Part shown: one piece after another, positions 1-64,000 of the stretch | Layout of the letters: every line of letters starts with the position of its first letter | Position numbering within the stretch: position 1 is the first letter of the stretch | Assembly (NCBI GenBank): GCA_039654915.1 | Contig: CM077599.1 | Location: 74,120,001 to 74,184,000, forward strand | DNA length: 64,000 bases | Direction: 5' to 3' | DNA from: Aquilaria yunnanensis | Lineage: Eukaryota > Streptophyta > Magnoliopsida > Malvales > Thymelaeaceae | Position numbers and translations under genes: made by a program | Notes under the pieces: model-generated | What the model was told of the DNA's origin: nothing | The model's input: only the letters and a program-made list of their open reading frames with translations | The model's database searches: none

Positions 1-1634
1 ACCTTTAATGTTTTCATCTTTAATTGTCTGAAGAGATGAATTTTTGCTCAAACTTTCTATGGCTAGGTTTTTTCAATTAAAGTTTTCCTCCTTTCATTAT
101 AATCCAACTCCCATGCTATGTAGGACTTGGAGTTAGGGTAAGGATCACGAGCCTTCCTTGAAGCTGGAAATTTTTATCATGGATGAGGCATGGTAGAGTT
201 CAAACAGCCTTGGTGCTACATCCTAAATTTGGTTGGGTGTTAATGACCCTCTTATCAGTTAAAAAGGTTTCTTCACTCCTCAATGTGAATCCTCTTTAAA
301 GACAAAACTTCAAGCTATTCATGAAGTTTTGCTATCTACAAGTACTCATTGCATCATTGCAGTAACTATTCTAACAAATTATTCACAGGCACTCTAAGTA
401 CTATTTGGTGCATTATCTCTTAATACCTTTCTCACTACTTCTATCCACCAAATTATGTAGCTGTTGAATTTTCTTCATCGTTACTTGGTAATCATAGTTT
501 TGAAGCAAAAAGTTATTATCACTAATTAGCTTGCTACTTTTATACTCTATTAACCCCTCCTCTTTGTTTCGATTCTAATTATTAAAAAAAGAAAGAGTTG
601 GGATTCATAAACTAAGAACGCTCGTCTCTTTCTCTTTTCAATTTTAAATTTTCTCATTTTCTATGTTTTTCAATGTAATTCATATATTGCTAAAAGATGT
701 TGATATGGCTCTTATAGCACTTAAATAACCTATACGAGTTTTATATATCTTGCGCATTGTGATGGTTCAATTTGTGGTAGCATTTAATCTAAATATAGTA
801 AAATAATTAGTAAATAATAAATTTTGGGGATAAAGAGAGGAAAAAATTAGTATTATAGCAATTAAAAAGTGTGTTTCAACATTGATGAAAATTTTTTTGT
901 AAAACTACAAAAAAAACTAAGATTTGTAGTTGACTTAAAATTAAGGTCTAATATTTATACAATAAAGTTTTGGGGAATAATAGGGTAAATAATGTGATTT
1001 TTAGTAATGAAAATTCATGTGTACTAAAATGTAATAAAAATTGGCACACATTGGTGATTTAAATAAAAAAGCCATGCAAAGTCTCAAAACAGTCCAAGTC
1101 ATGAGCTAAATCAGTCAAACCATACGACAAAAGTTTTCTCTTAGAAGATGGAAATAACCTCCTTATCAGTGATATTTAAGCATGGACACAAAAATTATGG
1201 TAAAATTTTGGGATTAATAGAGTAAATAGAAATACTATGGGTAGTAAGAGTTTAACATTCATTTAATAAATGAAAAAAGGAGAAAAAATACCAAAATGAA
1301 AAACAAATAGAACTTAGGGACTGAAATGAAAAATATCAATAATTCAAAGGTTGAAATTGATTTAAGAAAAATGCCAAAAAGATAAAAACTAGAGAAATTT
1401 CTTGCAGATTTTATCTTTGGCAGATGGAGTCCTTAAACTTGTAGGTCTGTCGACTCCGTTGCTACCCTTGTACTGTCTGCTAAGGCCTGATTGTTAGATA
1501 GAACATTTTAGTGACCAAAATGGAAGAAAGGGAATCTACAGCAACTCCACGGGGCTTAGACCATTATTTAGGGGAAAAAAATGAAAAGGTACCATTCATG
1601 AACAGTCACCCAAATCGGCAATTATTATATAATA
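1..1634. other. Intergenic AT-rich DNA, no gene seen
   Basis: No long open frame, splice-bordered exon or RNA gene is recognisable. The stretch is AT-rich with short homopolymer runs. Confidence 0.6.
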
Positions 1635-1868
1635 CTCTATCCTTCTCATATTCTTTAAAACATGTGAATTTTCTAAATAATCTAATTTGAATTTATTTAT
1701 ATTATTGTTTGCTAAAAAAAATTAAAAAAATATATTTAGAAACTATAGGTCTTTACTTATCATTATATATAAAGGTTTTTTTTATTTATAAACTCAAAAT
1801 TTAAAAATAAAAAATCATAGATTAACTGCTGAATAGTGAATGTTACAAAAAACTTGGAACCATGGGAG
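1635..1868. mobile_element. Stowaway/mariner-type MITE
   Basis: The left end reads CTCTATCCTTCTCATATT and the right end is the inverted match ending CATGGGAG. Both are flanked by TA (1633-1634 and 1869-1870), the target duplication expected for Tc1/mariner elements. The 234-bp interior is AT-rich and noncoding. Related copies lie at 16538, 22036 and 47454. The CTCCCTCCRTCCCA-like terminus is shared with 7356, 29149 and 37589. Confidence 0.75.
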
Positions 1869-1870
1869 TA

Positions 1871-2830
1871 GTAGTTGCCTATTTAGAGAAATTAGATTGC
1901 AATGACTTTAAATTTTCTTAAGAATAACATTTAAAATTAGCATTATAGATAGAAATAAATTATTAATGTCTATAATGGCTTTTCCAAACTCTAAATCTAA
2001 AAAGCCAAGTTGGATAACTTTTCCAATCTCTAACGTTAAACACTAACACTGCTCTCAAATCAAGCTCATACAAAGATTAAAAAAATTATGTATTTAGGGA
2101 TAGAATATCCACAAGTCATCCTTGCACAAGTGCCCTCTAACTAGGGATGTCAACAGGTATTCGTCCTAGTGAGTATTTTAGTATATCTTACTAGATTGGT
2201 AGGATTTACAATTAAATGGATTTGGATTATATTTGAGTTTTTCTCTTATATCTGCTAAAGTCGGATAGAATTTGGTTTTAGGCCCTCATATCATACTTAT
2301 ATTATCTAGAGATCGTTTTGTTATTTACTATAGGGTTGTAACATAGTGTTTATTAGAAGGTTGAGATTTCTCCAAAATATACAAAAAAAAAAAAAAAGGA
2401 AAAGTATATCTTATAATCAGTTTAGATAGAACTTATAATCCTGATTCTGGTCAAGCAAGTAGTACCGTAATGGTGTTGTGATTAGGAATGAAATAGGAAT
2501 ATTGATCACGACTAGCGGTTCTGTCAGCACTATAAAAACTCCATTGGTCGTAGAGACTACACTAAATAGAAAGGGCTTAAAAATGCCACCAAATTGAAGC
2601 TTTCTGAAGTTGTTACTGATTCCAAAATGTTAATATCTGTCATCTATGGAAATAGAAGCTACTAGAACATCTAACCTCTCGTTATAAACATTCAAGCCTT
2701 AAGAGCTAGGGACTTTACTGGTGTATTATGTTTATTCAATAAATTATTTTTTATTTAAAAAAATGTAAATTATTATTACCTATATTAGTATGTTACAGGT
2801 AGTGAGTTTTACAAAATTATAGCCACCTTA
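1871..2830. other. Intergenic DNA, no gene seen
   Basis: AT-rich. AGGGATGTCAACAGG near 2144 resembles one end of a hAT-type MITE, but no matching opposite end was found. No coding exon is visible. Confidence 0.5.
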
Positions 2831-2839
2831 TAATAAATA

Positions 2840-3230
2840 GGTTTAAATGCAGAATAAGACCCTGAACTTTACCTACTGAATCACTTAAAGTCTTAAACTA
2901 TGAACTTGCACAACTCAGGACTTGTACTTTTTAATTTGGGGCAATTCAGTCTACAAGATAAGTTGGTTAGTTAGGTGAAGTCATGCATTCGGAGATCGTT
3001 TGCCACTTTCTGACCAAGCTGATAGACTCGATCACATCGTCGCTCGTGAAGGTACTTAAACGGTAGCAAACGGTATCTGAGTACATGACTTCATTTGATG
3101 ACTTAACTTACCTTTTGGATTGAACTGTCTCAAACTCAACAATACAAGTCTTGAGTTATGCTGATTCATAGTTAATGCCTTTAAAGTGATCTAATAGGTA
3201 AAGTTTGATGTACTATTTCGCATTTAAGCC
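2840..3230. mobile_element. MULE-type foldback MITE with 9-bp target duplication
   Basis: The two halves are long imperfect inverted repeats. The left half starts GGTTTAAATGCAGAATAAG and the right half ends TTTCGCATTTAAGCC. Both arms carry the same run of CTTTAC, TCACTTTAAAG and ACTTGTA-like blocks in opposite orientation. The 9-mer TAATAAATA immediately precedes (2831-2839) and follows (3231-3239) the element, the duplication size typical of Mutator-like transposases. The 391-bp element encodes nothing and would need a transposase in trans. Confidence 0.85.
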
Positions 3231-3553
3231 TAATAAATATGATATGGGTATTAGAATTGTAAAACCAATAAATAATAAATAAAATTCAAAATAAGTATTC
3301 AAAACTGTGTATAGGATATGAGATGATACTATTCTACTTACATCTTATCTATTCTCATCACTAATCCATCACTAACCCCTATCCCATCACTAACCCCAAG
3401 CAAAAAAAAATACACTTTTTGGACCCAACGTTACTAGTCTAGACATTTAGCCCCTTAGACTTCAATCTGGTCAAACTCAGGGCTTGAACTATGCTGATTG
3501 GAGAGTCTCCTCCTTTGACCCGCACACGACCGATCACAGCGTGACGGCGAGCA

Positions 3554-6500
3554 ATGGGTTCTACTTCCCCACGGTCCCCGGCATCTCCACCCCATCGAAG
3601 CCGCGGCAACAACAGCGACGAGAGACCTCGATTCTTTGACACCAAGGCTAAGACCATCTGCTGGGCCAACGCAGACATCGTGCCCGGCCGCCACCCGGAG
3701 CGATGGCGGATGGATGCCGCCGGTAATATTGTTTGCAAGCGCTTCTGCAACTGCCAGGGCTGTCTCTGCTTCGAGTACGATCACATCGTTCCTTACTCGA
3801 AAGGTAAATCTTTCATTCACTTCCTTTCCCTTTTCCTTCCACGGGAGTTTTCGTATTCTGTTAATGTGGCTCTTCTTTGGCTGAATTTAAGTAGAAATTG
3901 TTTCATGGGTGATTTTCCCCTGTGGGTTTTTGTTGCTTTAAACAAAGTTTAGTTTTCTTACAGGGCCTGGGCCTCATTACTGTTTCTGTCAGTTTGATCT
4001 TTTCAGATGATGGGAGTAGCAGCAAATTGCTGTTTCTATAGCTACCTTTGAAAGAAGCCCTTAAGTGAGACTAGTTTAAGAATTGGATGTTGCTTATGCG
4101 CGGTTGATTATTAATGTTTTGCCGATGAAGGGCATGGAAATGTTTAGCTGTTTTTCTGGGTTTCAGTAGTTAAACTCTTGTGTGATTGCTTATTGATGTT
4201 GTTCAACAATGGAGCGTGCTTATTTTGCACTGATTCATATCTTGTGCCAATCTGCAGGCGGTGAATCCACATGGGATAATTGCCAAATTCTTCAAACAAG
4301 GGTGAACAGGTTAAAATCAGCCAAAGAAGTTGATGCAACGATGTTGAAAGGATATTCTTGTGATATTAACTTTACTGGTAACTTTTCTTGATTCTCCTCT
4401 GGGTTCTCATTTTGCTTAGGACTGTTTGTATTTTTCTTGCAGCTACATGTTTACCATTAATCACAAAATCCTCTTCTTTTTTTTTTCCCTCTTTTGACAA
4501 AAAAAAGAGTGCCAAAAAGCTAAAAATTCAAAGTCGTAGCTAAATTAGTCCCTGTTTCTATATATTTGTAGTATTCTGAAAAAGTTGAGTTTTAAACCAT
4601 TTATCTTAATCATGCCAACAAGAACTTCTGTACCTTCAAAACCTGTCCTATTTCATTCTCCAAAGTTATCTGAAAATTAGAAGAGGGGGCAAAGGAAAAA
4701 AAAAATTCAATCTTCTTGTGTGTGAAAAACTTACCAAGCCCAGGCTTCAGCTTCAATACTTCCAGCAACTACATAGTTACCATCCATTACTGTGTAAGCA
4801 GTCTCCCACCAAGCTAAGAAAGAAGATGACAGACTTTACCTCATTTTGCAAAGAAAACGTCCATTCACGAGAACTTTGCCTCTTTTCTGATTGTAGTTAT
4901 GATCATTTCCCAGATTGCCTTTCAAGCAAATGAAGCCACTTTTGGAGGAGAATAAATATTTTAAATTGCTTGCCGCAGAAAATTTAACCTTCCCTCTGTG
5001 GCATGGGATCAAAGAGTTGACCATATGATTTAACCGACATCTCACCTGAAGATGTTAGGTTGTTGAAAAGAGGCAAGTCAAATCCCTCTTAACATCACAA
5101 ACTTTTGACCAGATAAGCATTGGAGAAACACTTCTAGCAAAGGTAATTGTGAATCATTTATGTTGCTGGCTTCCTGAACATCACGAAAACTGATTCTCTC
5201 AACATGGGGAACAATCTTATTCCTGAGTATCCCTGTTAGTTGCCAAGACTTGCACAATTGGAAATAGCTCATTTAAAGCTGTTTCATCAGACCTGACATC
5301 ACGCCACTAACCCGACTATCAACTCCTATTTTGAAGTGAAGAAATCAGAGAAAAAGTTCCTTGAAAGAAAAACTCAAATACTTGATTGGAAGGGATCTCA
5401 GCTTACAACTCATAATTGCAGCTAAACGTTCCCTTTCAGAAAAGTTGCCAATTGGAAGCAGCTCTCTTTTCTGTAGATTAACCCTCAGCGAGGCTCCTGC
5501 CTTGAACAAAGGATACACTGAAGATTAAAGATCTGCTCTTGATTAGATTTTACAAAAAAGTAAGTGTATCCTCTGAAAAAGCAAAATCTATAATTTCCCA
5601 GTTCTCTCTACCCACATTGAAACCTCCTAGTAAAACCTTCGTCTGTTGCTTTATGGTGGATGTGAGATGAGCCTCACATAACACAGAGAACAAGTGAAGA
5701 AGACGTGGTGCAGGCCAACAAGCAAAACTGAGGACGATGCTGATGAAACATGCTTTGTATCCAACTAATTCATTGGCCACATTGAAAAGACCAACACAAA
5801 TCTCAATAGTTTGCCACTTGATCAAAAGATTTGATATTTCCATCACTTTATGGAATCCATAAGCTCGTTTTTTTTTTTGGGTCCCGAACAACACTGTTCA
5901 TGAAAGCAATCTTATCAAGTTCTGTTCTATTTGCATATTGTGGATTTTTTTTCTTCAGGTGACAGGGAGGAATCTAAGAAACAAGTACAGAAATTTTGGC
6001 ATTGAAGTAGATTTGTGGTTATTAATGTTGCTAAGTCTCTAATGATTTGGAACCAGAATTTGTTACCTTTAAGCTAGCCTGTCTGTTGCATGACTGGAAG
6101 CAGAAGAACCCTCCCACCTCTTCTGTACCAGACTCTTAAAATCCTTTGCATTGTGCCATTCGTTCTCAAATCTGATGACTTAGTGTATCTGATTTACCTC
6201 TAAAAGAATGGCACGTTGATCAGATGTTGGCCTATACATTAACTTTTGGAAGACCCTAGACATAACTCATCCTAGCTCATGTGAATAGAAATCTTTCTGG
6301 TCTAGAAAGAGTTGTATTTTCTAGGAGGCTGGACCAATTGAATTCTTTCCCGATCAAAGCTGGATCAAGAAGTCTGCATTGATGAAGAAAGTCTGAAGTG
6401 CATATGAGTAAAAGCCTTTGATGTATTCCTTTCATGAGGACATCAGAATAAATTAAAGTCACCAAGGGCCATCCAATCCCGTCTATCAAAAATAGCTCTT

Positions 6501-9218
6501 CAATTATGCCAAAAAAAGCTCTCTCAACGATCTGGTCTGTTTTCAGGTTGATTTGGTAATTCTAGAGTTCAATTAAATGTATGTAAATTTTCACAAACAA
6601 GGCAAAACTGAGTGTCATTCAAAAAGTTTTGTAATTTGTACTGTTCCAGGATTTAAGAATCACATAAAATTTTAACTCATCCTTGGAGCATTTCTCAATT
6701 TTAAATTCTCCGAAAATACAAGATGAACAGAAGCACAAAAATACTTTAGAATCTTATTCATTACTATTTGATTGGCTGTTTAAAAGGCGACAGAGCCTAC
6801 TTGAGTTGTTTGGATAACCAATCAAATGAAGACACAGAATTTTGTGAAGCTTTTTCACCAATCTGTTTCATTCTCGCATTGTACTTCTCTCTATCCCAAG
6901 GTGCACTAAAATAGTAGCATTTAATTTTAAAGAAAGAGTTTGAATAAGGAAAACATTTTAGACTGGAAACAATTAATCTCTATGCTGAGGTTGCTATTTT
7001 TGTCTAAATGTTTATGATATCAAAGCCTTCTAGCTGTTTTTTGTGATTTTTTAAAGGAAACTTTGTGAGATGGTCATTCTTTCTGTGACATTTGAAAACT
7101 CCATACTTATTTGTTAATGTACAGGGAAAAAAAAATATTGAAATCTTCTGGTAAAGTTTGGACCTTACAATTAAACCTGCCTCCATTGTTGATTTTCCTT
7201 TCTTTTCTCATTGGGTACATATTCTTCCTGTCGGTAGAAGCTGTATCAGACTTTCGAATTCTTACAAATGAGGTTTGAAACTTATTTCGACCTAGCATTG
7301 CTAATCAAGAAAATGTTATAGCTCTCCTTTGTAAAGCATGAGGAGGTGTCTAATACTTCCTCCATCCCATAATGTTTGTTGCTTGACCTTTTCAAATTGT
7401 GTTTGTCTATGTATGTCTTTTTGAAAATGAAACATGTGCATATAAGTTTTAACGAATCTTGTAGTTTCAAAAAAATTTTCAACAATAATTAGTACAAGAA
7501 AAAATGGGCCAGTTGACAAACGTTATGGGAGAAAGGGAGTAGAAGGGATCAAAATAATCATGTGGTTGTTGACTGTTGTACACTGAAATTGTTTCACATG
7601 TTTAAGACTAGGTTTACTAAATTTGTGGTCTGCCCTTTAGTTTATACATATGATTATCTTCAGATTTGTATCTTATCTGCCCCAGTCAAAATCTGTTTCT
7701 CACGGGTTGAAGAGAAGACATGTTTAAGACGGGTTGAAATTCAGTACCTTAACATGTGTTTATTCCTCATCATTGCCATTACACTGTTTCAGGACAATGG
7801 ACTGAGAAGGTGCTGAGGGAATTTTTTTTAGTGCCATTGTCCTACTTGTCCATCAAACACCCAAATGCAAGTCACTAACCTCTTTCAACGTCTTGATGTT
7901 GATTGCTTTAGTGAGAAACAACTCAGTATTGTTTGGGGTAAATATACATCAAGGCTCGATGTCTTACCTTGCCATTTACTTGGCTTCTTTTGCTTCTGTC
8001 TTTTTCATAACGTGGAATTAGAAATTAAAAAATAATGAATAATGTAAAAAACAAGTTACATTAATACTAGTTTATTAAGTTCTCCTTATCCATGCTTATG
8101 CAACCAAAATATGGCATGTGAAAATTATATTGCTGAACCGATGTCCCTTAATGGTATTCCAGTTTACCATGTTAGCAATCTCAAAGGTTGGTTGAATGAG
8201 ACATTCAATGGTCCTAGTTTGTCTTTTCACATCCACTGCCGTGCTGGCCCATTTCTTTGTTTGAACGAGTTCTTGCTTCTCTCAACATCCTAAACCATAT
8301 ACCTCTCTCATTCCCTTTCTCTTCCATGTAAAATTTTTTTTGAACTTCTGACACTTGATCTATGGGACATTTTCCCCAGTTTCATCAGTTTTGAATTGAT
8401 TCTCTATATCTTTGGCGCTGGAGCTTCTTAGTAGAGTGCATGAGCCCCTAAACAGTAGGGGCATGTGCACTCTGTTGCATCCAGCGTGCAATTGATTTCA
8501 TTGTAGTTCATTTCGGTCTCAAATGAACCACAATGAATACAATTCCATGCTAAATGTAGTGAAATAAACATATCCTATCCTAGGTGTGGTTTGCTTGGAC
8601 TCAATCGACCACATTGTAGAGATTAAAATATAAATATATAAAAGAAAATCAAATCTTAGCAACTTCAAGGGGCTCTTTGGCGCAGTTTCTTTAGCATCTT
8701 CCCTAGCGAAGATAGTAAAACTCAGGTGGAATTGACTGTTCAGAATGCTTGTGCACCTTAAACAAGTTTAACATGAATGCAGCTCTGAGCATGGCTAGTG
8801 TGGCTAAATTGTAACTTATTTGTCCTTCCATATTTGCTGCGCTAGTGTTGGCTTGTTTTCGGTTCAGGAAGACCACCACCCCCCCTTCCCTCTCTCTCTC
8901 CCCCTCTCCCTCTCCCTCTCTATCCCTCTCTACATATTTTTTGATCCTAACTGTTTCTAGAACTACAGTTTCTGTAAATATTGACTGTCCCTTTTGCTGG
9001 AACATTATTGTACTTCCTGGAGCAACTCATGTTTCTCTGCCTATATTGCAGACAAGGAACTGGACATAATCGAAATGGCAGTGTATGGGGATGTTATTCG
9101 GCCTGGAAATGAGTGTCGCTGCAGGACAGTTGCAGAAATGCTTGGAAAGTACCAGTCCAAAGACCATATGGCCGCTTGTAAGTTGCCATATGACAGCAAA
9201 GACACGGTAGCACAATAG
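3554..9218 (+). CDS. HNH-nuclease-fold protein, three exons (178 aa)
   Basis: Exons 3554-3803, 4258-4377 and 9052-9218 join in frame at GT/AG borders (phase 1 at both junctions) to give 178 residues; the stop is TAG at 9216-9218. The product matches a small conserved plant HNH-endonuclease-domain protein. A Cys-rich stretch (C61, C65, C67, C70, C72) precedes the HNH core EYDHIVPYSKGG (74-85, with D76-H77), then N91 and N100 in a helix-like segment. Exon 3 adds a conserved tail with ELDIIEMAVYGDVIRPG (126-142) and CRCRTVAEML. HNH proteins bind a divalent metal and cut or nick nucleic acids; for this plant family the substrate and compartment are unknown to me. The start was chosen because MGS with a Ser/Pro-rich N terminus is usual for the family and no upstream in-frame ATG extends it. 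Intron 2 (4378-9051) is unusually long and holds a MITE. I am confident of the gene, less so of activity. Confidence 0.85.
7356..7540. mobile_element. Stowaway/mariner-type MITE in HNH intron 2
   Basis: The left end is CTTCCTCCATCCCATAATG and the right end is CGTTATGGGAGAAAGGGAG (inverted match), flanked by TA at 7354-7355 and 7541-7542. The length is 185 bp and it is noncoding. Confidence 0.8.
8879..8936 (+). repeat. C/T-rich low-complexity tract
   Basis: A run of CCCTCTCTCTCC-type sequence about 115-170 bp upstream of the exon 3 acceptor. It creates short spurious open frames on both strands. A pure C run of about 20 bases lies further on at about 9571-9590. Confidence 0.85.
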
Positions 9219-11753
9219 ATGCCGACTCACAGGATGAATTCAGGTCATATCTGGTGTTCTGTAGGTTTGATTTTTCTGGATGCTGCAGGCATCATCTCAA
9301 CTAAACTCATCAGTCCCATTATATTTTCCCATGCAAAAACTTATGATGATGAATTTCATCTCATTATTCCCGAGCATGAAATTTGCCTCAGGAAGGACAT
9401 CTATTGTAAGCTTTGTCACATTTGTTTTTGTATAAACCTGAAGTGCAAATTATTTAGTACTTCTACAAAGCACTACCTGTACCATTCTTTGCAAATTCAT
9501 GAACAAAACTTGGTTGTTCCTTTTATAATCAAGAATTCTGTTTCTATTTGGGAGCGTCACCTTGCTCTTCACCCCCCCCCCCCCCCCCCCTCTCTTCTTT
9601 TAATTTTATTGTGATTTTCTTTTATTTATTTTATTCACTTTATAATTACACGTTCCAATTTGTCGTACATTTATTGGATTTTTTTAGATTAAAATTACCA
9701 TTACTAGGATCGTAACGGCATTTGCTTGGGTAAGAAAACCTCTGCGACATCGATTTTTTTTTTTTTTGTTGTCAAACTGAATCTAATGAGTTTCGAGCCT
9801 AAACTCAAAGCTGTATTTGAGATTTGAATGCTTAACGAGCAGAATTTTGAGTCTAATAATGATCAACTTGAATCCTTATCAAGTCTAATAAGTTTAATAT
9901 AAAAAATATACAATATGATACTATAATATAATTATAAAAATAATTTACTCTAAAAATTAAATTAAGAACCATGAATTAAGCTCCAACCTCAAATCGAGTT
10001 TTAAACCTATCAAACCTTCAAGCTGAGCCCGAGCCATTTTGAACCGAGCTTCAAGCTTTGCGTACTAAGCACATCAAGTTCAACCCTTAACAAGTCAAGC
10101 TTCGAGTTTAGGGTGTTCAGCTTGACTCGGCTCATTTCTGCCTCTACTTTCTATTGCCATTCTCTCTATACAGCCTAAAATGTTGACTACTACATTGAAC
10201 TATAATGAGTTAGTCACTTCCAACTACAAAAATTCATCAAATTATTATTTTTATTGTTATTATTATTATTATTACTACTACTACTACTACTATTATTCGG
10301 AATTTTAAACTGCCATGTGTAGCATAAGCGTGTTGGAACTTGGAATGTAACTCACAGTTCCCGGAATGGAAGCCTGGCTCTGATGCCTAACTGCAACGCA
10401 TGGTAACATAAAAACTGGAAGTGAAAATCAGTCAAAATAATAAGAAAATTAAAGAAAAGGGGTAGCAAGTATTTTTGTTTATGAAAAAGTCTAATAATTT
10501 ACAATGGGGTATAAAACTAAAAGCTAGGGAAATAAATTGGAATTTCTTCAACTTTAGTCAGCCCACGCTCCCTCTACTTGACCTAACCATGCTCCTGGTG
10601 CTGGCAATTTAAAGAAATACTCTAGTTTTTTCTTTTTTAATCAAAAGAAATTCTGTAGCTTAACATGAGCAAGAGCAGAGCACAAACAGTGAAAAAAAGG
10701 TGCACCAACTGGACACATTTGGGTCCAAATGTGACCTGATTAACAGCGTGCACCACATGGCTTTAGACGTTGTCAAATGGTCATTGAATTGAACTTTGCA
10801 GTTATGTTCTGATCAGTCAAATGTCTCTTTATTCCCACGTAATTACTAAGAACTTCAGGGCCATTTGAAAGCTTCGGAGACTGGGTCATGCATGACCCAC
10901 GCAACCCAACCTGAACCCTGGAAAGCGTTAATCATCTTGCATTTTCATCAAATGAACTAGTGACGAGCATGAGTAAGGTTGATTTAGTTTTCTATTGGAA
11001 TTAAACTAATTTGATATAGTAATGGTTCCACAAAAAATTCTTACACAACTCAAGAATTAAGAATCGAATAGAACTATAATCATGAGCTTGGTTTTTTTTT
11101 TCTAATTCTTAAGGTTTTTGGTTCCTATCATATGGATATAACAATTAATAACTTTATAATATAATAAAATTATATCCACAGCCAATTTAGGAAATACTCA
11201 ACACATACAAAACTTAATCCATGTTTAAATACATATCTTCTTAGTGTATGAACAATTTAGTGATATCATAAGTTTTAATATATAAGAGAGTTGGGAAATA
11301 TATTTAGGAGATTTAGATTTGATTTGATTATGATCCGCACTTCATTTGCTGTGTGACTAATAAAGATACAAATTTTTTATGTCGATTACATTTATAGAGG
11401 AAAAGTACTCAAAAAAGTTATAAATTAAAAAAAAACTTATGATCTATTCAAAAGATCTAAAAAATTGAAATGTCTGAAAGGTATTGGTGACAAATTTGAT
11501 AAATAAAAAACATAAGGCATAAGACAAATGTAATGAATTTGGAATTTCAAGACAAGTTGGTTCTTAAGTGTCACTTATGAAAGTTCTAGGGCCTAAACTA
11601 CAAAAACAAAAAATTTAGGATAAAGTTGTTAAAACGCCAAATTTCAAAGTTTGGAGCCAAAAAGCATCATCGTAGGTAAATAAAGGACCATTTTTGGCCC
11701 ATAAAAACAGCCGGACAAAGTGGGTAAATATGCCTACTTTCAAAGCTTGAGAA
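9219..11753. other. 3' flank of the HNH gene and intergenic DNA
   Basis: Holds the probable 3' untranslated region, a poly-C run, an ATT/ACT microsatellite at about 10240-10300, and segments rich in AAGCTTGAG/CTCAAGC-like words (9780-10130) that look like eroded hAT ends. GGCTCTGATGCC near 10377 resembles the complement of a tRNA-Met primer-binding site, but no LTR pair is seen. No gene is supported. Confidence 0.5.
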
Positions 11754-12619
11754 CCAGAAGAAAGGGGTGTAAGTGCTGACCCTAAACCCGAACCCAAACT
11801 TGATCCTAATTTTAGGATTTGGGTTAGGTTGGGAGAAGAGAAAACGTAAATTCGGGTTGACCCGATCCAATCCGTGTACAGAATTTAAGGAATCGGTTTG
11901 GGTCGGGTTAACCTGAAAAATTCCAACCCGACCCTATTTCTAGTTTTAGGCAAAGGCAAAGCCTAGCCCAACTACGAACTACTGTTGCTTGCGGCCTTGC
12001 CTAATTCTATTTTTCTGTTTTTCAAGCCCTATTGCCATTTTAGGATTTGCCACTTGCCAGCCCAAGTCATGCACACCAGCCTTCAACCCAATGGTTAAAT
12101 GCTGCCTAAATCAATCCAGGCCCCCTCCAGCATCGGCAGACAACAGCCACCTAAATTAAAGAATAAAGAGCAAATCAGGCAATCAGCAAAACCTATCCAA
12201 TTATTCGACAATTCCAATTCCAGGTTCCAGCTATCCTTTCTTCAGCTTTTCCCGACTTTCCAGTCTCCATCACTCTCCAGTCCGCGCGGTCCCGACACTT
12301 TGTCCAATCATCCCTGCGGGCTGCGGCAAACGGAAAATGAACGTGAACGACAGTCGTCAGTCGACAGCGGCACGTTGGACTGTGAGTCTGTGACGATTGT
12401 CCTCCTCCTTTGTCCCTTTTCTCGACGTTCTCATCCCTCTCCTCGCTGTGACTGTGAACCTATGAGTCTGCGACTAACTGTTGGTCTCTGCTGCAACGGC
12501 GCGACGTCTAATTTGAATGTTTGGGCTTTGTTCCACTTACCAGAGCAGAGAAATGTTCTGACTGTGTAGGTTTTTCTTTTTAATTTTTAGCATGAATTTA
12601 AATTAGGCTTTAATTAATT

Positions 12620-12915
12620 GAAATTGAGCAATTGAATGGCTCTGAATCCTCTGATATTTGGTTAATTTGTTACGTTTTAATGTATTTAAGTTAGGCATAT
12701 ATATGTTGCTAAATAGGCTCTGCCAAAATTGAGCAATTGAATGACTCTGAATCCTCTGATATTTGGTTGATTTGTTACGTTTTAATGTATTTAAGTTAGG
12801 CATATATATGTTGCTAAGTAGGATTTGCCGAAATTGAGCAATTGAATGGCCTTGAATCCTTTGATATTTGGTTGATTTGTTACGTTTCAATGTATTTAAA
12901 TTGGGCATATATATG
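12620..12915 (+). repeat. 107-bp tandem repeat, about 2.8 copies
   Basis: Copies start near 12620, 12727 and 12834 with AATTGAGCAATTGAATG and share TTTGTTACGTTT and GCATATATATG. They lie in the leader between the hAT left end and the transposase ATG. The 123-aa reverse-strand open frame across them is a by-product of the repeat. Confidence 0.9.
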
Positions 12916-13168
12916 AGAGCTGTCGGGAAATTAATCAATCTGTTAATTGGAGTCATTGCTGGAATATATGTCATTCAGTTAATACTATAGAGCAGAGAAA
13001 GCATTATTAGTTTGTTTGCGTTGCTGACAGCGTTTAAAGTAGGGCTACATGTACTAAAAAATTTGTACTAAAACCAGCTACATTGTTGTTCCAATCATCC
13101 AATTGCAATTGACTATAATATGTTACGTTTCAATCAAATTTTGAACATTGCTATTTTTTAATTTTCAG

Positions 13169-15298
13169 ATGGCCAGCAACAATACTGATGGTGATTTTAG
13201 TAGTGAAAAAAGTATGGCGAATGTAGAAATGGGAGAAACATAAACAACTACAACAGAAATAGACGGAAGTAGTCATGCTCCAACGAGTGAAAGTAAAAAG
13301 ATGAGGAAGAGGGCTGGCTATTGGAATCACTTCGAATTTATTGATGGCACCAACCAAACAAAATGTAAGTGCATTCATTATGGTGAAATTTACCTTTGTG
13401 ATCCTAAGAAGTATGGGACAAGTAATCTAAGAAACCATTATGAGTATAAGTGCAAGGCTCGAAATGATCCAAAACAAACGACCATTAATTTGAAGAAGGG
13501 TATTGATGGGGATCCTTTTATAAGTAATTAGAAGTTTGATATGAAGTCTTGTAGGACTGCATTGCCTCATATGGTTATCGTTGATGAGTTGACTTTTCAA
13601 TTTGTTAAGGGTGTTGGCTTTAAAGAATTTTGCAATGTTGTCCAACCTAAGCTTCAGTTACCATCTAGGATTACTATTGCCAAAGATTGTTATAAGTTAT
13701 TTGTTGCTGAAAGACAGAAATTGAGCAAGTTCTTGAAGTTTAATATTAAAAGAATTTCAATAACCACTGACACATGGACTTCTGTTTAAAGAATTAACTA
13801 CATGTGTGTGACTGCTCATTTCATTGACAATGACTGAAAATTACAAAAGAGAATCATTAATTTCTGTTCAATTTCTACTCATAAGGGTGAAGCAATTGGC
13901 AAGGCAATTGAAAAAGCCTTAGGTTCATGGGAAATAGAAAATTTGATGACCATTACTGTGGATAATGCTAGTTCAAATGATACAGCTATTGCTTACTTGA
14001 GGAGAAAAATGAGTAATAGCCCTAGGTTGGCTAGTGTTCTGAAGGGGGGCTATATTCATATGAGGTGTGTGGCTCATATAATGAATTTGATTGTGAATGA
14101 TGGTCTTAAGCTTACTTCTGATTCCATTGTCCATGTGCACAATGCTATAAGATAGGTTAGGCAATCTCCAGCGCGATTACTAAAATTTAAAGGGTGCATT
14201 ATTGAGGAAAAAATTTAGGCAAAGAGTTCATTATGTCTTGATGTCCCTACTAGGTGGAATTTAACATATCTGATGTTTGAGACAGCTTTAAAATTTTGAA
14301 GGGCTTTTGTTGCTTATGAGGATCAAGATCCTTTTTATGTGACTGAACTTAGGGGGGGAGGTTTGGGCAAACCTGAAATGAAGGATTGGGACAGTGTTAG
14401 TTCAGTAACAACATTGCTTAAGGTTTTTTATGATCTTACGTTGCGTGTCTCTGGATCTTATTATGTGATTGCAAATACTTCCTTCAATGAGATAAACAAT
14501 GTTGATATGTTGTTGTGGGATTGGAGCATATGTACGGATAAGGGCTTTGTTTCTATGTCCTTGAAAATGAGAGAGAAATGTGAGAAATATTAAGGGGATC
14601 CTGAAAAGATGAACTTGATGATTTTTATTACTGTTGTGCTTGATCCAATAAGTAAAATGGAATATTTGGAGTTTACAATAATAAAGATGTACGAAAAGAA
14701 CATTGGGGATAAACTTATTGCAAAGGTGAAAGTCACACTTAAGCAATTATTTAATGAGTATAAGTTAACTTACTCCACTCTACACAACCAGCCAAGCAAA
14801 AATGATGCAAGTGGTAGTTCTAATGTAATAGACTTGGAGGATTAAGAACCATTAATGTCAAAGGCAATCTTGATGAATCAATTCAGGCAACTCAAAACTG
14901 TGAATGGTCTTGAATCAAAAAGTAAGTTGGATAAGTATGTGGATGAGAACTTGGAAGATTGTGTTGAAGACTTCAATGTTCTTGAGTGGTGGAAGGTCAA
15001 TAGCCCTAGGTTTCCCATTCTTTCTTTGGTTGCATGTGATGTGTTGGCTATTCCAGTATCCACTGTTGCTTTAGAATCGGCCTTCAATACCGGTGGTCGT
15101 GTGCTTGATCCACTTAGGAGTTCACTGTCTCCAAAGATTGTGGAGGCACTTATTTGTGCACAGGATTGGCTGAGAGCTTCAAGGAAGAAAGAGCATGTCA
15201 ATGTTGAAGAACAATTACAAGAAATTGAAAAGCTTGATCAAGGTGAGCTTAATTTTGTTGATGGTGCGATATTAACATGTAAAATTTTGTTCTATTGA
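13169..15298 (+). pseudogene. hAT-family transposase pseudogene (zf-BED to hATC)
   Basis: One continuous frame runs from the ATG after a TTTTCAG acceptor to the TGA at 15296-15298 and codes for a typical plant hAT (RICESLEEPER-like) transposase. An N-terminal BED-type zinc-finger region includes GYWNHFEF and NLRNHYEYKC. The RNase-H-like catalytic core has TDTWTS near 13770, MTITVDNASSND near 13950 and CVAHIMNLIV near 14075. The C-terminal hATC dimerisation domain has LEWWKVNSPRFPILS and STVALESAFNTGGRVLDP near 14990-15110. Nine in-frame stops interrupt it (13241, 13529, 13787, 13835, 14153, 14216, 14297, 14591, 14843), yet every block stays in the same frame. It cannot yield a full transposase. 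Each stop is one or two transitions from a sense codon, which suits decay by cytosine deamination in methylated DNA. Confidence 0.9.
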
Positions 15299-16537
15299 AT
15301 TTATAATTTGTTTGTTTTGTTTTATTTTTTTCCCCAAATTTGGAGACCATCTCTTTTGCACCCGCTATTATTGATATTGCTTAGCTTGAGCATTGTATTT
15401 GTATTGGTGAGTTATGAGTATTGTTGCAAATGTTTTACTTACAATTTTTATTACGGCTTACACACTTATGTGATTGTTTCCTTATTTTTCTTGAAGGTTG
15501 TGACTAATGCTTCAGTGTTGTTGGACCCAATAGGAGGAAACGACTAGAAAAAGATGGTGATGCACTGATGCTTTTGTTGCACCCAATTGCTTTGTGTGGT
15601 TATGAATTATGTTATCATTGTTATGCTATTAAGTTTCACTCTTTCTCCATGTATGGCCATTGGGACATGTTTATTATCTTGTTAAGTTTGTTCATGCTAA
15701 TGTTGTGGCCATTTATATGTTTGTTACTAGTTCCTTTTAAGTGGATTTAAATGTGTTCAAGATTTATGTAAGTGGATATTTTTAGGAGCTGGACGCGGGA
15801 TATATTTGAATGTGTTAAATGTGTGATGAAAATTATGGAATTATAGAAATGTGTGGATTATGGAAGAATTTGTACCTTTTTGTGCATGGTTTGACTTCTC
15901 ATTTCTGTACTCAATTGTCCAACATGAAATCTAGGATCACAAATTGGGAATGCATTCTGCATATAACATGACAGTGAAAATACTCTTCCTTAGAAGGGTA
16001 GTTAGAAATCTGTGTATCTATACATGGACTGAAGGATACTGTGTTTTAATTGCCCCAAATTTTTATTGATTTGGTGTTGTTGATAGATATAATAGGGACT
16101 TTAAATCAATTAGGGTCAACCCGACCCTAATCGGGTTAAGGTCGGTTCGGGTTATTAAAGGAATAGGGTCGGGTTAGGGCTAGGGTTCATCGGGTTAGTG
16201 ATAGTTTAAAAAAGTCAGGTTTCAACCCGAACTCGACCCTATAACCCAAACTTTCACCCATACTAGAAGATATAAGTGAAAACAGACAGAGGACCATTAT
16301 GTACTTACTCTTTTTTCCGCCCAAGCAAAATAGCCCAAATGAGGCAATTTGGGCCAAAAACCCATTATTATATAGCTAATATAATTATCAATACACTTGC
16401 TTTTTGCAATCGGGCTTCACATCACACTAAGAAAATGAAACAAACATCCAATTACCAGACACGGGCCAGATTAAAAAAAAAAAGCAGGAATGGCCCAAAT
16501 CAATAAGCAAAAAGAAACATGTTCTTGTATTTGAATA

Positions 16538-16764
16538 TTCTCTCTCCAAAAAATTTTACTCAATCTAACTTTTTATTATATTTTAACTTAAATTTATTCA
16601 TATTATTATTTGTTAGAAAAAATATATATATATATATAAATTGCATGTCTTGATTTATTATTAATATATAAAAAACTTTCATTTATATATTAAAATGCTG
16701 AAAATAAAAAATTATATATTAATTATCGAAAATAAATTGAGCAAAAGTTTTGAGAATGAGGAAG
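16538..16764. mobile_element. Degenerate Stowaway-type MITE
   Basis: TTCTCTCTCCAAA at the left and GAGAATGAGGAAG at the right are imperfect inverted ends. The interior contains the same TTTATTCATATTATTATTTG and ATAAAAAACTTTCATTTATA blocks as the copies at 1635 and 22036. It is eroded, so the ends are approximate. Confidence 0.55.
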
Positions 16765-16811
16765 TACAAGAAAAAGGCACTCATGCTTTGCTCTGAAAAA
16801 ACTTACGAATT

Positions 16812-16873
16812 ACAATATACAAACATATATGTGTGTATGCATCATATACATATATACACACACATATACGTAC

Positions 16874-16915
<42 letters not shown>

Positions 16916-16930
16916 CATATACACATGTAT
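16812..16930 (+). repeat. TA/GT dinucleotide microsatellite
   Basis: Runs of ATATACACAC, TATATATA and about 13 GT dinucleotides. Overlapping open frames rich in H/I/Y/T are artefacts of the repeat. Confidence 0.95.
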
Positions 16931-16934
16931 GCCT

Positions 16935-18230
16935 ATGAATAGCAAAGGGAACAGGGAGGCAACAATGTCAACCATTTAGACTTTGAAGAAGAAAGTGACG
17001 GATCTAATGGTGGGGGAGGACGAGCCGGCTTAGGGCCTAGGCATTGGACGTTTATTGCTTTTTTCAACTCCAAAAGTTGAAATTAAAATACTATAAGACT
17101 AGGTCTAAGGTCTTACCAAATCTTCACTTAAATCAACACAAAAACGATAGATTTTATTTAAACTCTTCTAGCTAACTAGTTCCTTGCTTTTTTATGGGTG
17201 CTAATCATGTAATTTGTATCCTCTAAACAAATTTAGTTAAGATTATTTTGTTTGTGCCTTGTCCACCAGAAGGTGGGATCTCCCCACTTCTACCAACCAC
17301 ACCACCAAAAGGTCCAAAAGTCTTGACATGTTTTTGAAGTTTCCATGCGCAATTCGTCATGTCCCTACACTTTTTAAACATTCTTTCGGGATAATTTTTT
17401 TTTAAATATTTTTCTTCCTAAAATCTTGCATAAGCTAAGAAGCTGTTGAATCTATAATTCTATGACCACAAAAATCTTTTATAAAAGTAGTTTATAATAA
17501 TATACTATATGATTAAATTTGACTAGAGCAGAATTATGTGCAATACAAACTTATATTTGAAGTATCTAGTGATAAATTCTCATGCAAGTTTATAAAGTTC
17601 ACTTTTTATAAAAATTATTTTAGGTTGTAAGCATGTGAAGTATACTCAATCCGACAGTTAAAATTATAGCTTCATCCCCAAGTTTGGAAATATAATCTAC
17701 TCTACCCCATTTTTTAATAGTAGTTTATAATATTAACTTTAAAATTTTAATTTAACCTATTTAAGAATTATCTCACAATAAATTTGAACTTTCTAGTATA
17801 AGTAATTTATAGTTTAGGTTTAAAGGCATTTTTAGCTGTCAAATTCGGGTTACTCGGGCGCTTAACCACCCTTTGAGCATCAACTCGGTCTAACTCACCA
17901 ACTCAATATGATAAAATAATACACTTAAGCCCTTTTCCTCCTTTGCTCTGTTGGATAAAATGTGATAAAAGTCCCTTAGCTTTATTTTTAATTCATTTTT
18001 GTCCCTAACTTTATAAGCTTCATGATTTTTTACACAACCTTTTTAAAAAGCTCAAAAGTAAAATTGTTCAATTATTTTGGTTAGTTAATGGTATAATTAT
18101 TTGTTGTGTTGGTAGTAGTACGCATGCCAGAGATGAATAACTATTGTGATAACTTAAATGTCAAAATTTAGTAAGGAAGTGTACAGTCTACATGATTATA
18201 GTTTGCAAATAGTTTTTATATTATAAACCG
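16935..18230. other. Intergenic AT-rich DNA, no gene seen
   Basis: No splice-bordered coding segment or recognisable domain on either strand. Eroded TE-like text only. Confidence 0.5.
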
Positions 18231-19872
18231 ATGTCTAATTAGACATATTAATTTAGCCTTAATTCCCTATATATAACCCATAACTCAGAAAATAAATTGA
18301 CTAATTTTCCCTTGGACCAAAACTCACCCTCACCCTAAAAAACCCACATCTGTAACTGCTTTTGCCATTTGCTGATGCTGGTGCGCCATCTCCTCCTCCG
18401 ATGAACTGTCATCACCTTCAAATCTCACAGCTGCTCGCCTCCGGATCTCGTCCTCACTTGCTGGATTTCGTTGTAACTCGCCAAATCTCATTGTGACTCA
18501 CTAGATCTTGTCGTCACTAGCCAACTTTGAATCGCATCATTACTAGTTGGATTTGGACATCGTTGTCACTTGGCGGATCTTGTTGTGACTCGTCGGGTCT
18601 CATCATCACTCGCCAGATCTCGTTGTGACTTGTCAGATCTCATTGTCATTAGCTAGATCAAATCGTCACTTGTCGGGTCGCGTCGATCACCTCTAGATCT
18701 TGGCATTGTCACTTGTCGGATCGTGCTAATCGTTGCCTCCAAGTTGCATCCTTGTTGATTCCAAACAACAAAAGTGTCTGCAATAAAATATAAATATGTC
18801 TAATATAGTATGTGAAAGTGTCTACAAAGTAAAATAAAAAAAATTATTATAATATGAAATTAAAAGTGTTTAAAGCTATAAGAATAAATGTTTGATTGAA
18901 TATTGAAGAATGTCTAAATAAATATGTAAAAGTGTCTAAAAAAATGACATAATCAACTTGTGAACAATTTGTTATATTTAAAATATAATTAAAAAAAAAG
19001 TGTTTGAATCAGTAAGAAAAAGTGTCTGATTGAATATTAAAAATATCTAAATAAATACATAAAAGTGTCTGATTAAAAAACTTGTGAACAATTTGTTATT
19101 TTTCAGAAAATAACTGTTTGAAATAATTTTGAAAATATGTCTTACTAAATATGTAAGAGTGTTCAAATAATAATGAAAAAATGCCTAAATATTTAGAGAA
19201 GTGTTTAAGTAAAGGTATATGATTCAATGAATAAAAAAATGTCTAAATAAAAATTTGAAAAAGTCTAAAGTACAATATAAAAGTGTCTAGACAATAACAA
19301 AAAAAAAAAATTCCTTTTAAAAAACAAATCAATGTTTGTGAATCGCCTACCTCTTCTCCCTCTCTGCCGCTGCCTCCCTCCACAGTGGCCCTCCCTCCAA
19401 GCGTGTTCGCCTCGCCCGTCCACCTCCTCGGCCTCACCTCGGACCGCGCAGCCTTGCCTTGGAACATGCCATCTCTCTTCCAATTAGACTGCCCCGCTCG
19501 TCCACCTCCTCAGCCTTGCCTCGGATTGCCTGGGATCGTGTGGCCTCGTCTTGGATTATGCCGTCTTTCCTTCAATCATATTGCCTCACCCATCCGCCAC
19601 CTTGGCCTCATCTCAGATTGCCTTGGATGATGCTGCCTCATTTTGGATCACGTTGTCTCTCCTCCAATCTCATCACCTCGACTTGGTCATCGTTGGATAT
19701 GGTCACAATGCCTCGCCTCGCTTTGGATGTTGGTGCGCAACGAAGATTGGTTCACGATGGGAATCAATGCGCCTTCAGATTTGTGTGTGACAAAGATTGG
19801 TGCACGATGGAGATCAATGCGAGATGGAGATCGGAGTCCGCCTTGGCGGTTGTTGGTTATGGTGATAAAAGG

Positions 19873-19906
<34 letters not shown>

Positions 19907-19998
19907 TAAGCAGCGGTAGGAGGGAAGGAGGGAAGGAAGAAAACAAATTGCTTAAGGAAGGGAAATGTAAAATCTATGTTATGTCTTATTAGACATAT
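18231..19998. mobile_element. Probable non-autonomous element with internal minisatellites
   Basis: ATGTCTAATTAGACATATTA at the left and ATGTCTTATTAGACATATGT at the right are near-identical palindromic ends; no target duplication could be fixed. Inside are a degenerate array of CTCGCCRGATCTCGTYGTGA-like units (18420-18730), about fifteen scattered AAGTGTCTRA motifs in AT-rich DNA (18770-19290), a C-rich block of TTGGATCRYG-like units (19330-19830) and a GA tract (19870-19910). The C-rich block gives overlapping frames up to 177 aa without any domain. The element class is unclear. Confidence 0.4.
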
Positions 19999-22033
19999 GT
20001 GTATTATATCCATTGTAGTTTGCAAGTGTGTGATTGTGGCAGTTAAATGTCTAGTATGATAAGTGAAATGTTTATATTTGGTAACGTAATATTTAAAATT
20101 AAGTACAGTAGTTATCTAATTATGTAGACAATTGGTATAAAACCTATAACAATATTAGTGTCTAGAATTGATATTAAATTTAAATTAATAACACCTCCAT
20201 CCCAGAAAATTATAAGTAAGTAAAGATTCAATCCAAACATATTAAAAAAATGTGGACAACATTTTTATGATTTTATGCAAGCCATTTTTGCACTTTTTGT
20301 ATCTATTTTCTTTGTCTTCAGCTAGATGAGAATTATTTGACATTAAAAATAAAAAAAAGGTAATTGATTTGATTCCTTAAAAGTATGAAATAAATCTTGA
20401 GGAATAAATTTCTTATAAAAATATCTTTAAAGATCCAAAATATTATTTTCTAATTAAATGTAAAATATATAAAGAAATAAAGAAAAAAAATTCAATTTGG
20501 AAAAAAAAAAAAGGGAGGAGGATAGCGTTCCAACAACAGATTTCCTTTGACTCCGGATTGACATTAGCATGGCGTTTAGTGTTAAAGTTTGGAAAAAAAC
20601 TGCCTAAATGCCACTTTTAATTTTTAACTTTAATAGTTTAATTTCAAGCATTAATAGCTGATTAACACTAATCATAGAAAACTCTTCCCAAATGGGGCTC
20701 TATTAACTTTTCACTTAGTCTTTTTTTTTTTTATGCTAGAAAGAAAAAATCCGAACCATATAATCATGAGTAAGACTGATAAGGTTTTGTATATTAATTT
20801 ATCATTAGTAAATGCTTTAAAGAAACAGTAAAAAATTGTGAATAATTACGCTTTTCCTAAAAGGGTTGATTTGTGGTAAGTTACTTTTTGCGCATGAGTT
20901 CAATCATTCGATTTTCTTTTTCTTTCCCCGTAAGATCGTTCATACTGTGATGGAGAAAGGAGAAATTAATATTGGTAGGAAATAGACCAAAATTCAGGAC
21001 TCAAAGCTAATAAGAGCTCTTACTGGGGACTTAAATAGATTTGCAAAGGAACTCCACCTTAGATGGAAACAATATTCTAAAATTATGGGATAAGTTACAT
21101 GATTTCTATCTTGGAACAAACTACTCAGGGTTCTTTTTAGCTGTATAAACTCATTTATTTGTCAATTTCAATATATGAAATAGCGGCTCTCTCTCTCTAC
21201 CACTCTCTTCTTGTCAAAAAGTCTAACTTGAGTATCGATGGGTTTCTCCTGGAGACATATCTCGTGACCTTAATGTTGTATTAGTGTACAAGTCACCAAT
21301 CTGTGATTCACCATACTTCTACCAGGCTCATACAATCTTTTCAACTATCAAATATATACTTCATATTAAATTAAGCATAATGTTAAATTTGTTAAAATAT
21401 TTTTATAGAACCTGTAAAAAAATAGAAATATTCTTGCATGACAGTTTTTTAAAAATCCCTACTACTCATTTAAAATGGTCTCTTGAATCTCAGAGCAGCT
21501 AGATGAACGCTATCCTTTTTGTTTTCCTTTTTTTTTTAACATAGGTAATCTTAATCCTAAATAAATACATGTTAGAACTAGGTACAAATACATATCAAAA
21601 TTAGCAAATACATCTTAGAAGTAAACAAATTTATAGATTTCAGAAATAGACATATAATCAACAATGCCATATGCATGTATAATTTATAGGGGTTGATGGA
21701 CCCCTTTTATAGAAAAATATTAACATGAGTTACATAATTGAGTAATTGACCCTTTTAATTTTTTAGTTGACCCTTACGATTTTCATAATAATTATTGAAA
21801 TAAAAGAATATGCCTCTTTTACCTCAAGAAAAATAGAAAATGGATCAATCTCTTCCCCCCACTAGCAATTAGAGTAATGACAAAAGTCCTATACTAACCA
21901 TTTAACTTTCACACATTTTTCTATTGAGGCCTTGTACTTTTTTGCCACATTTTGTTTTCTAATTCAAAAATATGCAAAATTTGTGGAGCTAATTGAGCAC
22001 AAGATAAAGTCAACAAGCTAAGTGGGAAAAATG
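19999..22033. other. Intergenic AT-rich DNA, no gene seen
   Basis: AT-rich with poly-A/T runs. ACACCTCCATCCC near 20190 and GGGAGGAGGATAG near 20512 could be the ends of a further eroded MITE, but the interiors do not pair convincingly. Confidence 0.45.
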
Positions 22034-22035
22034 TA

Positions 22036-22266
22036 CTCCCTCCATCCCATTTTCTTTGCCTCATTTGATTTTTTTGACTAGTTTAACTTGAATATTTATA
22101 TTATTATTTGTTAAAAAAGATTAAAAATATATATTTAGAAACCATATGTCTTGATTTATCATTCATATATAAAGGTTTTTCATTTATGTGCTAAAATGTC
22201 AAAAATAAAAAATTATAGATTAATTATTAAAAAGTGATTGATGCAAAAAATTTGTGATAGAAGGAG
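22036..22266. mobile_element. Stowaway/mariner-type MITE
   Basis: The left end is CTCCCTCCATCCCATTTTC after TA (22034-22035); the right end TTGTGATAGAAGGAG is the inverted partner. The interior repeats the blocks of the 1635 copy (ATTTAGAAACCATATGTC, ATATATAAAGGTTTTTC). It is noncoding. Confidence 0.75.
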
Positions 22267-25200
22267 TCTAAGCTTAAGGATTAATATGAGACTTTTGTCT
22301 CTTACATTCCATAAAACATGTATATCTCAATCATCTTTTTCTTATTTCATATATTTTTCTAATTTTTTTACTATCAAAATCTATCAGCTTAATTTTTTTG
22401 TTAATTTTTATACCTATTTTTTTGTTAGTTTTATTATAATTAAGTGATTTATTACCCTTATTTGTTTAATTTTTATTTTATTTAGATTAATGAACTTGTC
22501 AAAGGAGTTGACCACATTTTTTATAGGGCAAAAAGATTGAATTGTAAGAAATTGAAAAATAAGAGGCGTAGTTAGAATTAGAAGAAATTATCTCTTTTAA
22601 TTAGCAGAAATACCTTTTTTTATAATATTATGATGTAATTCAAATTAAAGGTATTCTAGTTATTTAAATCCTAAGGGCTAGAGAGAGATACGAGATACAT
22701 TAGAAAGAGCAGAGGACCGGCGCACCGGACGAGGACGAATCGGAATTAAAACAAAGAGAGAAGCTGCGCAAAGGAGTTACAATCGGACATACGTGCGAGA
22801 AAAAGATAAGTTGCGAAACAGGGGAGAGAAGGACGAACTAACTTAGGCTTGCAAATTGAAGATAGAGAGAGAGAGAGAGGGATAAATTTGGTTCTTTCTT
22901 TCTTTCTTCTTTATTTTCAAGTTGGATTTAGATATTACTTGTCGTGTTCTCTTCTCATGGAGTCATGGGATTATTGATTGTTATTTTAAAACCTAGCATG
23001 GACGGTTAAATTTTTATGTTAAAGTTAGAGATGTAATTTAGTTAAATTATTTTAATTAATTTATTTGAGTTTGCATTTTAATCAATTTCATTTAAAGTAA
23101 TGAGTATTGCCTATGTTTGGTTACTATACATATTTTATGTTAGGGATTTGAATGAAGTATTGAAAGATAAAATTTGATCCATGCACTAGGAAAATAAAAC
23201 TTTAATACTTAGGATAGAAATATGCATATTTATTGTAATTTGTCAATTTAAAAATTTAAAATTAATTGGTTTGATTAATTATACGAGAGATCGTGAGATA
23301 ATCGTAACTTATTGAACATGTTGTAATTGTCTGAGAGAGAGTTGTAATATTAGAAGTAATTGTTGATAACTACAAACCTGATTAGATAATTAATTTGAAG
23401 ACATTCAACTAGGTGAAACCTAAATCTTAACTATCCCATAATTTCTTCCCGATTCGTTAATTTTGTAATTGGTTTAGTTTAATTTTAGTTTAATTTCAAT
23501 TAATTTCACTCCCTTAAAACTTGAACCCATTTATTTTAATTTTCATAAATAACTAAATAACTGTTGCTTGTGAGATTGATATATTGGTTTGTCCTAAAAA
23601 TTAAAACTTATTATAATTAACCATATGCACAAGCAGAATTAGCTGGATCAGAAACAAAAATGATATGCCAAATTAGGATTTTCTTCTAAAAAACATTATT
23701 TCATCTTTATATATACACACACACATACATAGAAATTCTCTTTTGTAAAAATTCTAGATTCACCACTAGCAATCAAAGTGAAGTAGATGTATTTAAAAAA
23801 TCTAAATAAACTGATTTCGATCCTTGACAAATTTATATAAACACCAGACAAGTATACCAATAGTAAATAAATGTACTCCAGAATTAGAAAAATTATTGTA
23901 CACAAATTTTAAGTTGAACGCATAAAAGAGAATGGGCGTACTGGGTAAATGGTTGGTAGCCTTGTGGATCTAATATGATTGTTATCCTTAGACAATTAAA
24001 CCCAAAAAGTTATACTTCCTTATATGATTAATCAAGTACGTTGATGTTTTCCCTTCATTCACCAATAACCACAATTGAAAAATTTTGTGTGCATTGGGTA
24101 TTAGCATATGCATCTGGACATGTCAAAAACAAAAGAACAAAAGAACCAATAATATAAGAATAAGCTTAATAACGTGAATATGTTCTTTTACACCAAATAT
24201 ATATTCTTTTAGACAACGTAGATGTTATAATAACAAGTAATAATCAGTCTCAAATAAAAAAAATAAATATTATTTAATGGCAGAACAATAGCAAACTAAA
24301 ACTAGATCATAAATTTAGGGAAACAGAGTATTTCTAAAAGAACATATCTAAAAAAAAAAACCACATATGAACTGATTATAGAATAAATTATGCACTAGGT
24401 ACATATCAAACTTACTTAATTTCAACTAGCAATTAATAATAATAATAATAATAACTAGATTTCCATAAAATTTTATAAACGTTTTAACTACATATAACAT
24501 TTTCTTATAGTGTTCGATGCAAAAACTTTCAGAAATTATGAACTGAAAAAAGTAGCAGACGTCCATAATGCTAGATTTTCTAGTGTCAGCTAGATATGAA
24601 GAAATTTGCTTTTGCTTCCTGCCCAAAATTACCGAGTTCCTTTGATTTTACTCTTTTCTTGCTTTTCTCTTCAATGCTCTAAGCAAACAACAAGCGACCT
24701 GATATATACGTTAAATATGCATCTCCCAATTACCTTACGTCCAATAAAAATATTTTTATTTATTGAAGTATTTATTTTTCGTTCACAGAGAGAGACTTTA
24801 GTTGCAAAAAGAAAAATTATTGTTGTGTATAAATAATCAAAACCTTATCTGCCAGTCTGATGATATCTGTTTTCCTTCTAAATCCAGATTCCAGAGTACT
24901 CTTTTCAGAACACATTTATATATAACAGGAAACTCGAATTCAATTCTAATTTATCTTAATATTATTTCTCTAAAAAGACCAAATTTTATAATTTAGGGCA
25001 TGTTTGTATACTTGGTAGCTTTTAAATTTTATGTTAATGTCTTTAAATATTAAAATAAAACAAGAATAGCTAGTTTAATTTTATTTACTTTTTTTTTTCA
25101 GAAATTAATCCAGATGTCATAGTAAGCATAGCCTCGTTCAGTTATTTCTCCATTGTCAGCAAAAGTCATACTGTCTTATGAACAAAAAGAAATTAAAAAC

Positions 25201-25830
25201 TATTTTGAATCCTTGTTTTACAAAGGTTCAAAATTTATGGGCTTCTAAATTGTTTTAATATTCCATAAAAATTCAAAATTTTTTATTTGGAAATGTCGCC
25301 TCAATGCTCTCCCAACAGCTGCTAATCTGGGAACCTTTATCTTCCCCAATTTGCTCATGTTGTCATGTAAGTTGAGATTAAGATTCAGTTAATTGGGTTA
25401 TATATATATATATAATCCCTTTAATTTTAAAATACTATATAGTAGTTATTTTACAAATAAATGTATGAAATTACTTCTCATAAAAATCAAGCATGCCCAC
25501 ACCACACTTAATTAGAAACCTGTCTATTCTATTTTCACTAGCACCAAAAGGGAATGTGAAGACAAGAGTCACAAGACTTGGTGCGCAAGTACAAACACAT
25601 GGAAGGGAATAAAAACCATAAAGTCGCAAGTTTAGATCAACAAGTCCACTCACAGACCAAAAGGAGAAGAACATCATTAGGCATTAGCAGCAAAAAAAGA
25701 AGCCTTTTTTAAAAAAATAAAAAATAAAAATTCTTTCTTTCTGCCGCTGATCTCGCTAGCCGTTTGCCCGCATTAAAGATCCAGCATCCATCCATCGTCT
25801 TCCGCGATTCTCGCTGCACGGACTTACCAA
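22267..25830. other. Intergenic DNA upstream of the kinase gene
   Basis: AT-rich. A slightly GC-richer segment with GAGAGA tracts at about 22680-22880 and an ATA microsatellite at 24432-24455 stand out. Open frames are short, hydrophobic and without domains. No gene is supported. Confidence 0.5.
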
Positions 25831-25832
25831 AC

Positions 25833-25840
25833 ATATAAAA
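25833..25840 (+). promoter_or_regulatory. Candidate TATA box of the kinase gene
   Basis: ATATAAAA lies about 235 bp upstream of the chosen ATG, in the right place for a leader of roughly 200 nt. A second candidate, TATAAAAA at about 25915, would give a leader of about 120 nt. Sequence alone does not choose between them. Confidence 0.35.
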
Positions 25841-26070
25841 GTATAAACTTCCCCAGGCCAGGAATTCAAAACACAGGCGAAAACGAAAGACTGTGTCTTG
25901 TTCGGAGCTGATGATATAAAAAGCAAAAGAGAAACCAATTTACCTCGCAGCGTTGTAAAACCTTGCCATTTTGAGGGGTTCTTATTGTCTGGATTTTTGT
26001 GAGGTGGGTGCTTGGATTCACTCGTGTCAACTTGTTCTACCCGATTCCATCACATGGTCGCTTGGTGCTG

Positions 26071-29000
26071 ATGGGTTGCGTGACCTCGAAGCAGGCGGTG
26101 TTGGTGACGCCTGCAGTCGATCACTCCGGCGAAAATGGCACCAATTCGGGCCGCTCCCGGTTCGGTTACTCGGACCTCAAGAAGGAGCGGCCCAACGGGA
26201 GCAAGAAGAAGAAGAAGAGTGGCGGGGCAGCTAGCGAGCTAGGCGTTGGCTTGGGTGGTAGCGAGCTGGGTGAATCGGGTCGAGTGAGTTCCAGATCCGA
26301 GTCGATCAGCTTGCGGTTGGGGAATTTGAGCAAGTACATTGAAGTCGAGCAGGTCGCCGCTGGCTGGCCCGCTTGGCTCAGCGCCGTCGCCGGAGAGGCC
26401 ATCCACGGCTGGGTCCCGCTACGAGCTGACTCTTTCGAGAAGCTTGAGAAGGTTGGTTTATCCTTAGTTTAGATTGGCCTCGAGTTGATTTTGTCTTGTG
26501 GGTAATATTTGATTGGTAAAGATCATTTCTTCGTTTTCTTTTTTTTGTCATTTTTCTGATGGTTTCTGCTTTTGATTGGAAGCTTTTGTTTGTTGGAATG
26601 TGGCTTCTAGGCATTTGTTTAAACACCCATCCTTTGTTTTCTGCTCAAAATTTTGGAACGCAGTATATATATATATATATTTTTGTTTGTTTTCAGTTAC
26701 TTTGCAGAATTCTCTGCTTGTGTTCAGCTTCCTATACGTAGATTATAGTTCTATGAGATCCTGGTCCAAGTACACAACTTATGCTTGTGAATAGTTTTAT
26801 TTTATTTTGTTTTTTGTTTTGTTCTGTTTTTATCTTTTAGTTTTATTTCTGAACAAATGGGATCACTATGTTTTCAATTAACATTGAAGTTGTTAGAATG
26901 GAGCTTGAATTTTGGTTATGTGCCAGAAATAATAATATGCGGTAGCATTACATTGTTCACTACTCCTTTGACAGATTGGACAGGGCACATATAGCAGTGT
27001 GTTTCGAGCTCGAGATGTGGAAAGTGGGAGAATTGTTGCTCTGAAGAAGGTGAGATTTGACAATTTTGAGCCTGAAAGCGTTCGATTTATGGCGAGGGAA
27101 ATACTGATTCTGCGCAGGCTTGACCACCCAAACATCATAAAATTGGATGGAATAATAACTTCCCGACTGTCCTGTAGCATATACCTTGTGTTTGAATACA
27201 TGGAGCATGATATTACTGGACTTCTGTCCTGCCCTGAAATTAAGTTCACTGAGTCACAGGTATGTGCTTGCTTTCTGTGGAGTCCGCCAGTTCTTTAAGA
27301 TAATTGTGGAGATTGCATTTCACACGGATGTCCTTCTATATTCTTGCCAGTCAGAGATAAGAGCTATGCTATTGTGGTATAAATCAATGGAACACCTGAA
27401 TTTGCTAGATATCTTTCCTGGCATAAGATTTTACCACTGTTAGTGAGACATTGGTGGATGAGGAGAGGGAGACAAGAAGTAAACTCCATCTCATGGTTAT
27501 AGTTTTTGAAAGGGAAATTGCACATGGTGAATTAAATTTGTAATTTATTTTTTCTCCCGTCTTCAAAATGCCAAATGAAGCAACAACATATTTTTTTTAT
27601 CTTTTTGATTTCCAGATTAAGTGCTACATGAAGCAGCTATTAGCTGGCCTTGATCATTGTCACGCACGGGGTATAATGCACCGGGATATTAAAGGATCAA
27701 ATCTACTTGTAAATAATGAAGGAATCCTAAAGGTGGCTGATTTTGGTCTCGCGAACTTCTGTAGTTCTGGGCTCAAACAGCCACTAACAAGTCGTGTGGT
27801 GACATTATGGTACCGGCCTCCCGAACTTTTGCTTGGGTCTACAAATTATGGAGCAGCTGTGGACCTGTGGAGCGTTGGTTGTGTGTTTGCTGAACTACTA
27901 GTTGGGAAGCCTGCCCTCCAAGGGCGAACTGAGGTAAATATCATACTGAAATGCCCAGTTTTACATCCATGTGTGTCAATTGCTTGCTGATTCCGTCGAA
28001 GAACTTTCAATTAAATAAGTAAAATGCATAGATGAAATGCACACAAGATACTTTTTACTGCAATGAGCAGGCACAGGCTAATTGAACTTGCTATTGATGT
28101 AAAAGTTGCAATCTGGGAAAGGCTTAGCCAAAGCAAACTGACAAAGTTCAGGGTTGCCAATGCAGCGTCTGTCCACAAATATTCTTCACTGATCAATCAA
28201 CCACAGAAGTTAAAGATACAGCACCACAATCTAACACTTCTATTTGAGTCTGAACTAATTTGCATATTTTTCTAGAAGTTATGTCCTAAAGCTGTGGAAT
28301 ATCCCCCTTCTGTTGCCTTCTGAATGTTGATGCTTTATGTTAAAGCGATGAGAGTATAAGCATGCACATTATTTGCTTACAGTGTTGGAAAGACTAAGTA
28401 ATTGTAGTTTATGATTTGTGGTTACTTTCTTATGTTTCTATATTTCTTCTGAAGTCTTTATGAGTCTAGCTTAGATAAGGGATGGCAATTGGGTGTGTCA
28501 GGGCAAGTTTGGGTCAGATAATTCAGGTTTGAGTTTAATCGGGCTATCATGAATTCGGATCCATGTCGTGTTCATGTCGGGTTATTTGGGTTTAGGCTGA
28601 GTGGATTTCTGGTTTGGATTTAATGCAAATCCGGTCAGTCTCGGGTAGGGCTGTGAATGAACTGAATGAACACGAACGAGCTTTGTTCGTATTTGTGTGT
28701 TTATGTTTTAACTGAACACGAACAAGCTCTGTTCGTATTCGTTCATTCGTTTGGTGAATAAGGGTGTTCGTGCTTGTTCATGTTTGTTTGTGAACAATAA
28801 TAAAGAACCAAACGAATGAACATGTTCACAAACAATGTATATAAACAAGTTCGTGAACAATTTAAACAAACATAAACGAATATAAATAAATAAACTTAAA
28901 CAAATGAACACATATATAAACACAAACAAACATCACTTTGGTTTAAGTGACTAATGAAAACCTAAACTTGAAAAGGGGTAGGGATCACATGTGAATGGTC

Positions 29001-32000
29001 TATGTAGACATAAATGGGTATATATATTAATATAAATAATAAATTAATAAATAAAAAATGAACAATAACCAAACTATTTGTGAACATAAATGAATGAAAT
29101 CATGCTTGTTTATCTTCGTTCATTTAAATAAAGTAATAGAAAATTATACTCTCTCCGTCATGTATTGTTTGAAACAAACAGGTTTGGCACACAGACCAAG
29201 GCAAACCCCTTCTTTCCATCTTTGCCCTTCATCTTCGGCAGCCCCTCAGCTGCCTTCTCCACCCTGCCTTTGACCTTCTGTCTTTGCCCTGCCTTTAACC
29301 TTCCGTCTCCACCTCACCCTCGACCTTTTGTCGTTGTTTGGCCAAGCTTCCATCTCCACCCCTGTCTTCGACCTTCTGTCACCAACAATTCGCCTTATCT
29401 TCATCGCCTTGATCTGCCGATTTGCTCGAATCAAGCCCCGATCTCGTCTGTCACGTCCGATCTTGTCCGATTTGCTCGAATCAATCTGCTTCTCTTGTCC
29501 GTCTGCATGGTTCTCCATCGCATTGATCTCATCACATCAATCTCGTCCGTTGATCTTGGTCGTCGTGTCAACCTCCAGCCGCTTTGTGTCAATCTCCGTC
29601 AAGTCGATCTCGTCCGTCGCGTCAGTTTCCGGCCGCTTCGTGTCGATCTCTGTCCGTTTGTCGTCTCCATCTTCGGCCACCTCCCTACGTCATCTTTGTC
29701 TTCGGTCGCCTCTGCCCTAATCTCAACCTCGCCGGACCTCCATTCCTTGACCCATGGCCTCTTCATCCTGATCGCAAACATGCAGCAAAGATCACGACCT
29801 CACCGTTCTCGGCTGAAATCTCAGTAGATGCAAGGAAGATTGTGAGCTGAGATGAAATGGAGAGAGAGAGAGTGGGCCAGAGGTTAAAATGGGGTATAAT
29901 AGTAAATGAGATGAAAAAAGTTTACTAAATAAGGAAATGTTTCAAAGAATTTAGGACGTCCAAAAAAGGAAAATGTTGCAAAGAATATGGGACGGAGGAA
30001 GTATTTATGTTTGTCTGTTTAGCTTAATAAATGAACTCCTGCCGAACGGTTCACAAACGATTCACAAGGAATATTGTGAGCTGAGATGAAATGGAGAGAG
30101 AGAGAGAGTGGGCCAGAGGTTAAAATGGGGTATAATAGTAAATGAGATAAAAAAAGTTTACTAAATAAGGAAATGTTTCAAAGAATTTAGGACGTCCAAA
30201 AAAGGAAAATGTTGTAAAGAATATGGGACGGAGGAAGTATTTATGTTTGTCTGCTTAGCTTAATAAATGAATATAAATGAACTCTTGCTGAACGGTTCAT
30301 AAATGATTCACAAGGAAGATTGTGAGCTGAGATGAAATGGAGAGAGAGAGAGTGAGCTAGAGGTTAAAATGGGGTATAATAGTAAATGAGATAAAAAAAG
30401 TTTACTAAATAAGGAAATGTTTCAAAGAATTTAGGATGTCCAAAAAAACAAAATGTTGCAAAGAATATGGGACGGAGAAAGTATTTATGTTTGTTTGTTT
30501 AGCTTAATAAATGAATATAAATGAACTACTGCCGAACGGTTCACAAACGATTCACCGAATACTTAGTTCATTTACAGCCCTAGTCTCGGTGGCTTCAGAT
30601 TAGGTTATTTGAGTTTTGGATCAGATTCGGGTTGACCATCTGGTCTATTTGGGTTAAAATCGGGTTTTTTCGGTTTCAGACATTGTGTTGTTTTGGGTTA
30701 GGGTTGTTGACTTTTCTAGACAAATCAGCTCAAGCCAGGATTGAATTCGGGTGGGTCAGATTATGCCATTGGGTCGAGTCCAATTTTGTCATCCTTAGCC
30801 TAGTTCAATTTAGGTTTTACTGATGAGGGTATTGGTAACTTTTCTGGATCTATTGGAAGTCCAAAGTCTAATCGTAGTAAAATCATATAAGTTCTGTAAG
30901 TTTTAGGATTCTATTTAAGCTTGGTGTGCTAGCTTTTAAGTCCCATCTGGATTAGGTGTTCCCGTTCTAGAAGTAATAGACTTTCTATTGCATGCATTTT
31001 CAGTATGAGTACTTGGTTATGTGGTGCTGTGATCGTATCCAAATTAAGGACATGAGTTGAAATATTTTTCTTCTTTTTTTGGGTACATTACCAATAATCT
31101 AATTAACAAATGGGGTTGCCAATTAACCTTCTAATGTCCTAATTGGTTGTAGATTGCTACTCTCTAGAATATGGCAACCGAATATGATAGTTGGTTATGT
31201 CAGGTTTTCTCTAGGATGCTAAGCTCTAGAGATACAGATACTATATTGTATACTATGATAGAATCAATAGTTGTGCATAGATATTTTGTAGTAGACTTCG
31301 TTAATTTATCAAACTCAAACAGACAAGTTTGTATCAACTTGTGCATTTTTTGACATTCAGCTGTTTTTCAGTGTTCTAATCCCATTCTAATTTGTAATCT
31401 TATGTGCATTCAAAATATTTTACAGGTTGAGCAACTTCACAAGATTTTTAAATTGTGTGGGTCTCCTTCAGATGATTACTGGAAAAAGTCTAAACTTCCA
31501 CATGCAACTCTATTCAAACCACAGCATCATTATGATAGTTGTCTCAGGGAGACATTCGTAGATTTGCCGCAGACTGCTGTTAACTTAATAGAAACTTTGC
31601 TTTCTGTAGAGCCACAGAAGCGTGGCACTGCTTCCTCTGCTCTTGCATCTGAGGTGATTATCATTGATCTTGTATACGAGTTATTTGCGGATGAACTGCT
31701 CCTGTCTATTTAGAAGCATTTTCTTTTGTTTTTGGTGCATCATTGGAGCTACTGATTGTTTTCGACTTACGATTTTCAGTATTTTGCTACAAAGCCCTAT
31801 GCTTGTGATCCATCTGACATGCCAGTCTATCCTCCTAACAAAGAGATTGACGCAAAACACCGTGAAGATGCAAAGAGGTGAGCTGTCTGGCTTTCTGTGT
31901 TGACATGTGTTAGTTGATATTTGAGCAAAGCATCTATCAAGCAGTAGCTGTTGCTTGTGTCTTGTATTCACCACAAAAAAAAAAAAGCAATATTATGATT

Positions 32001-34405
32001 TCTCTATTAGGCTTATGGGGTTGTTGTCATAAGAGTTATAAGCTTACAAGTCGTCCAAATATTGTTCCACAAGGGGTGTTAATGGGCTTTTGAAATGGTA
32101 TAGCAGCACCTGTATTGCACGAACTGGACCATATTTGAAGGTTTGAAAACTGAACACCGTTATCCTAATATATAGCTACAGTAGTCAAAAGGAGGGGTGG
32201 GGATTTGATTGATGGGGTCCTTGCCATACCAAATATACTATTTTCAAAAGCATGCATTTAGAAGACTGAAAAAATAGTCAGGAAAAGGTTTTATTTTAAA
32301 TAAAAAAGAAAAGTTTCCTGTAATTAATTGAAGTAAGCACTTATTACAATTTCTTTAGACACTATAATCTTGAATAAACTTGTTTATTCTATGTCCAGGA
32401 AAAAGGTCAATGGGAGAGTGCGTGGAGCTGATGCAAGAAAGCCAATAAGAAAACCACTTGGGACAAATAAATTGGCTCCAATTGAGGTCTCTCTATCTTT
32501 CTGTGTCTTTCTCCATATGCAAGCTCACTCTTCTAGGTCTCAAAGAATCTAATTAAGTTTCTTTCTTCTTGCAGGATTGCTCAGCCCATAGTCAAGCTGA
32601 TAACAGAATTCATGGCAATAATATTCGGAACTGTAAGCGAGGGAATAATGTATCACGTGAGGGCCTATACAACCCATCAACTGATACAGTAGAAGAGGCT
32701 TCGAATGTAAAACATTCGTCGACAGGGGACATTCCATTTTCAGGACCATTACAGGTTTCTTCATCAAGTGGCTTTGCATGGGCAAGAAGAAGAAAGGATG
32801 ATGCATCCTTAAGATCTCATGCCAGATCCATTTCTAAAGGTCACCTCTGCAGCTTTGACTCAGAACAACAGGGGAATGGTGATGTAACCTATAGGGGCCG
32901 CACTGATTCTAGAGGTAGTGATTCTTATGAGGTTTCCAAGCATACCATCCAGAAACAATGGAACCAGTTTGAGCGTCCAGGATCATTTGACGCTTCCGAT
33001 GAATACCATTCACAAGAATTATCAATGGGACTTTGTCACAGGGGGGAAATTGCTGGCAAGCGGAGTAATTTGGTAAGGCTAAAATTATTATATAAAGGAA
33101 TGGTGTTACCTTTTGTCATGACTATCTACTTTCCACATACTTCTGATAACACAGTGGATACTTCTCAAAAATTGAAATTCTTGATCAATGGAGCAATAAT
33201 ATCACCACAGCAGTAACATAACAGTTAAACAAGTGAAGGAGATTTTTTAATGCATTCAAGTTTTAGCAAGGTGAAAATGAAATTGTCTTCTCGGGAAATG
33301 GGAGATAAAAATAAAATATACAAAGGATCTAAGAATGTTAAACAAGCGGAAGGGATGTGTTTAATGCATTACCATTTGTTGTTACTATGATCTACTGTAG
33401 TACTAGTTTCAATTACCTGGACACAAGTGTATACTACTCCCCAAAATAATTTGATGTAGCAAGATTTGAACCATGGAACTGTTTCCATAAAAGATCCATG
33501 GTTCATGTATATGGGAAGTTGCATAAATTGTTTTGCTTCAATGTGAAGGTTTTGCCACAGTTGCATTGCATGAGCTTTTTTAAATGTCAGATAGTAAACT
33601 CAGATCAGTTGATAGTCCCAATGTTTGTTGTCCCTTTTTCTCAACAACATAATTTGTTCAAACAATAGCACTTCTGAAAATTCATTCTACATTGTGGATC
33701 GAGTGTGGAGATGAACACAATAACTTAGCCCTAGACAAATATGAACACTATCTACTGTCTATATCTTCAGTCATGCTTTAATCTTCCCATGTGTTAAATG
33801 ATCACATATTGTTTTTTTGGTAGAACTTCATTTCGCATCCATTTGTTCTCCTTTGGTGATTGAATTATTTAACATTAATATAACAGGAGTATCACGATGA
33901 AGGCGACAAGGTTGAATTTTCAGGGCCTTTGTTGTCTCAATCCCATAGAGTTGATGAACTCTTGGCAAAACATGAACGGCAAATTCGTCAGGCAGTTCGA
34001 AAATCATGGTTTCAAAAAGGTATTAACTTGAATGTCAATCGTAAGGATGAAGCCTCTGACCCTCTGTTCCCCTTGATACATCTATTTCCAATGTTTGTGT
34101 AAGTCTTGTGCTTATGATCATAATGTGGTGAACTGGTGAATTTGCTCGAGACCATTGGAATTGTTTTCTGCTAACATACATAAAAAAAATACTGCAAAAA
34201 AATGGGCATGATCCAGTTGACAGAATTGCAACATAATATCCATTTTATTTGTCTAACATGCTTGCACCAATTGAATCCTCTAGTGGCTTGAACTTACACA
34301 GCACCATACTTTCTGGAGTAAGTAAATGCTGATCAGTTCAATTCTAAGTTGATGCTATTAATTTCTGGAAAATTATTTTCAACTACAGGTAGGAAGCATG
34401 GATAG
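26071..34405 (+). CDS. CDK-like Ser/Thr protein kinase, IBS1-like group, nine exons
   Basis: Exons 26071-26451, 26975-27259, 27616-27933, 31426-31653, 31780-31877, 32399-32486, 32575-33072, 33887-34019 and 34389-34405 join in frame at GT/AG sites to give about 681 aa, near the usual length for plant CDK-like kinases of this group. The start is MGCVTSK: Gly2 and Cys3 predict N-myristoylation and palmitoylation, hence membrane anchoring. The kinase domain shows the Gly-loop IGQGTYSSV (128-136), VALK Lys151, a PSTAIRE-position helix PESVRFMAREI (160-170), HRDIKGSNLL with Asp246, DFG Asp264, and a T-loop with Thr285 before LWYRPPE. The C-terminal third is Ser/basic-rich and ends in the family's conserved segment RVDELLAKHERQIRQAVRKS. 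Exons 1-7 are well supported. The last tiny exon is inferred from a good acceptor and a family-like end; without that splice the frame would stop at 34102. Substrates are unknown; relatives act in stress and priming responses. Confidence 0.88.
29149..30001. mobile_element. Mariner/Stowaway-type element nested in the inner hAT
   Basis: CTCTCTCCGTCATGTATTG on the left and AAGAATATGGGACGGAGGAAG on the right (inverted), with TA at 29147-29148 and 30002-30003. Of the 853 bp, 29200-29830 is unusually C-rich and gives an open frame of 220 codons without any recognisable domain, probably non-genic. Confidence 0.7.
29831..30556 (+). repeat. Three tandem copies of a 234-246-bp unit across a transposon boundary
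   Basis: Units start at 29831, 30065 and 30311 with CAAGGAAKATTGTGAGCTGA. Each includes the mariner right terminus (GACGGAGGAAGTATTTATG) plus the adjoining hAT sequence (AACGGTTCACAAACGATTCA). The array therefore arose after the mariner-type insertion. Confidence 0.9.
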
Positions 34406-35723
34406 CAACATTTTCAGACACTTGTAGCTCTTTTCAGTTGAAGGGAACTCTGAGAAGATGGGCATCAGAGATTCAGAGATCAAATGCAGCCAAACCCTGG
34501 ACGGCTTTAGAATATGAGGTTTAGGGTTTAGGGTACTGCTAAAAGTTTTGTTTTATTTGGCTGGTTTGCGTGCGGTTCCTGAAATGAACATTCAGGAAAG
34601 AACATCCTGTAGGCTGTAAGTCCAAGTACTGAGAAGGTGTGATAGAGCAGAAGATCACCGTAGCAGGGGCATGTTTCAACAGAGGTAGCTACTGGAGGAG
34701 AGGGTCCATCCACAGGAACAAGTGCATTTTTCTTCCTTAAAGGAAGCATGGGCATGTAATTTCTCTTCATTTCCTATTCTTTTCTAGTGCTTCAGTTGAA
34801 AGGGATTATCTTCACTTGTTATCATGTATATATGCTGAGCAATGTTATTCCTAGGGTTAGTCATTTAGTGTGGTGGGTTCGATGATTCATTTAACATTGA
34901 ACTTCTCCTGTTCTCGTCCTTGCCACTGGAATCTTGATTCCTATCATCCCCGTTGTTTGAAGCCTTTACTCTTAAGAAAATTATATAGCAAAACAGGTGA
35001 CAGACGACCCGGACCGATCTGAACGTCTGCAACTGGGGACTCTTGCTCTTATACGCTGTCATGGTTTGCTTCCACATGCCATCCAACGGCTGTGGTCAAG
35101 TAACGATTATTCTGTCATGGTGGAGCGTCACGTACACACATCAGCTTCCAAGCAAATAGGGGTTGTTTTCCTACAGTACGTAAAATTAAATCTCCATCTT
35201 TCTTGACAACGGACGTTCATTGTACCATTCTGTTCTGATGTGGTTCAAGGCATTAAATTGGGCATGAGGATTTGTCTATTTTATAAGACAATTCCAGGTA
35301 CAAGTCAATTATCATAACATAGATTTTTTCTTTAGAAAATGCAAGCGTGACCGTACATGAAAATAAAGTAAGTGATCACAGTTGAATAAGATATTATTAT
35401 TTGAAAGCAAAGTTTTTCTTCTAAACCATAATTTGCAAGGTTCATTATCCAGTTTCCCTTATTTGCCTATTTCCTGTTCTAATTCATTTTCATCTAAAGT
35501 AAAAAATTTTGGGGTAGAAAAAGAAAAAGGGAATGATTTAAAATAGGCCGCAAATCTGCAAGACGTAAGCAGGTAGATGGAATTGAAAGATTATTCCTTT
35601 GGTTCTACCACTTTTGTGAATCTTTATGATTAAAGTTACCTTGTTTGCAGGCAACAGAAATAAATCTGAAATCTTTTTCTGAAAGTCCAAGAAAAGACAG
35701 AAACCTGATCACTTGTCTTTTTC
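34406..35723. other. Spacer between the kinase and membrane-protein genes
   Basis: Contains the 3' untranslated regions of the convergent kinase (+) and membrane-protein (-) genes. Short frames here (for example near 35000-35200) show no domain or splice support. No further gene is recognised. Confidence 0.5.
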
Positions 35724-36752
35724 TCACAATGGAAGTTGTTCATCATGATGCTTCGACTTGAAGCATTCAGAATTTTCTTCCTCTTCAATCTCAATTCTGT
35801 AATCATACGTGATCTCCTCCGCTAAATGATTCGTTTTGCAGCATCTGAAGAACATGTAGTTTACCACAGTCTCAAGAACGAGACACATGGAATAGAGATA
35901 AGCAATGAGAAGTCCCTCCAAAGCAGTGGAAATGCCAGCCTCCACTGCCGCAAGTCTATGGTAAGGTCTAACGATCCTGTAATGGAACAAGGCTTCAACG
36001 CCAGCCAGCAATAGGTTCACAGGCACTGCTAAGGAAAGAGCGGTTGAACTTTTCCCTTGAATCAGCAAGCAGGCCCTGAGAATTGCCAAGTAGCCACCTG
36101 ATCTTTCAGCACCAGAAACGATTGTTGCCAGGTTACATATTATCAGGGCATTGGCAAGAATGATGGAGTAGAGGACAGCCCCTGCAGCTGAAAGGAACAG
36201 GACGGATTTCGGGGAGCAATAGCTGAACCCTTGGAGGAAATTGAACACGAAAAAGAGGATGGAGAAGGCAGTAGAGTTTGCAGAGAGGAGGAGCAAAACG
36301 TTGCAGACAGAAGTTTTGAGGAGGGGAATGTAGAGGGGCAGAACAGAAGAGAAGGAAGTGTTTGAGTTTGGAAATTTTCGGTTGGTGAGGCATTCAATGA
36401 TGAAAGCTTTCGCGGCAAGGAGGAAAGTGAGGGTGAAAGGGAGGGCAAAGATGGAGGAAGAGAGGGTTTGAGAGAGTTTGTGGGTGAGAAGGGAGAAGAA
36501 TTGGGAAGGAGGGAAGCCAGCAGCTTGGAAAAGAGTGGTGAGTCTATTGCAGATTGCTGGGAAGAGGGGGGAATAAGAGGGCACAACCACAACAACTTGT
36601 GACAGAAGAAATGAAGCTGAGAAAGGTAGGGTAAGAAATGCAGCTTTTGTGGTGAAGAATTGGTAGTTTTTAAAGAAGCAATGGATTGATCTTCGCAGGA
36701 TCTGACCTGTTCTCTCCATTGGAACCACTCTTGGGTCTCTCTCTACTTCCAT
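35724..36752 (-). CDS. Plant six-helix membrane protein, unknown function (342 aa)
   Basis: A single uninterrupted frame. The start MEVERDPRVV (ATG at 36752) was preferred over an ATG 54 nt upstream because the extra 18 residues look like translated leader. An acidic/basic N terminus leads into about six hydrophobic segments near residues 37-57, 100-120, 147-173, 184-208, 238-256 and 278-303, consistent with a multi-pass membrane protein. The C-terminal tail (304-342) is hydrophilic, has a Cys-Cys pair after FFR and an acidic run of Glu. I recognise it as a type of plant-specific uncharacterised transmembrane protein, not as any transporter or enzyme with known motifs. There is no clear signal peptide. 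It lies convergent to the kinase gene with no implied functional link. Gene reality is well supported by length, strand-consistent composition and the absence of stops. Confidence 0.8.
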   Translation of the reverse strand: MEVERDPRVVPMERTGQILRRSIHCFFKNYQFFTTKAAFLTLPFSASFLLSQVVVVVPSYSPLFPAICNRLTTLFQAAGFPPSQFFSLLTHKLSQTLSSSIFALPFTLTFLLAAKAFIIECLTNRKFPNSNTSFSSVLPLYIPLLKTSVCNVLLLLSANSTAFSILFFVFNFLQGFSYCSPKSVLFLSAAGAVLYSIILANALIICNLATIVSGAERSGGYLAILRACLLIQGKSSTALSLAVPVNLLLAGVEALFHYRIVRPYHRLAAVEAGISTALEGLLIAYLYSMCLVLETVVNYMFFRCCKTNHLAEEITYDYRIEIEEEENSECFKSKHHDEQLPL

Positions 36753-36806
36753 GTTGGTGTTAGAGAATAGAAGCAAGAAATGGGTATTGTTTCTCTTTTC
36801 AAGCAA

Positions 36807-37586
36807 TCTCTTTAAGGCATAGATTAAGAGATTTTTCCTTTTTTTTTTTTTTCTTTTTTGTCTTTCGGGTTTTTAATGAATGGATTGGCTAACAAACTGG
36901 AAAACTAAAAGATGCTTAGAACAATAACAAATTTGGACTTATGTAAGGGTTTCAATCTTTGTGATGTCCAAAACCCACCAAACAATTATTATTAGTTGGA
37001 GATAATAAAAGCGCATATGGGAGAGAAAGGGACAAACTCCTTTTCCTTGAGCAGAATATTCCAAAAAAACAAAAAGGAATTAGAAAAGGGAAACCTTTAA
37101 TTGTGTGTTAATTCCGTATTTATTGCTTTATATTTTTGCAAGCCCCTTTGCTTGCAATTCAAAAGAGGTGCTTAGTTGTGCAAATCACTTCCCTTTAGTT
37201 ACACATGATGTTAAATGTTTCTTAAATCACGTTTTAATACTTAAATCATATAGAATTACTTGATATTGGGGATTTCATGTGGGTATAATCTAATTGGCTT
37301 AAATTGGAAATTGGGACAAATAGTCTGGTTAATCGTTGAAAGGACAAAAGTATCAGATCAATCCAAAAGGTATAGCTTTGGTTTTGTCGGCTCATTGTTG
37401 CAAATCGGATTGTACAATACATGAAATGCCAACCCGAATTCTGATAATTTGTTGTGTCTGATTTCCCAATGCCAAAATTAGGCAAGATCCAAACCGGACA
37501 GTTCAGGTGGGTCGGATCTATCCGTCAGAGTGACAACCGAATTAAAACTCCTAATTATGTTGATTAAAACAAAACAAAAAAAATGA
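36807..37586. other. Upstream region of the membrane-protein gene
   Basis: AT-rich promoter-side DNA with a poly-T run. TTGGCTTAAATTGG-like and GGGTCGGATC-like words near 37500 suggest an eroded hAT end. No gene is seen. Confidence 0.45.
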
Positions 37587-38009
37587 TACTCCCTCCGTTT
37601 CATATTAGTTAGCCCTTTTGCCTTTCACTACTAAAAAAATCTGTTTTTCCAACTGCCATTTCCAACTGCCAGCCGGTGGAAATGAGCTGTTTCCAACGGC
37701 TGGCAATTGGAAAATAGTCAGTTGGAAAATCATTCATTGGAAGCTAATTTTCCAACTGCCCAGGAGTGAGCAGTTGGAAATTCCAACTGTCAGCCGTTGG
37801 AAAAAAAGCAGTTGGAGAATTTCCAACGGCTTTATTAATTTTTTTTTTTTTGGGTTTCCAACTGCCTGAGCAGTTGGAAATTTTTAAGCCATTGGAAAAA
37901 TTTCCAACGGCCTGGGCAGTTGGAAATTTTTAAGCCATTGGAAAATTTTCCAACGGCCTAGGCAGTTGGAAATGTGACAGTTGGAAATTTTCCAACTGCC
38001 CAGGCCGTT

Positions 38010-38197
38010 GGAAAATTATTATTATTATTATTACTATTTTTATTATAATAATAATAATTATTATTATTATTATTATTACTAATATAATTATTATTATTAT
38101 TATTATTGTTATTATTATTATTATTATTATAATTATTTTTATTATTATTACTATTTTTATTATAATAATTATAATTATTATTATTATTATTATTGGG

Positions 38198-38229
<32 letters not shown>

Positions 38230-38273
38230 TACTACAATTCTTAATTGGGTTTATTATTATTATGATGATGATG

Positions 38274-38306
<33 letters not shown>

Positions 38307-38480
38307 GGGTTTATTATTATTATTGTTATTATTATTTTTACTACTCTTCTTAATTGGGTTTATTATTATTATGCTGATGATTATTATTATTATTAAAATT
38401 ATTATTATTAGTATTATTGGGTTTATTATTATTATTGTTATTATTATTTTTATTATTATTATTAGTAATTATTACTATTG
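38010..38480 (+). repeat. ATT/TTA trinucleotide microsatellite array
   Basis: About 470 bp dominated by TTA/ATT units with recurring TTGGGTTTATTATTA blocks. Open frames of Leu or Ile runs across it are artefacts. Confidence 0.95.
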
Positions 38481-39499
38481 TTATAACAAAATAAATTACC
38501 TAAACAATTGATTTCAAACTAAAGATTTGGTATACAACTATACTAACTACATTCACACACAAACATAGAACCTAGCTAAACTATGTACTTAAAATACAAA
38601 GTATTTTCTATTTATAAATATACTAACTAATTTCACAGACAAATATACTACGTAAACAATTAACTTAAAACTAATTATTTTCTGTTCTTAAAAATACGAA
38701 CTAAACAATTTAGTTACAACTAATTAGTAACTATTTTTTATTATACTAACTAATTTCACTCATAAATATACAACCTAAACAATTTAAGCCCAACAAAGTA
38801 TTTAATATTTTTTAATGTACTAACTAATTTTACACATAAATATACTACGTAAGCAATTTACTTAAAACTAATTATTAAATATTTTTAATTATACTAACTA
38901 ATTTGATACATAAATATACAACCTAAAGAATTTACTTAAAACTAATTATTTTCTAATTGTAACTTAATCCCGTAATTAAGGAAAAAAGTAAGAAAATTGA
39001 CATAAATGTTAAATTATAATGGGTAACCCAAATACTTCAAATCCAACCATCAACAACTACAAATCACACACATTCAACATATATTAAACCAAATTACCAT
39101 AAATAATTCAGATTTTAACTATTTTTAAGGAAAAAAAATTTAAACATACGTATTAAAATTACTTACCTCAAATCCAACAGCTTACTTGCTTAAAATGCCT
39201 GGAAATAGCTTCAACTCAGCTACAAAGTGCAAAATCTAAACTCATTATCAACAAAAACATGAAAAACGCAAAACCGCAAAAAATAAATATAAAAATCCAA
39301 AAAAATTCAAACTAACCTGCAGATCAAGGAAAAGAAGAGTAGATCCACGTGAAAAGCAGCTCCAATTTGTTGATTAACCTCTTACTTGAACAAACGAAGG
39401 TGCTGTGTGTGCGTGTGGGAGGGAAGGAAAAACACAGAGGAGAGAGACGAGCTGCGAGCACAGCGAGGAAGACGAATCGCCAGGGGGGGGTAATTTAAA

Positions 39500-40375
39500 A
39501 ACTAATTTTCTAACGGCCTTAGCCGTTGGAAACAATTTTGTGAAACGCACCGTTCCATTTAATGATGTTCCAACGGCTCAGGCCGTTGGAAAAATTTCAG
39601 CTCAATAATTGTGTCTTTTTCCAACGGCTAAAGCAGTTGGAAATTAGTTATGACACATAAAAAAAAAAATTTTATTTTCCTTTATTTCCAACGGCTTAAG
39701 CCGTTGGAAAATAAAAAAATTCAAAACTAAGGAACATATGCAATTTCATGGGTTGTTCCCTCTTTCCAACGGCTTAAGCCGTTGGAAAATGTTCAAAAAT
39801 TCATAAACACAGCAAAAAAACGCCATTTCATTATCACACTTCTTTTTCCAACGGCTTTATTTCCCAAAAAAACACCATTCCATTATCACACTTCTTTTTC
39901 CAACGGCTAAAGCCGTTGGAAATGTTTTATGACACATTTTAATAAAAATTTGTTTTATTTCCATTTATTTCCAACGGCTAAAGCTGTTGGAAAATATAAA
40001 ATAATTTAAAAATGCATCAACATATGTACTTTCAATCATTTTCTTCCCTTTCCAACGGCTAAAGCCGTTGGAAAATATTGCAAAAAAAAGCCATTTCATT
40101 GTTACACATCATTTTTCCAACGGCTAAAGCTGTTGGAAATATTTTATGTATGAAAAAATTTTTTTTGAACCTGAGCACTTAGTTTCCAACGGTTATAACC
40201 GTTGGAAATTATATATATATATATCAAATTTTATTAAAAATATTTTATTTACATTATTTGGCCCATTTTCCAACGGCTAAAGCCGTTGGAAATTTTATCT
40301 ACAAATATGGATTTTTTTTTTCGTCTTCCAACGGTTTAGGCAGTTGGAAATTGTGGCAGTTGGAAATTTGGGTTT
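39500..40375. repeat. Right subterminal palindrome array of the CACTA element
   Basis: More than ten inverted pairs such as CCAACGGCTTAAGCCGTTGG and CCAACGGCTAAAGCCGTTGG, spaced roughly 60-120 bp apart in AT-rich DNA. Variants with AGCTGTTGG or CAGTTGG also occur. Confidence 0.9.
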
Positions 40376-40726
40376 TTTTAGTAGTGTTTTTTGACTAAAG
40401 TTTGACTTAAGTATATTTATATTAATATGAATTCAAAAAAATTCTAAAAAATGATATTTAAAAACTAGAATCTTTAAAGTTTCATTTTCATGTAAAAAGT
40501 TCATATTTTTACGATAAATTTTATGAGAAATAAAATCATAAATTAATTGCTGTGAATAGTAAAGATGATAGCTTTTGTGAAACAGAGGGAGTAGTAGTTA
40601 TTGGACTAATTTAAGCTGTTTGTTTAAATTAGAAAGAAAATGTTTTGCAAGGCTAAAGCCAAACCAACAAGTGGCTAAGTCAATTTTGGTTTGAAAAGAA
40701 CACTAATCAGACAGCTAATTTACTAG

Positions 40727-40920
40727 ATACAAGAGTTTAAGAAAGCTCACTTTTGTCTAGCGCCTCTGCTAGGGTTTGTCTAGAACGCCTACCTATATAT
40801 ATATATATATATACACATACATACTAATCGGAAGCAGCTATTACCAGATACAAGAGTTTAAGAAAGCGTCACTTTTGTCTAGCACCTCTACTAGGGTTTG
40901 TCTAGCACCTCTGGTAGGCA
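40727..40920 (+). repeat. Two tandem copies of the LINE target site plus LINE 5' end
   Basis: ATACAAGAGTTTAAGAAAG followed by CTTTTGTCTAGC and CTAGGGTTTGTCTAG occurs at 40727-40790 and again at 40848-40912. The copies are separated by a TA microsatellite (40795-40815). The 16-bp word is also the target duplication at the LINE 3' end. Confidence 0.85.
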
Positions 40921-41019
40921 TTCGTCTTTCCTATTGGGAGTGTTCAGTGTTGGTCGGTTTTTTCGTCAGTGGATTCATCTGTTGGTTGCAGGGGGCCCAT
41001 TGGGTGGTTTGGCTGTTGC

Positions 41020-42070
41020 GATGGACAATTTTAAGGAGTCTTGGAGGCGATTCTCTTTAACAGAGAAGGAGTAGGTAGTGTTCGAAGATGAGTTAGGCGG
41101 GATGGAGAGTTTTAACGTTTAGAAATTCTTCTTGGTGGGCTCCCTATGGTCCAACCGTCCCTTCAACAATCAGGCTCTCTTTTCTACAATGAAATTGATT
41201 TAGCTACCAGTCAAGGGGTTGGATATAGATGTTGGTAACAATAGGTTTCGATTCACTTTAATACATGGGGAGATATTGATAGGGTTTTGGAAGGGCTCTT
41301 CTGGTTATCTGATTGACATGCTTTGCTGCTAAAGGAGATTTCCAATATGGAGCAACCAAGCAAAATTTCTCGAATAGAGGCTACCTTCTAAATACACATG
41401 TACGACTTACCAGTTGGGGCAATGCATCCAGACATGGTCGAAAGGTTGAGAGGATAAGTGGGCAAAGTATTGCAGGTAGCGCGGCACAATGATGTAGAGA
41501 TTAGGGTCTTTTTGTGCACGTTCAAGTAGTGGTTGATGTCCAGCATCCTATGCTGCGGGGAGTCATGTTTAAATCGAAAGGATGTGGACAGATGTTTGTA
41601 CGATTCAAGTATGAAAAGCTACAGCAATTTTGTTTCTGTTGCGGAAAACTGGGGCATGTTGATTGCGATTGTGAGATGCCGGAAGAGCCAGGAAAATCAA
41701 ATCAATATGGAGATTTTATGTAAGCCTCGTTTGCTTAGAGCTATGTGTGCAAAATGTCTGGTGAATGGTTGGGAAAAGAGCATAATACAGGGATTCCTGA
41801 CTCAGCTGAGTCTTCAGCAAGGTCGGAAGGAGGGGATAGTTCTAAAGTGAGGATCATTGTTATGTGAAGGAAGCTGTAGCTAGATCGGAATAGAGAGAAC
41901 AACACAGCTCAAAACAATGAAGTAGTTTAAGAGACGCAAGTTCCTTTTCAGTTCTCAGTTGGGCAAGGGAAGAGCACGTGGAAGCAGAGAGCAAGAGGTG
42001 GAAGGGTACAGAACCAAGTGGTGTCATTTGTGGAGAGGCTTGGTGTTAGACCATGGAAGCGAGAGGGATA
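41020..42070 (+). pseudogene. LINE ORF1 (gag-like) remnant
   Basis: The remnant begins near 41021 (ATGGACAATTTTAAGGAGTC) and is soon stopped. At about 41514-41723 an RNA-binding tail contains a CX2CX4HX4C knuckle (CFCCGKLGHVDCDC, residues 40-53 of that frame), as in plant L1 ORF1 proteins that coat the element RNA. Frames shift repeatedly, so no full protein can be made. Confidence 0.75.
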
Positions 42071-43866
42071 GAGTTCAATAAAGATTGACCTAGTCACGCT
42101 AAAAAGGCAAGAAGTTCATGATCGAATGTTTGGATTGGCGGGGGCTATTGAGCAGCCCATTGGGAGTAATAATGGTCATATTTGTGAACTATCGTGGCTT
42201 GGGAGATCCAAGATTAGTTCATAATCTATCAAATCACCTTCAGTGAGAGTAGCTTTCCATGGTTTTCCTCAGTGAGACTTGCCTCTCATCGGGTCAAATG
42301 GAAAAGTGTTAAAGTGTGGGTGGGTTTTCGAAACATGTTTGCTTGGTAAGTCGGGTGGTATTTATTTTGGTGGCAGTAGGAGGTTTCAGAAAAATTGTTA
42401 AGCTTTTCTAGAAGTCATATTGATGTGGAGGTTCGCATCTTGCATAAAATGAGACAATGGCGTGTTACGGGTTTTTATGGGGATTCGGATTGTCACAAAA
42501 GGCACATTTCCTGGCAGCGGTTGATGAAGCTGAGAAATGAAAGTAATTTACCATGGATTTGGGGTGATGATTTTAATGAAATTTTATATGCTCATGAGAA
42601 AAATGGTTGTGATTCAATAGATGCTCATTAGATGGAAGCTTTTGCACAAGCTCTTTCCTGTTGGGACCTTGACAATCCGGGTTTTAGCGGGCCTTAGTTC
42701 ACTTAGTAGAAAGTTGGATTCAGGGGGTCAAGTGATATGGTGTCGCTTGGATAGGGTGTTCACTTTTTATTCATGGCGAAGTATGCTCGTTGAGGATCGA
42801 GTTATTGTGAGAAAGAATATTTTTTCTGAAGGGGTCTGATGTGTGCGGTGGGTGATGCCTTTTCGCTTTAAGTCTATGTGGCTTTATGATGATTCTTGTA
42901 GAGAGGTAGTCACTTCTACTTAGGACTCTTAGAGTGGTGCTCAGGATAATGGGAGTGTGGTGGATCAAATTAAGACCATTCAGGAGGCACTAAAGGTTTG
43001 GAATGGGGGGAAGTTTGAGCAAGTGCACTGCGTGAAGTGTGATCTTGAGAAGAAAATAGAGGCTTGGAACAATCTCCCCCCATCCCCTAATCTTTATCAA
43101 GAGATGCGTAGTTTAAAGTGGAAATTGAACGAAATATTGTACCGAGAAGAGTTGATGTAGCTAGAAACAAAGTTTGAGAATCATGTGGCTGAAAGAAGGT
43201 GATAAAAATAGCCATTATTTCCATGTTTTTGCCTCGGCTCGATGTACAAATAATCACATTTGGAGTATCAAAAGGACTCACGATGAATGGCTGGAAGGTG
43301 ATTCGGCGATTGCTAAAGTAACTGAGCATTATTTTGCATCTTTTTTTTGCTACTAATCGTCCAGAGGGATTGGAGAGATGGTGGTTTCCATTAAAAGGAA
43401 GGTGTTGGAGGCGATGAATTCTAAGTTGGATTGGGCTTTCACTGCAACAAAGGTTATGGTAGCTCTTTTCGACATGCACCCGACTAAAGCACCGAGGCCA
43501 CATGGTTTTCTCGCTTTTTTTTTTTTTAATCAGTAGTACTAGTAGCAGGTAGGGACCTATGTCATTAACAATTGTCTTTAAGTGCTAAATGGTGGCCATT
43601 CAATGCAGGATATTAATCGTACTCTATTAGTGCTTATTTCAAAGGTGAAGGAGCCGAAGAAGATTTCACAATTTCATCATCTTTCTCTTTGTAATATGCT
43701 ATATAAAATTATTTTTAAGGCAATAACAAATTGGTTGAAGCCCGCTAATGAATTTGATCATTTTTTATAAGCAAAGTGCTTTACTTAAGGGTGGGTTGAT
43801 TTCATACAACATTCTAGTAGCCTATGAGCTATTATTATATGCGTTCAAGACTAGGAAGGCTTTTGT

Positions 43867-44301
43867 TGTAACACCCTCATATTCCATATGGGAGAGATGT
43901 GAGAAGCTTTATGTGGATACATAGGCTTAAGTTTCAGAACATAAGTACCTACTGCTTATTTTTTTTCTAAAGGATAGCCCATGTAGTATGAACAAGTGTT
44001 TCGTTGATCGGTTCTAGGCTTGGCTCATTACAAATGGTATTAGAACTGACCCAGGATCGCAATGATGTGTTATAGTAGGTCTGCACATGCATCATCTATC
44101 GGGATTGATCTCAGACTAGAGAGGCTTCTTTGCCAGGGGCTAAGTAGTCAGATTAGAAAGGTTACTGGTCTAGGGGACAGAGTAATTTGAGTTTGTAACA
44201 CCCCTATATCTCACATAGGAGCTCTTATCCTTTTCATAAAGGATAGCCCATGTGGTATGGGTAGGTGTTCCGTTGACCGATTCTGGATATGGGTCGTTAC
44301 A
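43867..44301 (+). mobile_element. TRIM-type miniature LTR retrotransposon inside the LINE RT
   Basis: Two direct terminal repeats start TGTAACACCC and end GTTACA/ATTACA: 43867-44032 (166 bp) and 44194-44301 (108 bp, internal deletion). They share GGATAGCCCATGT and GTGTTYCGTTGAYCG. Just inside the first LTR, TGGTATTAGAACTGAC (44035) matches a decayed initiator-tRNA-Met primer-binding site. A purine-rich TAGGGGACAGAG lies near the second LTR. TTTGT (43862-43866) and TTTCT (44302-44306) form the 5-bp duplication. It has no coding capacity, which defines a TRIM. Confidence 0.85.
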
Positions 44302-45497
44302 TTTCTACTCAAAAGTTGGACATGGCTAAAGCCTACGATCGAGCAGAGTGGTATTATTTAGAGGCTATCATGACTAAGTTGAAGTTTTCTAATTGTTTTG
44401 TATCTTTGAATCATGCAGTGCATCTTGTCAATGTCCTATTCGGTATGATTAATGGCAGTGCATATGGTGAAATTGTTCCTTAGAGAGGCTTAAGTAGGGG
44501 GACCCTATTTCATCGTGCTTATTTCTCTTGTGTGTCGAGGGTTTATTGGGGTTGCTCTGGCTAGCTTTACATCATGGTGTAATCTCAGGCATGCAAACAA
44601 ATATGTATGGACCAAAGGTCTATCATTTGTTATCTGCAGAAGATTGTATGGTTTTCTGTCTAGTGAATGTGTCAAAGAGGGAGGCGTTAAAATCTTTGCT
44701 CCACAAATACGAGAAGGCGTCGGGTCAATTAGTGAATAAGGAAAAGACTGGAACTTTTTGCATTTCAAATATAAGCATAGCTGATAGACAAGCTTTCTTT
44801 ATGTTATTTAGATCAGTGGAAGCTAAGCACATTGATGGATATTTTGGTCTCCTTTGCTCAATGGGGCGGAGGAAAAAAGAGGCTTTTAGCTTCCTATGGG
44901 ATAAGGTGGCCAAGGTGGTGAATGGGTGAAAGAATAAAATTCTTTCCCAAGCTGGTAAAGAAATTTTAATTAAATCGATTGCTTGTGCAATCCTTATCAT
45001 ATTATGGCGATCTTTAAAATCCTCATGGGGATATGGGATTCCACCAAGCCTATGCTGAATCATTTCTGGTGGTCACATATGGATAGGGGACATGGTATTC
45101 ATTGGAAGGCATGTGATGGTATGTTGGAAATGAAGGATGATAGAGGTATTGGTTTTCGAAAACTCTCCATCTTTAACCAGGCAATGCTTGTAAAGTAGTG
45201 GTGAAGATTGCTTTTGAATGATAAATCATTAGTTTTGAGAACCCTAAAAGCTAAATACTATGGTACCTCAAGCTTTCTTCTTGGTTGCAAACAGGACAAC
45301 TCTTCTTTCATTTGGCAGAGTATCTTGGAGGGGTAGGATTTGTTGAATTTGCGGTTTCATTGGAGATTAGGATCGTGGTTACAAGTGAGTGCTAGGGAGG
45401 ACCAATAGATCCTAGATGCTATTAATTTTCGGCCATCTTTTACTAAGCTATCCGTCAATTGCCCTTCTGTGAGCTTCTTTATTGATTTTGATCGAAG

Positions 45498-46051
45498 CAA
45501 TGTTATGAAAACCGTGCTAAAAGCTCAAAGTGCAAAGTGTTTGGGCCTTTGCACTATTCGCCATTGAAGCAATGCCCATTAAGAAAAGCACGCTACAAGC
45601 GCATGAAGCGTGCGCTTTAGATGAGCCCAAAGCATCGCCTTGACTAAAAAAACATGTGTTTCAAAATCTTAAAACCTTATAATAACTTATAAAGGAAACC
45701 AATATTTATTGATAAAACCTAGCAATTACTATTTTGGCACATTATAAGATAATTTTATGTTTTTTTTAGGCATGTTAAACCTATTTAGTAATAAAAACCT
45801 AGAATCTTTATATGCATTTATATGATTTTATTACTATTTTAGTGCATCATATGGATGATCTTGTGTTTTTTTAAGGATGTTAAACTTATTCCGTAATTGA
45901 TTTTGGTATATTTTATGTATATAATTAGCTAGTTGATATACACTAGAGCTTATTTATAGTATAGCGTTTCACTTAATTAAAGTGTGCGTTATGCGCTTCG
46001 CGTTTAGTGACCCTTAACTTTTTAGTGTGCTTTTCGCTTTTCAAAACCTTG
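45498..46051. mobile_element. hAT-type MITE inside the LINE
   Basis: The left end CAATGTTATGAAAACCGTGC and right end AAAGCGAAAAGCAC-type complement (TTTTCAAAACCTTG) are inverted. GATCGAAG (45490-45497) and GATCGAGA (46052-46059) are an imperfect 8-bp duplication. Subterminal blocks GCGCATGAAGCGTGCGC and GTGCGTTATGCGCTTCGCG lie in the two arms. It is noncoding. Confidence 0.75.
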
Positions 46052-47453
46052 GATCGAGAACGTAAAGGCACTTAATAATTTTTTTTTTGCCCTTGATATC
46101 GTGCTTATTCAGAGGATCCCTTTATCAAATCTTCAAGGCAGGCATAGGCTCATTTGGCATTTTAACTCGAATGGTGAGTACTCTGTTAGCAGTGGCTCCC
46201 ACAGATTTATACAACTGAAAGAGGGGCTAGGAGTTACTTCATAGCACAAACAGGTGTGGAGGGAGGTTTGGGGTATGTCGGCCAGCAATAAGCTTAAGAA
46301 CTTTCTTTGGCCATTGGCTCATGATTGTCTCCCGACCCGCCAAAAGTTGATGATGAGACAAGTGCTTACAGATCCAATCTGCCCGTTGTGTGGAAGTGCA
46401 TTCGAGACTACCCTTCACACCATAAAGGATTGTTGGATGGTAAGGCCAGTTTGGTTTTCTTTTGGCTTGCGAGGCATTTGTGAGCTAGATCGGTCTTCGC
46501 CTATGGAGTGGTTAACTCAAATGGTAGCTAAAGGGGATGAGGTAAATTGGGTCCAGTGTGATGTTATTGCTAATGCCCTATAGATGAATTGGAATGAGGT
46601 GGTATTTGGCAAATGAAGGCTCTCTTTAGTTGTGCTGGATTGGAAGATCAAGAGAGACTTGAATGATGTAGCACTTTAGGTAGCCTTAGTCACTCCTACA
46701 AAACTGGTACAGCATTGGGTCCGGTCTCAGCAAGGATTCGTCGAAGTACACAGACGCTGCACGTGCTTTATCAGAGATAAAATGGGTTTGGGAGCGGTGA
46801 TCCTAGACCAAGAAGGTCAAGTGCTTATAGCCCGAGTAGCGCCAGGTGTTGGTATAATGAGTCCCTTCTACGGAGAGTGCTTGGCTGCACTTAATGGAGT
46901 CAAACTTGCCAAGGAGATGGGAGAGGAATGGATCATGCTTGAGATAGACGCGCTTCAGGTGGTGCAATCGATCAATGGTGATGCCCATTGCCTGTCGGAA
47001 GCTTTGGCATATGTTGTTGAAATCCAGTCCCCTCTATGCAGCTTTCAGGCATGGCAAGTGATCCAAGTTGGAAGACAAGCAAATTCAATTGCTCATCCTT
47101 TAGCTAAACATGGATTGTTTTTAAGCTCCTCTGTTCTTTGGTCCAAGTCGGACCTTCCAAGTTCTATCCAAAACTTGGTTGAACTAGTCTTAGCTTGTCA
47201 CTTTAATTGAGTCGTGCAATGAATACATATTCCATAAAAAAAAATACAAGAGTTTAAGAGATATTTATATATATAGGACCCAAAAGGGATGTAGGAAATG
47301 GAACCCTAACCTCCCCTTTATACCATCCCATGTCGTTTGTCACTTTACAAGTGGCATAAGACGAAATTAAAGAATTATTACTAAATATAATTGACAGAAA
47401 AAGTAACTGTTGTGACGTAAAAATATATTTAAAGGTAACCACTATATTAAATA

Positions 47454-47686
47454 CTCCTCATGCTTTGCATCATTTTTTATTTACAACAATTAATTTATAT
47501 TTTTTTAGCTTTACCATTTTAGTATATTATTTAATGTAAAACTTTTATATACAAAATGATAAATGAAGCTTACAGTTTTTAGATATAATTTCCTTTAAAA
47601 ATTTTCTAGTAAATAATTATAAATAAATTCAAGTCAGATTTAAGTAAAACACGTAAAATGAATTAAAGAACATTGGACGAATAGAG
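47454..47686. mobile_element. Stowaway-type MITE
   Basis: CTCCTCATGCTTTGCATC on the left and ACATTGGACGAATAGAG on the right are inverted ends, flanked by TA at 47452-47453 and 47687-47688. The interior is related to the 1635/22036 family in reverse orientation. Confidence 0.65.
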
Positions 47687-48218
47687 TAATTTACGGTTAT
47701 TATTAATAGGAGTCTAAAATCTTTAGAAAATGAAGATATTTAACGATGGAAGTAAACAGAATTATGAAAATAAATAAATTCAGAATTTAAAAGCCATCCC
47801 TGAGAAGTGACTAAGGTAAACAATTGAACCCCATACATAATATATATTTATATATTTTAATTTCCAATTTTAACAGAAAACAAAAGTTTGATCTAACAAA
47901 ACAAAAAATTGTTGTAGGGGTGCCTGCATATTCTGTCTCAGCTATGTTCCACATGATAACGTGATTGATTCTTAGCTTTGAAGAAAATTAACAGAGTGGA
48001 ATTATCGAACCAAAAACAGAAAAAGAAAGGGAGGAATCTGAAATTCCAATACATCTTTCCCTTCTGTAACCAGAGAGTAGTGACGATGAAGATGACAGAA
48101 TGTTAATAGCACCAAAAACATAAATTTCGCAAACCTATACGATAAACAATCAGGAAATTTAAATTTAAATAGATTTGGTGTGTGATTTTCATTTCAAAAT
48201 CTAATTACATGTAGGTTA

Positions 48219-48617
48219 AGGGTGTAAAGAGACTTGATTTTTATTGGGTAGGCTTAGTGTGAACTTGAGGTGAGGCCTATTGAGCCAAGTTTTATCAAGT
48301 TTAAGCTCAAGTTTGAGTCTGAAACCGACCTTAAGCCAAACACTATCTGACCCCATATCCTAATGAGGCTAAGAGGCCTTAAAAATATCTCATATACATA
48401 TATATCCTAACAAGCCTAATGGACCTTGAATACCTAATTTCTCTTAGTAGTTCAAGCTTGATGAGCATAAGGAGCTGAGCTCAAGCCCAACTTAACTGGA
48501 GCCCAAGCCTCAAAATTCAAGCTCATGTAATTTGAGCTTGAATCCAGGTAATACTAATTAGCTAAGAGGCTAAGATCAAGCTGAACGGGCTGGGCCTCAA
48601 CTCAATCTTTACACCAC
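48219..48617. mobile_element. hAT-like MITE
   Basis: AAGGGTGTAAAGAG on the left and CTTTACACCACTT on the right are inverted. Between them AAGCTCAAGTTTGAG/GAGCTCAAGCCC words occur in both orientations, as in hAT subterminal regions. The 8-bp duplication is weak (about 5 of 8), so the class call is tentative. Confidence 0.5.
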
Positions 48618-50424
48618 TTGGTAAAGATAATGTTATGAAAATGAATTTTATAAATTTAAGTTTTCAACCTATAGGGTAGATTAGAAGGAGCTTATTCACC
48701 CTTAAGCAATGCCTCATATTCAAGTCTTATAATGAAGAAAGAAGTTCTGGGTAAGCTTCCTCCTAAAAACGAGAAACTAATCGGGGTTCAATATGATTAC
48801 CAGTTAAATACCAGAAGTACTACACCAAAAAAAAAAATTTCAATTTTCGATCTTTCGTTAAAACTTGGCAAAAAAACAACCCCTTCCAATTTCTTCAAAA
48901 TTGCCACAATTTTTTTACTTTCAAATATGCAGTACAATTCTTTAGAATTACATATTTGCAATTCTTTGAGTTAAATAGAACGCAGCAAATCAGAAGCTAT
49001 AGGTCCAATCTCACGAAGCAGTCATCTGGCTAACACCCAAGATTTTTTTAAGTGCTTCTCTCACCCCTCATTTTTATTATAACATCTTCTTTAAAAAAAA
49101 TGCTGGGGTTTATTGTATCCTGACTTATGAATGTAAAATTCTGCATATTGAGAGAAAAGTTATATAAATAAAGAAAGACAGAATAAAAGTATCAATCAAT
49201 CGGCTTGGTTATGATTTTGGGCTTTTGTGGGCCTACACGTGGCCTTTGGATAATGAGATAGCGTATAACACATCATGCAGTTGGTGGAACAAGTAACAGC
49301 CCATGGATTATTAATTTGGTTAGACTTTTCATATTAAAATGGTTACTAACTTAAGTAAAATAACTTATTTTTTATTTTTAAATTATTTTACCTGGAATCA
49401 ATTTTATTTAAAATTTAATTTTATGTATATGTAATAATTTGTTGAAAATAATTTTTTTTGGTTTTTAAATTTTTATTGAAATTTTCTTTTTTAAGGCTTC
49501 AAAAGGAAAAAAAATTATAAAATTTTTTCTTGGATTAATTTGATTTAAGTTAAAAAGGAATAAGTGTTTTCATTTAAATAGACAAATAAGGCTTTAGTCC
49601 CCAAACTACCATGAACGAGACATTTGGCCTCTAAATGAAATTTAGTTCCCAAAATAGCCCCTGAACTTTCAAAATCTTACGAAATAGGCCATTGAGTGAG
49701 GCGCCATAAATGTGGTACCTTAAAGGATTTTCAACCCAAAGCTCCACGATACCTTAGTTTGTGTTCACTAACTTTAATAGGATCAATTAATTACTTTTCT
49801 CTATTAAAATTCAGACGAATAATTTTACATAGAACAACAATTAACACCCTATTTAAAACGTTTAATCAACTTAATGCAAAATAGCTTATTTTTATTTTTA
49901 TATTTTTTACTCAAAACTAGTTTTATTCAAAAATTAATATTATATAGGTGTAATAATTCATTCAAAATAAAATTTTTAGAATGCTATTGTTTTTTATTTT
50001 TTTTTCCTTTTCAGTACCTAAAACAAGAAAAATTCACAAAAAAATTATAATATCATAAAAATGTTATAATCAATGGTTTATTACGCTTTTGTTCCACATT
50101 CCAAGGTAGGTACAGACTTATTCATCAATAGAAATGATTAACGCTTCGATAGAATTGTTAAAGTTTAGCGATTTTATGAGAATCAATTTTAGGAGCCATG
50201 TCATAGAACCCTAAGTAAGAAACATATATAAAAAACATATTCTCGAATACCAAAAAAAAAAAAAAGGGAACATATTCTCTTATGTCCACTATAGGACTAA
50301 CTAGCAATTTATTAGTAGTACTTATTGTTACCAACTGTTAGAGAAACTGAAGTTCATGGTCATTAATTATTTGCGTATAGTCTAATTACAATTTCATTTT
50401 GAATCTGTTAATAAGAAACTCATT
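48618..50424. other. Intergenic AT-rich DNA with TE fragments
   Basis: TACTACACCAAAAAAA near 48820 resembles a CACTA end but has no partner. Sequence near 49585-49700 (TTTAGTCCCCAAACTACC, ATAGCCCCTGAACTTTC) resembles MULE-type long termini. No gene is seen. Confidence 0.45.
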
Positions 50425-50955
50425 GGGTAAATAGCACAAATAATCCTAAACCTTTAATTCACGTTGCAAATTGGTCCCTAATCTTCATTTTGTTACAAAT
50501 TAGTCCCAAATCTTTATAATTTATTTTATATGGATCCCCATCCCTAGGCGGGCATAGAAACTTAATTTATAAAGAATAAAAATTTATAGTTTAAATTGTC
50601 CATTAATTATAAAAAATTATGACACAATTTAAATTTATTGGCAAGACAACTCTGAATAATTTAAATTCATTAACTCTCACAAATTATTTGACATTAATTT
50701 TTTTAATTTAAATTTAAACTGTTCATTAATTATTTTTTCATAAATTTAAACTATGTTATTATTTTTTAAAAATTAATGGACAATTCAAATTACCCGTTGT
50801 TCTTCTTTGTAAATCAAGTTTCTGTATCTGCTAGGATTAGGGGACCAATATGCAATAAATTATAAAGATTTGAGATTAATTTGAAATGAAATGAAGGTTG
50901 GGGACGTATTTGTAATGCAAATTAAAGGTTAGGACTAATGGTGGTTTTTTTTCCC
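50425..50955. mobile_element. Foldback MITE A
   Basis: Left arm GGGTAAATAGCACAAATAAT, then CCTAAACCTTTAATTCACG; right arm AAATTAAAGGTTAGGACTAA, then GGTGGTTTTTTTTCCC. The arms are imperfect inverted repeats through most of the 531 bp (TTTATAATTTATT against AATAAATTATAAA; ATTATGACACAATTTAAA against its counterpart). Noncoding. Confidence 0.75.
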
Positions 50956-50979
50956 TTTTAAGGGCATTTGAAGATTAAA

Positions 50980-51506
50980 GAAAAAATAGAACCAATGGTC
51001 TCAAACCTTTAATTCTCGTTGCAAATCTGTCCCTAACCTTCTTTCCGTTGCAAATTGGTCTCAAACATTTATAATTCATTGCATAATGGTCCTTAGCCTT
51101 AGGTAGATACAGTAAGTTAATTTATAGAGAAGAAAATTAATACTTTTAATTATCCATTAATTGTTAGAAAATTATGACAGTTTAAATTTATTGAAAGACA
51201 ACTATAAAATAATTTGAATTCATTAATTGTCACAAATTATCTTATATTAATATTTTAAATTCTAATTTAAATTATTCAGTAACTATTTTTCTATAAATTC
51301 AAATTATGCCATAATTTTCTAATAGTTAATAGCTATTTAAATTATCAATTTTTCTTCTCCATAAATTGAGTTTTTGTACCTGTCTAGGGCTAAGAACCAA
51401 TATGCAATGAATTATAAAGGTTTGGGTCCAATTTGCACCGAAATGAAGGTTGGGGACCGATTTGTAACAGAAATTAAAGGTTTGGGATTAACGGTGCCTT
51501 TTGCCC
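50980..51506. mobile_element. Foldback MITE B, same family, directly adjacent
   Basis: Left arm GAACCAATGGTCTCAAACC, then TTTAATTCTCGTTGC; right arm GGTTTGGGATTAACGGTGCC, then TTTTGCCC. It has the same internal blocks as copy A (CAATTAATGGATAAT-like, ATTATGACAGTTTAAATTT). It is separated from A by only about 24 bp. Confidence 0.7.
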
Positions 51507-52895
51507 AAAAGCTCATTGTTGTAATATCATGGAAAACATCCTTGGATAATTAGGAGGAGATAAAAACGATAGTTCTATATTTCTCAAATGGAAATTTTAA
51601 AAAGAAAGAAAACATCTTTTTTTTAAATAATAATAATAATAATAATAACAATAAATCAAAGTGCATAAGAAAAGTAAAAATCACACCACTATTTTGTCCA
51701 TGCTTCATCAATTTCATGAAAAACCTAGTTGCAGTGCACTCTTATAGAGACAAGAAATAGAATTCAATAAAAAGAAGGGTCATATAACATTTGTACACCC
51801 CATAAAGCAATCAAAACCTTTGCTAGAGGTGTACATGATGGTTTAACAACGCATTGGATTGAATTAGAGCTAGCCAGATTGTAGAAGCTTATTGACTTCT
51901 GTTAAATTTGTTGGCTCAAATTTAGGAAGTTTAAGGAATTTGATTTTGTCTAGGATTTAGTTTTAGCTTTCCTATTTGTTTAAGATTTAGTTTTCTTATT
52001 TAGATATTGTTTGGATTTGTGTGTGGCCTAAAAAAAGACTTGTTGTGTTAGGGTTTGAGTATGAGAGGAAAGTTAATGTGGTGAAGAGGTAAGTTGTGAG
52101 GATTTCAAAAGGGATAAGAAGTCTAAAGGCTGGAGAAAGCTAGGACAAAAAGCCTTTTATAATTCTCATATCATGTGTTCTGTGAGGGCAAAATATTAAG
52201 GTTATCAGCAGTATATGGGGGATCCACTACGGCATCCCTATGCCGCTTATGGCTGCTTATTGCCTAGGATAATTAGGAATTTGAAGAATCCCTGGGTTTT
52301 GGTTCGTAATTATTGATTTATTTGCTTATGATAAGAACTAATGCATGTGACCTAAGCTTACTAACCTAGATACTAGCATTAAAATGCATGAGTAGCTTCG
52401 GCATGAAAATTTAAACATAAATTGAAACATTCAAAACAGTGGCGGTACTGCACTTAAAAATAATTGTAAAACTAGCCAAAACCATAAACACATTTTCTAC
52501 AAGCAACAACCCTATTTACATTATTACTCAGCTATGTACATGAATCACAAATCAAAACACAAAACTAACCATTGTTGTTAGAGACATTTAGTACAATTAA
52601 GTACTCGAGCATAACCTATTGAGATGACTATACTAGGCTGACCACCTGAGCTCTACCTCTTAAGTGTCCATAGCCTCAACCTCCCCATTGTGCTCCTAGA
52701 TCAACCGCTGCTCATGGTTAATCCAACATAGTTAGTACATAACAAACCAATAAACCCGAAGACACAAACTAGCAAGTATAACTTGTACCTGCTTAACTAG
52801 CTCAACAACCATCTCAAGTTGCTGGCAGAATCACCCAAACCTGCACATATAAACTAAGTGCTGATAATCATAGATTCTCAGTACGAGGTCTTCAA
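51507..52895. other. Intergenic DNA with a possible LTR fragment
   Basis: About 51895-52165 reads like a Copia-type LTR (TGTTAAATTTGTTGGC start, TAGGATTTAGTTTT blocks, pyrimidine-poor U5-like tail), but no second LTR or primer-binding site is visible in the window. The remainder shows no gene. Confidence 0.35.
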
Positions 52896-53170
52896 AGGTG
52901 TGGCAACGTCGGGTTTTCGGGAGTCGCCACCAATCAGTTTACCTAGGTCGATTGGTCACCTTAAATATTGGTCTGCGAGAGTTCGGGGGTTCGGGAGTAC
53001 GGTTACGTTAAAACAACTTTGTTAAAACGCCCAAAAATTGGCACCTTAGTTGATTTTAATTTTGTTTCGCTTTGCTTTTAAATAAATTTCAGTTAATTTT
53101 CAATCTAGAATTTTTAACTGAATTAATCGGATGTGGATTTTTGGTAATTAATTTGTATAGAATTTTATAC

Positions 53171-53382
53171 TTCCGAACCATGGACTCTGCCGAGTCATTT
53201 GGACACGGAAGATTTTTATTCCGAACCATGGACTCTGCCGAGTCATTTGGACACGGAATTTGGTGAAAATTTTAATCCATATCGTAAAAATATGGATTTT
53301 TATCTTTTTATTTAATTTATTTATTTTGAAAGTTTGATATTTTCCAAACCGTAGATCCTGCTGGATCATCCGGATATGGAAA
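53171..53382 (+). repeat. Three related imperfect hairpins
   Basis: Hairpins at 53171-53210, 53219-53258 and 53341-53382 share the plan outer stem TTCCR...YGGAA, middle stem CCR...YGG, inner stem of five pairs and the loop TGCY. The first two have inner arms GACTC/GAGTC; the third has GATCC/GGATC with matching changes in the outer stems. No protein is encoded. They follow an 80-bp conserved-looking GC-rich segment (GTCGGGTTTTCGGGAGTCGC, about 52907) often seen in plant retroelement untranslated DNA. Confidence 0.75.
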
Positions 53383-53505
53383 TTACTTTAATTAATTGTT
53401 AGTTATATAATTATTATTTTTATGGAATTTATTATTACTAATTTGTAAGTCTTTTGTTTTTTAGATTTATTAATAATCTAAAAAATTTATTTTTTATTCT
53501 TTACA

Positions 53506-53755
53506 TTTTCTTTTCTTTTCTTTCTTTTCTTTCTTTCTTTTCTTTCTTTTTGATTTTATCTTTCTTTTAGTTTTATTTTTCCTTTCTTTTCTTTCTTTTC
53601 TTTTCTTTTCTTTTTCTTTTCTTTCTTTTCTTTATTTCTTTTCTTTTTTTATCTTTTCTTTTTCTTTTCTTTCTTTTCTTTCTTTCTTTTCTTTTTTTAT
53701 GTTTTTCTTATCTTTCTTATCTTTTTCTTATCTTTCTTTTAGTTTTTTTTAGTGA
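53506..53755 (+). repeat. TTTCT/TTTTC polypyrimidine microsatellite
   Basis: About 250 bp made almost wholly of TTTTCTTTC-type units. No coding capacity. Confidence 0.95.
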
Positions 53756-53984
53756 AAGTTATTTATTATTTAAATAATTATTCAATTTATAAAAGAAAAA
53801 ATAAAAATAATTGGCTTTTTAAAAAATTATTTTTATTAGGCTTAAAAAATAATCTTCTTTTAATTTTCATTTATTTATTTAAGTAAGGGTAAAGGTGAAT
53901 TAAATAAAAAAAATTATATAAAGGAAAATTAATAATAATAAAGTGGGGCTTTTTGGCCATCCACTTTAAAAATAAATAATAATA

Positions 53985-54500
53985 AAGGTTAGCAAAGTTA
54001 ATTAAATTAATTAACAACAATAATAAAAATTAGCCAAGTTTAATTAAATTAATTGATTAACAACAATAATAAAAAGTTAGTCAAGTTAATTAAATTAATT
54101 GATTAACAACAATAATAAAAAGTTAGTCAAGTTAATTAAATTAATTAATTAACAACAATAATAAAAAGTTAGTCAAGTTAATTAAATTAATTAATTAACA
54201 ACAATAATAAAAAGTTGGTCAAGTTAATTAAATTAATTAATTAACAACAATAAAAGTTAGCCAAGTTAATTAAATTAATTAATTAACAACAATAAAAGTT
54301 AGCCAAGTTAATTAATTAATTAATTAACAACAATAAAAGTTAGCCAAGTTAATTAATTAATTAACAAAAATAATAAAAAGTTAGACAAGTTAATTAAATT
54401 AATTAACAACAATAATAAAAAGTTAGCCAAGTTAATTAAATTAATTAATTAACAACAATAATAAAAAGTTAATTAATTGTTAACAACAATTATAAAAGTT
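53985..54500 (+). repeat. AT-rich minisatellite, about 11 copies of 42-47 bp
   Basis: Repeating TTAGCCAAGTTAATTAAATT followed by AATTAACAACAATAATAAAA. Copy length varies by loss or gain of AATT and ATA units. Confidence 0.95.
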
Positions 54501-55575
54501 AGTAATAATGCAAAAATTAAAAGGTTAGTAACAATAATAGTATTAAAAGTTAGTTGTTAGTAAGTTAATAACAACAATAAAAAAAGGGGTTAGTAATAAA
54601 CAAATAATAAACAAACAAGTAAAAATTAAAAGGGTTAGTAATTAATTCTGCAAGAACAAAATAAAAGGTTAGTGACCAAAGTGAAAGAAAATTGAAAAGA
54701 TGAAGGATTAAATGAGAGTTGTACCCTTAAAAACTGAATTTGAAATTCTGGAAACGTGAAGAACAGAACGCACGCGCGCGGGGGGAGAGAAAAAAAAGAA
54801 AAAAAAAAAAAAAAGGGTCAGAGAAGGTTTAGGTTTTCTGGAGAGGAAGAGAAGAGGGCCAGGGACCTAGGCTATAATTTTTTTTTTTTTCAAAACGGAG
54901 CTCTAAGCTTCATTTCTATTTTTTTTCTGTGTTCAGCACAAAATTTGGGGGGCTATTTATAGAAGAAGTTTAGCTGAACTGTTGATGGATAAATTAATAA
55001 AAAATTTCAAACTTATCTCTTAAATTGGTAAAATGACAATTTTAGTCCTTTACGTCTCTCAGCCTCTGGATAAGTTCCTGAAGCTTCTGATTTTGACAAT
55101 TTTGTCGTTTTCTGTCAATTTGAGCCAAAAACGTCGGCAGGCTCAAAATTTTATGTGACAAACTACCAAATGCTCCTGGAACTTTTAGAATTTGTCAATT
55201 TTTTCCGAAACTTCTCAATTTTGTCATTTTTACCTCAAACTTTTAATTTTTTGTCATTTTTTTCATGAAATTTTATTTTATTTCAAACATACACATATTC
55301 ACACATATATCATTTTAAATCAAATTTTCACAAAACAAAAATATATTTTAAACTAATTAAATTTTTTTTAATAATAATAGTAATATATTTTTTTTTTAAA
55401 TTAATTTTTTTTTTTTAATAAAATTTTTTTCAAAATTTTAAAACACCCGGACGAAATTGGGTGTCAACAGCTGCCCCCCTTTGCATGCTTCATGGGACAT
55501 GATGTATGCAAAGTCGTTACCAAATTTCGTCCGGCTTAGGTAGGCATTGAGAATGTTCTCGCCGCCCAAACAGTA
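54501..55575. other. AT-rich spacer leading into the hairpin array
   Basis: A-rich and T-rich runs and eroded minisatellite. The segment at 55440-55560 (ACGAAATTGGGTGTCAACAG, then CTGCCCCCCTTTGCATGC) resembles noncoding parts of large plant LTR retrotransposons. I recognise no ORF product. Confidence 0.4.
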
Positions 55576-55827
55576 AGGTTTAAGGAAAGGTCCTTAAAAC
55601 ATCTAACGATAGGAAAGCTCCTATTGTTGTAAGATGGACTGATTGATTGATTGATGTTTGAGGTTAAGGAAAGGTCCTTAGAACCTCTAACGATAGGAAA
55701 GCTCCTATCGTTGTAAGATGGACTGATGGATTGATTGTTTGTTTTAGGTTAAGGAAATGTCCTTAGAACCTCTAACGATAGGAAAGCTCCTATCGTTGTA
55801 AGATGGACTGATTGATTGATTATTTGT
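55576..55827 (+). repeat. Three tandem copies of a two-hairpin unit (about 85-90 bp)
   Basis: Each unit has GAGGTTAAGGAAAGGTCCTT followed by AGAACCTC (stem GAGGTT/AACCTC and AAGGA/TCCTT) and AACGATAGGA-AAGC-TCCTATCGTT, a perfect ten-pair stem (G:T in copy 1). Units are separated by GTAAGATGGACTGATTGATT. Confidence 0.9.
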
Positions 55828-57905
55828 TTTCGAGGCAAAGGTTCCATCCTTAAAACCTCGGATTGATTGATTGATCTCGAGGCAAAGGTTCCATCCTTAA
55901 AACCCCGGATTGATTGATTGATATCGAGGCAAAGGTTCCATCCTTAAAACCTCGAATTGATTGATTGATGTCGAGGCAAAGGTTCCATCCTTAAAACCTC
56001 GGATTGATTGATTGATCTCGAGGCAAAGGTTCCATCCTTAAAACCCCGGATTGATTGATTGATCTCGAGGCAAAGGTTCTATCCTTAAAACCTCGGATTG
56101 ATTGATTGATCTCGAGGCAAAGGTTCCATCCTTAAAACCCCGGATTGATTGATTGATCTCGAGGCAAAGGTTCCATCCTTAAAACCTCGAATTGATTGAT
56201 TGATGTCGAGGTAAAGGTTCCATCCTTAAAGCCTCGAATTGATTGATTGTTTTCGAGGCAAAGGTTCCATCCTTAAAACCTTGATGATGAAAATTGATTA
56301 TTTTCGAGGCAAAGGTTCCATCCTTAAAACCCCGATGATGAAAATTGATTATTTTCGAGGCAAAGGTTCCATCCTTAAAACCCCGAATTGATGAAAATTG
56401 ATTGTTTTCGAGGCAAAGGTTCCATCCTTAAAACCCCGATGATGAAAATTGATTCTTTTCAAGGCAAAGGTTCCATCCTTAAAACCCCGATGATGAAAAT
56501 TGATTATTTTCGAGGCAAAGGTTCCATCCTTACAACCCCGATGAAAATTGATTGTTTTCGAGTCAAAGGTTCCATCCTTAAAACCCCGATGATGAAAATT
56601 GATTATTTTCGAGGCAAAGGTTCCATCCTTAAAACCCCGATGATGAAAATTGATTGTTTTCGAGGCAAAGGTTCCATCCTTAAAACCCCGATGATGAAAA
56701 TTGATTGTTTTCAAGGCAAAGGTTCCATCCTTAAAACCCCGATGATGAAAATTGATTGTTTTCGAGGCAAAGGTTCCATCCTTAAAACCCCGATGATGAA
56801 AATTGATTCTTTTCGAGGCAAAGGTTCCATCCTTAAAACCCTGATGATGAAAATTGATTGTTTTCGAGGCAAAGGTTCCATCCTTAAAACCCCGATGATG
56901 AAAATTGATTATTTTCGAGGCAAAGGTTCCATCCTTAAAACCCCGATGATGAAAATTGATTATTTTCGAGGCAAAGGTTCCATCCTTAAAACCCCGGCGA
57001 TGAAAATTGATTGTTTTCGAGGCAAAGGTTCCATCCTTAAAACCCCGGCGATGAAAATTGATTCTTTTCAAGGCAAAGGTTCCATCCTTAAAACCCTGAT
57101 GATGAAAATTGATTATTTTCGAGGCAAAGGTTCCATCCTTACAACCCCGATGATGAAAATTGATTATTTTCGAGGCAAAGGTTCCATCCTTAAAACCCCG
57201 AATTGATGAAAATTGATTGTTTTCGAAGCAAAGGTTCCATCCTTAAAACCCCGATGATGAAAATTGATTCTTTTCAAGGCAAAGGTTCCATCCTTAAAAC
57301 CCTGATGATGAAAATTGATTATTTTCGAGGCAAAGGTTCCATCCTTACAACCCCGATGAAAATTGATTGTTTTCGAGGCAAAGGTTCCATCCTTAAAACC
57401 CCGATGATGAAAATTGATTGTTTTCGAGGCAAAGGTTCCATCCTTAAAACCCCGATGATGAAAATTGATTGTTTTCGAGGCAAAGGTTCCATCCTTAAAA
57501 CCCCGATGATGAAAATTGATTATTTTCGAGGCAAAGGTTCCATCCTTAAAACCCCGATGATGAAAATTGATTATTTTCGAGGCAAAGGTTCCATCCTTAA
57601 AACCCCGATGATGAAAATTGATTGTTTTCGAGGCAAAGGTTCCATCCTTAAAACCCCGATGATGAAAATTGATTATTTTCGAGGCAAAGGTTCCATCCTT
57701 AAAACCCCGATGATGAAAATTGATTATTTTTGAGGCAAAGGTTCCATCCTTAAAACCTCGGATTGATGAAAATTGATTGTTTTCGAGGCAAAGGTTCCAT
57801 CCTTAAAACCTCGGATTGATGAAAATTGATTATTTTCGAGGCAAAGGTTCCATCCTTAAAACCCCGATAATGAAAATTGATTTTGAGGCTAAGGAGCTTT
57901 CCTTA
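55828..57905 (+). repeat. Tandem array of about 40 copies of a 47-51-bp hairpin unit
   Basis: The first roughly nine units (to about 56270) are 47 bp with GATTGATTGATYTCGAGGC. The later roughly 30 are 51 bp, with GATGATGAAAATTGATTGTT then TTCGAGGCAAAGGTTCCATC then CTTAAAACCCC. Each contains TCGAGG-CA-AAGG-TTCCAT-CCTT-AAAA-CC(T/C)CG, able to fold as a small stem-loop. Because 51 is divisible by three and units lack stops, frames of 272, 176 and 240 codons stay open on both strands. They are not genes. Confidence 0.95.
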
Positions 57906-58429
57906 GGACATCGAGCGAAATTTATATGAAAGCAATTGAAATTGGAATAATTTTCTTCGAAAGTGTGAATTTTCATAATAGGCGAGCGCAAAGAATTAGG
58001 CTTCGATAAAACGAGTGAATCTTAATGATGACAATAACCCTGACAAATTATGTAAGGGGAACGGATGTTTGGAATCAATATCCAAGGTTCATCTAATATT
58101 TTCTTCAGTAAATATAGATTCCCTTGTGAGATATGTCATCCAAATAAGGTCAAAGCTTAACTACCCCAAAATGTTATGCCTAGTAGACCTAATAGGATGC
58201 GTCTCAAGAGTAATAAAAATTACTCTTTACTCAGCCATTCCAACCTAAAGGCATTGTCGCATGGTTTTAATATCAGCATGGACGAAACTATATTATAAGA
58301 TAACGAAATTTCCTGAAAAGAAAAACTGAAATACGAAAGAAAATGCTGATAATTAAAACGAAAGGACAAGAAAAACGGATCAGATCGCTTCTTCTTCCAC
58401 AATGCTTCAACAGGCCGGGTAAAGGACAA
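57906..58429. other. Downstream flank of the LOG-like pseudogene
   Basis: Starts with a last divergent hairpin (CTAAGGAGCTTTCCTTAG, 57889-57906). A 77-codon plus-strand frame (58015-58248) has ordinary composition but no recognised domain; I do not call it a gene. Confidence 0.45.
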
Positions 58430-59059
58430 TTATGGGAGTGAACTGGTCGGGAAAGACTGTCGTGTCCAGTCTATTTGGATCATTGCTGGATCTGGTTCAG
58501 GAACAAAAGCTTCCATTTTATCTAGCAATTCTTCAGCAGTTGTTGCGGATATTATGATTCGTCGTGCCACCTCAGGGATAAACTTCTGCTTCACAGCACG
58601 ATTCATAAAAGATAATAGACCTGCGAAGAAATAGTTAACATTTAACAGCCCAATGGGTTTTTGATGCAAATTAAGTTGGGCCATGGAAGCGATTTGGAAG
58701 ACTTCTCCTAATGTGCCAAAGCCACCTGGTAGAGCGATAAAAGCATCAGCATTAAAAAGCATTTGTAACAAACGCTATTGCAGATTTTTAACCACTAGCT
58801 CTTCTCCAATTGTGCCCCCAGAAACCGATTTCAGAGATGCAGGGATAATACCCAGAACCTGGCTTCCTCCTAAAGATGCTGCTGATGCTACAGCTCCCAT
58901 TAATCCGACATTACCTCCTCCATAAACTAAGTGTATTTTTTGCTCAGCTAATACACTACCCAAATGGTTGGCTGCCTTTAAGTACTCTTCATCTTCTCCA
59001 GGAAAAGCTCCAGAAAATACACAAATACTTCGGGATTTACGAGTGGAGGTTTTCTCCAT
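58430..59059 (-). pseudogene. LOG-like cytokinin riboside 5'-monophosphate phosphoribohydrolase, one in-frame stop
   Basis: The frame starts ATG at 59059 (MEKTSTRKSRSICVFSG) and is open for 94 codons. It meets TAG at 58775-58777 and continues in the same frame to the TGA ending at 58430, for 209 codons in all, the normal LOG length. Visible LOG features are the nucleotide-binding VYGGGNVGLMGAVA (about 45-58), the catalytic-site motif PGGFGTLGE (111-119), and GLLNVNYF in the C-terminal half. Active LOG enzymes release free-base cytokinins from their nucleotides. The stop falls inside the motif normally written MHxRKxxM: the Arg is kept but the Lys is Leu. Plant LOG genes usually have several introns; this copy has none, so it may be a retrocopy, an intronless subfamily member or a captured gene. 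Its promoter matches those of the zinc-finger genes upstream. Either a recent pseudogene or a gene depending on stop read-through; I favour pseudogene. Confidence 0.8.
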
Positions 59060-59098
59060 TCCTATCCTTACCCATGTGAGAAAAGAAGAAAAGAGGAT

Positions 59099-59108
59099 AT
59101 ATTTATAG
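59099..59108 (-). promoter_or_regulatory. TATA box of the LOG-like copy
   Basis: CTATAAATAT on the minus strand, preceded by TTTCATCT, about 40 nt upstream of the ATG, predicting a very short leader. The context matches the TATA boxes at 60089 and 60875. Confidence 0.7.
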
Positions 59109-59170
59109 AGATGAAAAGATAAAGTAATAATTTTATTTTCAAGAATGGATACATTATTGCCAGCTATTCA

Positions 59171-59440
59171 CAGTAGTCACAAGTATGACTCTGGTCAGGT
59201 ATGGGCACACTATCGTTAAAAGAGGAGGAAAATTTCAAAAGCAACTAGCATACACAGTAGTCACTACTGTAGCTTACGTCAGGAGTAGGTACGTGATTGT
59301 TGAAAGAGAAGGAAAATTTCAAAAGTAGCTGCTATATATAGTAGTCATAACTGTATCTCATGTCAGGAGTGGGTACATTATTGGGAGGATAATTTCAAAA
59401 GCGACAGCTAGCATGTACAGTAATCGTGACTTTGGTTCAT
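59171..59440 (-). promoter_or_regulatory. Four 84-bp direct repeats upstream of the LOG-like copy, one with an as-1-type TGACGTAAGC
   Basis: Copies begin near 59171, 59255, 59339 and 59418 (CAGTAGTCAC-like), with conserved GAAAATTTCAAAAG and GGGTACATTATTG blocks. The second contains CAGTAGTCACTACTG, a 15-bp palindrome (59255-59269), and on the minus strand TGACGTAAGC (59272-59281), the core of as-1/TGA-factor sites known from plant viral promoters. The fourth copy merges with the 3' flank of the neighbouring zinc-finger gene. Confidence 0.6.
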
Positions 59441-59482
59441 GTCTTCCACTGATTTTGCATCCAGTAACGGCTTCAATGCCTT

Positions 59483-60031
59483 CTATGAATTGGCGATTTG
59501 CATCCCATCTAGCTTTTTCACAAACTGGCAAACAGGGTCGTTTAGGGTTAGATTCCCAAGACTGTAACGTTCTCGTTCTTTTTGGAGAATTATCCATAAT
59601 CCAACAACCTCAAATTGCACTATTCCGCAAGAATGCGCTTCAAGAACCTCTCGGATATCTTCTAGAGATTTCTTACGCAAGCCATTATTAATGAATCTTA
59701 TTCTATCATTACGATTTCTGGTGATCACTCCTGGAGAACGACATTTATTGCCGCAAATCCACCATCCACAATTATGACAAACGCCTAGCCTCTTTGCTCT
59801 TCTTTTTTTGGCATAAGCGCTTTTACCAAAGCCGGGCATACGGGGAAAGAACGCTTCTGGAACTTCACCAGCTGAACGAACCTTAGCTTCAATTAGCCAC
59901 CGCACATTATCAGGAATGCCTTTGTGCATAAATACTCTGAATCGTTCACATCTAGCTTGATAAATCTTTTTAAGAACATTTATTGGGAAGGAAGGAAAAT
60001 ACTTTCGTAGGGCGGAAAGAGAAGACTCCAT
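59483..60031 (-). CDS. Zinc-finger, basic-patch protein copy 1 (virus NABP-like), 182 aa
   Basis: Intact frame. The start at 60031 (MESSLSALRKYF) aligns with copies 2 and 3; an upstream ATG at 60046 would add five residues. The predicted amphipathic N-terminal region (1-60) precedes GFGKSAYAKKRRAKR (67-81), a basic patch followed at once by C85-x2-C88-x4-C93-x3-C97, a likely zinc-binding site. A charged helical region (105-182) contains HSCG and SLGNLTLNDPVC. The pairing of GxGKSxYAKxRRAKR with a cysteine finger recalls the small nucleic-acid-binding/silencing-suppressor proteins of Betaflexiviridae (carla-, viti- and mandariviruses). Those are shorter, and the flanking parts here are not familiar to me. 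Tandem with copies 2 and 3, same strand. Function is unknown; RNA or DNA binding is inferred. It may be an endogenous viral gene or a plant gene with the same motif. Confidence 0.75.
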   Translation of the reverse strand: MESSLSALRKYFPSFPINVLKKIYQARCERFRVFMHKGIPDNVRWLIEAKVRSAGEVPEAFFPRMPGFGKSAYAKKRRAKRLGVCHNCGWWICGNKCRSPGVITRNRNDRIRFINNGLRKKSLEDIREVLEAHSCGIVQFEVVGLWIILQKERERYSLGNLTLNDPVCQFVKKLDGMQIANS

Positions 60032-60088
60032 TGATGAAGGAGGCAAAGAAAGAAATCAGTGATTGTAGGAAACGAAAATAACTAACAC

Positions 60089-60098
60089 ATATTTATAG
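60089..60098 (-). promoter_or_regulatory. TATA box of zinc-finger copy 1
   Basis: CTATAAATAT on the minus strand, preceded by CCCTTTCATCA, about 58 nt before the ATG at 60031. Upstream, ACATTATTG and CACTTAC blocks match copy 2, and ACATTATTG also matches the LOG-like promoter. Confidence 0.7.
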
Positions 60099-60247
60099 TG
60101 ATGAAAGGGATAATGCGTTAATTACACTTACAGAAGCAAGTACATTATTGTCAAAAGAAAAGACAAATGACAGCTTATATGTACAGCAATCATGACTGTG
60201 GCTCTCATCTTCCACTGATTTATATCTAGTAATGGCTTCAATGCCTT

Positions 60248-60796
60248 CTATGAGTCGAGGACTTGCTTCCTATCCAGTTTTCTTACAAGCTGGCAGACAG
60301 GGTCGTTTACAGTCACATTCCCAAGACTGTAACGGTCTCGTTCTTTATGGTAAGTCCTCCACAATTTGACAATTTGACCTTGCACTTTTCCACAAGAATG
60401 CGTTTCAAGAGTCTCTCGGATATCTTCCAGAGATTCCTTACGCAGGCCATTCTTAATGAATTTTCTTTTATCTTCACGATTTGTGGAGATGTATCCTAAA
60501 GAGCGACATTTAGTATTACAATTCCATCGCCCACATTTATAACACACGCCTAGTCTCTTTGCTCTTCGCCTTTTGGCATAACGGCTTTTACCTAAACCGG
60601 GCATGCGGGGCATAAATGCATCTGGAACTTCACCCGCCAGACGGACCTTAGCTTCAATTATCCACTGCACATTATCGGGAATGCCTTTGCGTGTAAAAAC
60701 TCTGATTCTTTCACATCTAGCAAGGTAGATCTTTTTAAGGACTTTTATTGGAAGGGAAGGAAAGTATTTTCGCAGTGCTGAAAGAGTAGAATCCAT
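60248..60796 (-). CDS. Zinc-finger, basic-patch protein copy 2 (virus NABP-like), 182 aa
   Basis: Intact 182-codon frame, MDSTLSALRKYF to VLDS. The layout is identical to copies 1 and 3 with no indel: basic patch GLGKSRYAKRRRAKR (67-81), cysteines 85, 88, 93 and 97, then NREDKRKFIKNGL (106-118) and ETHSCG (131-136). By hand count it differs from copy 3 at about 52 of 182 residues (about 71% identity), yet all cysteines, the basic patch and length are kept. This argues for selection on the protein. It has its own TATA box at 60875-60884 and a conserved 3' flank (CTTCCACTGATTTATATC). It is the best-formed unit of the array. Nucleic-acid binding is inferred from the motif; partners and expression are unknown. 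Confidence 0.78.
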   Translation of the reverse strand: MDSTLSALRKYFPSLPIKVLKKIYLARCERIRVFTRKGIPDNVQWIIEAKVRLAGEVPDAFMPRMPGLGKSRYAKRRRAKRLGVCYKCGRWNCNTKCRSLGYISTNREDKRKFIKNGLRKESLEDIRETLETHSCGKVQGQIVKLWRTYHKERDRYSLGNVTVNDPVCQLVRKLDRKQVLDS

Positions 60797-60874
60797 TGAT
60801 GAGAGAAGAATTTGAGAGATGATGGAAAGGAATTAGTTATTGAAGGAAACTTAGATAACCGACTGGAAGAACAT

Positions 60875-60884
60875 GCATTTATAG
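60875..60884 (-). promoter_or_regulatory. TATA box of zinc-finger copy 2
   Basis: CTATAAATGC on the minus strand, in the context CATTTCATCG-CTATAAATGC, about 80 nt upstream of the ATG. It sits at the same relative place as in copy 1 and the LOG-like copy. Confidence 0.7.
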
Positions 60885-61042
60885 CGATGAAATGGATAAC
60901 GTGTCGATTACACTTACGGGAGCAAATACATTATTAAAAGAAAAATGGAAAATTTTAAATATGATAAATTGTATGTACAGTGATTGTGACTGTGGCTCAC
61001 ATCTTCCACTGGTTTTACGTCCAGTAACGGGATTAATGGCTT

Positions 61043-61591
61043 CTATGAGTCGAGGATTTGCTTCCCATCCAGTTTTCTAACAAGCTGACAAATAGGGTCG
61101 TTTAACGTCAGATTCCCGGGACTGTATCGTTCTCGTTCTTCATGAAAAATGCTCCACAAACCAAGTAGTTCACGTTGCACAGATCCACAAGAATGCGTCT
61201 CAAGAGTCAATTGGATATCATCCAACGAGTCTTTACTCAAGCCATTCTTAATGAATCGTATTTTATCTTCTCGATTATCAGAGATCATCCCTAAAGAACG
61301 ACATTTAGTATTACAAGTCCACCGTCCACATTTATGGCAGACTTGTAACCTTTTCGCTCTTCGCTTTTTGGCATAAGAGCTTTTGCCTATACCAGGCATG
61401 TGAGACACAAATGCCTCTGGGATTTCACCTGCCAGACGAACCTTGGCTTCGATTAACCACCGCACATCTTCAGGGATTCCTTTGTGCATCAGAACTCTTA
61501 ATCGTTCACAGCGAACTTGGTAGATCTTTTTGAGGATGTTCATTGGGAGAGAAGGGAAATACTTTCGCAAGGCGGAAAAAGTAGGATCCAT
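61043..61591 (-). CDS. Zinc-finger, basic-patch protein copy 3 (virus NABP-like), 182 aa
   Basis: Intact frame, MDPTFSALRKYF to ILDS, with GIGKSSYAKKRRAKR (67-81), cysteines 85, 88, 93 and 97 and ETHSCG (131-136). It is upstream-most on the minus strand. Its leader resembles copy 2 for about 50-60 bp (AGTTATTATGGGCAACTGAG, ACCGACTTGAG), but then diverges, and the TATA block shared by the other units is missing. This copy may therefore lie at the edge of the amplified array and use another promoter or be silent. Spacing between the stop codons of the three copies is 765 and 795 bp. Family remarks are as for copy 1; I cannot name a characterised plant relative. Confidence 0.75.
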   Translation of the reverse strand: MDPTFSALRKYFPSLPMNILKKIYQVRCERLRVLMHKGIPEDVRWLIEAKVRLAGEIPEAFVSHMPGIGKSSYAKKRRAKRLQVCHKCGRWTCNTKCRSLGMISDNREDKIRFIKNGLSKDSLDDIQLTLETHSCGSVQRELLGLWSIFHEERERYSPGNLTLNDPICQLVRKLDGKQILDS

Positions 61592-61760
61592 TTTCTAGGA
61601 GGAAGTAAAAGAAAGAAGGGGTGAAGGAATCAGTTATTATGGGCAACTGAGAGAACCGACTTGAGAGTCACGGAGTACCGTATCCGCCGTTTAACCGGAA
61701 AAGTAGATCCTACTTCATTTTGATAGATATATTTTTTTTTTTATCCGTTGATCCAGTCCT

Positions 61761-62115
61761 CGATTATTGAATCCATTGTCCGCTTTTGACAAAGTTTCAA
61801 CGACAATATTTCTTGATGTCTGCCTTATCTTTGACCACAGCTATCTCTTATCTTGGATGCTGCTAAGCTGGCATCAATCCTGTCCTTCCAGGTGTAGCCT
61901 CGATTATTGAATCAATTGCCAAGCTTTTGACAATATTGTCTACTTTATCCTTTTTTATATCTGCCTTATCCTTGGCTATAGCTATCTCTTATTTTGGATA
62001 CTACTAGTTGATGTCAATCCTGTCCTTCCAGGTGTAGTCTCGATTATTGAATCAATTGCCAGGCTTTTGACATATTGTCTACCTTATCCTTGAATTCCTG
62101 ATGCGGGTTGGTCCC
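61761..62115 (-). repeat. 140-bp tandem repeat, about 2.5 copies
   Basis: CGATTATTGAATCMATTG begins at 61761, 61901 and 62041, an exact 140-bp period. Copies share CTTTTGACA, TGCCTTATC, GCTATCTCTTAT and CAATCCTGTCCTTCCAGGTG. On the minus strand short stretches read like charged coding sequence (DKADIKKDKVDNIVKSLA), but stops intervene. It lies about 170 bp upstream of zinc-finger copy 3. Confidence 0.85.
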
Positions 62116-62399
62116 GCATATTAGCTGTGTATCCAGTGATAGATTGGTAAGAGCTGATATTATTGAGATCTCAGCTTATACTGCTGTAACGGTGCGGTGG
62201 ATGTGTTTCCCATTTGATTCCTATCGTGTAAAAATCATGCATGCATGATGTGAAATGCATGAATGCAAAGCATGTGTAATTGATGGTTCTTTTTTTTTTT
62301 ATTTATTTTTATATTTATTTTTTTATTTTTTATTTTTTTTGGATTGATCTAGTTCTTCATATCTTTGCTTTACTGGATCCTCTTTATAATTGTCTTCTT

Positions 62400-63110
62400 G
62401 GACTATCATTGAATCTCTTTATGCTTTCCAGCTTTTGTTCACTGCCTCAAAAGCCCAACTCTTTTCAAAATCCCCTTTCTTTGACTTGTTCTTGAATTTT
62501 GGCCTCAATTTCTTTAAAGTTGGCCCGCCTCATAATTTATATCTCTTTCGGGTACTCATCCATTGTCATGGATTTGATACCATCAAAGGCTTTACTTTCA
62601 ATGTCTGCTTTGCCCATTTTCTTCTGGCCGTGCGGACACTTTTTTACCCCCATGTTACAGTCCAAATAATTGCTCTTCCTTAGACTCAGGTTCTGATCCA
62701 TAAGACTTGCCCCCTTGTCTATTGAGCTTCTTTCTTGGCAGTACTTTTCTTGCGCTTAGTAGAGACTACTTTGCCCCCTTGATTATGGTGTTTATGTGGA
62801 AAGAGATATCATCTCGCCTTTGATTTAACAGAAGGTTGAGGATTTCTAGACCTTTGTGATGGCACTTGATCGTAAATTTCTCTTACAAGAACCACATCTT
62901 ATTAAAGAAAGACTCAAGCTATCTCCTTACTTTTAAGTCTACATACATTAATGAATAATGGTTTGGCCTTAAAGAAAAACTTTCATCAATTTTCAAAGCT
63001 TGACAAAGTAATTTACGGTCTTTGTTTTCAATTAAAATGTCCTGCCATTCTTCCCTTTCCAACTCGAAGACATAAACTGTGCAAGGCAATAAGGTAGAAA
63101 CATGATTCAC
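62400..63110 (-). pseudogene. Decayed coding-like sequence, unidentified
   Basis: On the minus strand, 63110-62919 is open for 63 codons with protein-like composition (VYVFELEREEWQDILIEN, RPNHYSLMYVDLKVRR). From about 62720 to 62400 the same strand gives charged segments (RKVLPRKKLNRQGGK, GSEPESKEEQLFGL, SMTMDEYPKEI, FKEIEAKIQEQ) interrupted by stops and frame changes. This looks like the remains of one or more proteins upstream of the zinc-finger genes on their strand. I recognise no family. It could equally be retroelement gag-like debris. Confidence 0.3.
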
Positions 63111-63118
63111 AATAATAG

Positions 63119-63275
63119 CCTTTTAACTGAATGAGGATGATATCGAGAGGTAAATGTTAGGTGTGAGGAAAGTTAAGTTTGAATGTTTTTTTTTTTTTTG
63201 TGGCAGTCTTTTAGCTGAATGAGAATGATATTAAGAGGTAAATATTAGGTCTGAATAAAGTTAAGTTTGAGTGGT
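63119..63275 (+). repeat. Direct duplication, period 88 bp
   Basis: CTTTTARCTGAATGAGRATG and GTTAAGTTTGARTG blocks occur at about 63119-63185 and 63207-63275, separated by a poly-T run. Confidence 0.8.
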
Positions 63276-63589
63276 GTGAAAGAAGGGTCTTTTAATACTA
63301 CTCGTGAGCAAATTTGATTATGGTGAAAAACTCAATAGTGATGACCTCAAACTTGCCACTCTTTCCAGAAAGTTAGACCTCATCTGTTGCCCCCCAACTA
63401 TTGTGATCTTTATGCATGCTTGGTTTGAGGGTTGCTTTTGTATTCTAAACTGCCTTTGCAGGTTTTCAGTCTAGAATCCATAGCTCACTTTTTTTCTTTT
63501 TTTTTTTTTCTAGTTTGAGCCCTTTTTCCTCTTTTTTTTTTTTTTGTTTTTTTTTTGTTTCCCCTTTTTTTTTTTTGTGAGCTATGGTG

Positions 63590-63910
63590 ATGACATACTT
63601 GATAACTCTCTTGAAGTGAGATGACTCAAGTGGCCTTGCTTGCTCATGCTTGTTCTCAGTCCTTTTTGGTTTTGAATTTTCCCTTGTTGTCTTTTGATGG
63701 AAAGGATGAATTTCTCTTTTCGGAGTTTGTGTTGCAAAGAACTGAGATCATAGCCCTCTTGAAGTGAAATGATTAAAGTGGCTTTAGTTGCTTGTGTTTG
63801 CTCTCTGTCTCTTTTTTTTGTTTTTGAATTTTCCCTTTAATGGCTTTTGATGGAAGGGATGAACTTCTTTCCTTTGTTGGAATTTGTGTTGCGGAAAACT
63901 GAGAATCTTT
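63590..63910 (+). repeat. Two tandem copies of a 148-bp unit with T-rich tracts
   Basis: CTCTTGAAGTGARATGAYT at 63607 and 63755. Both copies continue through TTGAATTTTCCCTT, TTTTGATGGAARGGATGAA and TTTGTGTTGCRRARAACTGAG. Long T runs lie before (63486-63575) and after (63908-63922). No gene is seen to the window end. Confidence 0.85.
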
Positions 63911-64000
63911 TTTTTTTTTTTTGTATTGAGCATTTGTGAGAATTGGGAGGCCACTGAAGTCATTTAATATGAGAGCTACTTTGTTTGGAAACTAACCCCA

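What the first reader, a model, noticed from the sequence alone, without database searches (positions are those of the whole stretch)
59483..61591. Three tandem intact genes for virus-NABP-like zinc-finger proteins
Seen: three minus-strand frames of the same length (182 codons in the aligned frame), repeat units of 765 and 795 bp, each with a basic patch GxGKSxYAKxRRAKR directly followed by C-x2-C-x4-C-x3-C. Copies 2 and 3 differ at about 29% of residues by hand count, yet no indel or stop has appeared and all four cysteines are kept, which suggests purifying selection. Known: a basic Arg/Lys patch plus cysteine finger of this form marks the small nucleic-acid-binding proteins of Betaflexiviridae, several of which suppress RNA silencing. 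Inferred: an RNA-virus-type gene was endogenised, gained a DNA promoter, was amplified and may still act in the host; or it belongs to an undescribed plant family with the same finger.
Basis: partly seen in the sequence, partly recalled or inferred. Interest (0 to 1): 0.87.

Follow-up and report, generated by a model that had tools for sequence, protein, structure and literature searches.

The report
Jumping gene carrying virus-type genes
The three tandem genes are cargo of a very young, many-copied plant retrotransposon that also carries a cytokinin-activating enzyme gene, and they resemble the silencing-suppressor proteins of plant RNA viruses, so a mobile element may be using virus-style tools against its host.

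Summary
In detail: three open 182-codon minus-strand genes, about 70% identical, each matching Pfam Viral_NABP and Carla_C4 above cut-off. They are neither a host gene cluster nor a simple endogenous virus. They lie inside a 17.36-kb LTR retrotransposon with substitution-free 2.57-kb LTRs, a CCTTT target duplication, a tRNA-Arg primer site, a polypurine tract and gag, but no detectable pol. On the same strand follows an intronless LOG (cytokinin-activating enzyme) gene, broken here but open in 135 of the 150 best-scoring copies. In the same 842-Mb genome the 150 scored copies of gene 1 are all full length, 98-100% identical and free of stops. dN/dS or pN/pS is 0.15-0.47 for the four genes. In a foreign plant-like contig and in 4 of 4 decayed elements of this genome, one such gene sits 205-240 nt behind a Ty3/Gypsy pol. 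LOG in LTR elements is in print (PMC9289625); ten literature searches showed no virus-type NABP in them. Most likely mechanism, inferred: the proteins bind RNA and blunt silencing in favour of a non-autonomous element copied in trans. Direction of transfer between virus and element is open.

The parts
61043..61591 (-). NABP-like gene 1 (c1), 182 codons
   Evidence: 150 of 150 scored genomic copies 98-100% identical, no stops (best-scoring copies only)
60248..60796 (-). NABP-like gene 2 (c2), 182 codons
   Evidence: open in 19 of 20 other copies
59483..60031 (-). NABP-like gene 3 (c3), 182 codons
   Evidence: open in 17 of 20 other copies
58430..59059 (-). intronless LOG (LONELY GUY) gene, 209 codons plus stop; broken here by an in-frame TAG
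   Evidence: PF18306 and PF03641; open in 135 of 150 scored copies and 15 of 19; C4:75907215 carries the identical broken gene
61592..61702 (-). leader of c1, shared with the pol-NABP elements L001 and L047-L050
60980..61042 (-). about 63 nt after the c1 stop codon, conserved after c2, c3 and in L001
   Evidence: read-through or shifted-frame tails of P0024, P0103, P0106, P0112
60877..60883 (-). TATA-like box of c2 (-87 to ATG); at -87 in 18 of 20 copies
60091..60097 (-). TATA-like box of c3 (-66 to ATG); 20 of 20 copies have one at -66, -87 or -104
59101..59107 (-). TATA-like box of LOG (-48 to ATG); 19 of 19 copies have one at -48 or -40
59163..59383 (-). 84-nt tandem repeats between c3 and LOG
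61758..62091 (-). 140-nt tandem repeats upstream of c1
55824..57882 (-). 41 copies of a 51-nt tandem repeat between LOG and the 3' LTR
55470..55482 (-). polypurine tract (AAAGGGGGGCAGC) before the 3' LTR
52899..55469 (-). 3' LTR (TG...CA); the 5' LTR is outside the window at C7:74187691-74190260 (L010 3691-6260); 0 substitutions and 1 gap between them
52894..52898 (.). target-site duplication (CCTTT read on the minus strand); twin at C7:74190261-74190265
55483..64000 (-). window part of the internal region; the rest (C7:74184001-74187690, L010) holds gag and the tRNA-Arg primer-binding site

Best explanation
The three genes are cargo of a non-autonomous Ty3/Gypsy-type LTR retrotransposon of about 17 kb: LTR, gag, no pol, three NABP-like genes, LOG, tandem repeats, polypurine tract, LTR. 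SHOWN by sequence: the element's structure, its recent insertion, its high copy number, and purifying selection on the four cargo genes. Also shown: in a foreign plant-like contig and in decayed elements of this genome, a single copy of the same gene lies directly behind a Ty3/Gypsy pol. INFERRED: (1) the gene first belonged to autonomous elements, and a cassette with its leader and 3' region passed into the pol-less element, was triplicated, and gained promoters and a LOG gene; (2) the element is copied with reverse transcriptase and integrase supplied in trans; (3) the NABP-like proteins bind RNA through the basic patch and four-cysteine finger and weaken host RNA silencing, as the carlavirus CRPs of potato viruses H and M do; (4) LOG raises active cytokinin locally and favours dividing cells, where new copies are inherited.
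For: LTRs of 2570-2571 bp with no substitution, TG...CA ends, TSD CCTTT on both sides, PBS, PPT. A second copy has TSD CTTGC on both sides. The PBS complement is the 3' end of a tRNA-Arg(ACG) gene of this genome (1 of the 2 pattern matches). Gag PF03732 E 4e-12. No pol in 15 of 15 copies examined (3, 12). 150 of 150 scored copies of c1 are full length without stops, 57 of them identical in protein, the window's included; LOG is open in 135 of 150 scored. pN/pS among up to 21 copies: c1 0.15, c2 0.47, c3 0.25, LOG 0.27, upper bounds 0.37-0.69. Viral_NABP matched by 59 of 62 family members at E <= 0.01. 4 of 4 fetched pol copies of this genome, and L001, have the gene 205-240 nt behind pol; c1 against L048, L047 and L001 dN/dS 0.20, 0.17, 0.16. 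Carlavirus CRPs suppress silencing (PMC3689765, passages).
Against: No functional data: silencing suppression, RNA binding and LOG activity are inferred from relatives, and the same virus paper says that the homologous CVB p12 did not suppress locally induced silencing. The finger spacing (C-x2-C-x4-C-x3-C) is shorter than PVH's C-X2-C-X9-C-X4-C. The fold model is weak (pLDDT 65.5) and no viral structure match reaches E 0.001. Genome hits are the best-scoring ones, which favours open frames; the pN/pS of c1 is biased low by the choice of copies, and linked genes may share some of that bias. LOG is broken in the window's copy and in 14 more of 150. Gag is full length and open in only 2 of 12 copies. 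The pol partner was not identified. Pol was probed only with an RNase H-integrase query.
Confidence: 0.6

Rival explanations
1. The cargo is a passenger: genes caught by chance that ride along in a young element and are open only because the copies are recent.
For: The LTRs are nearly identical, so recent copies would be open anyway; LOG has stops in 15 of 150 scored copies, c3 is broken in 3 of 20; gag is partial, broken or undetected in 10 of 12 copies, so the family tolerates decay.
Against: c1-c3 differ by 110-135 of 549 nt with no stop or indel; pN/pS is well below 1 for all four genes, including c2, c3 and LOG, which were not the query; upstream TATA-like boxes are kept; the family keeps about 182 codons at 51-64% identity to c2 for most of its 61 aligned members.
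Confidence: 0.15
2. The NABP-like proteins act as transcription regulators or nucleic-acid chaperones, not as silencing suppressors; with LOG they push the cell towards growth.
For: A homologous carlavirus protein, CVB p12, is reported as a plant transcription factor that causes hyperplasia and did not suppress locally induced silencing (PMC3689765, discussion passage); LOG adjoins NABP genes in the window's family and is fused to them in annotated proteins of Citrus and Rhamnella, which may be gene-model fusions of neighbours (P0106, P0078).
Against: No promoter-binding or growth data; related PVH and PVM proteins do suppress silencing.
Confidence: 0.25
3. Direction reversed: betaflexiviruses took their NABP gene from plant retrotransposons, not the other way round.
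For: The non-viral family is large and diverse (273 distinct relatives listed; tree).
Against: No sequence known to be viral was in hand for a rooted tree; the viral proteins are diverse too (by virus name and partly by recall, 24 of the 39 rows are betaflexiviruses).
Confidence: 0.3
4. One reading: an RNA-virus gene integrated at one locus, duplicated there and domesticated by the host.
For: Viral_NABP similarity, own promoters, purifying selection.
Against: LTRs, TSD, PBS, PPT and gag enclose the cluster; at least 150 copies on C1-C9 and a small contig.
Confidence: 0.03

Closest known systems
Betaflexiviridae nucleic-acid-binding / cysteine-rich proteins (Pfam PF05515 Viral_NABP, PF01623 Carla_C4)
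   Same: Basic patch directly followed by a four-cysteine cluster; Pfam match over about 90 residues; Foldseek's top viral rows are mostly these proteins, though none is significant
   Different: 182 aa, longer than the named viral rows; shorter finger spacing than in Potato virus H; encoded by retrotransposons; extra conserved N- and C-terminal parts
Plant Ty3/Gypsy elements with extra ORFs (aORF/eORF) between pol and the 3' LTR, Athila/Tat (OTA) group
   Same: Position behind pol in L001 and L047-L050; tandem repeats before the 3' LTR; tRNA-Arg primer; large internal region (features from passages of PMC6317226, PMC11963269, PMC7264820 and from recall; no lineage tree was made)
   Different: The extra ORF resembles an RNA-virus protein; the window's family lacks pol and carries three such genes plus LOG, in sense orientation
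LTR retrotransposons with a LOG (YgdH) domain in Citrus sinensis, C. clementina and Populus trichocarpa (PMC9289625, citing Steinbauerova 2011)
   Same: LOG as retrotransposon cargo
   Different: NABP is not mentioned there. In best local alignments the LOG pieces of Citrus P0106, Rhamnella P0078 and the window's family are 38-49% alike, and each is 46-53% like Arabidopsis LOG3, so the captures may be independent
Orchid Ty3/Gypsy elements with an m6A demethylase (PMC9289625)
   Same: A functional extra gene of a kind also used by flexiviruses, carried by a plant LTR element
   Different: Different protein; said there to be closest to human and Arabidopsis RNA demethylases
Insect retrotransposons with plus-strand RNA-virus helicase domains (PMC6338049, passages; PMC4686597, PMC5563155, listing only) and a nodavirus-like element captured by a nematode retrotransposon (PMC5177903, listing only)
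   Same: RNA-virus-type sequence in a retrotransposon, for the helicases with a weak silencing-suppressor activity reported
   Different: Animals; helicase in LINE ORF2, or a nodavirus-like element

Membership tests
LTR retrotransposon | Paired LTRs with TG...CA ends and a target-site duplication | tested here: met
   CCTTT on both sides, LTRs 2570-2571 bp; second copy CTTGC on both sides
LTR retrotransposon | Primer-binding site and polypurine tract | tested here: met
   tRNA-Arg(ACG)
LTR retrotransposon | gag | tested here: met
   PF03732 E 4.2e-12; one in-frame stop in the window's copy, open in L012
Autonomous Ty3/Gypsy element | pol (RNase H-integrase part) | tested here: not met
   tblastn with the 466-aa L001 query: none in 15 of 15 copies; reverse transcriptase itself was not probed
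Betaflexivirus NABP family | Pfam profile above gathering score | tested here: met
   3 of 3 window proteins; 59 of 62 family members match at E <= 0.01
Betaflexivirus NABP family | Basic patch plus zinc-finger-like cysteines | tested here: met
   C-x2-C-x4-C-x3-C in 89 of 105 listed family proteins of 170-200 aa; basic patch in 93 of 105
Betaflexivirus NABP family | Viral finger spacing (PVH C-X2-C-X9-C-X4-C) | tested here: inconclusive
   Spacing differs, but only one virus was compared
Betaflexivirus NABP family | Encoded at the 3' end of a betaflexivirus genome | tested here: not met
   Lies in a retrotransposon; no relative found in the viral contigs
Betaflexivirus NABP family | RNA binding / suppression of silencing | not testable with these tools
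   needs bench work
LOG phosphoribohydrolase | Lysine_decarbox domain with PGGxGTxxE and the conserved Arg | tested here: met
   6 of 7 copies printed (L015, L016, L020, L021, L022, L030; L034 has a changed Gly); the window's own copy is truncated before the Arg. The motif's catalytic role is recalled
Endogenous non-retroviral viral element | Phylogeny nested within a virus group | not tested

The most novel reading that the evidence does not exclude
A lineage of plant LTR retrotransposons has carried an RNA-virus-type silencing suppressor for much of eudicot history. In this plant a pol-less descendant has armed itself with three copies, each with its own promoter or leader, plus a cytokinin-activating enzyme. 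Together they form a transferable host-manipulation cassette that weakens silencing and keeps cells dividing, and that moves between element families as a unit.
Probability: 0.25. Interest if true: 0.92.

Novelty: new variant of a known kind. Interest (0 to 1): 0.78.

Why it matters
Plant transposable elements are held down mainly by small-RNA silencing, yet few plant elements are known to carry a counter-defence (general knowledge). If these proteins suppress silencing, retrotransposons and plus-strand RNA viruses share the same weapon and have exchanged it. It would also help explain how a large non-autonomous element reached high copy number, and give a function to one class of the extra ORFs whose role reviews call unknown. 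A cytokinin-activating enzyme as repeated retrotransposon cargo would add a hormone side to the conflict. It also warns annotators that plant proteins named 'Viral nucleic acid binding' can be retrotransposon genes.
Full report
WHAT IS THERE. The window holds three open minus-strand genes of 182 codons at 61043-61591 (c1), 60248-60796 (c2) and 59483-60031 (c3), spaced 765 and 795 bp and identical at 128-130 of 182 residues in each pair. All three pass the Pfam gathering scores for Viral_NABP (PF05515) and Carla_C4 (PF01623). The best Viral_NABP match, for c2, runs from residue 34 to 121, well beyond the finger. On the same strand, directly downstream, 58430-59059 encodes an intronless LOG protein (cytokinin riboside 5'-monophosphate phosphoribohydrolase), broken by one in-frame stop.

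THE CLUSTER IS RETROTRANSPOSON CARGO. A search with c1 gave 8441 first-look candidates, of which 150 were scored: all 150 are full length, 98-100% identical and without stops, 57 of them with the identical protein, the window's included. Only the best candidates are scored, so this is a lower bound and favours open copies. Comparing the window with copies on C1 and C3 showed repeated sequence at both ends. In the window's own copy the LTRs are at 52899-55469 and, outside the window, at C7:74187691-74190260. They have TG...CA ends and differ by one gap and no substitution; the one mismatch in the aligned block lies just outside the LTR. The flanks carry the 5-bp duplication CCTTT. The 5' LTR is followed by the primer site TTGGCGACTCCGCTGGGGA, the 3' LTR is preceded by AAAGGGGGGCAGC, and the element is about 17.36 kb long. 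The C1 copy has CTTGC on both sides; the C3 copy's far end was not in the fetched stretch. The primer site complements the 3' end of a tRNA-Arg(ACG) gene of the same genome; of two places with the pattern, one is called as a tRNA. Gag is recognisable (PF03732, E 4e-12), with one in-frame stop in the window's copy, one in the C1 copy, and open in the C3 copy. No pol was found with the 466-residue RNase H-integrase query in 15 of 15 copies: 3 and 12, the latter only over 8.5 kb upstream of c1. In those 12 copies gag was full length and open in 2, partial or broken in 9 and undetected in 1, and the longest LTR match to the window's was 79-99% identical. So gag and LTRs vary much more than c1. Since the copies were chosen for c1, that contrast is partly built in.

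SELECTION ON THE CARGO. Between c1, c2 and c3 dN/dS is 0.27 (c1/c2), 0.19 (c1/c3) and 0.36 (c2/c3), with upper 95% bounds 0.43, 0.30 and 0.57. In 20 other copies, taken from the 150, c1 is open in 20, c2 in 19 and c3 in 17 of 20; LOG was found in 19 of 20 stretches and is open in 15 of 19. Pooled pN/pS among these copies and the window is 0.15 for c1 (biased by the choice), 0.47 for c2, 0.25 for c3 and 0.27 for LOG, all with upper bounds below 0.7 (rows with gaps were left out, 2 of 21 for c3, and LOG was absent from 1). A LOG search scored 150 of 3661 candidates: 150 of 150 full length at 97-100%, one of them to residue 208 of 209, and 15 with a stop inside, the window's among them. One other copy carries the identical broken LOG. 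Six of seven LOG proteins printed keep PGGxGTxxE and the conserved arginine. Without selection both members of a c1-c3 pair would stay open in 0.3-0.9% of simulations; for the two LOG lineages the figure is 8%, so an open frame alone says little there.

OWN PROMOTERS. Genes c2, c3 and LOG have a TATA-like box at -87, -66 and -48 in the window. In the other copies a box within 110 nt of the start is present in 18 of 20 (c2, at -87), 20 of 20 (c3, at -66, -87 or -104) and 19 of 19 (LOG, at -48 or -40). c1 lacks one within 140 nt and has instead a leader of about 110 nt, shared with pol-NABP elements. About 63 nt after the stop codon are conserved too. No RNA structure beyond chance was found in either.

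WHERE THE GENE COMES FROM. Three protein searches gave 113, 277 and 678 relatives at E limits 0.01, 0.001 and 0.1; of the last two only the best 120 are shown, so 273 distinct proteins were seen. The rows not shown may include viral proteins. Of 62 aligned members, the window's three included, 59 match Viral_NABP and 58 Carla_C4 at E <= 0.01. The genome-contig scan returned one locus, L001, a 3.3-kb contig binned with a Nomurabacteria assembly and, by its content, plant DNA. It shows integrase (PF00665, PF17921), then 204 nt later a complete NABP-like gene (Viral_NABP above cut-off, Carla_C4 just below it), then a purine tract (TTTAAGTTGGGGGGTAAGG). Rhamnella protein P0064 fuses the end of an integrase frame (70% identical to L001 over 111 residues) with the same gene. 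In the window's own genome the pol search scored 91 of 26992 candidates; the twelve best are 66-72% identical and all carry stops. The four that came as loci (L047-L050), found by pol and not by NABP, all have the gene 210-240 nt behind the pol match, 69-80% identical to c1, open in L048 and broken in the other three; the other 87 were not looked at. c1 against L048, L047 and L001 gives dN/dS 0.20, 0.17 and 0.16. A FastTree of 116 proteins places c1, c2, c3, two further sequences of this genome and two unnamed relatives in one supported clade (98), so the triplication is local to this lineage; long branches elsewhere make other details unsafe. My reading: an autonomous Ty3/Gypsy lineage with the gene as a 3' extra ORF is old and widespread in plants, and a cassette from it entered a pol-less element here.

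WHAT IT PROBABLY DOES. Shown by others: the homologous protein of Potato virus H suppresses local silencing, and so does that of Potato virus M according to that paper, while CVB p12 did not but is reported to act as a transcription factor causing hyperplasia (PMC3689765, passages read). Inferred here: RNA binding and silencing suppression in favour of the element. LOG activity would raise active cytokinin. Neither was tested. The predicted structure is weak (pLDDT 65.5) and fold matches are not significant.

WHAT IS KNOWN. Extra ORFs in plant Ty3/Gypsy elements are well known (PMC7264820, PMC6317226, PMC11963269, PMC11728184; passages). One review writes of antisense extra ORFs that they lack similarity to other elements or viruses and that the origin of most remains unknown (PMC7264820, passage). 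A LOG (YgdH) domain in LTR elements of two Citrus species and Populus is in print (PMC9289625, sections 12 and 17 read), citing Steinbauerova 2011, which is not held. Chiba 2011 reports, among plus-strand viruses, only a betaflexivirus replicase-like sequence in cucumber (PMC3136472, passages). I found no report of a Viral_NABP-type gene in an LTR retrotransposon in the listings of searches. These lists are capped, the library holds only open-licence papers, and supplements could not be read. RNA-virus helicases in insect retrotransposons (PMC6338049, passages; PMC4686597 and PMC5563155, listing only) and a nodavirus-like element in a nematode retrotransposon (PMC5177903, listing only) are precedents.

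VERDICT. Structure and selection are well supported; mechanism and direction of transfer are inference.

Noticed in passing
58430-59059 and P0106, P0078: LOG genes lie next to or fused with NABP-like genes in three settings (the window's family, Citrus, Rhamnella), with LOG parts no closer to each other than to Arabidopsis LOG3: possibly repeated, independent capture of the same hormone gene.
   Followed up: partly
L001: A plant-like retrotransposon contig is filed in a Candidatus Nomurabacteria MAG (DAIEQH010000041.1): contamination in a prokaryote genome collection.
   Followed up: yes
60980-61042 and P0024, P0103, P0106, P0112: The stretch after the stop codon is conserved between the window and L001, and some annotated proteins read through or into it; its role is unknown.
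   Followed up: partly
55824-57882: 41 copies of a 51-nt tandem repeat inside the element give long open frames on both strands, most likely repeat artefacts and not genes.
   Followed up: no
protein cluster P0077: The Orobanche gracilis NABP cluster stands for 109 member sequences, which may mean amplification in a parasitic plant too.
   Followed up: no
14846-15298: ORF that looks by eye like a hAT transposase C-terminal end (not scanned).
   Followed up: no
44498-44929 and 46680-47210: ORFs that look by eye like LINE reverse transcriptase and RNase H remains (not scanned).
   Followed up: no
25975-27990: ORFs that look by eye like parts of a plant protein kinase gene, a likely ordinary host gene (not scanned).
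   Followed up: no
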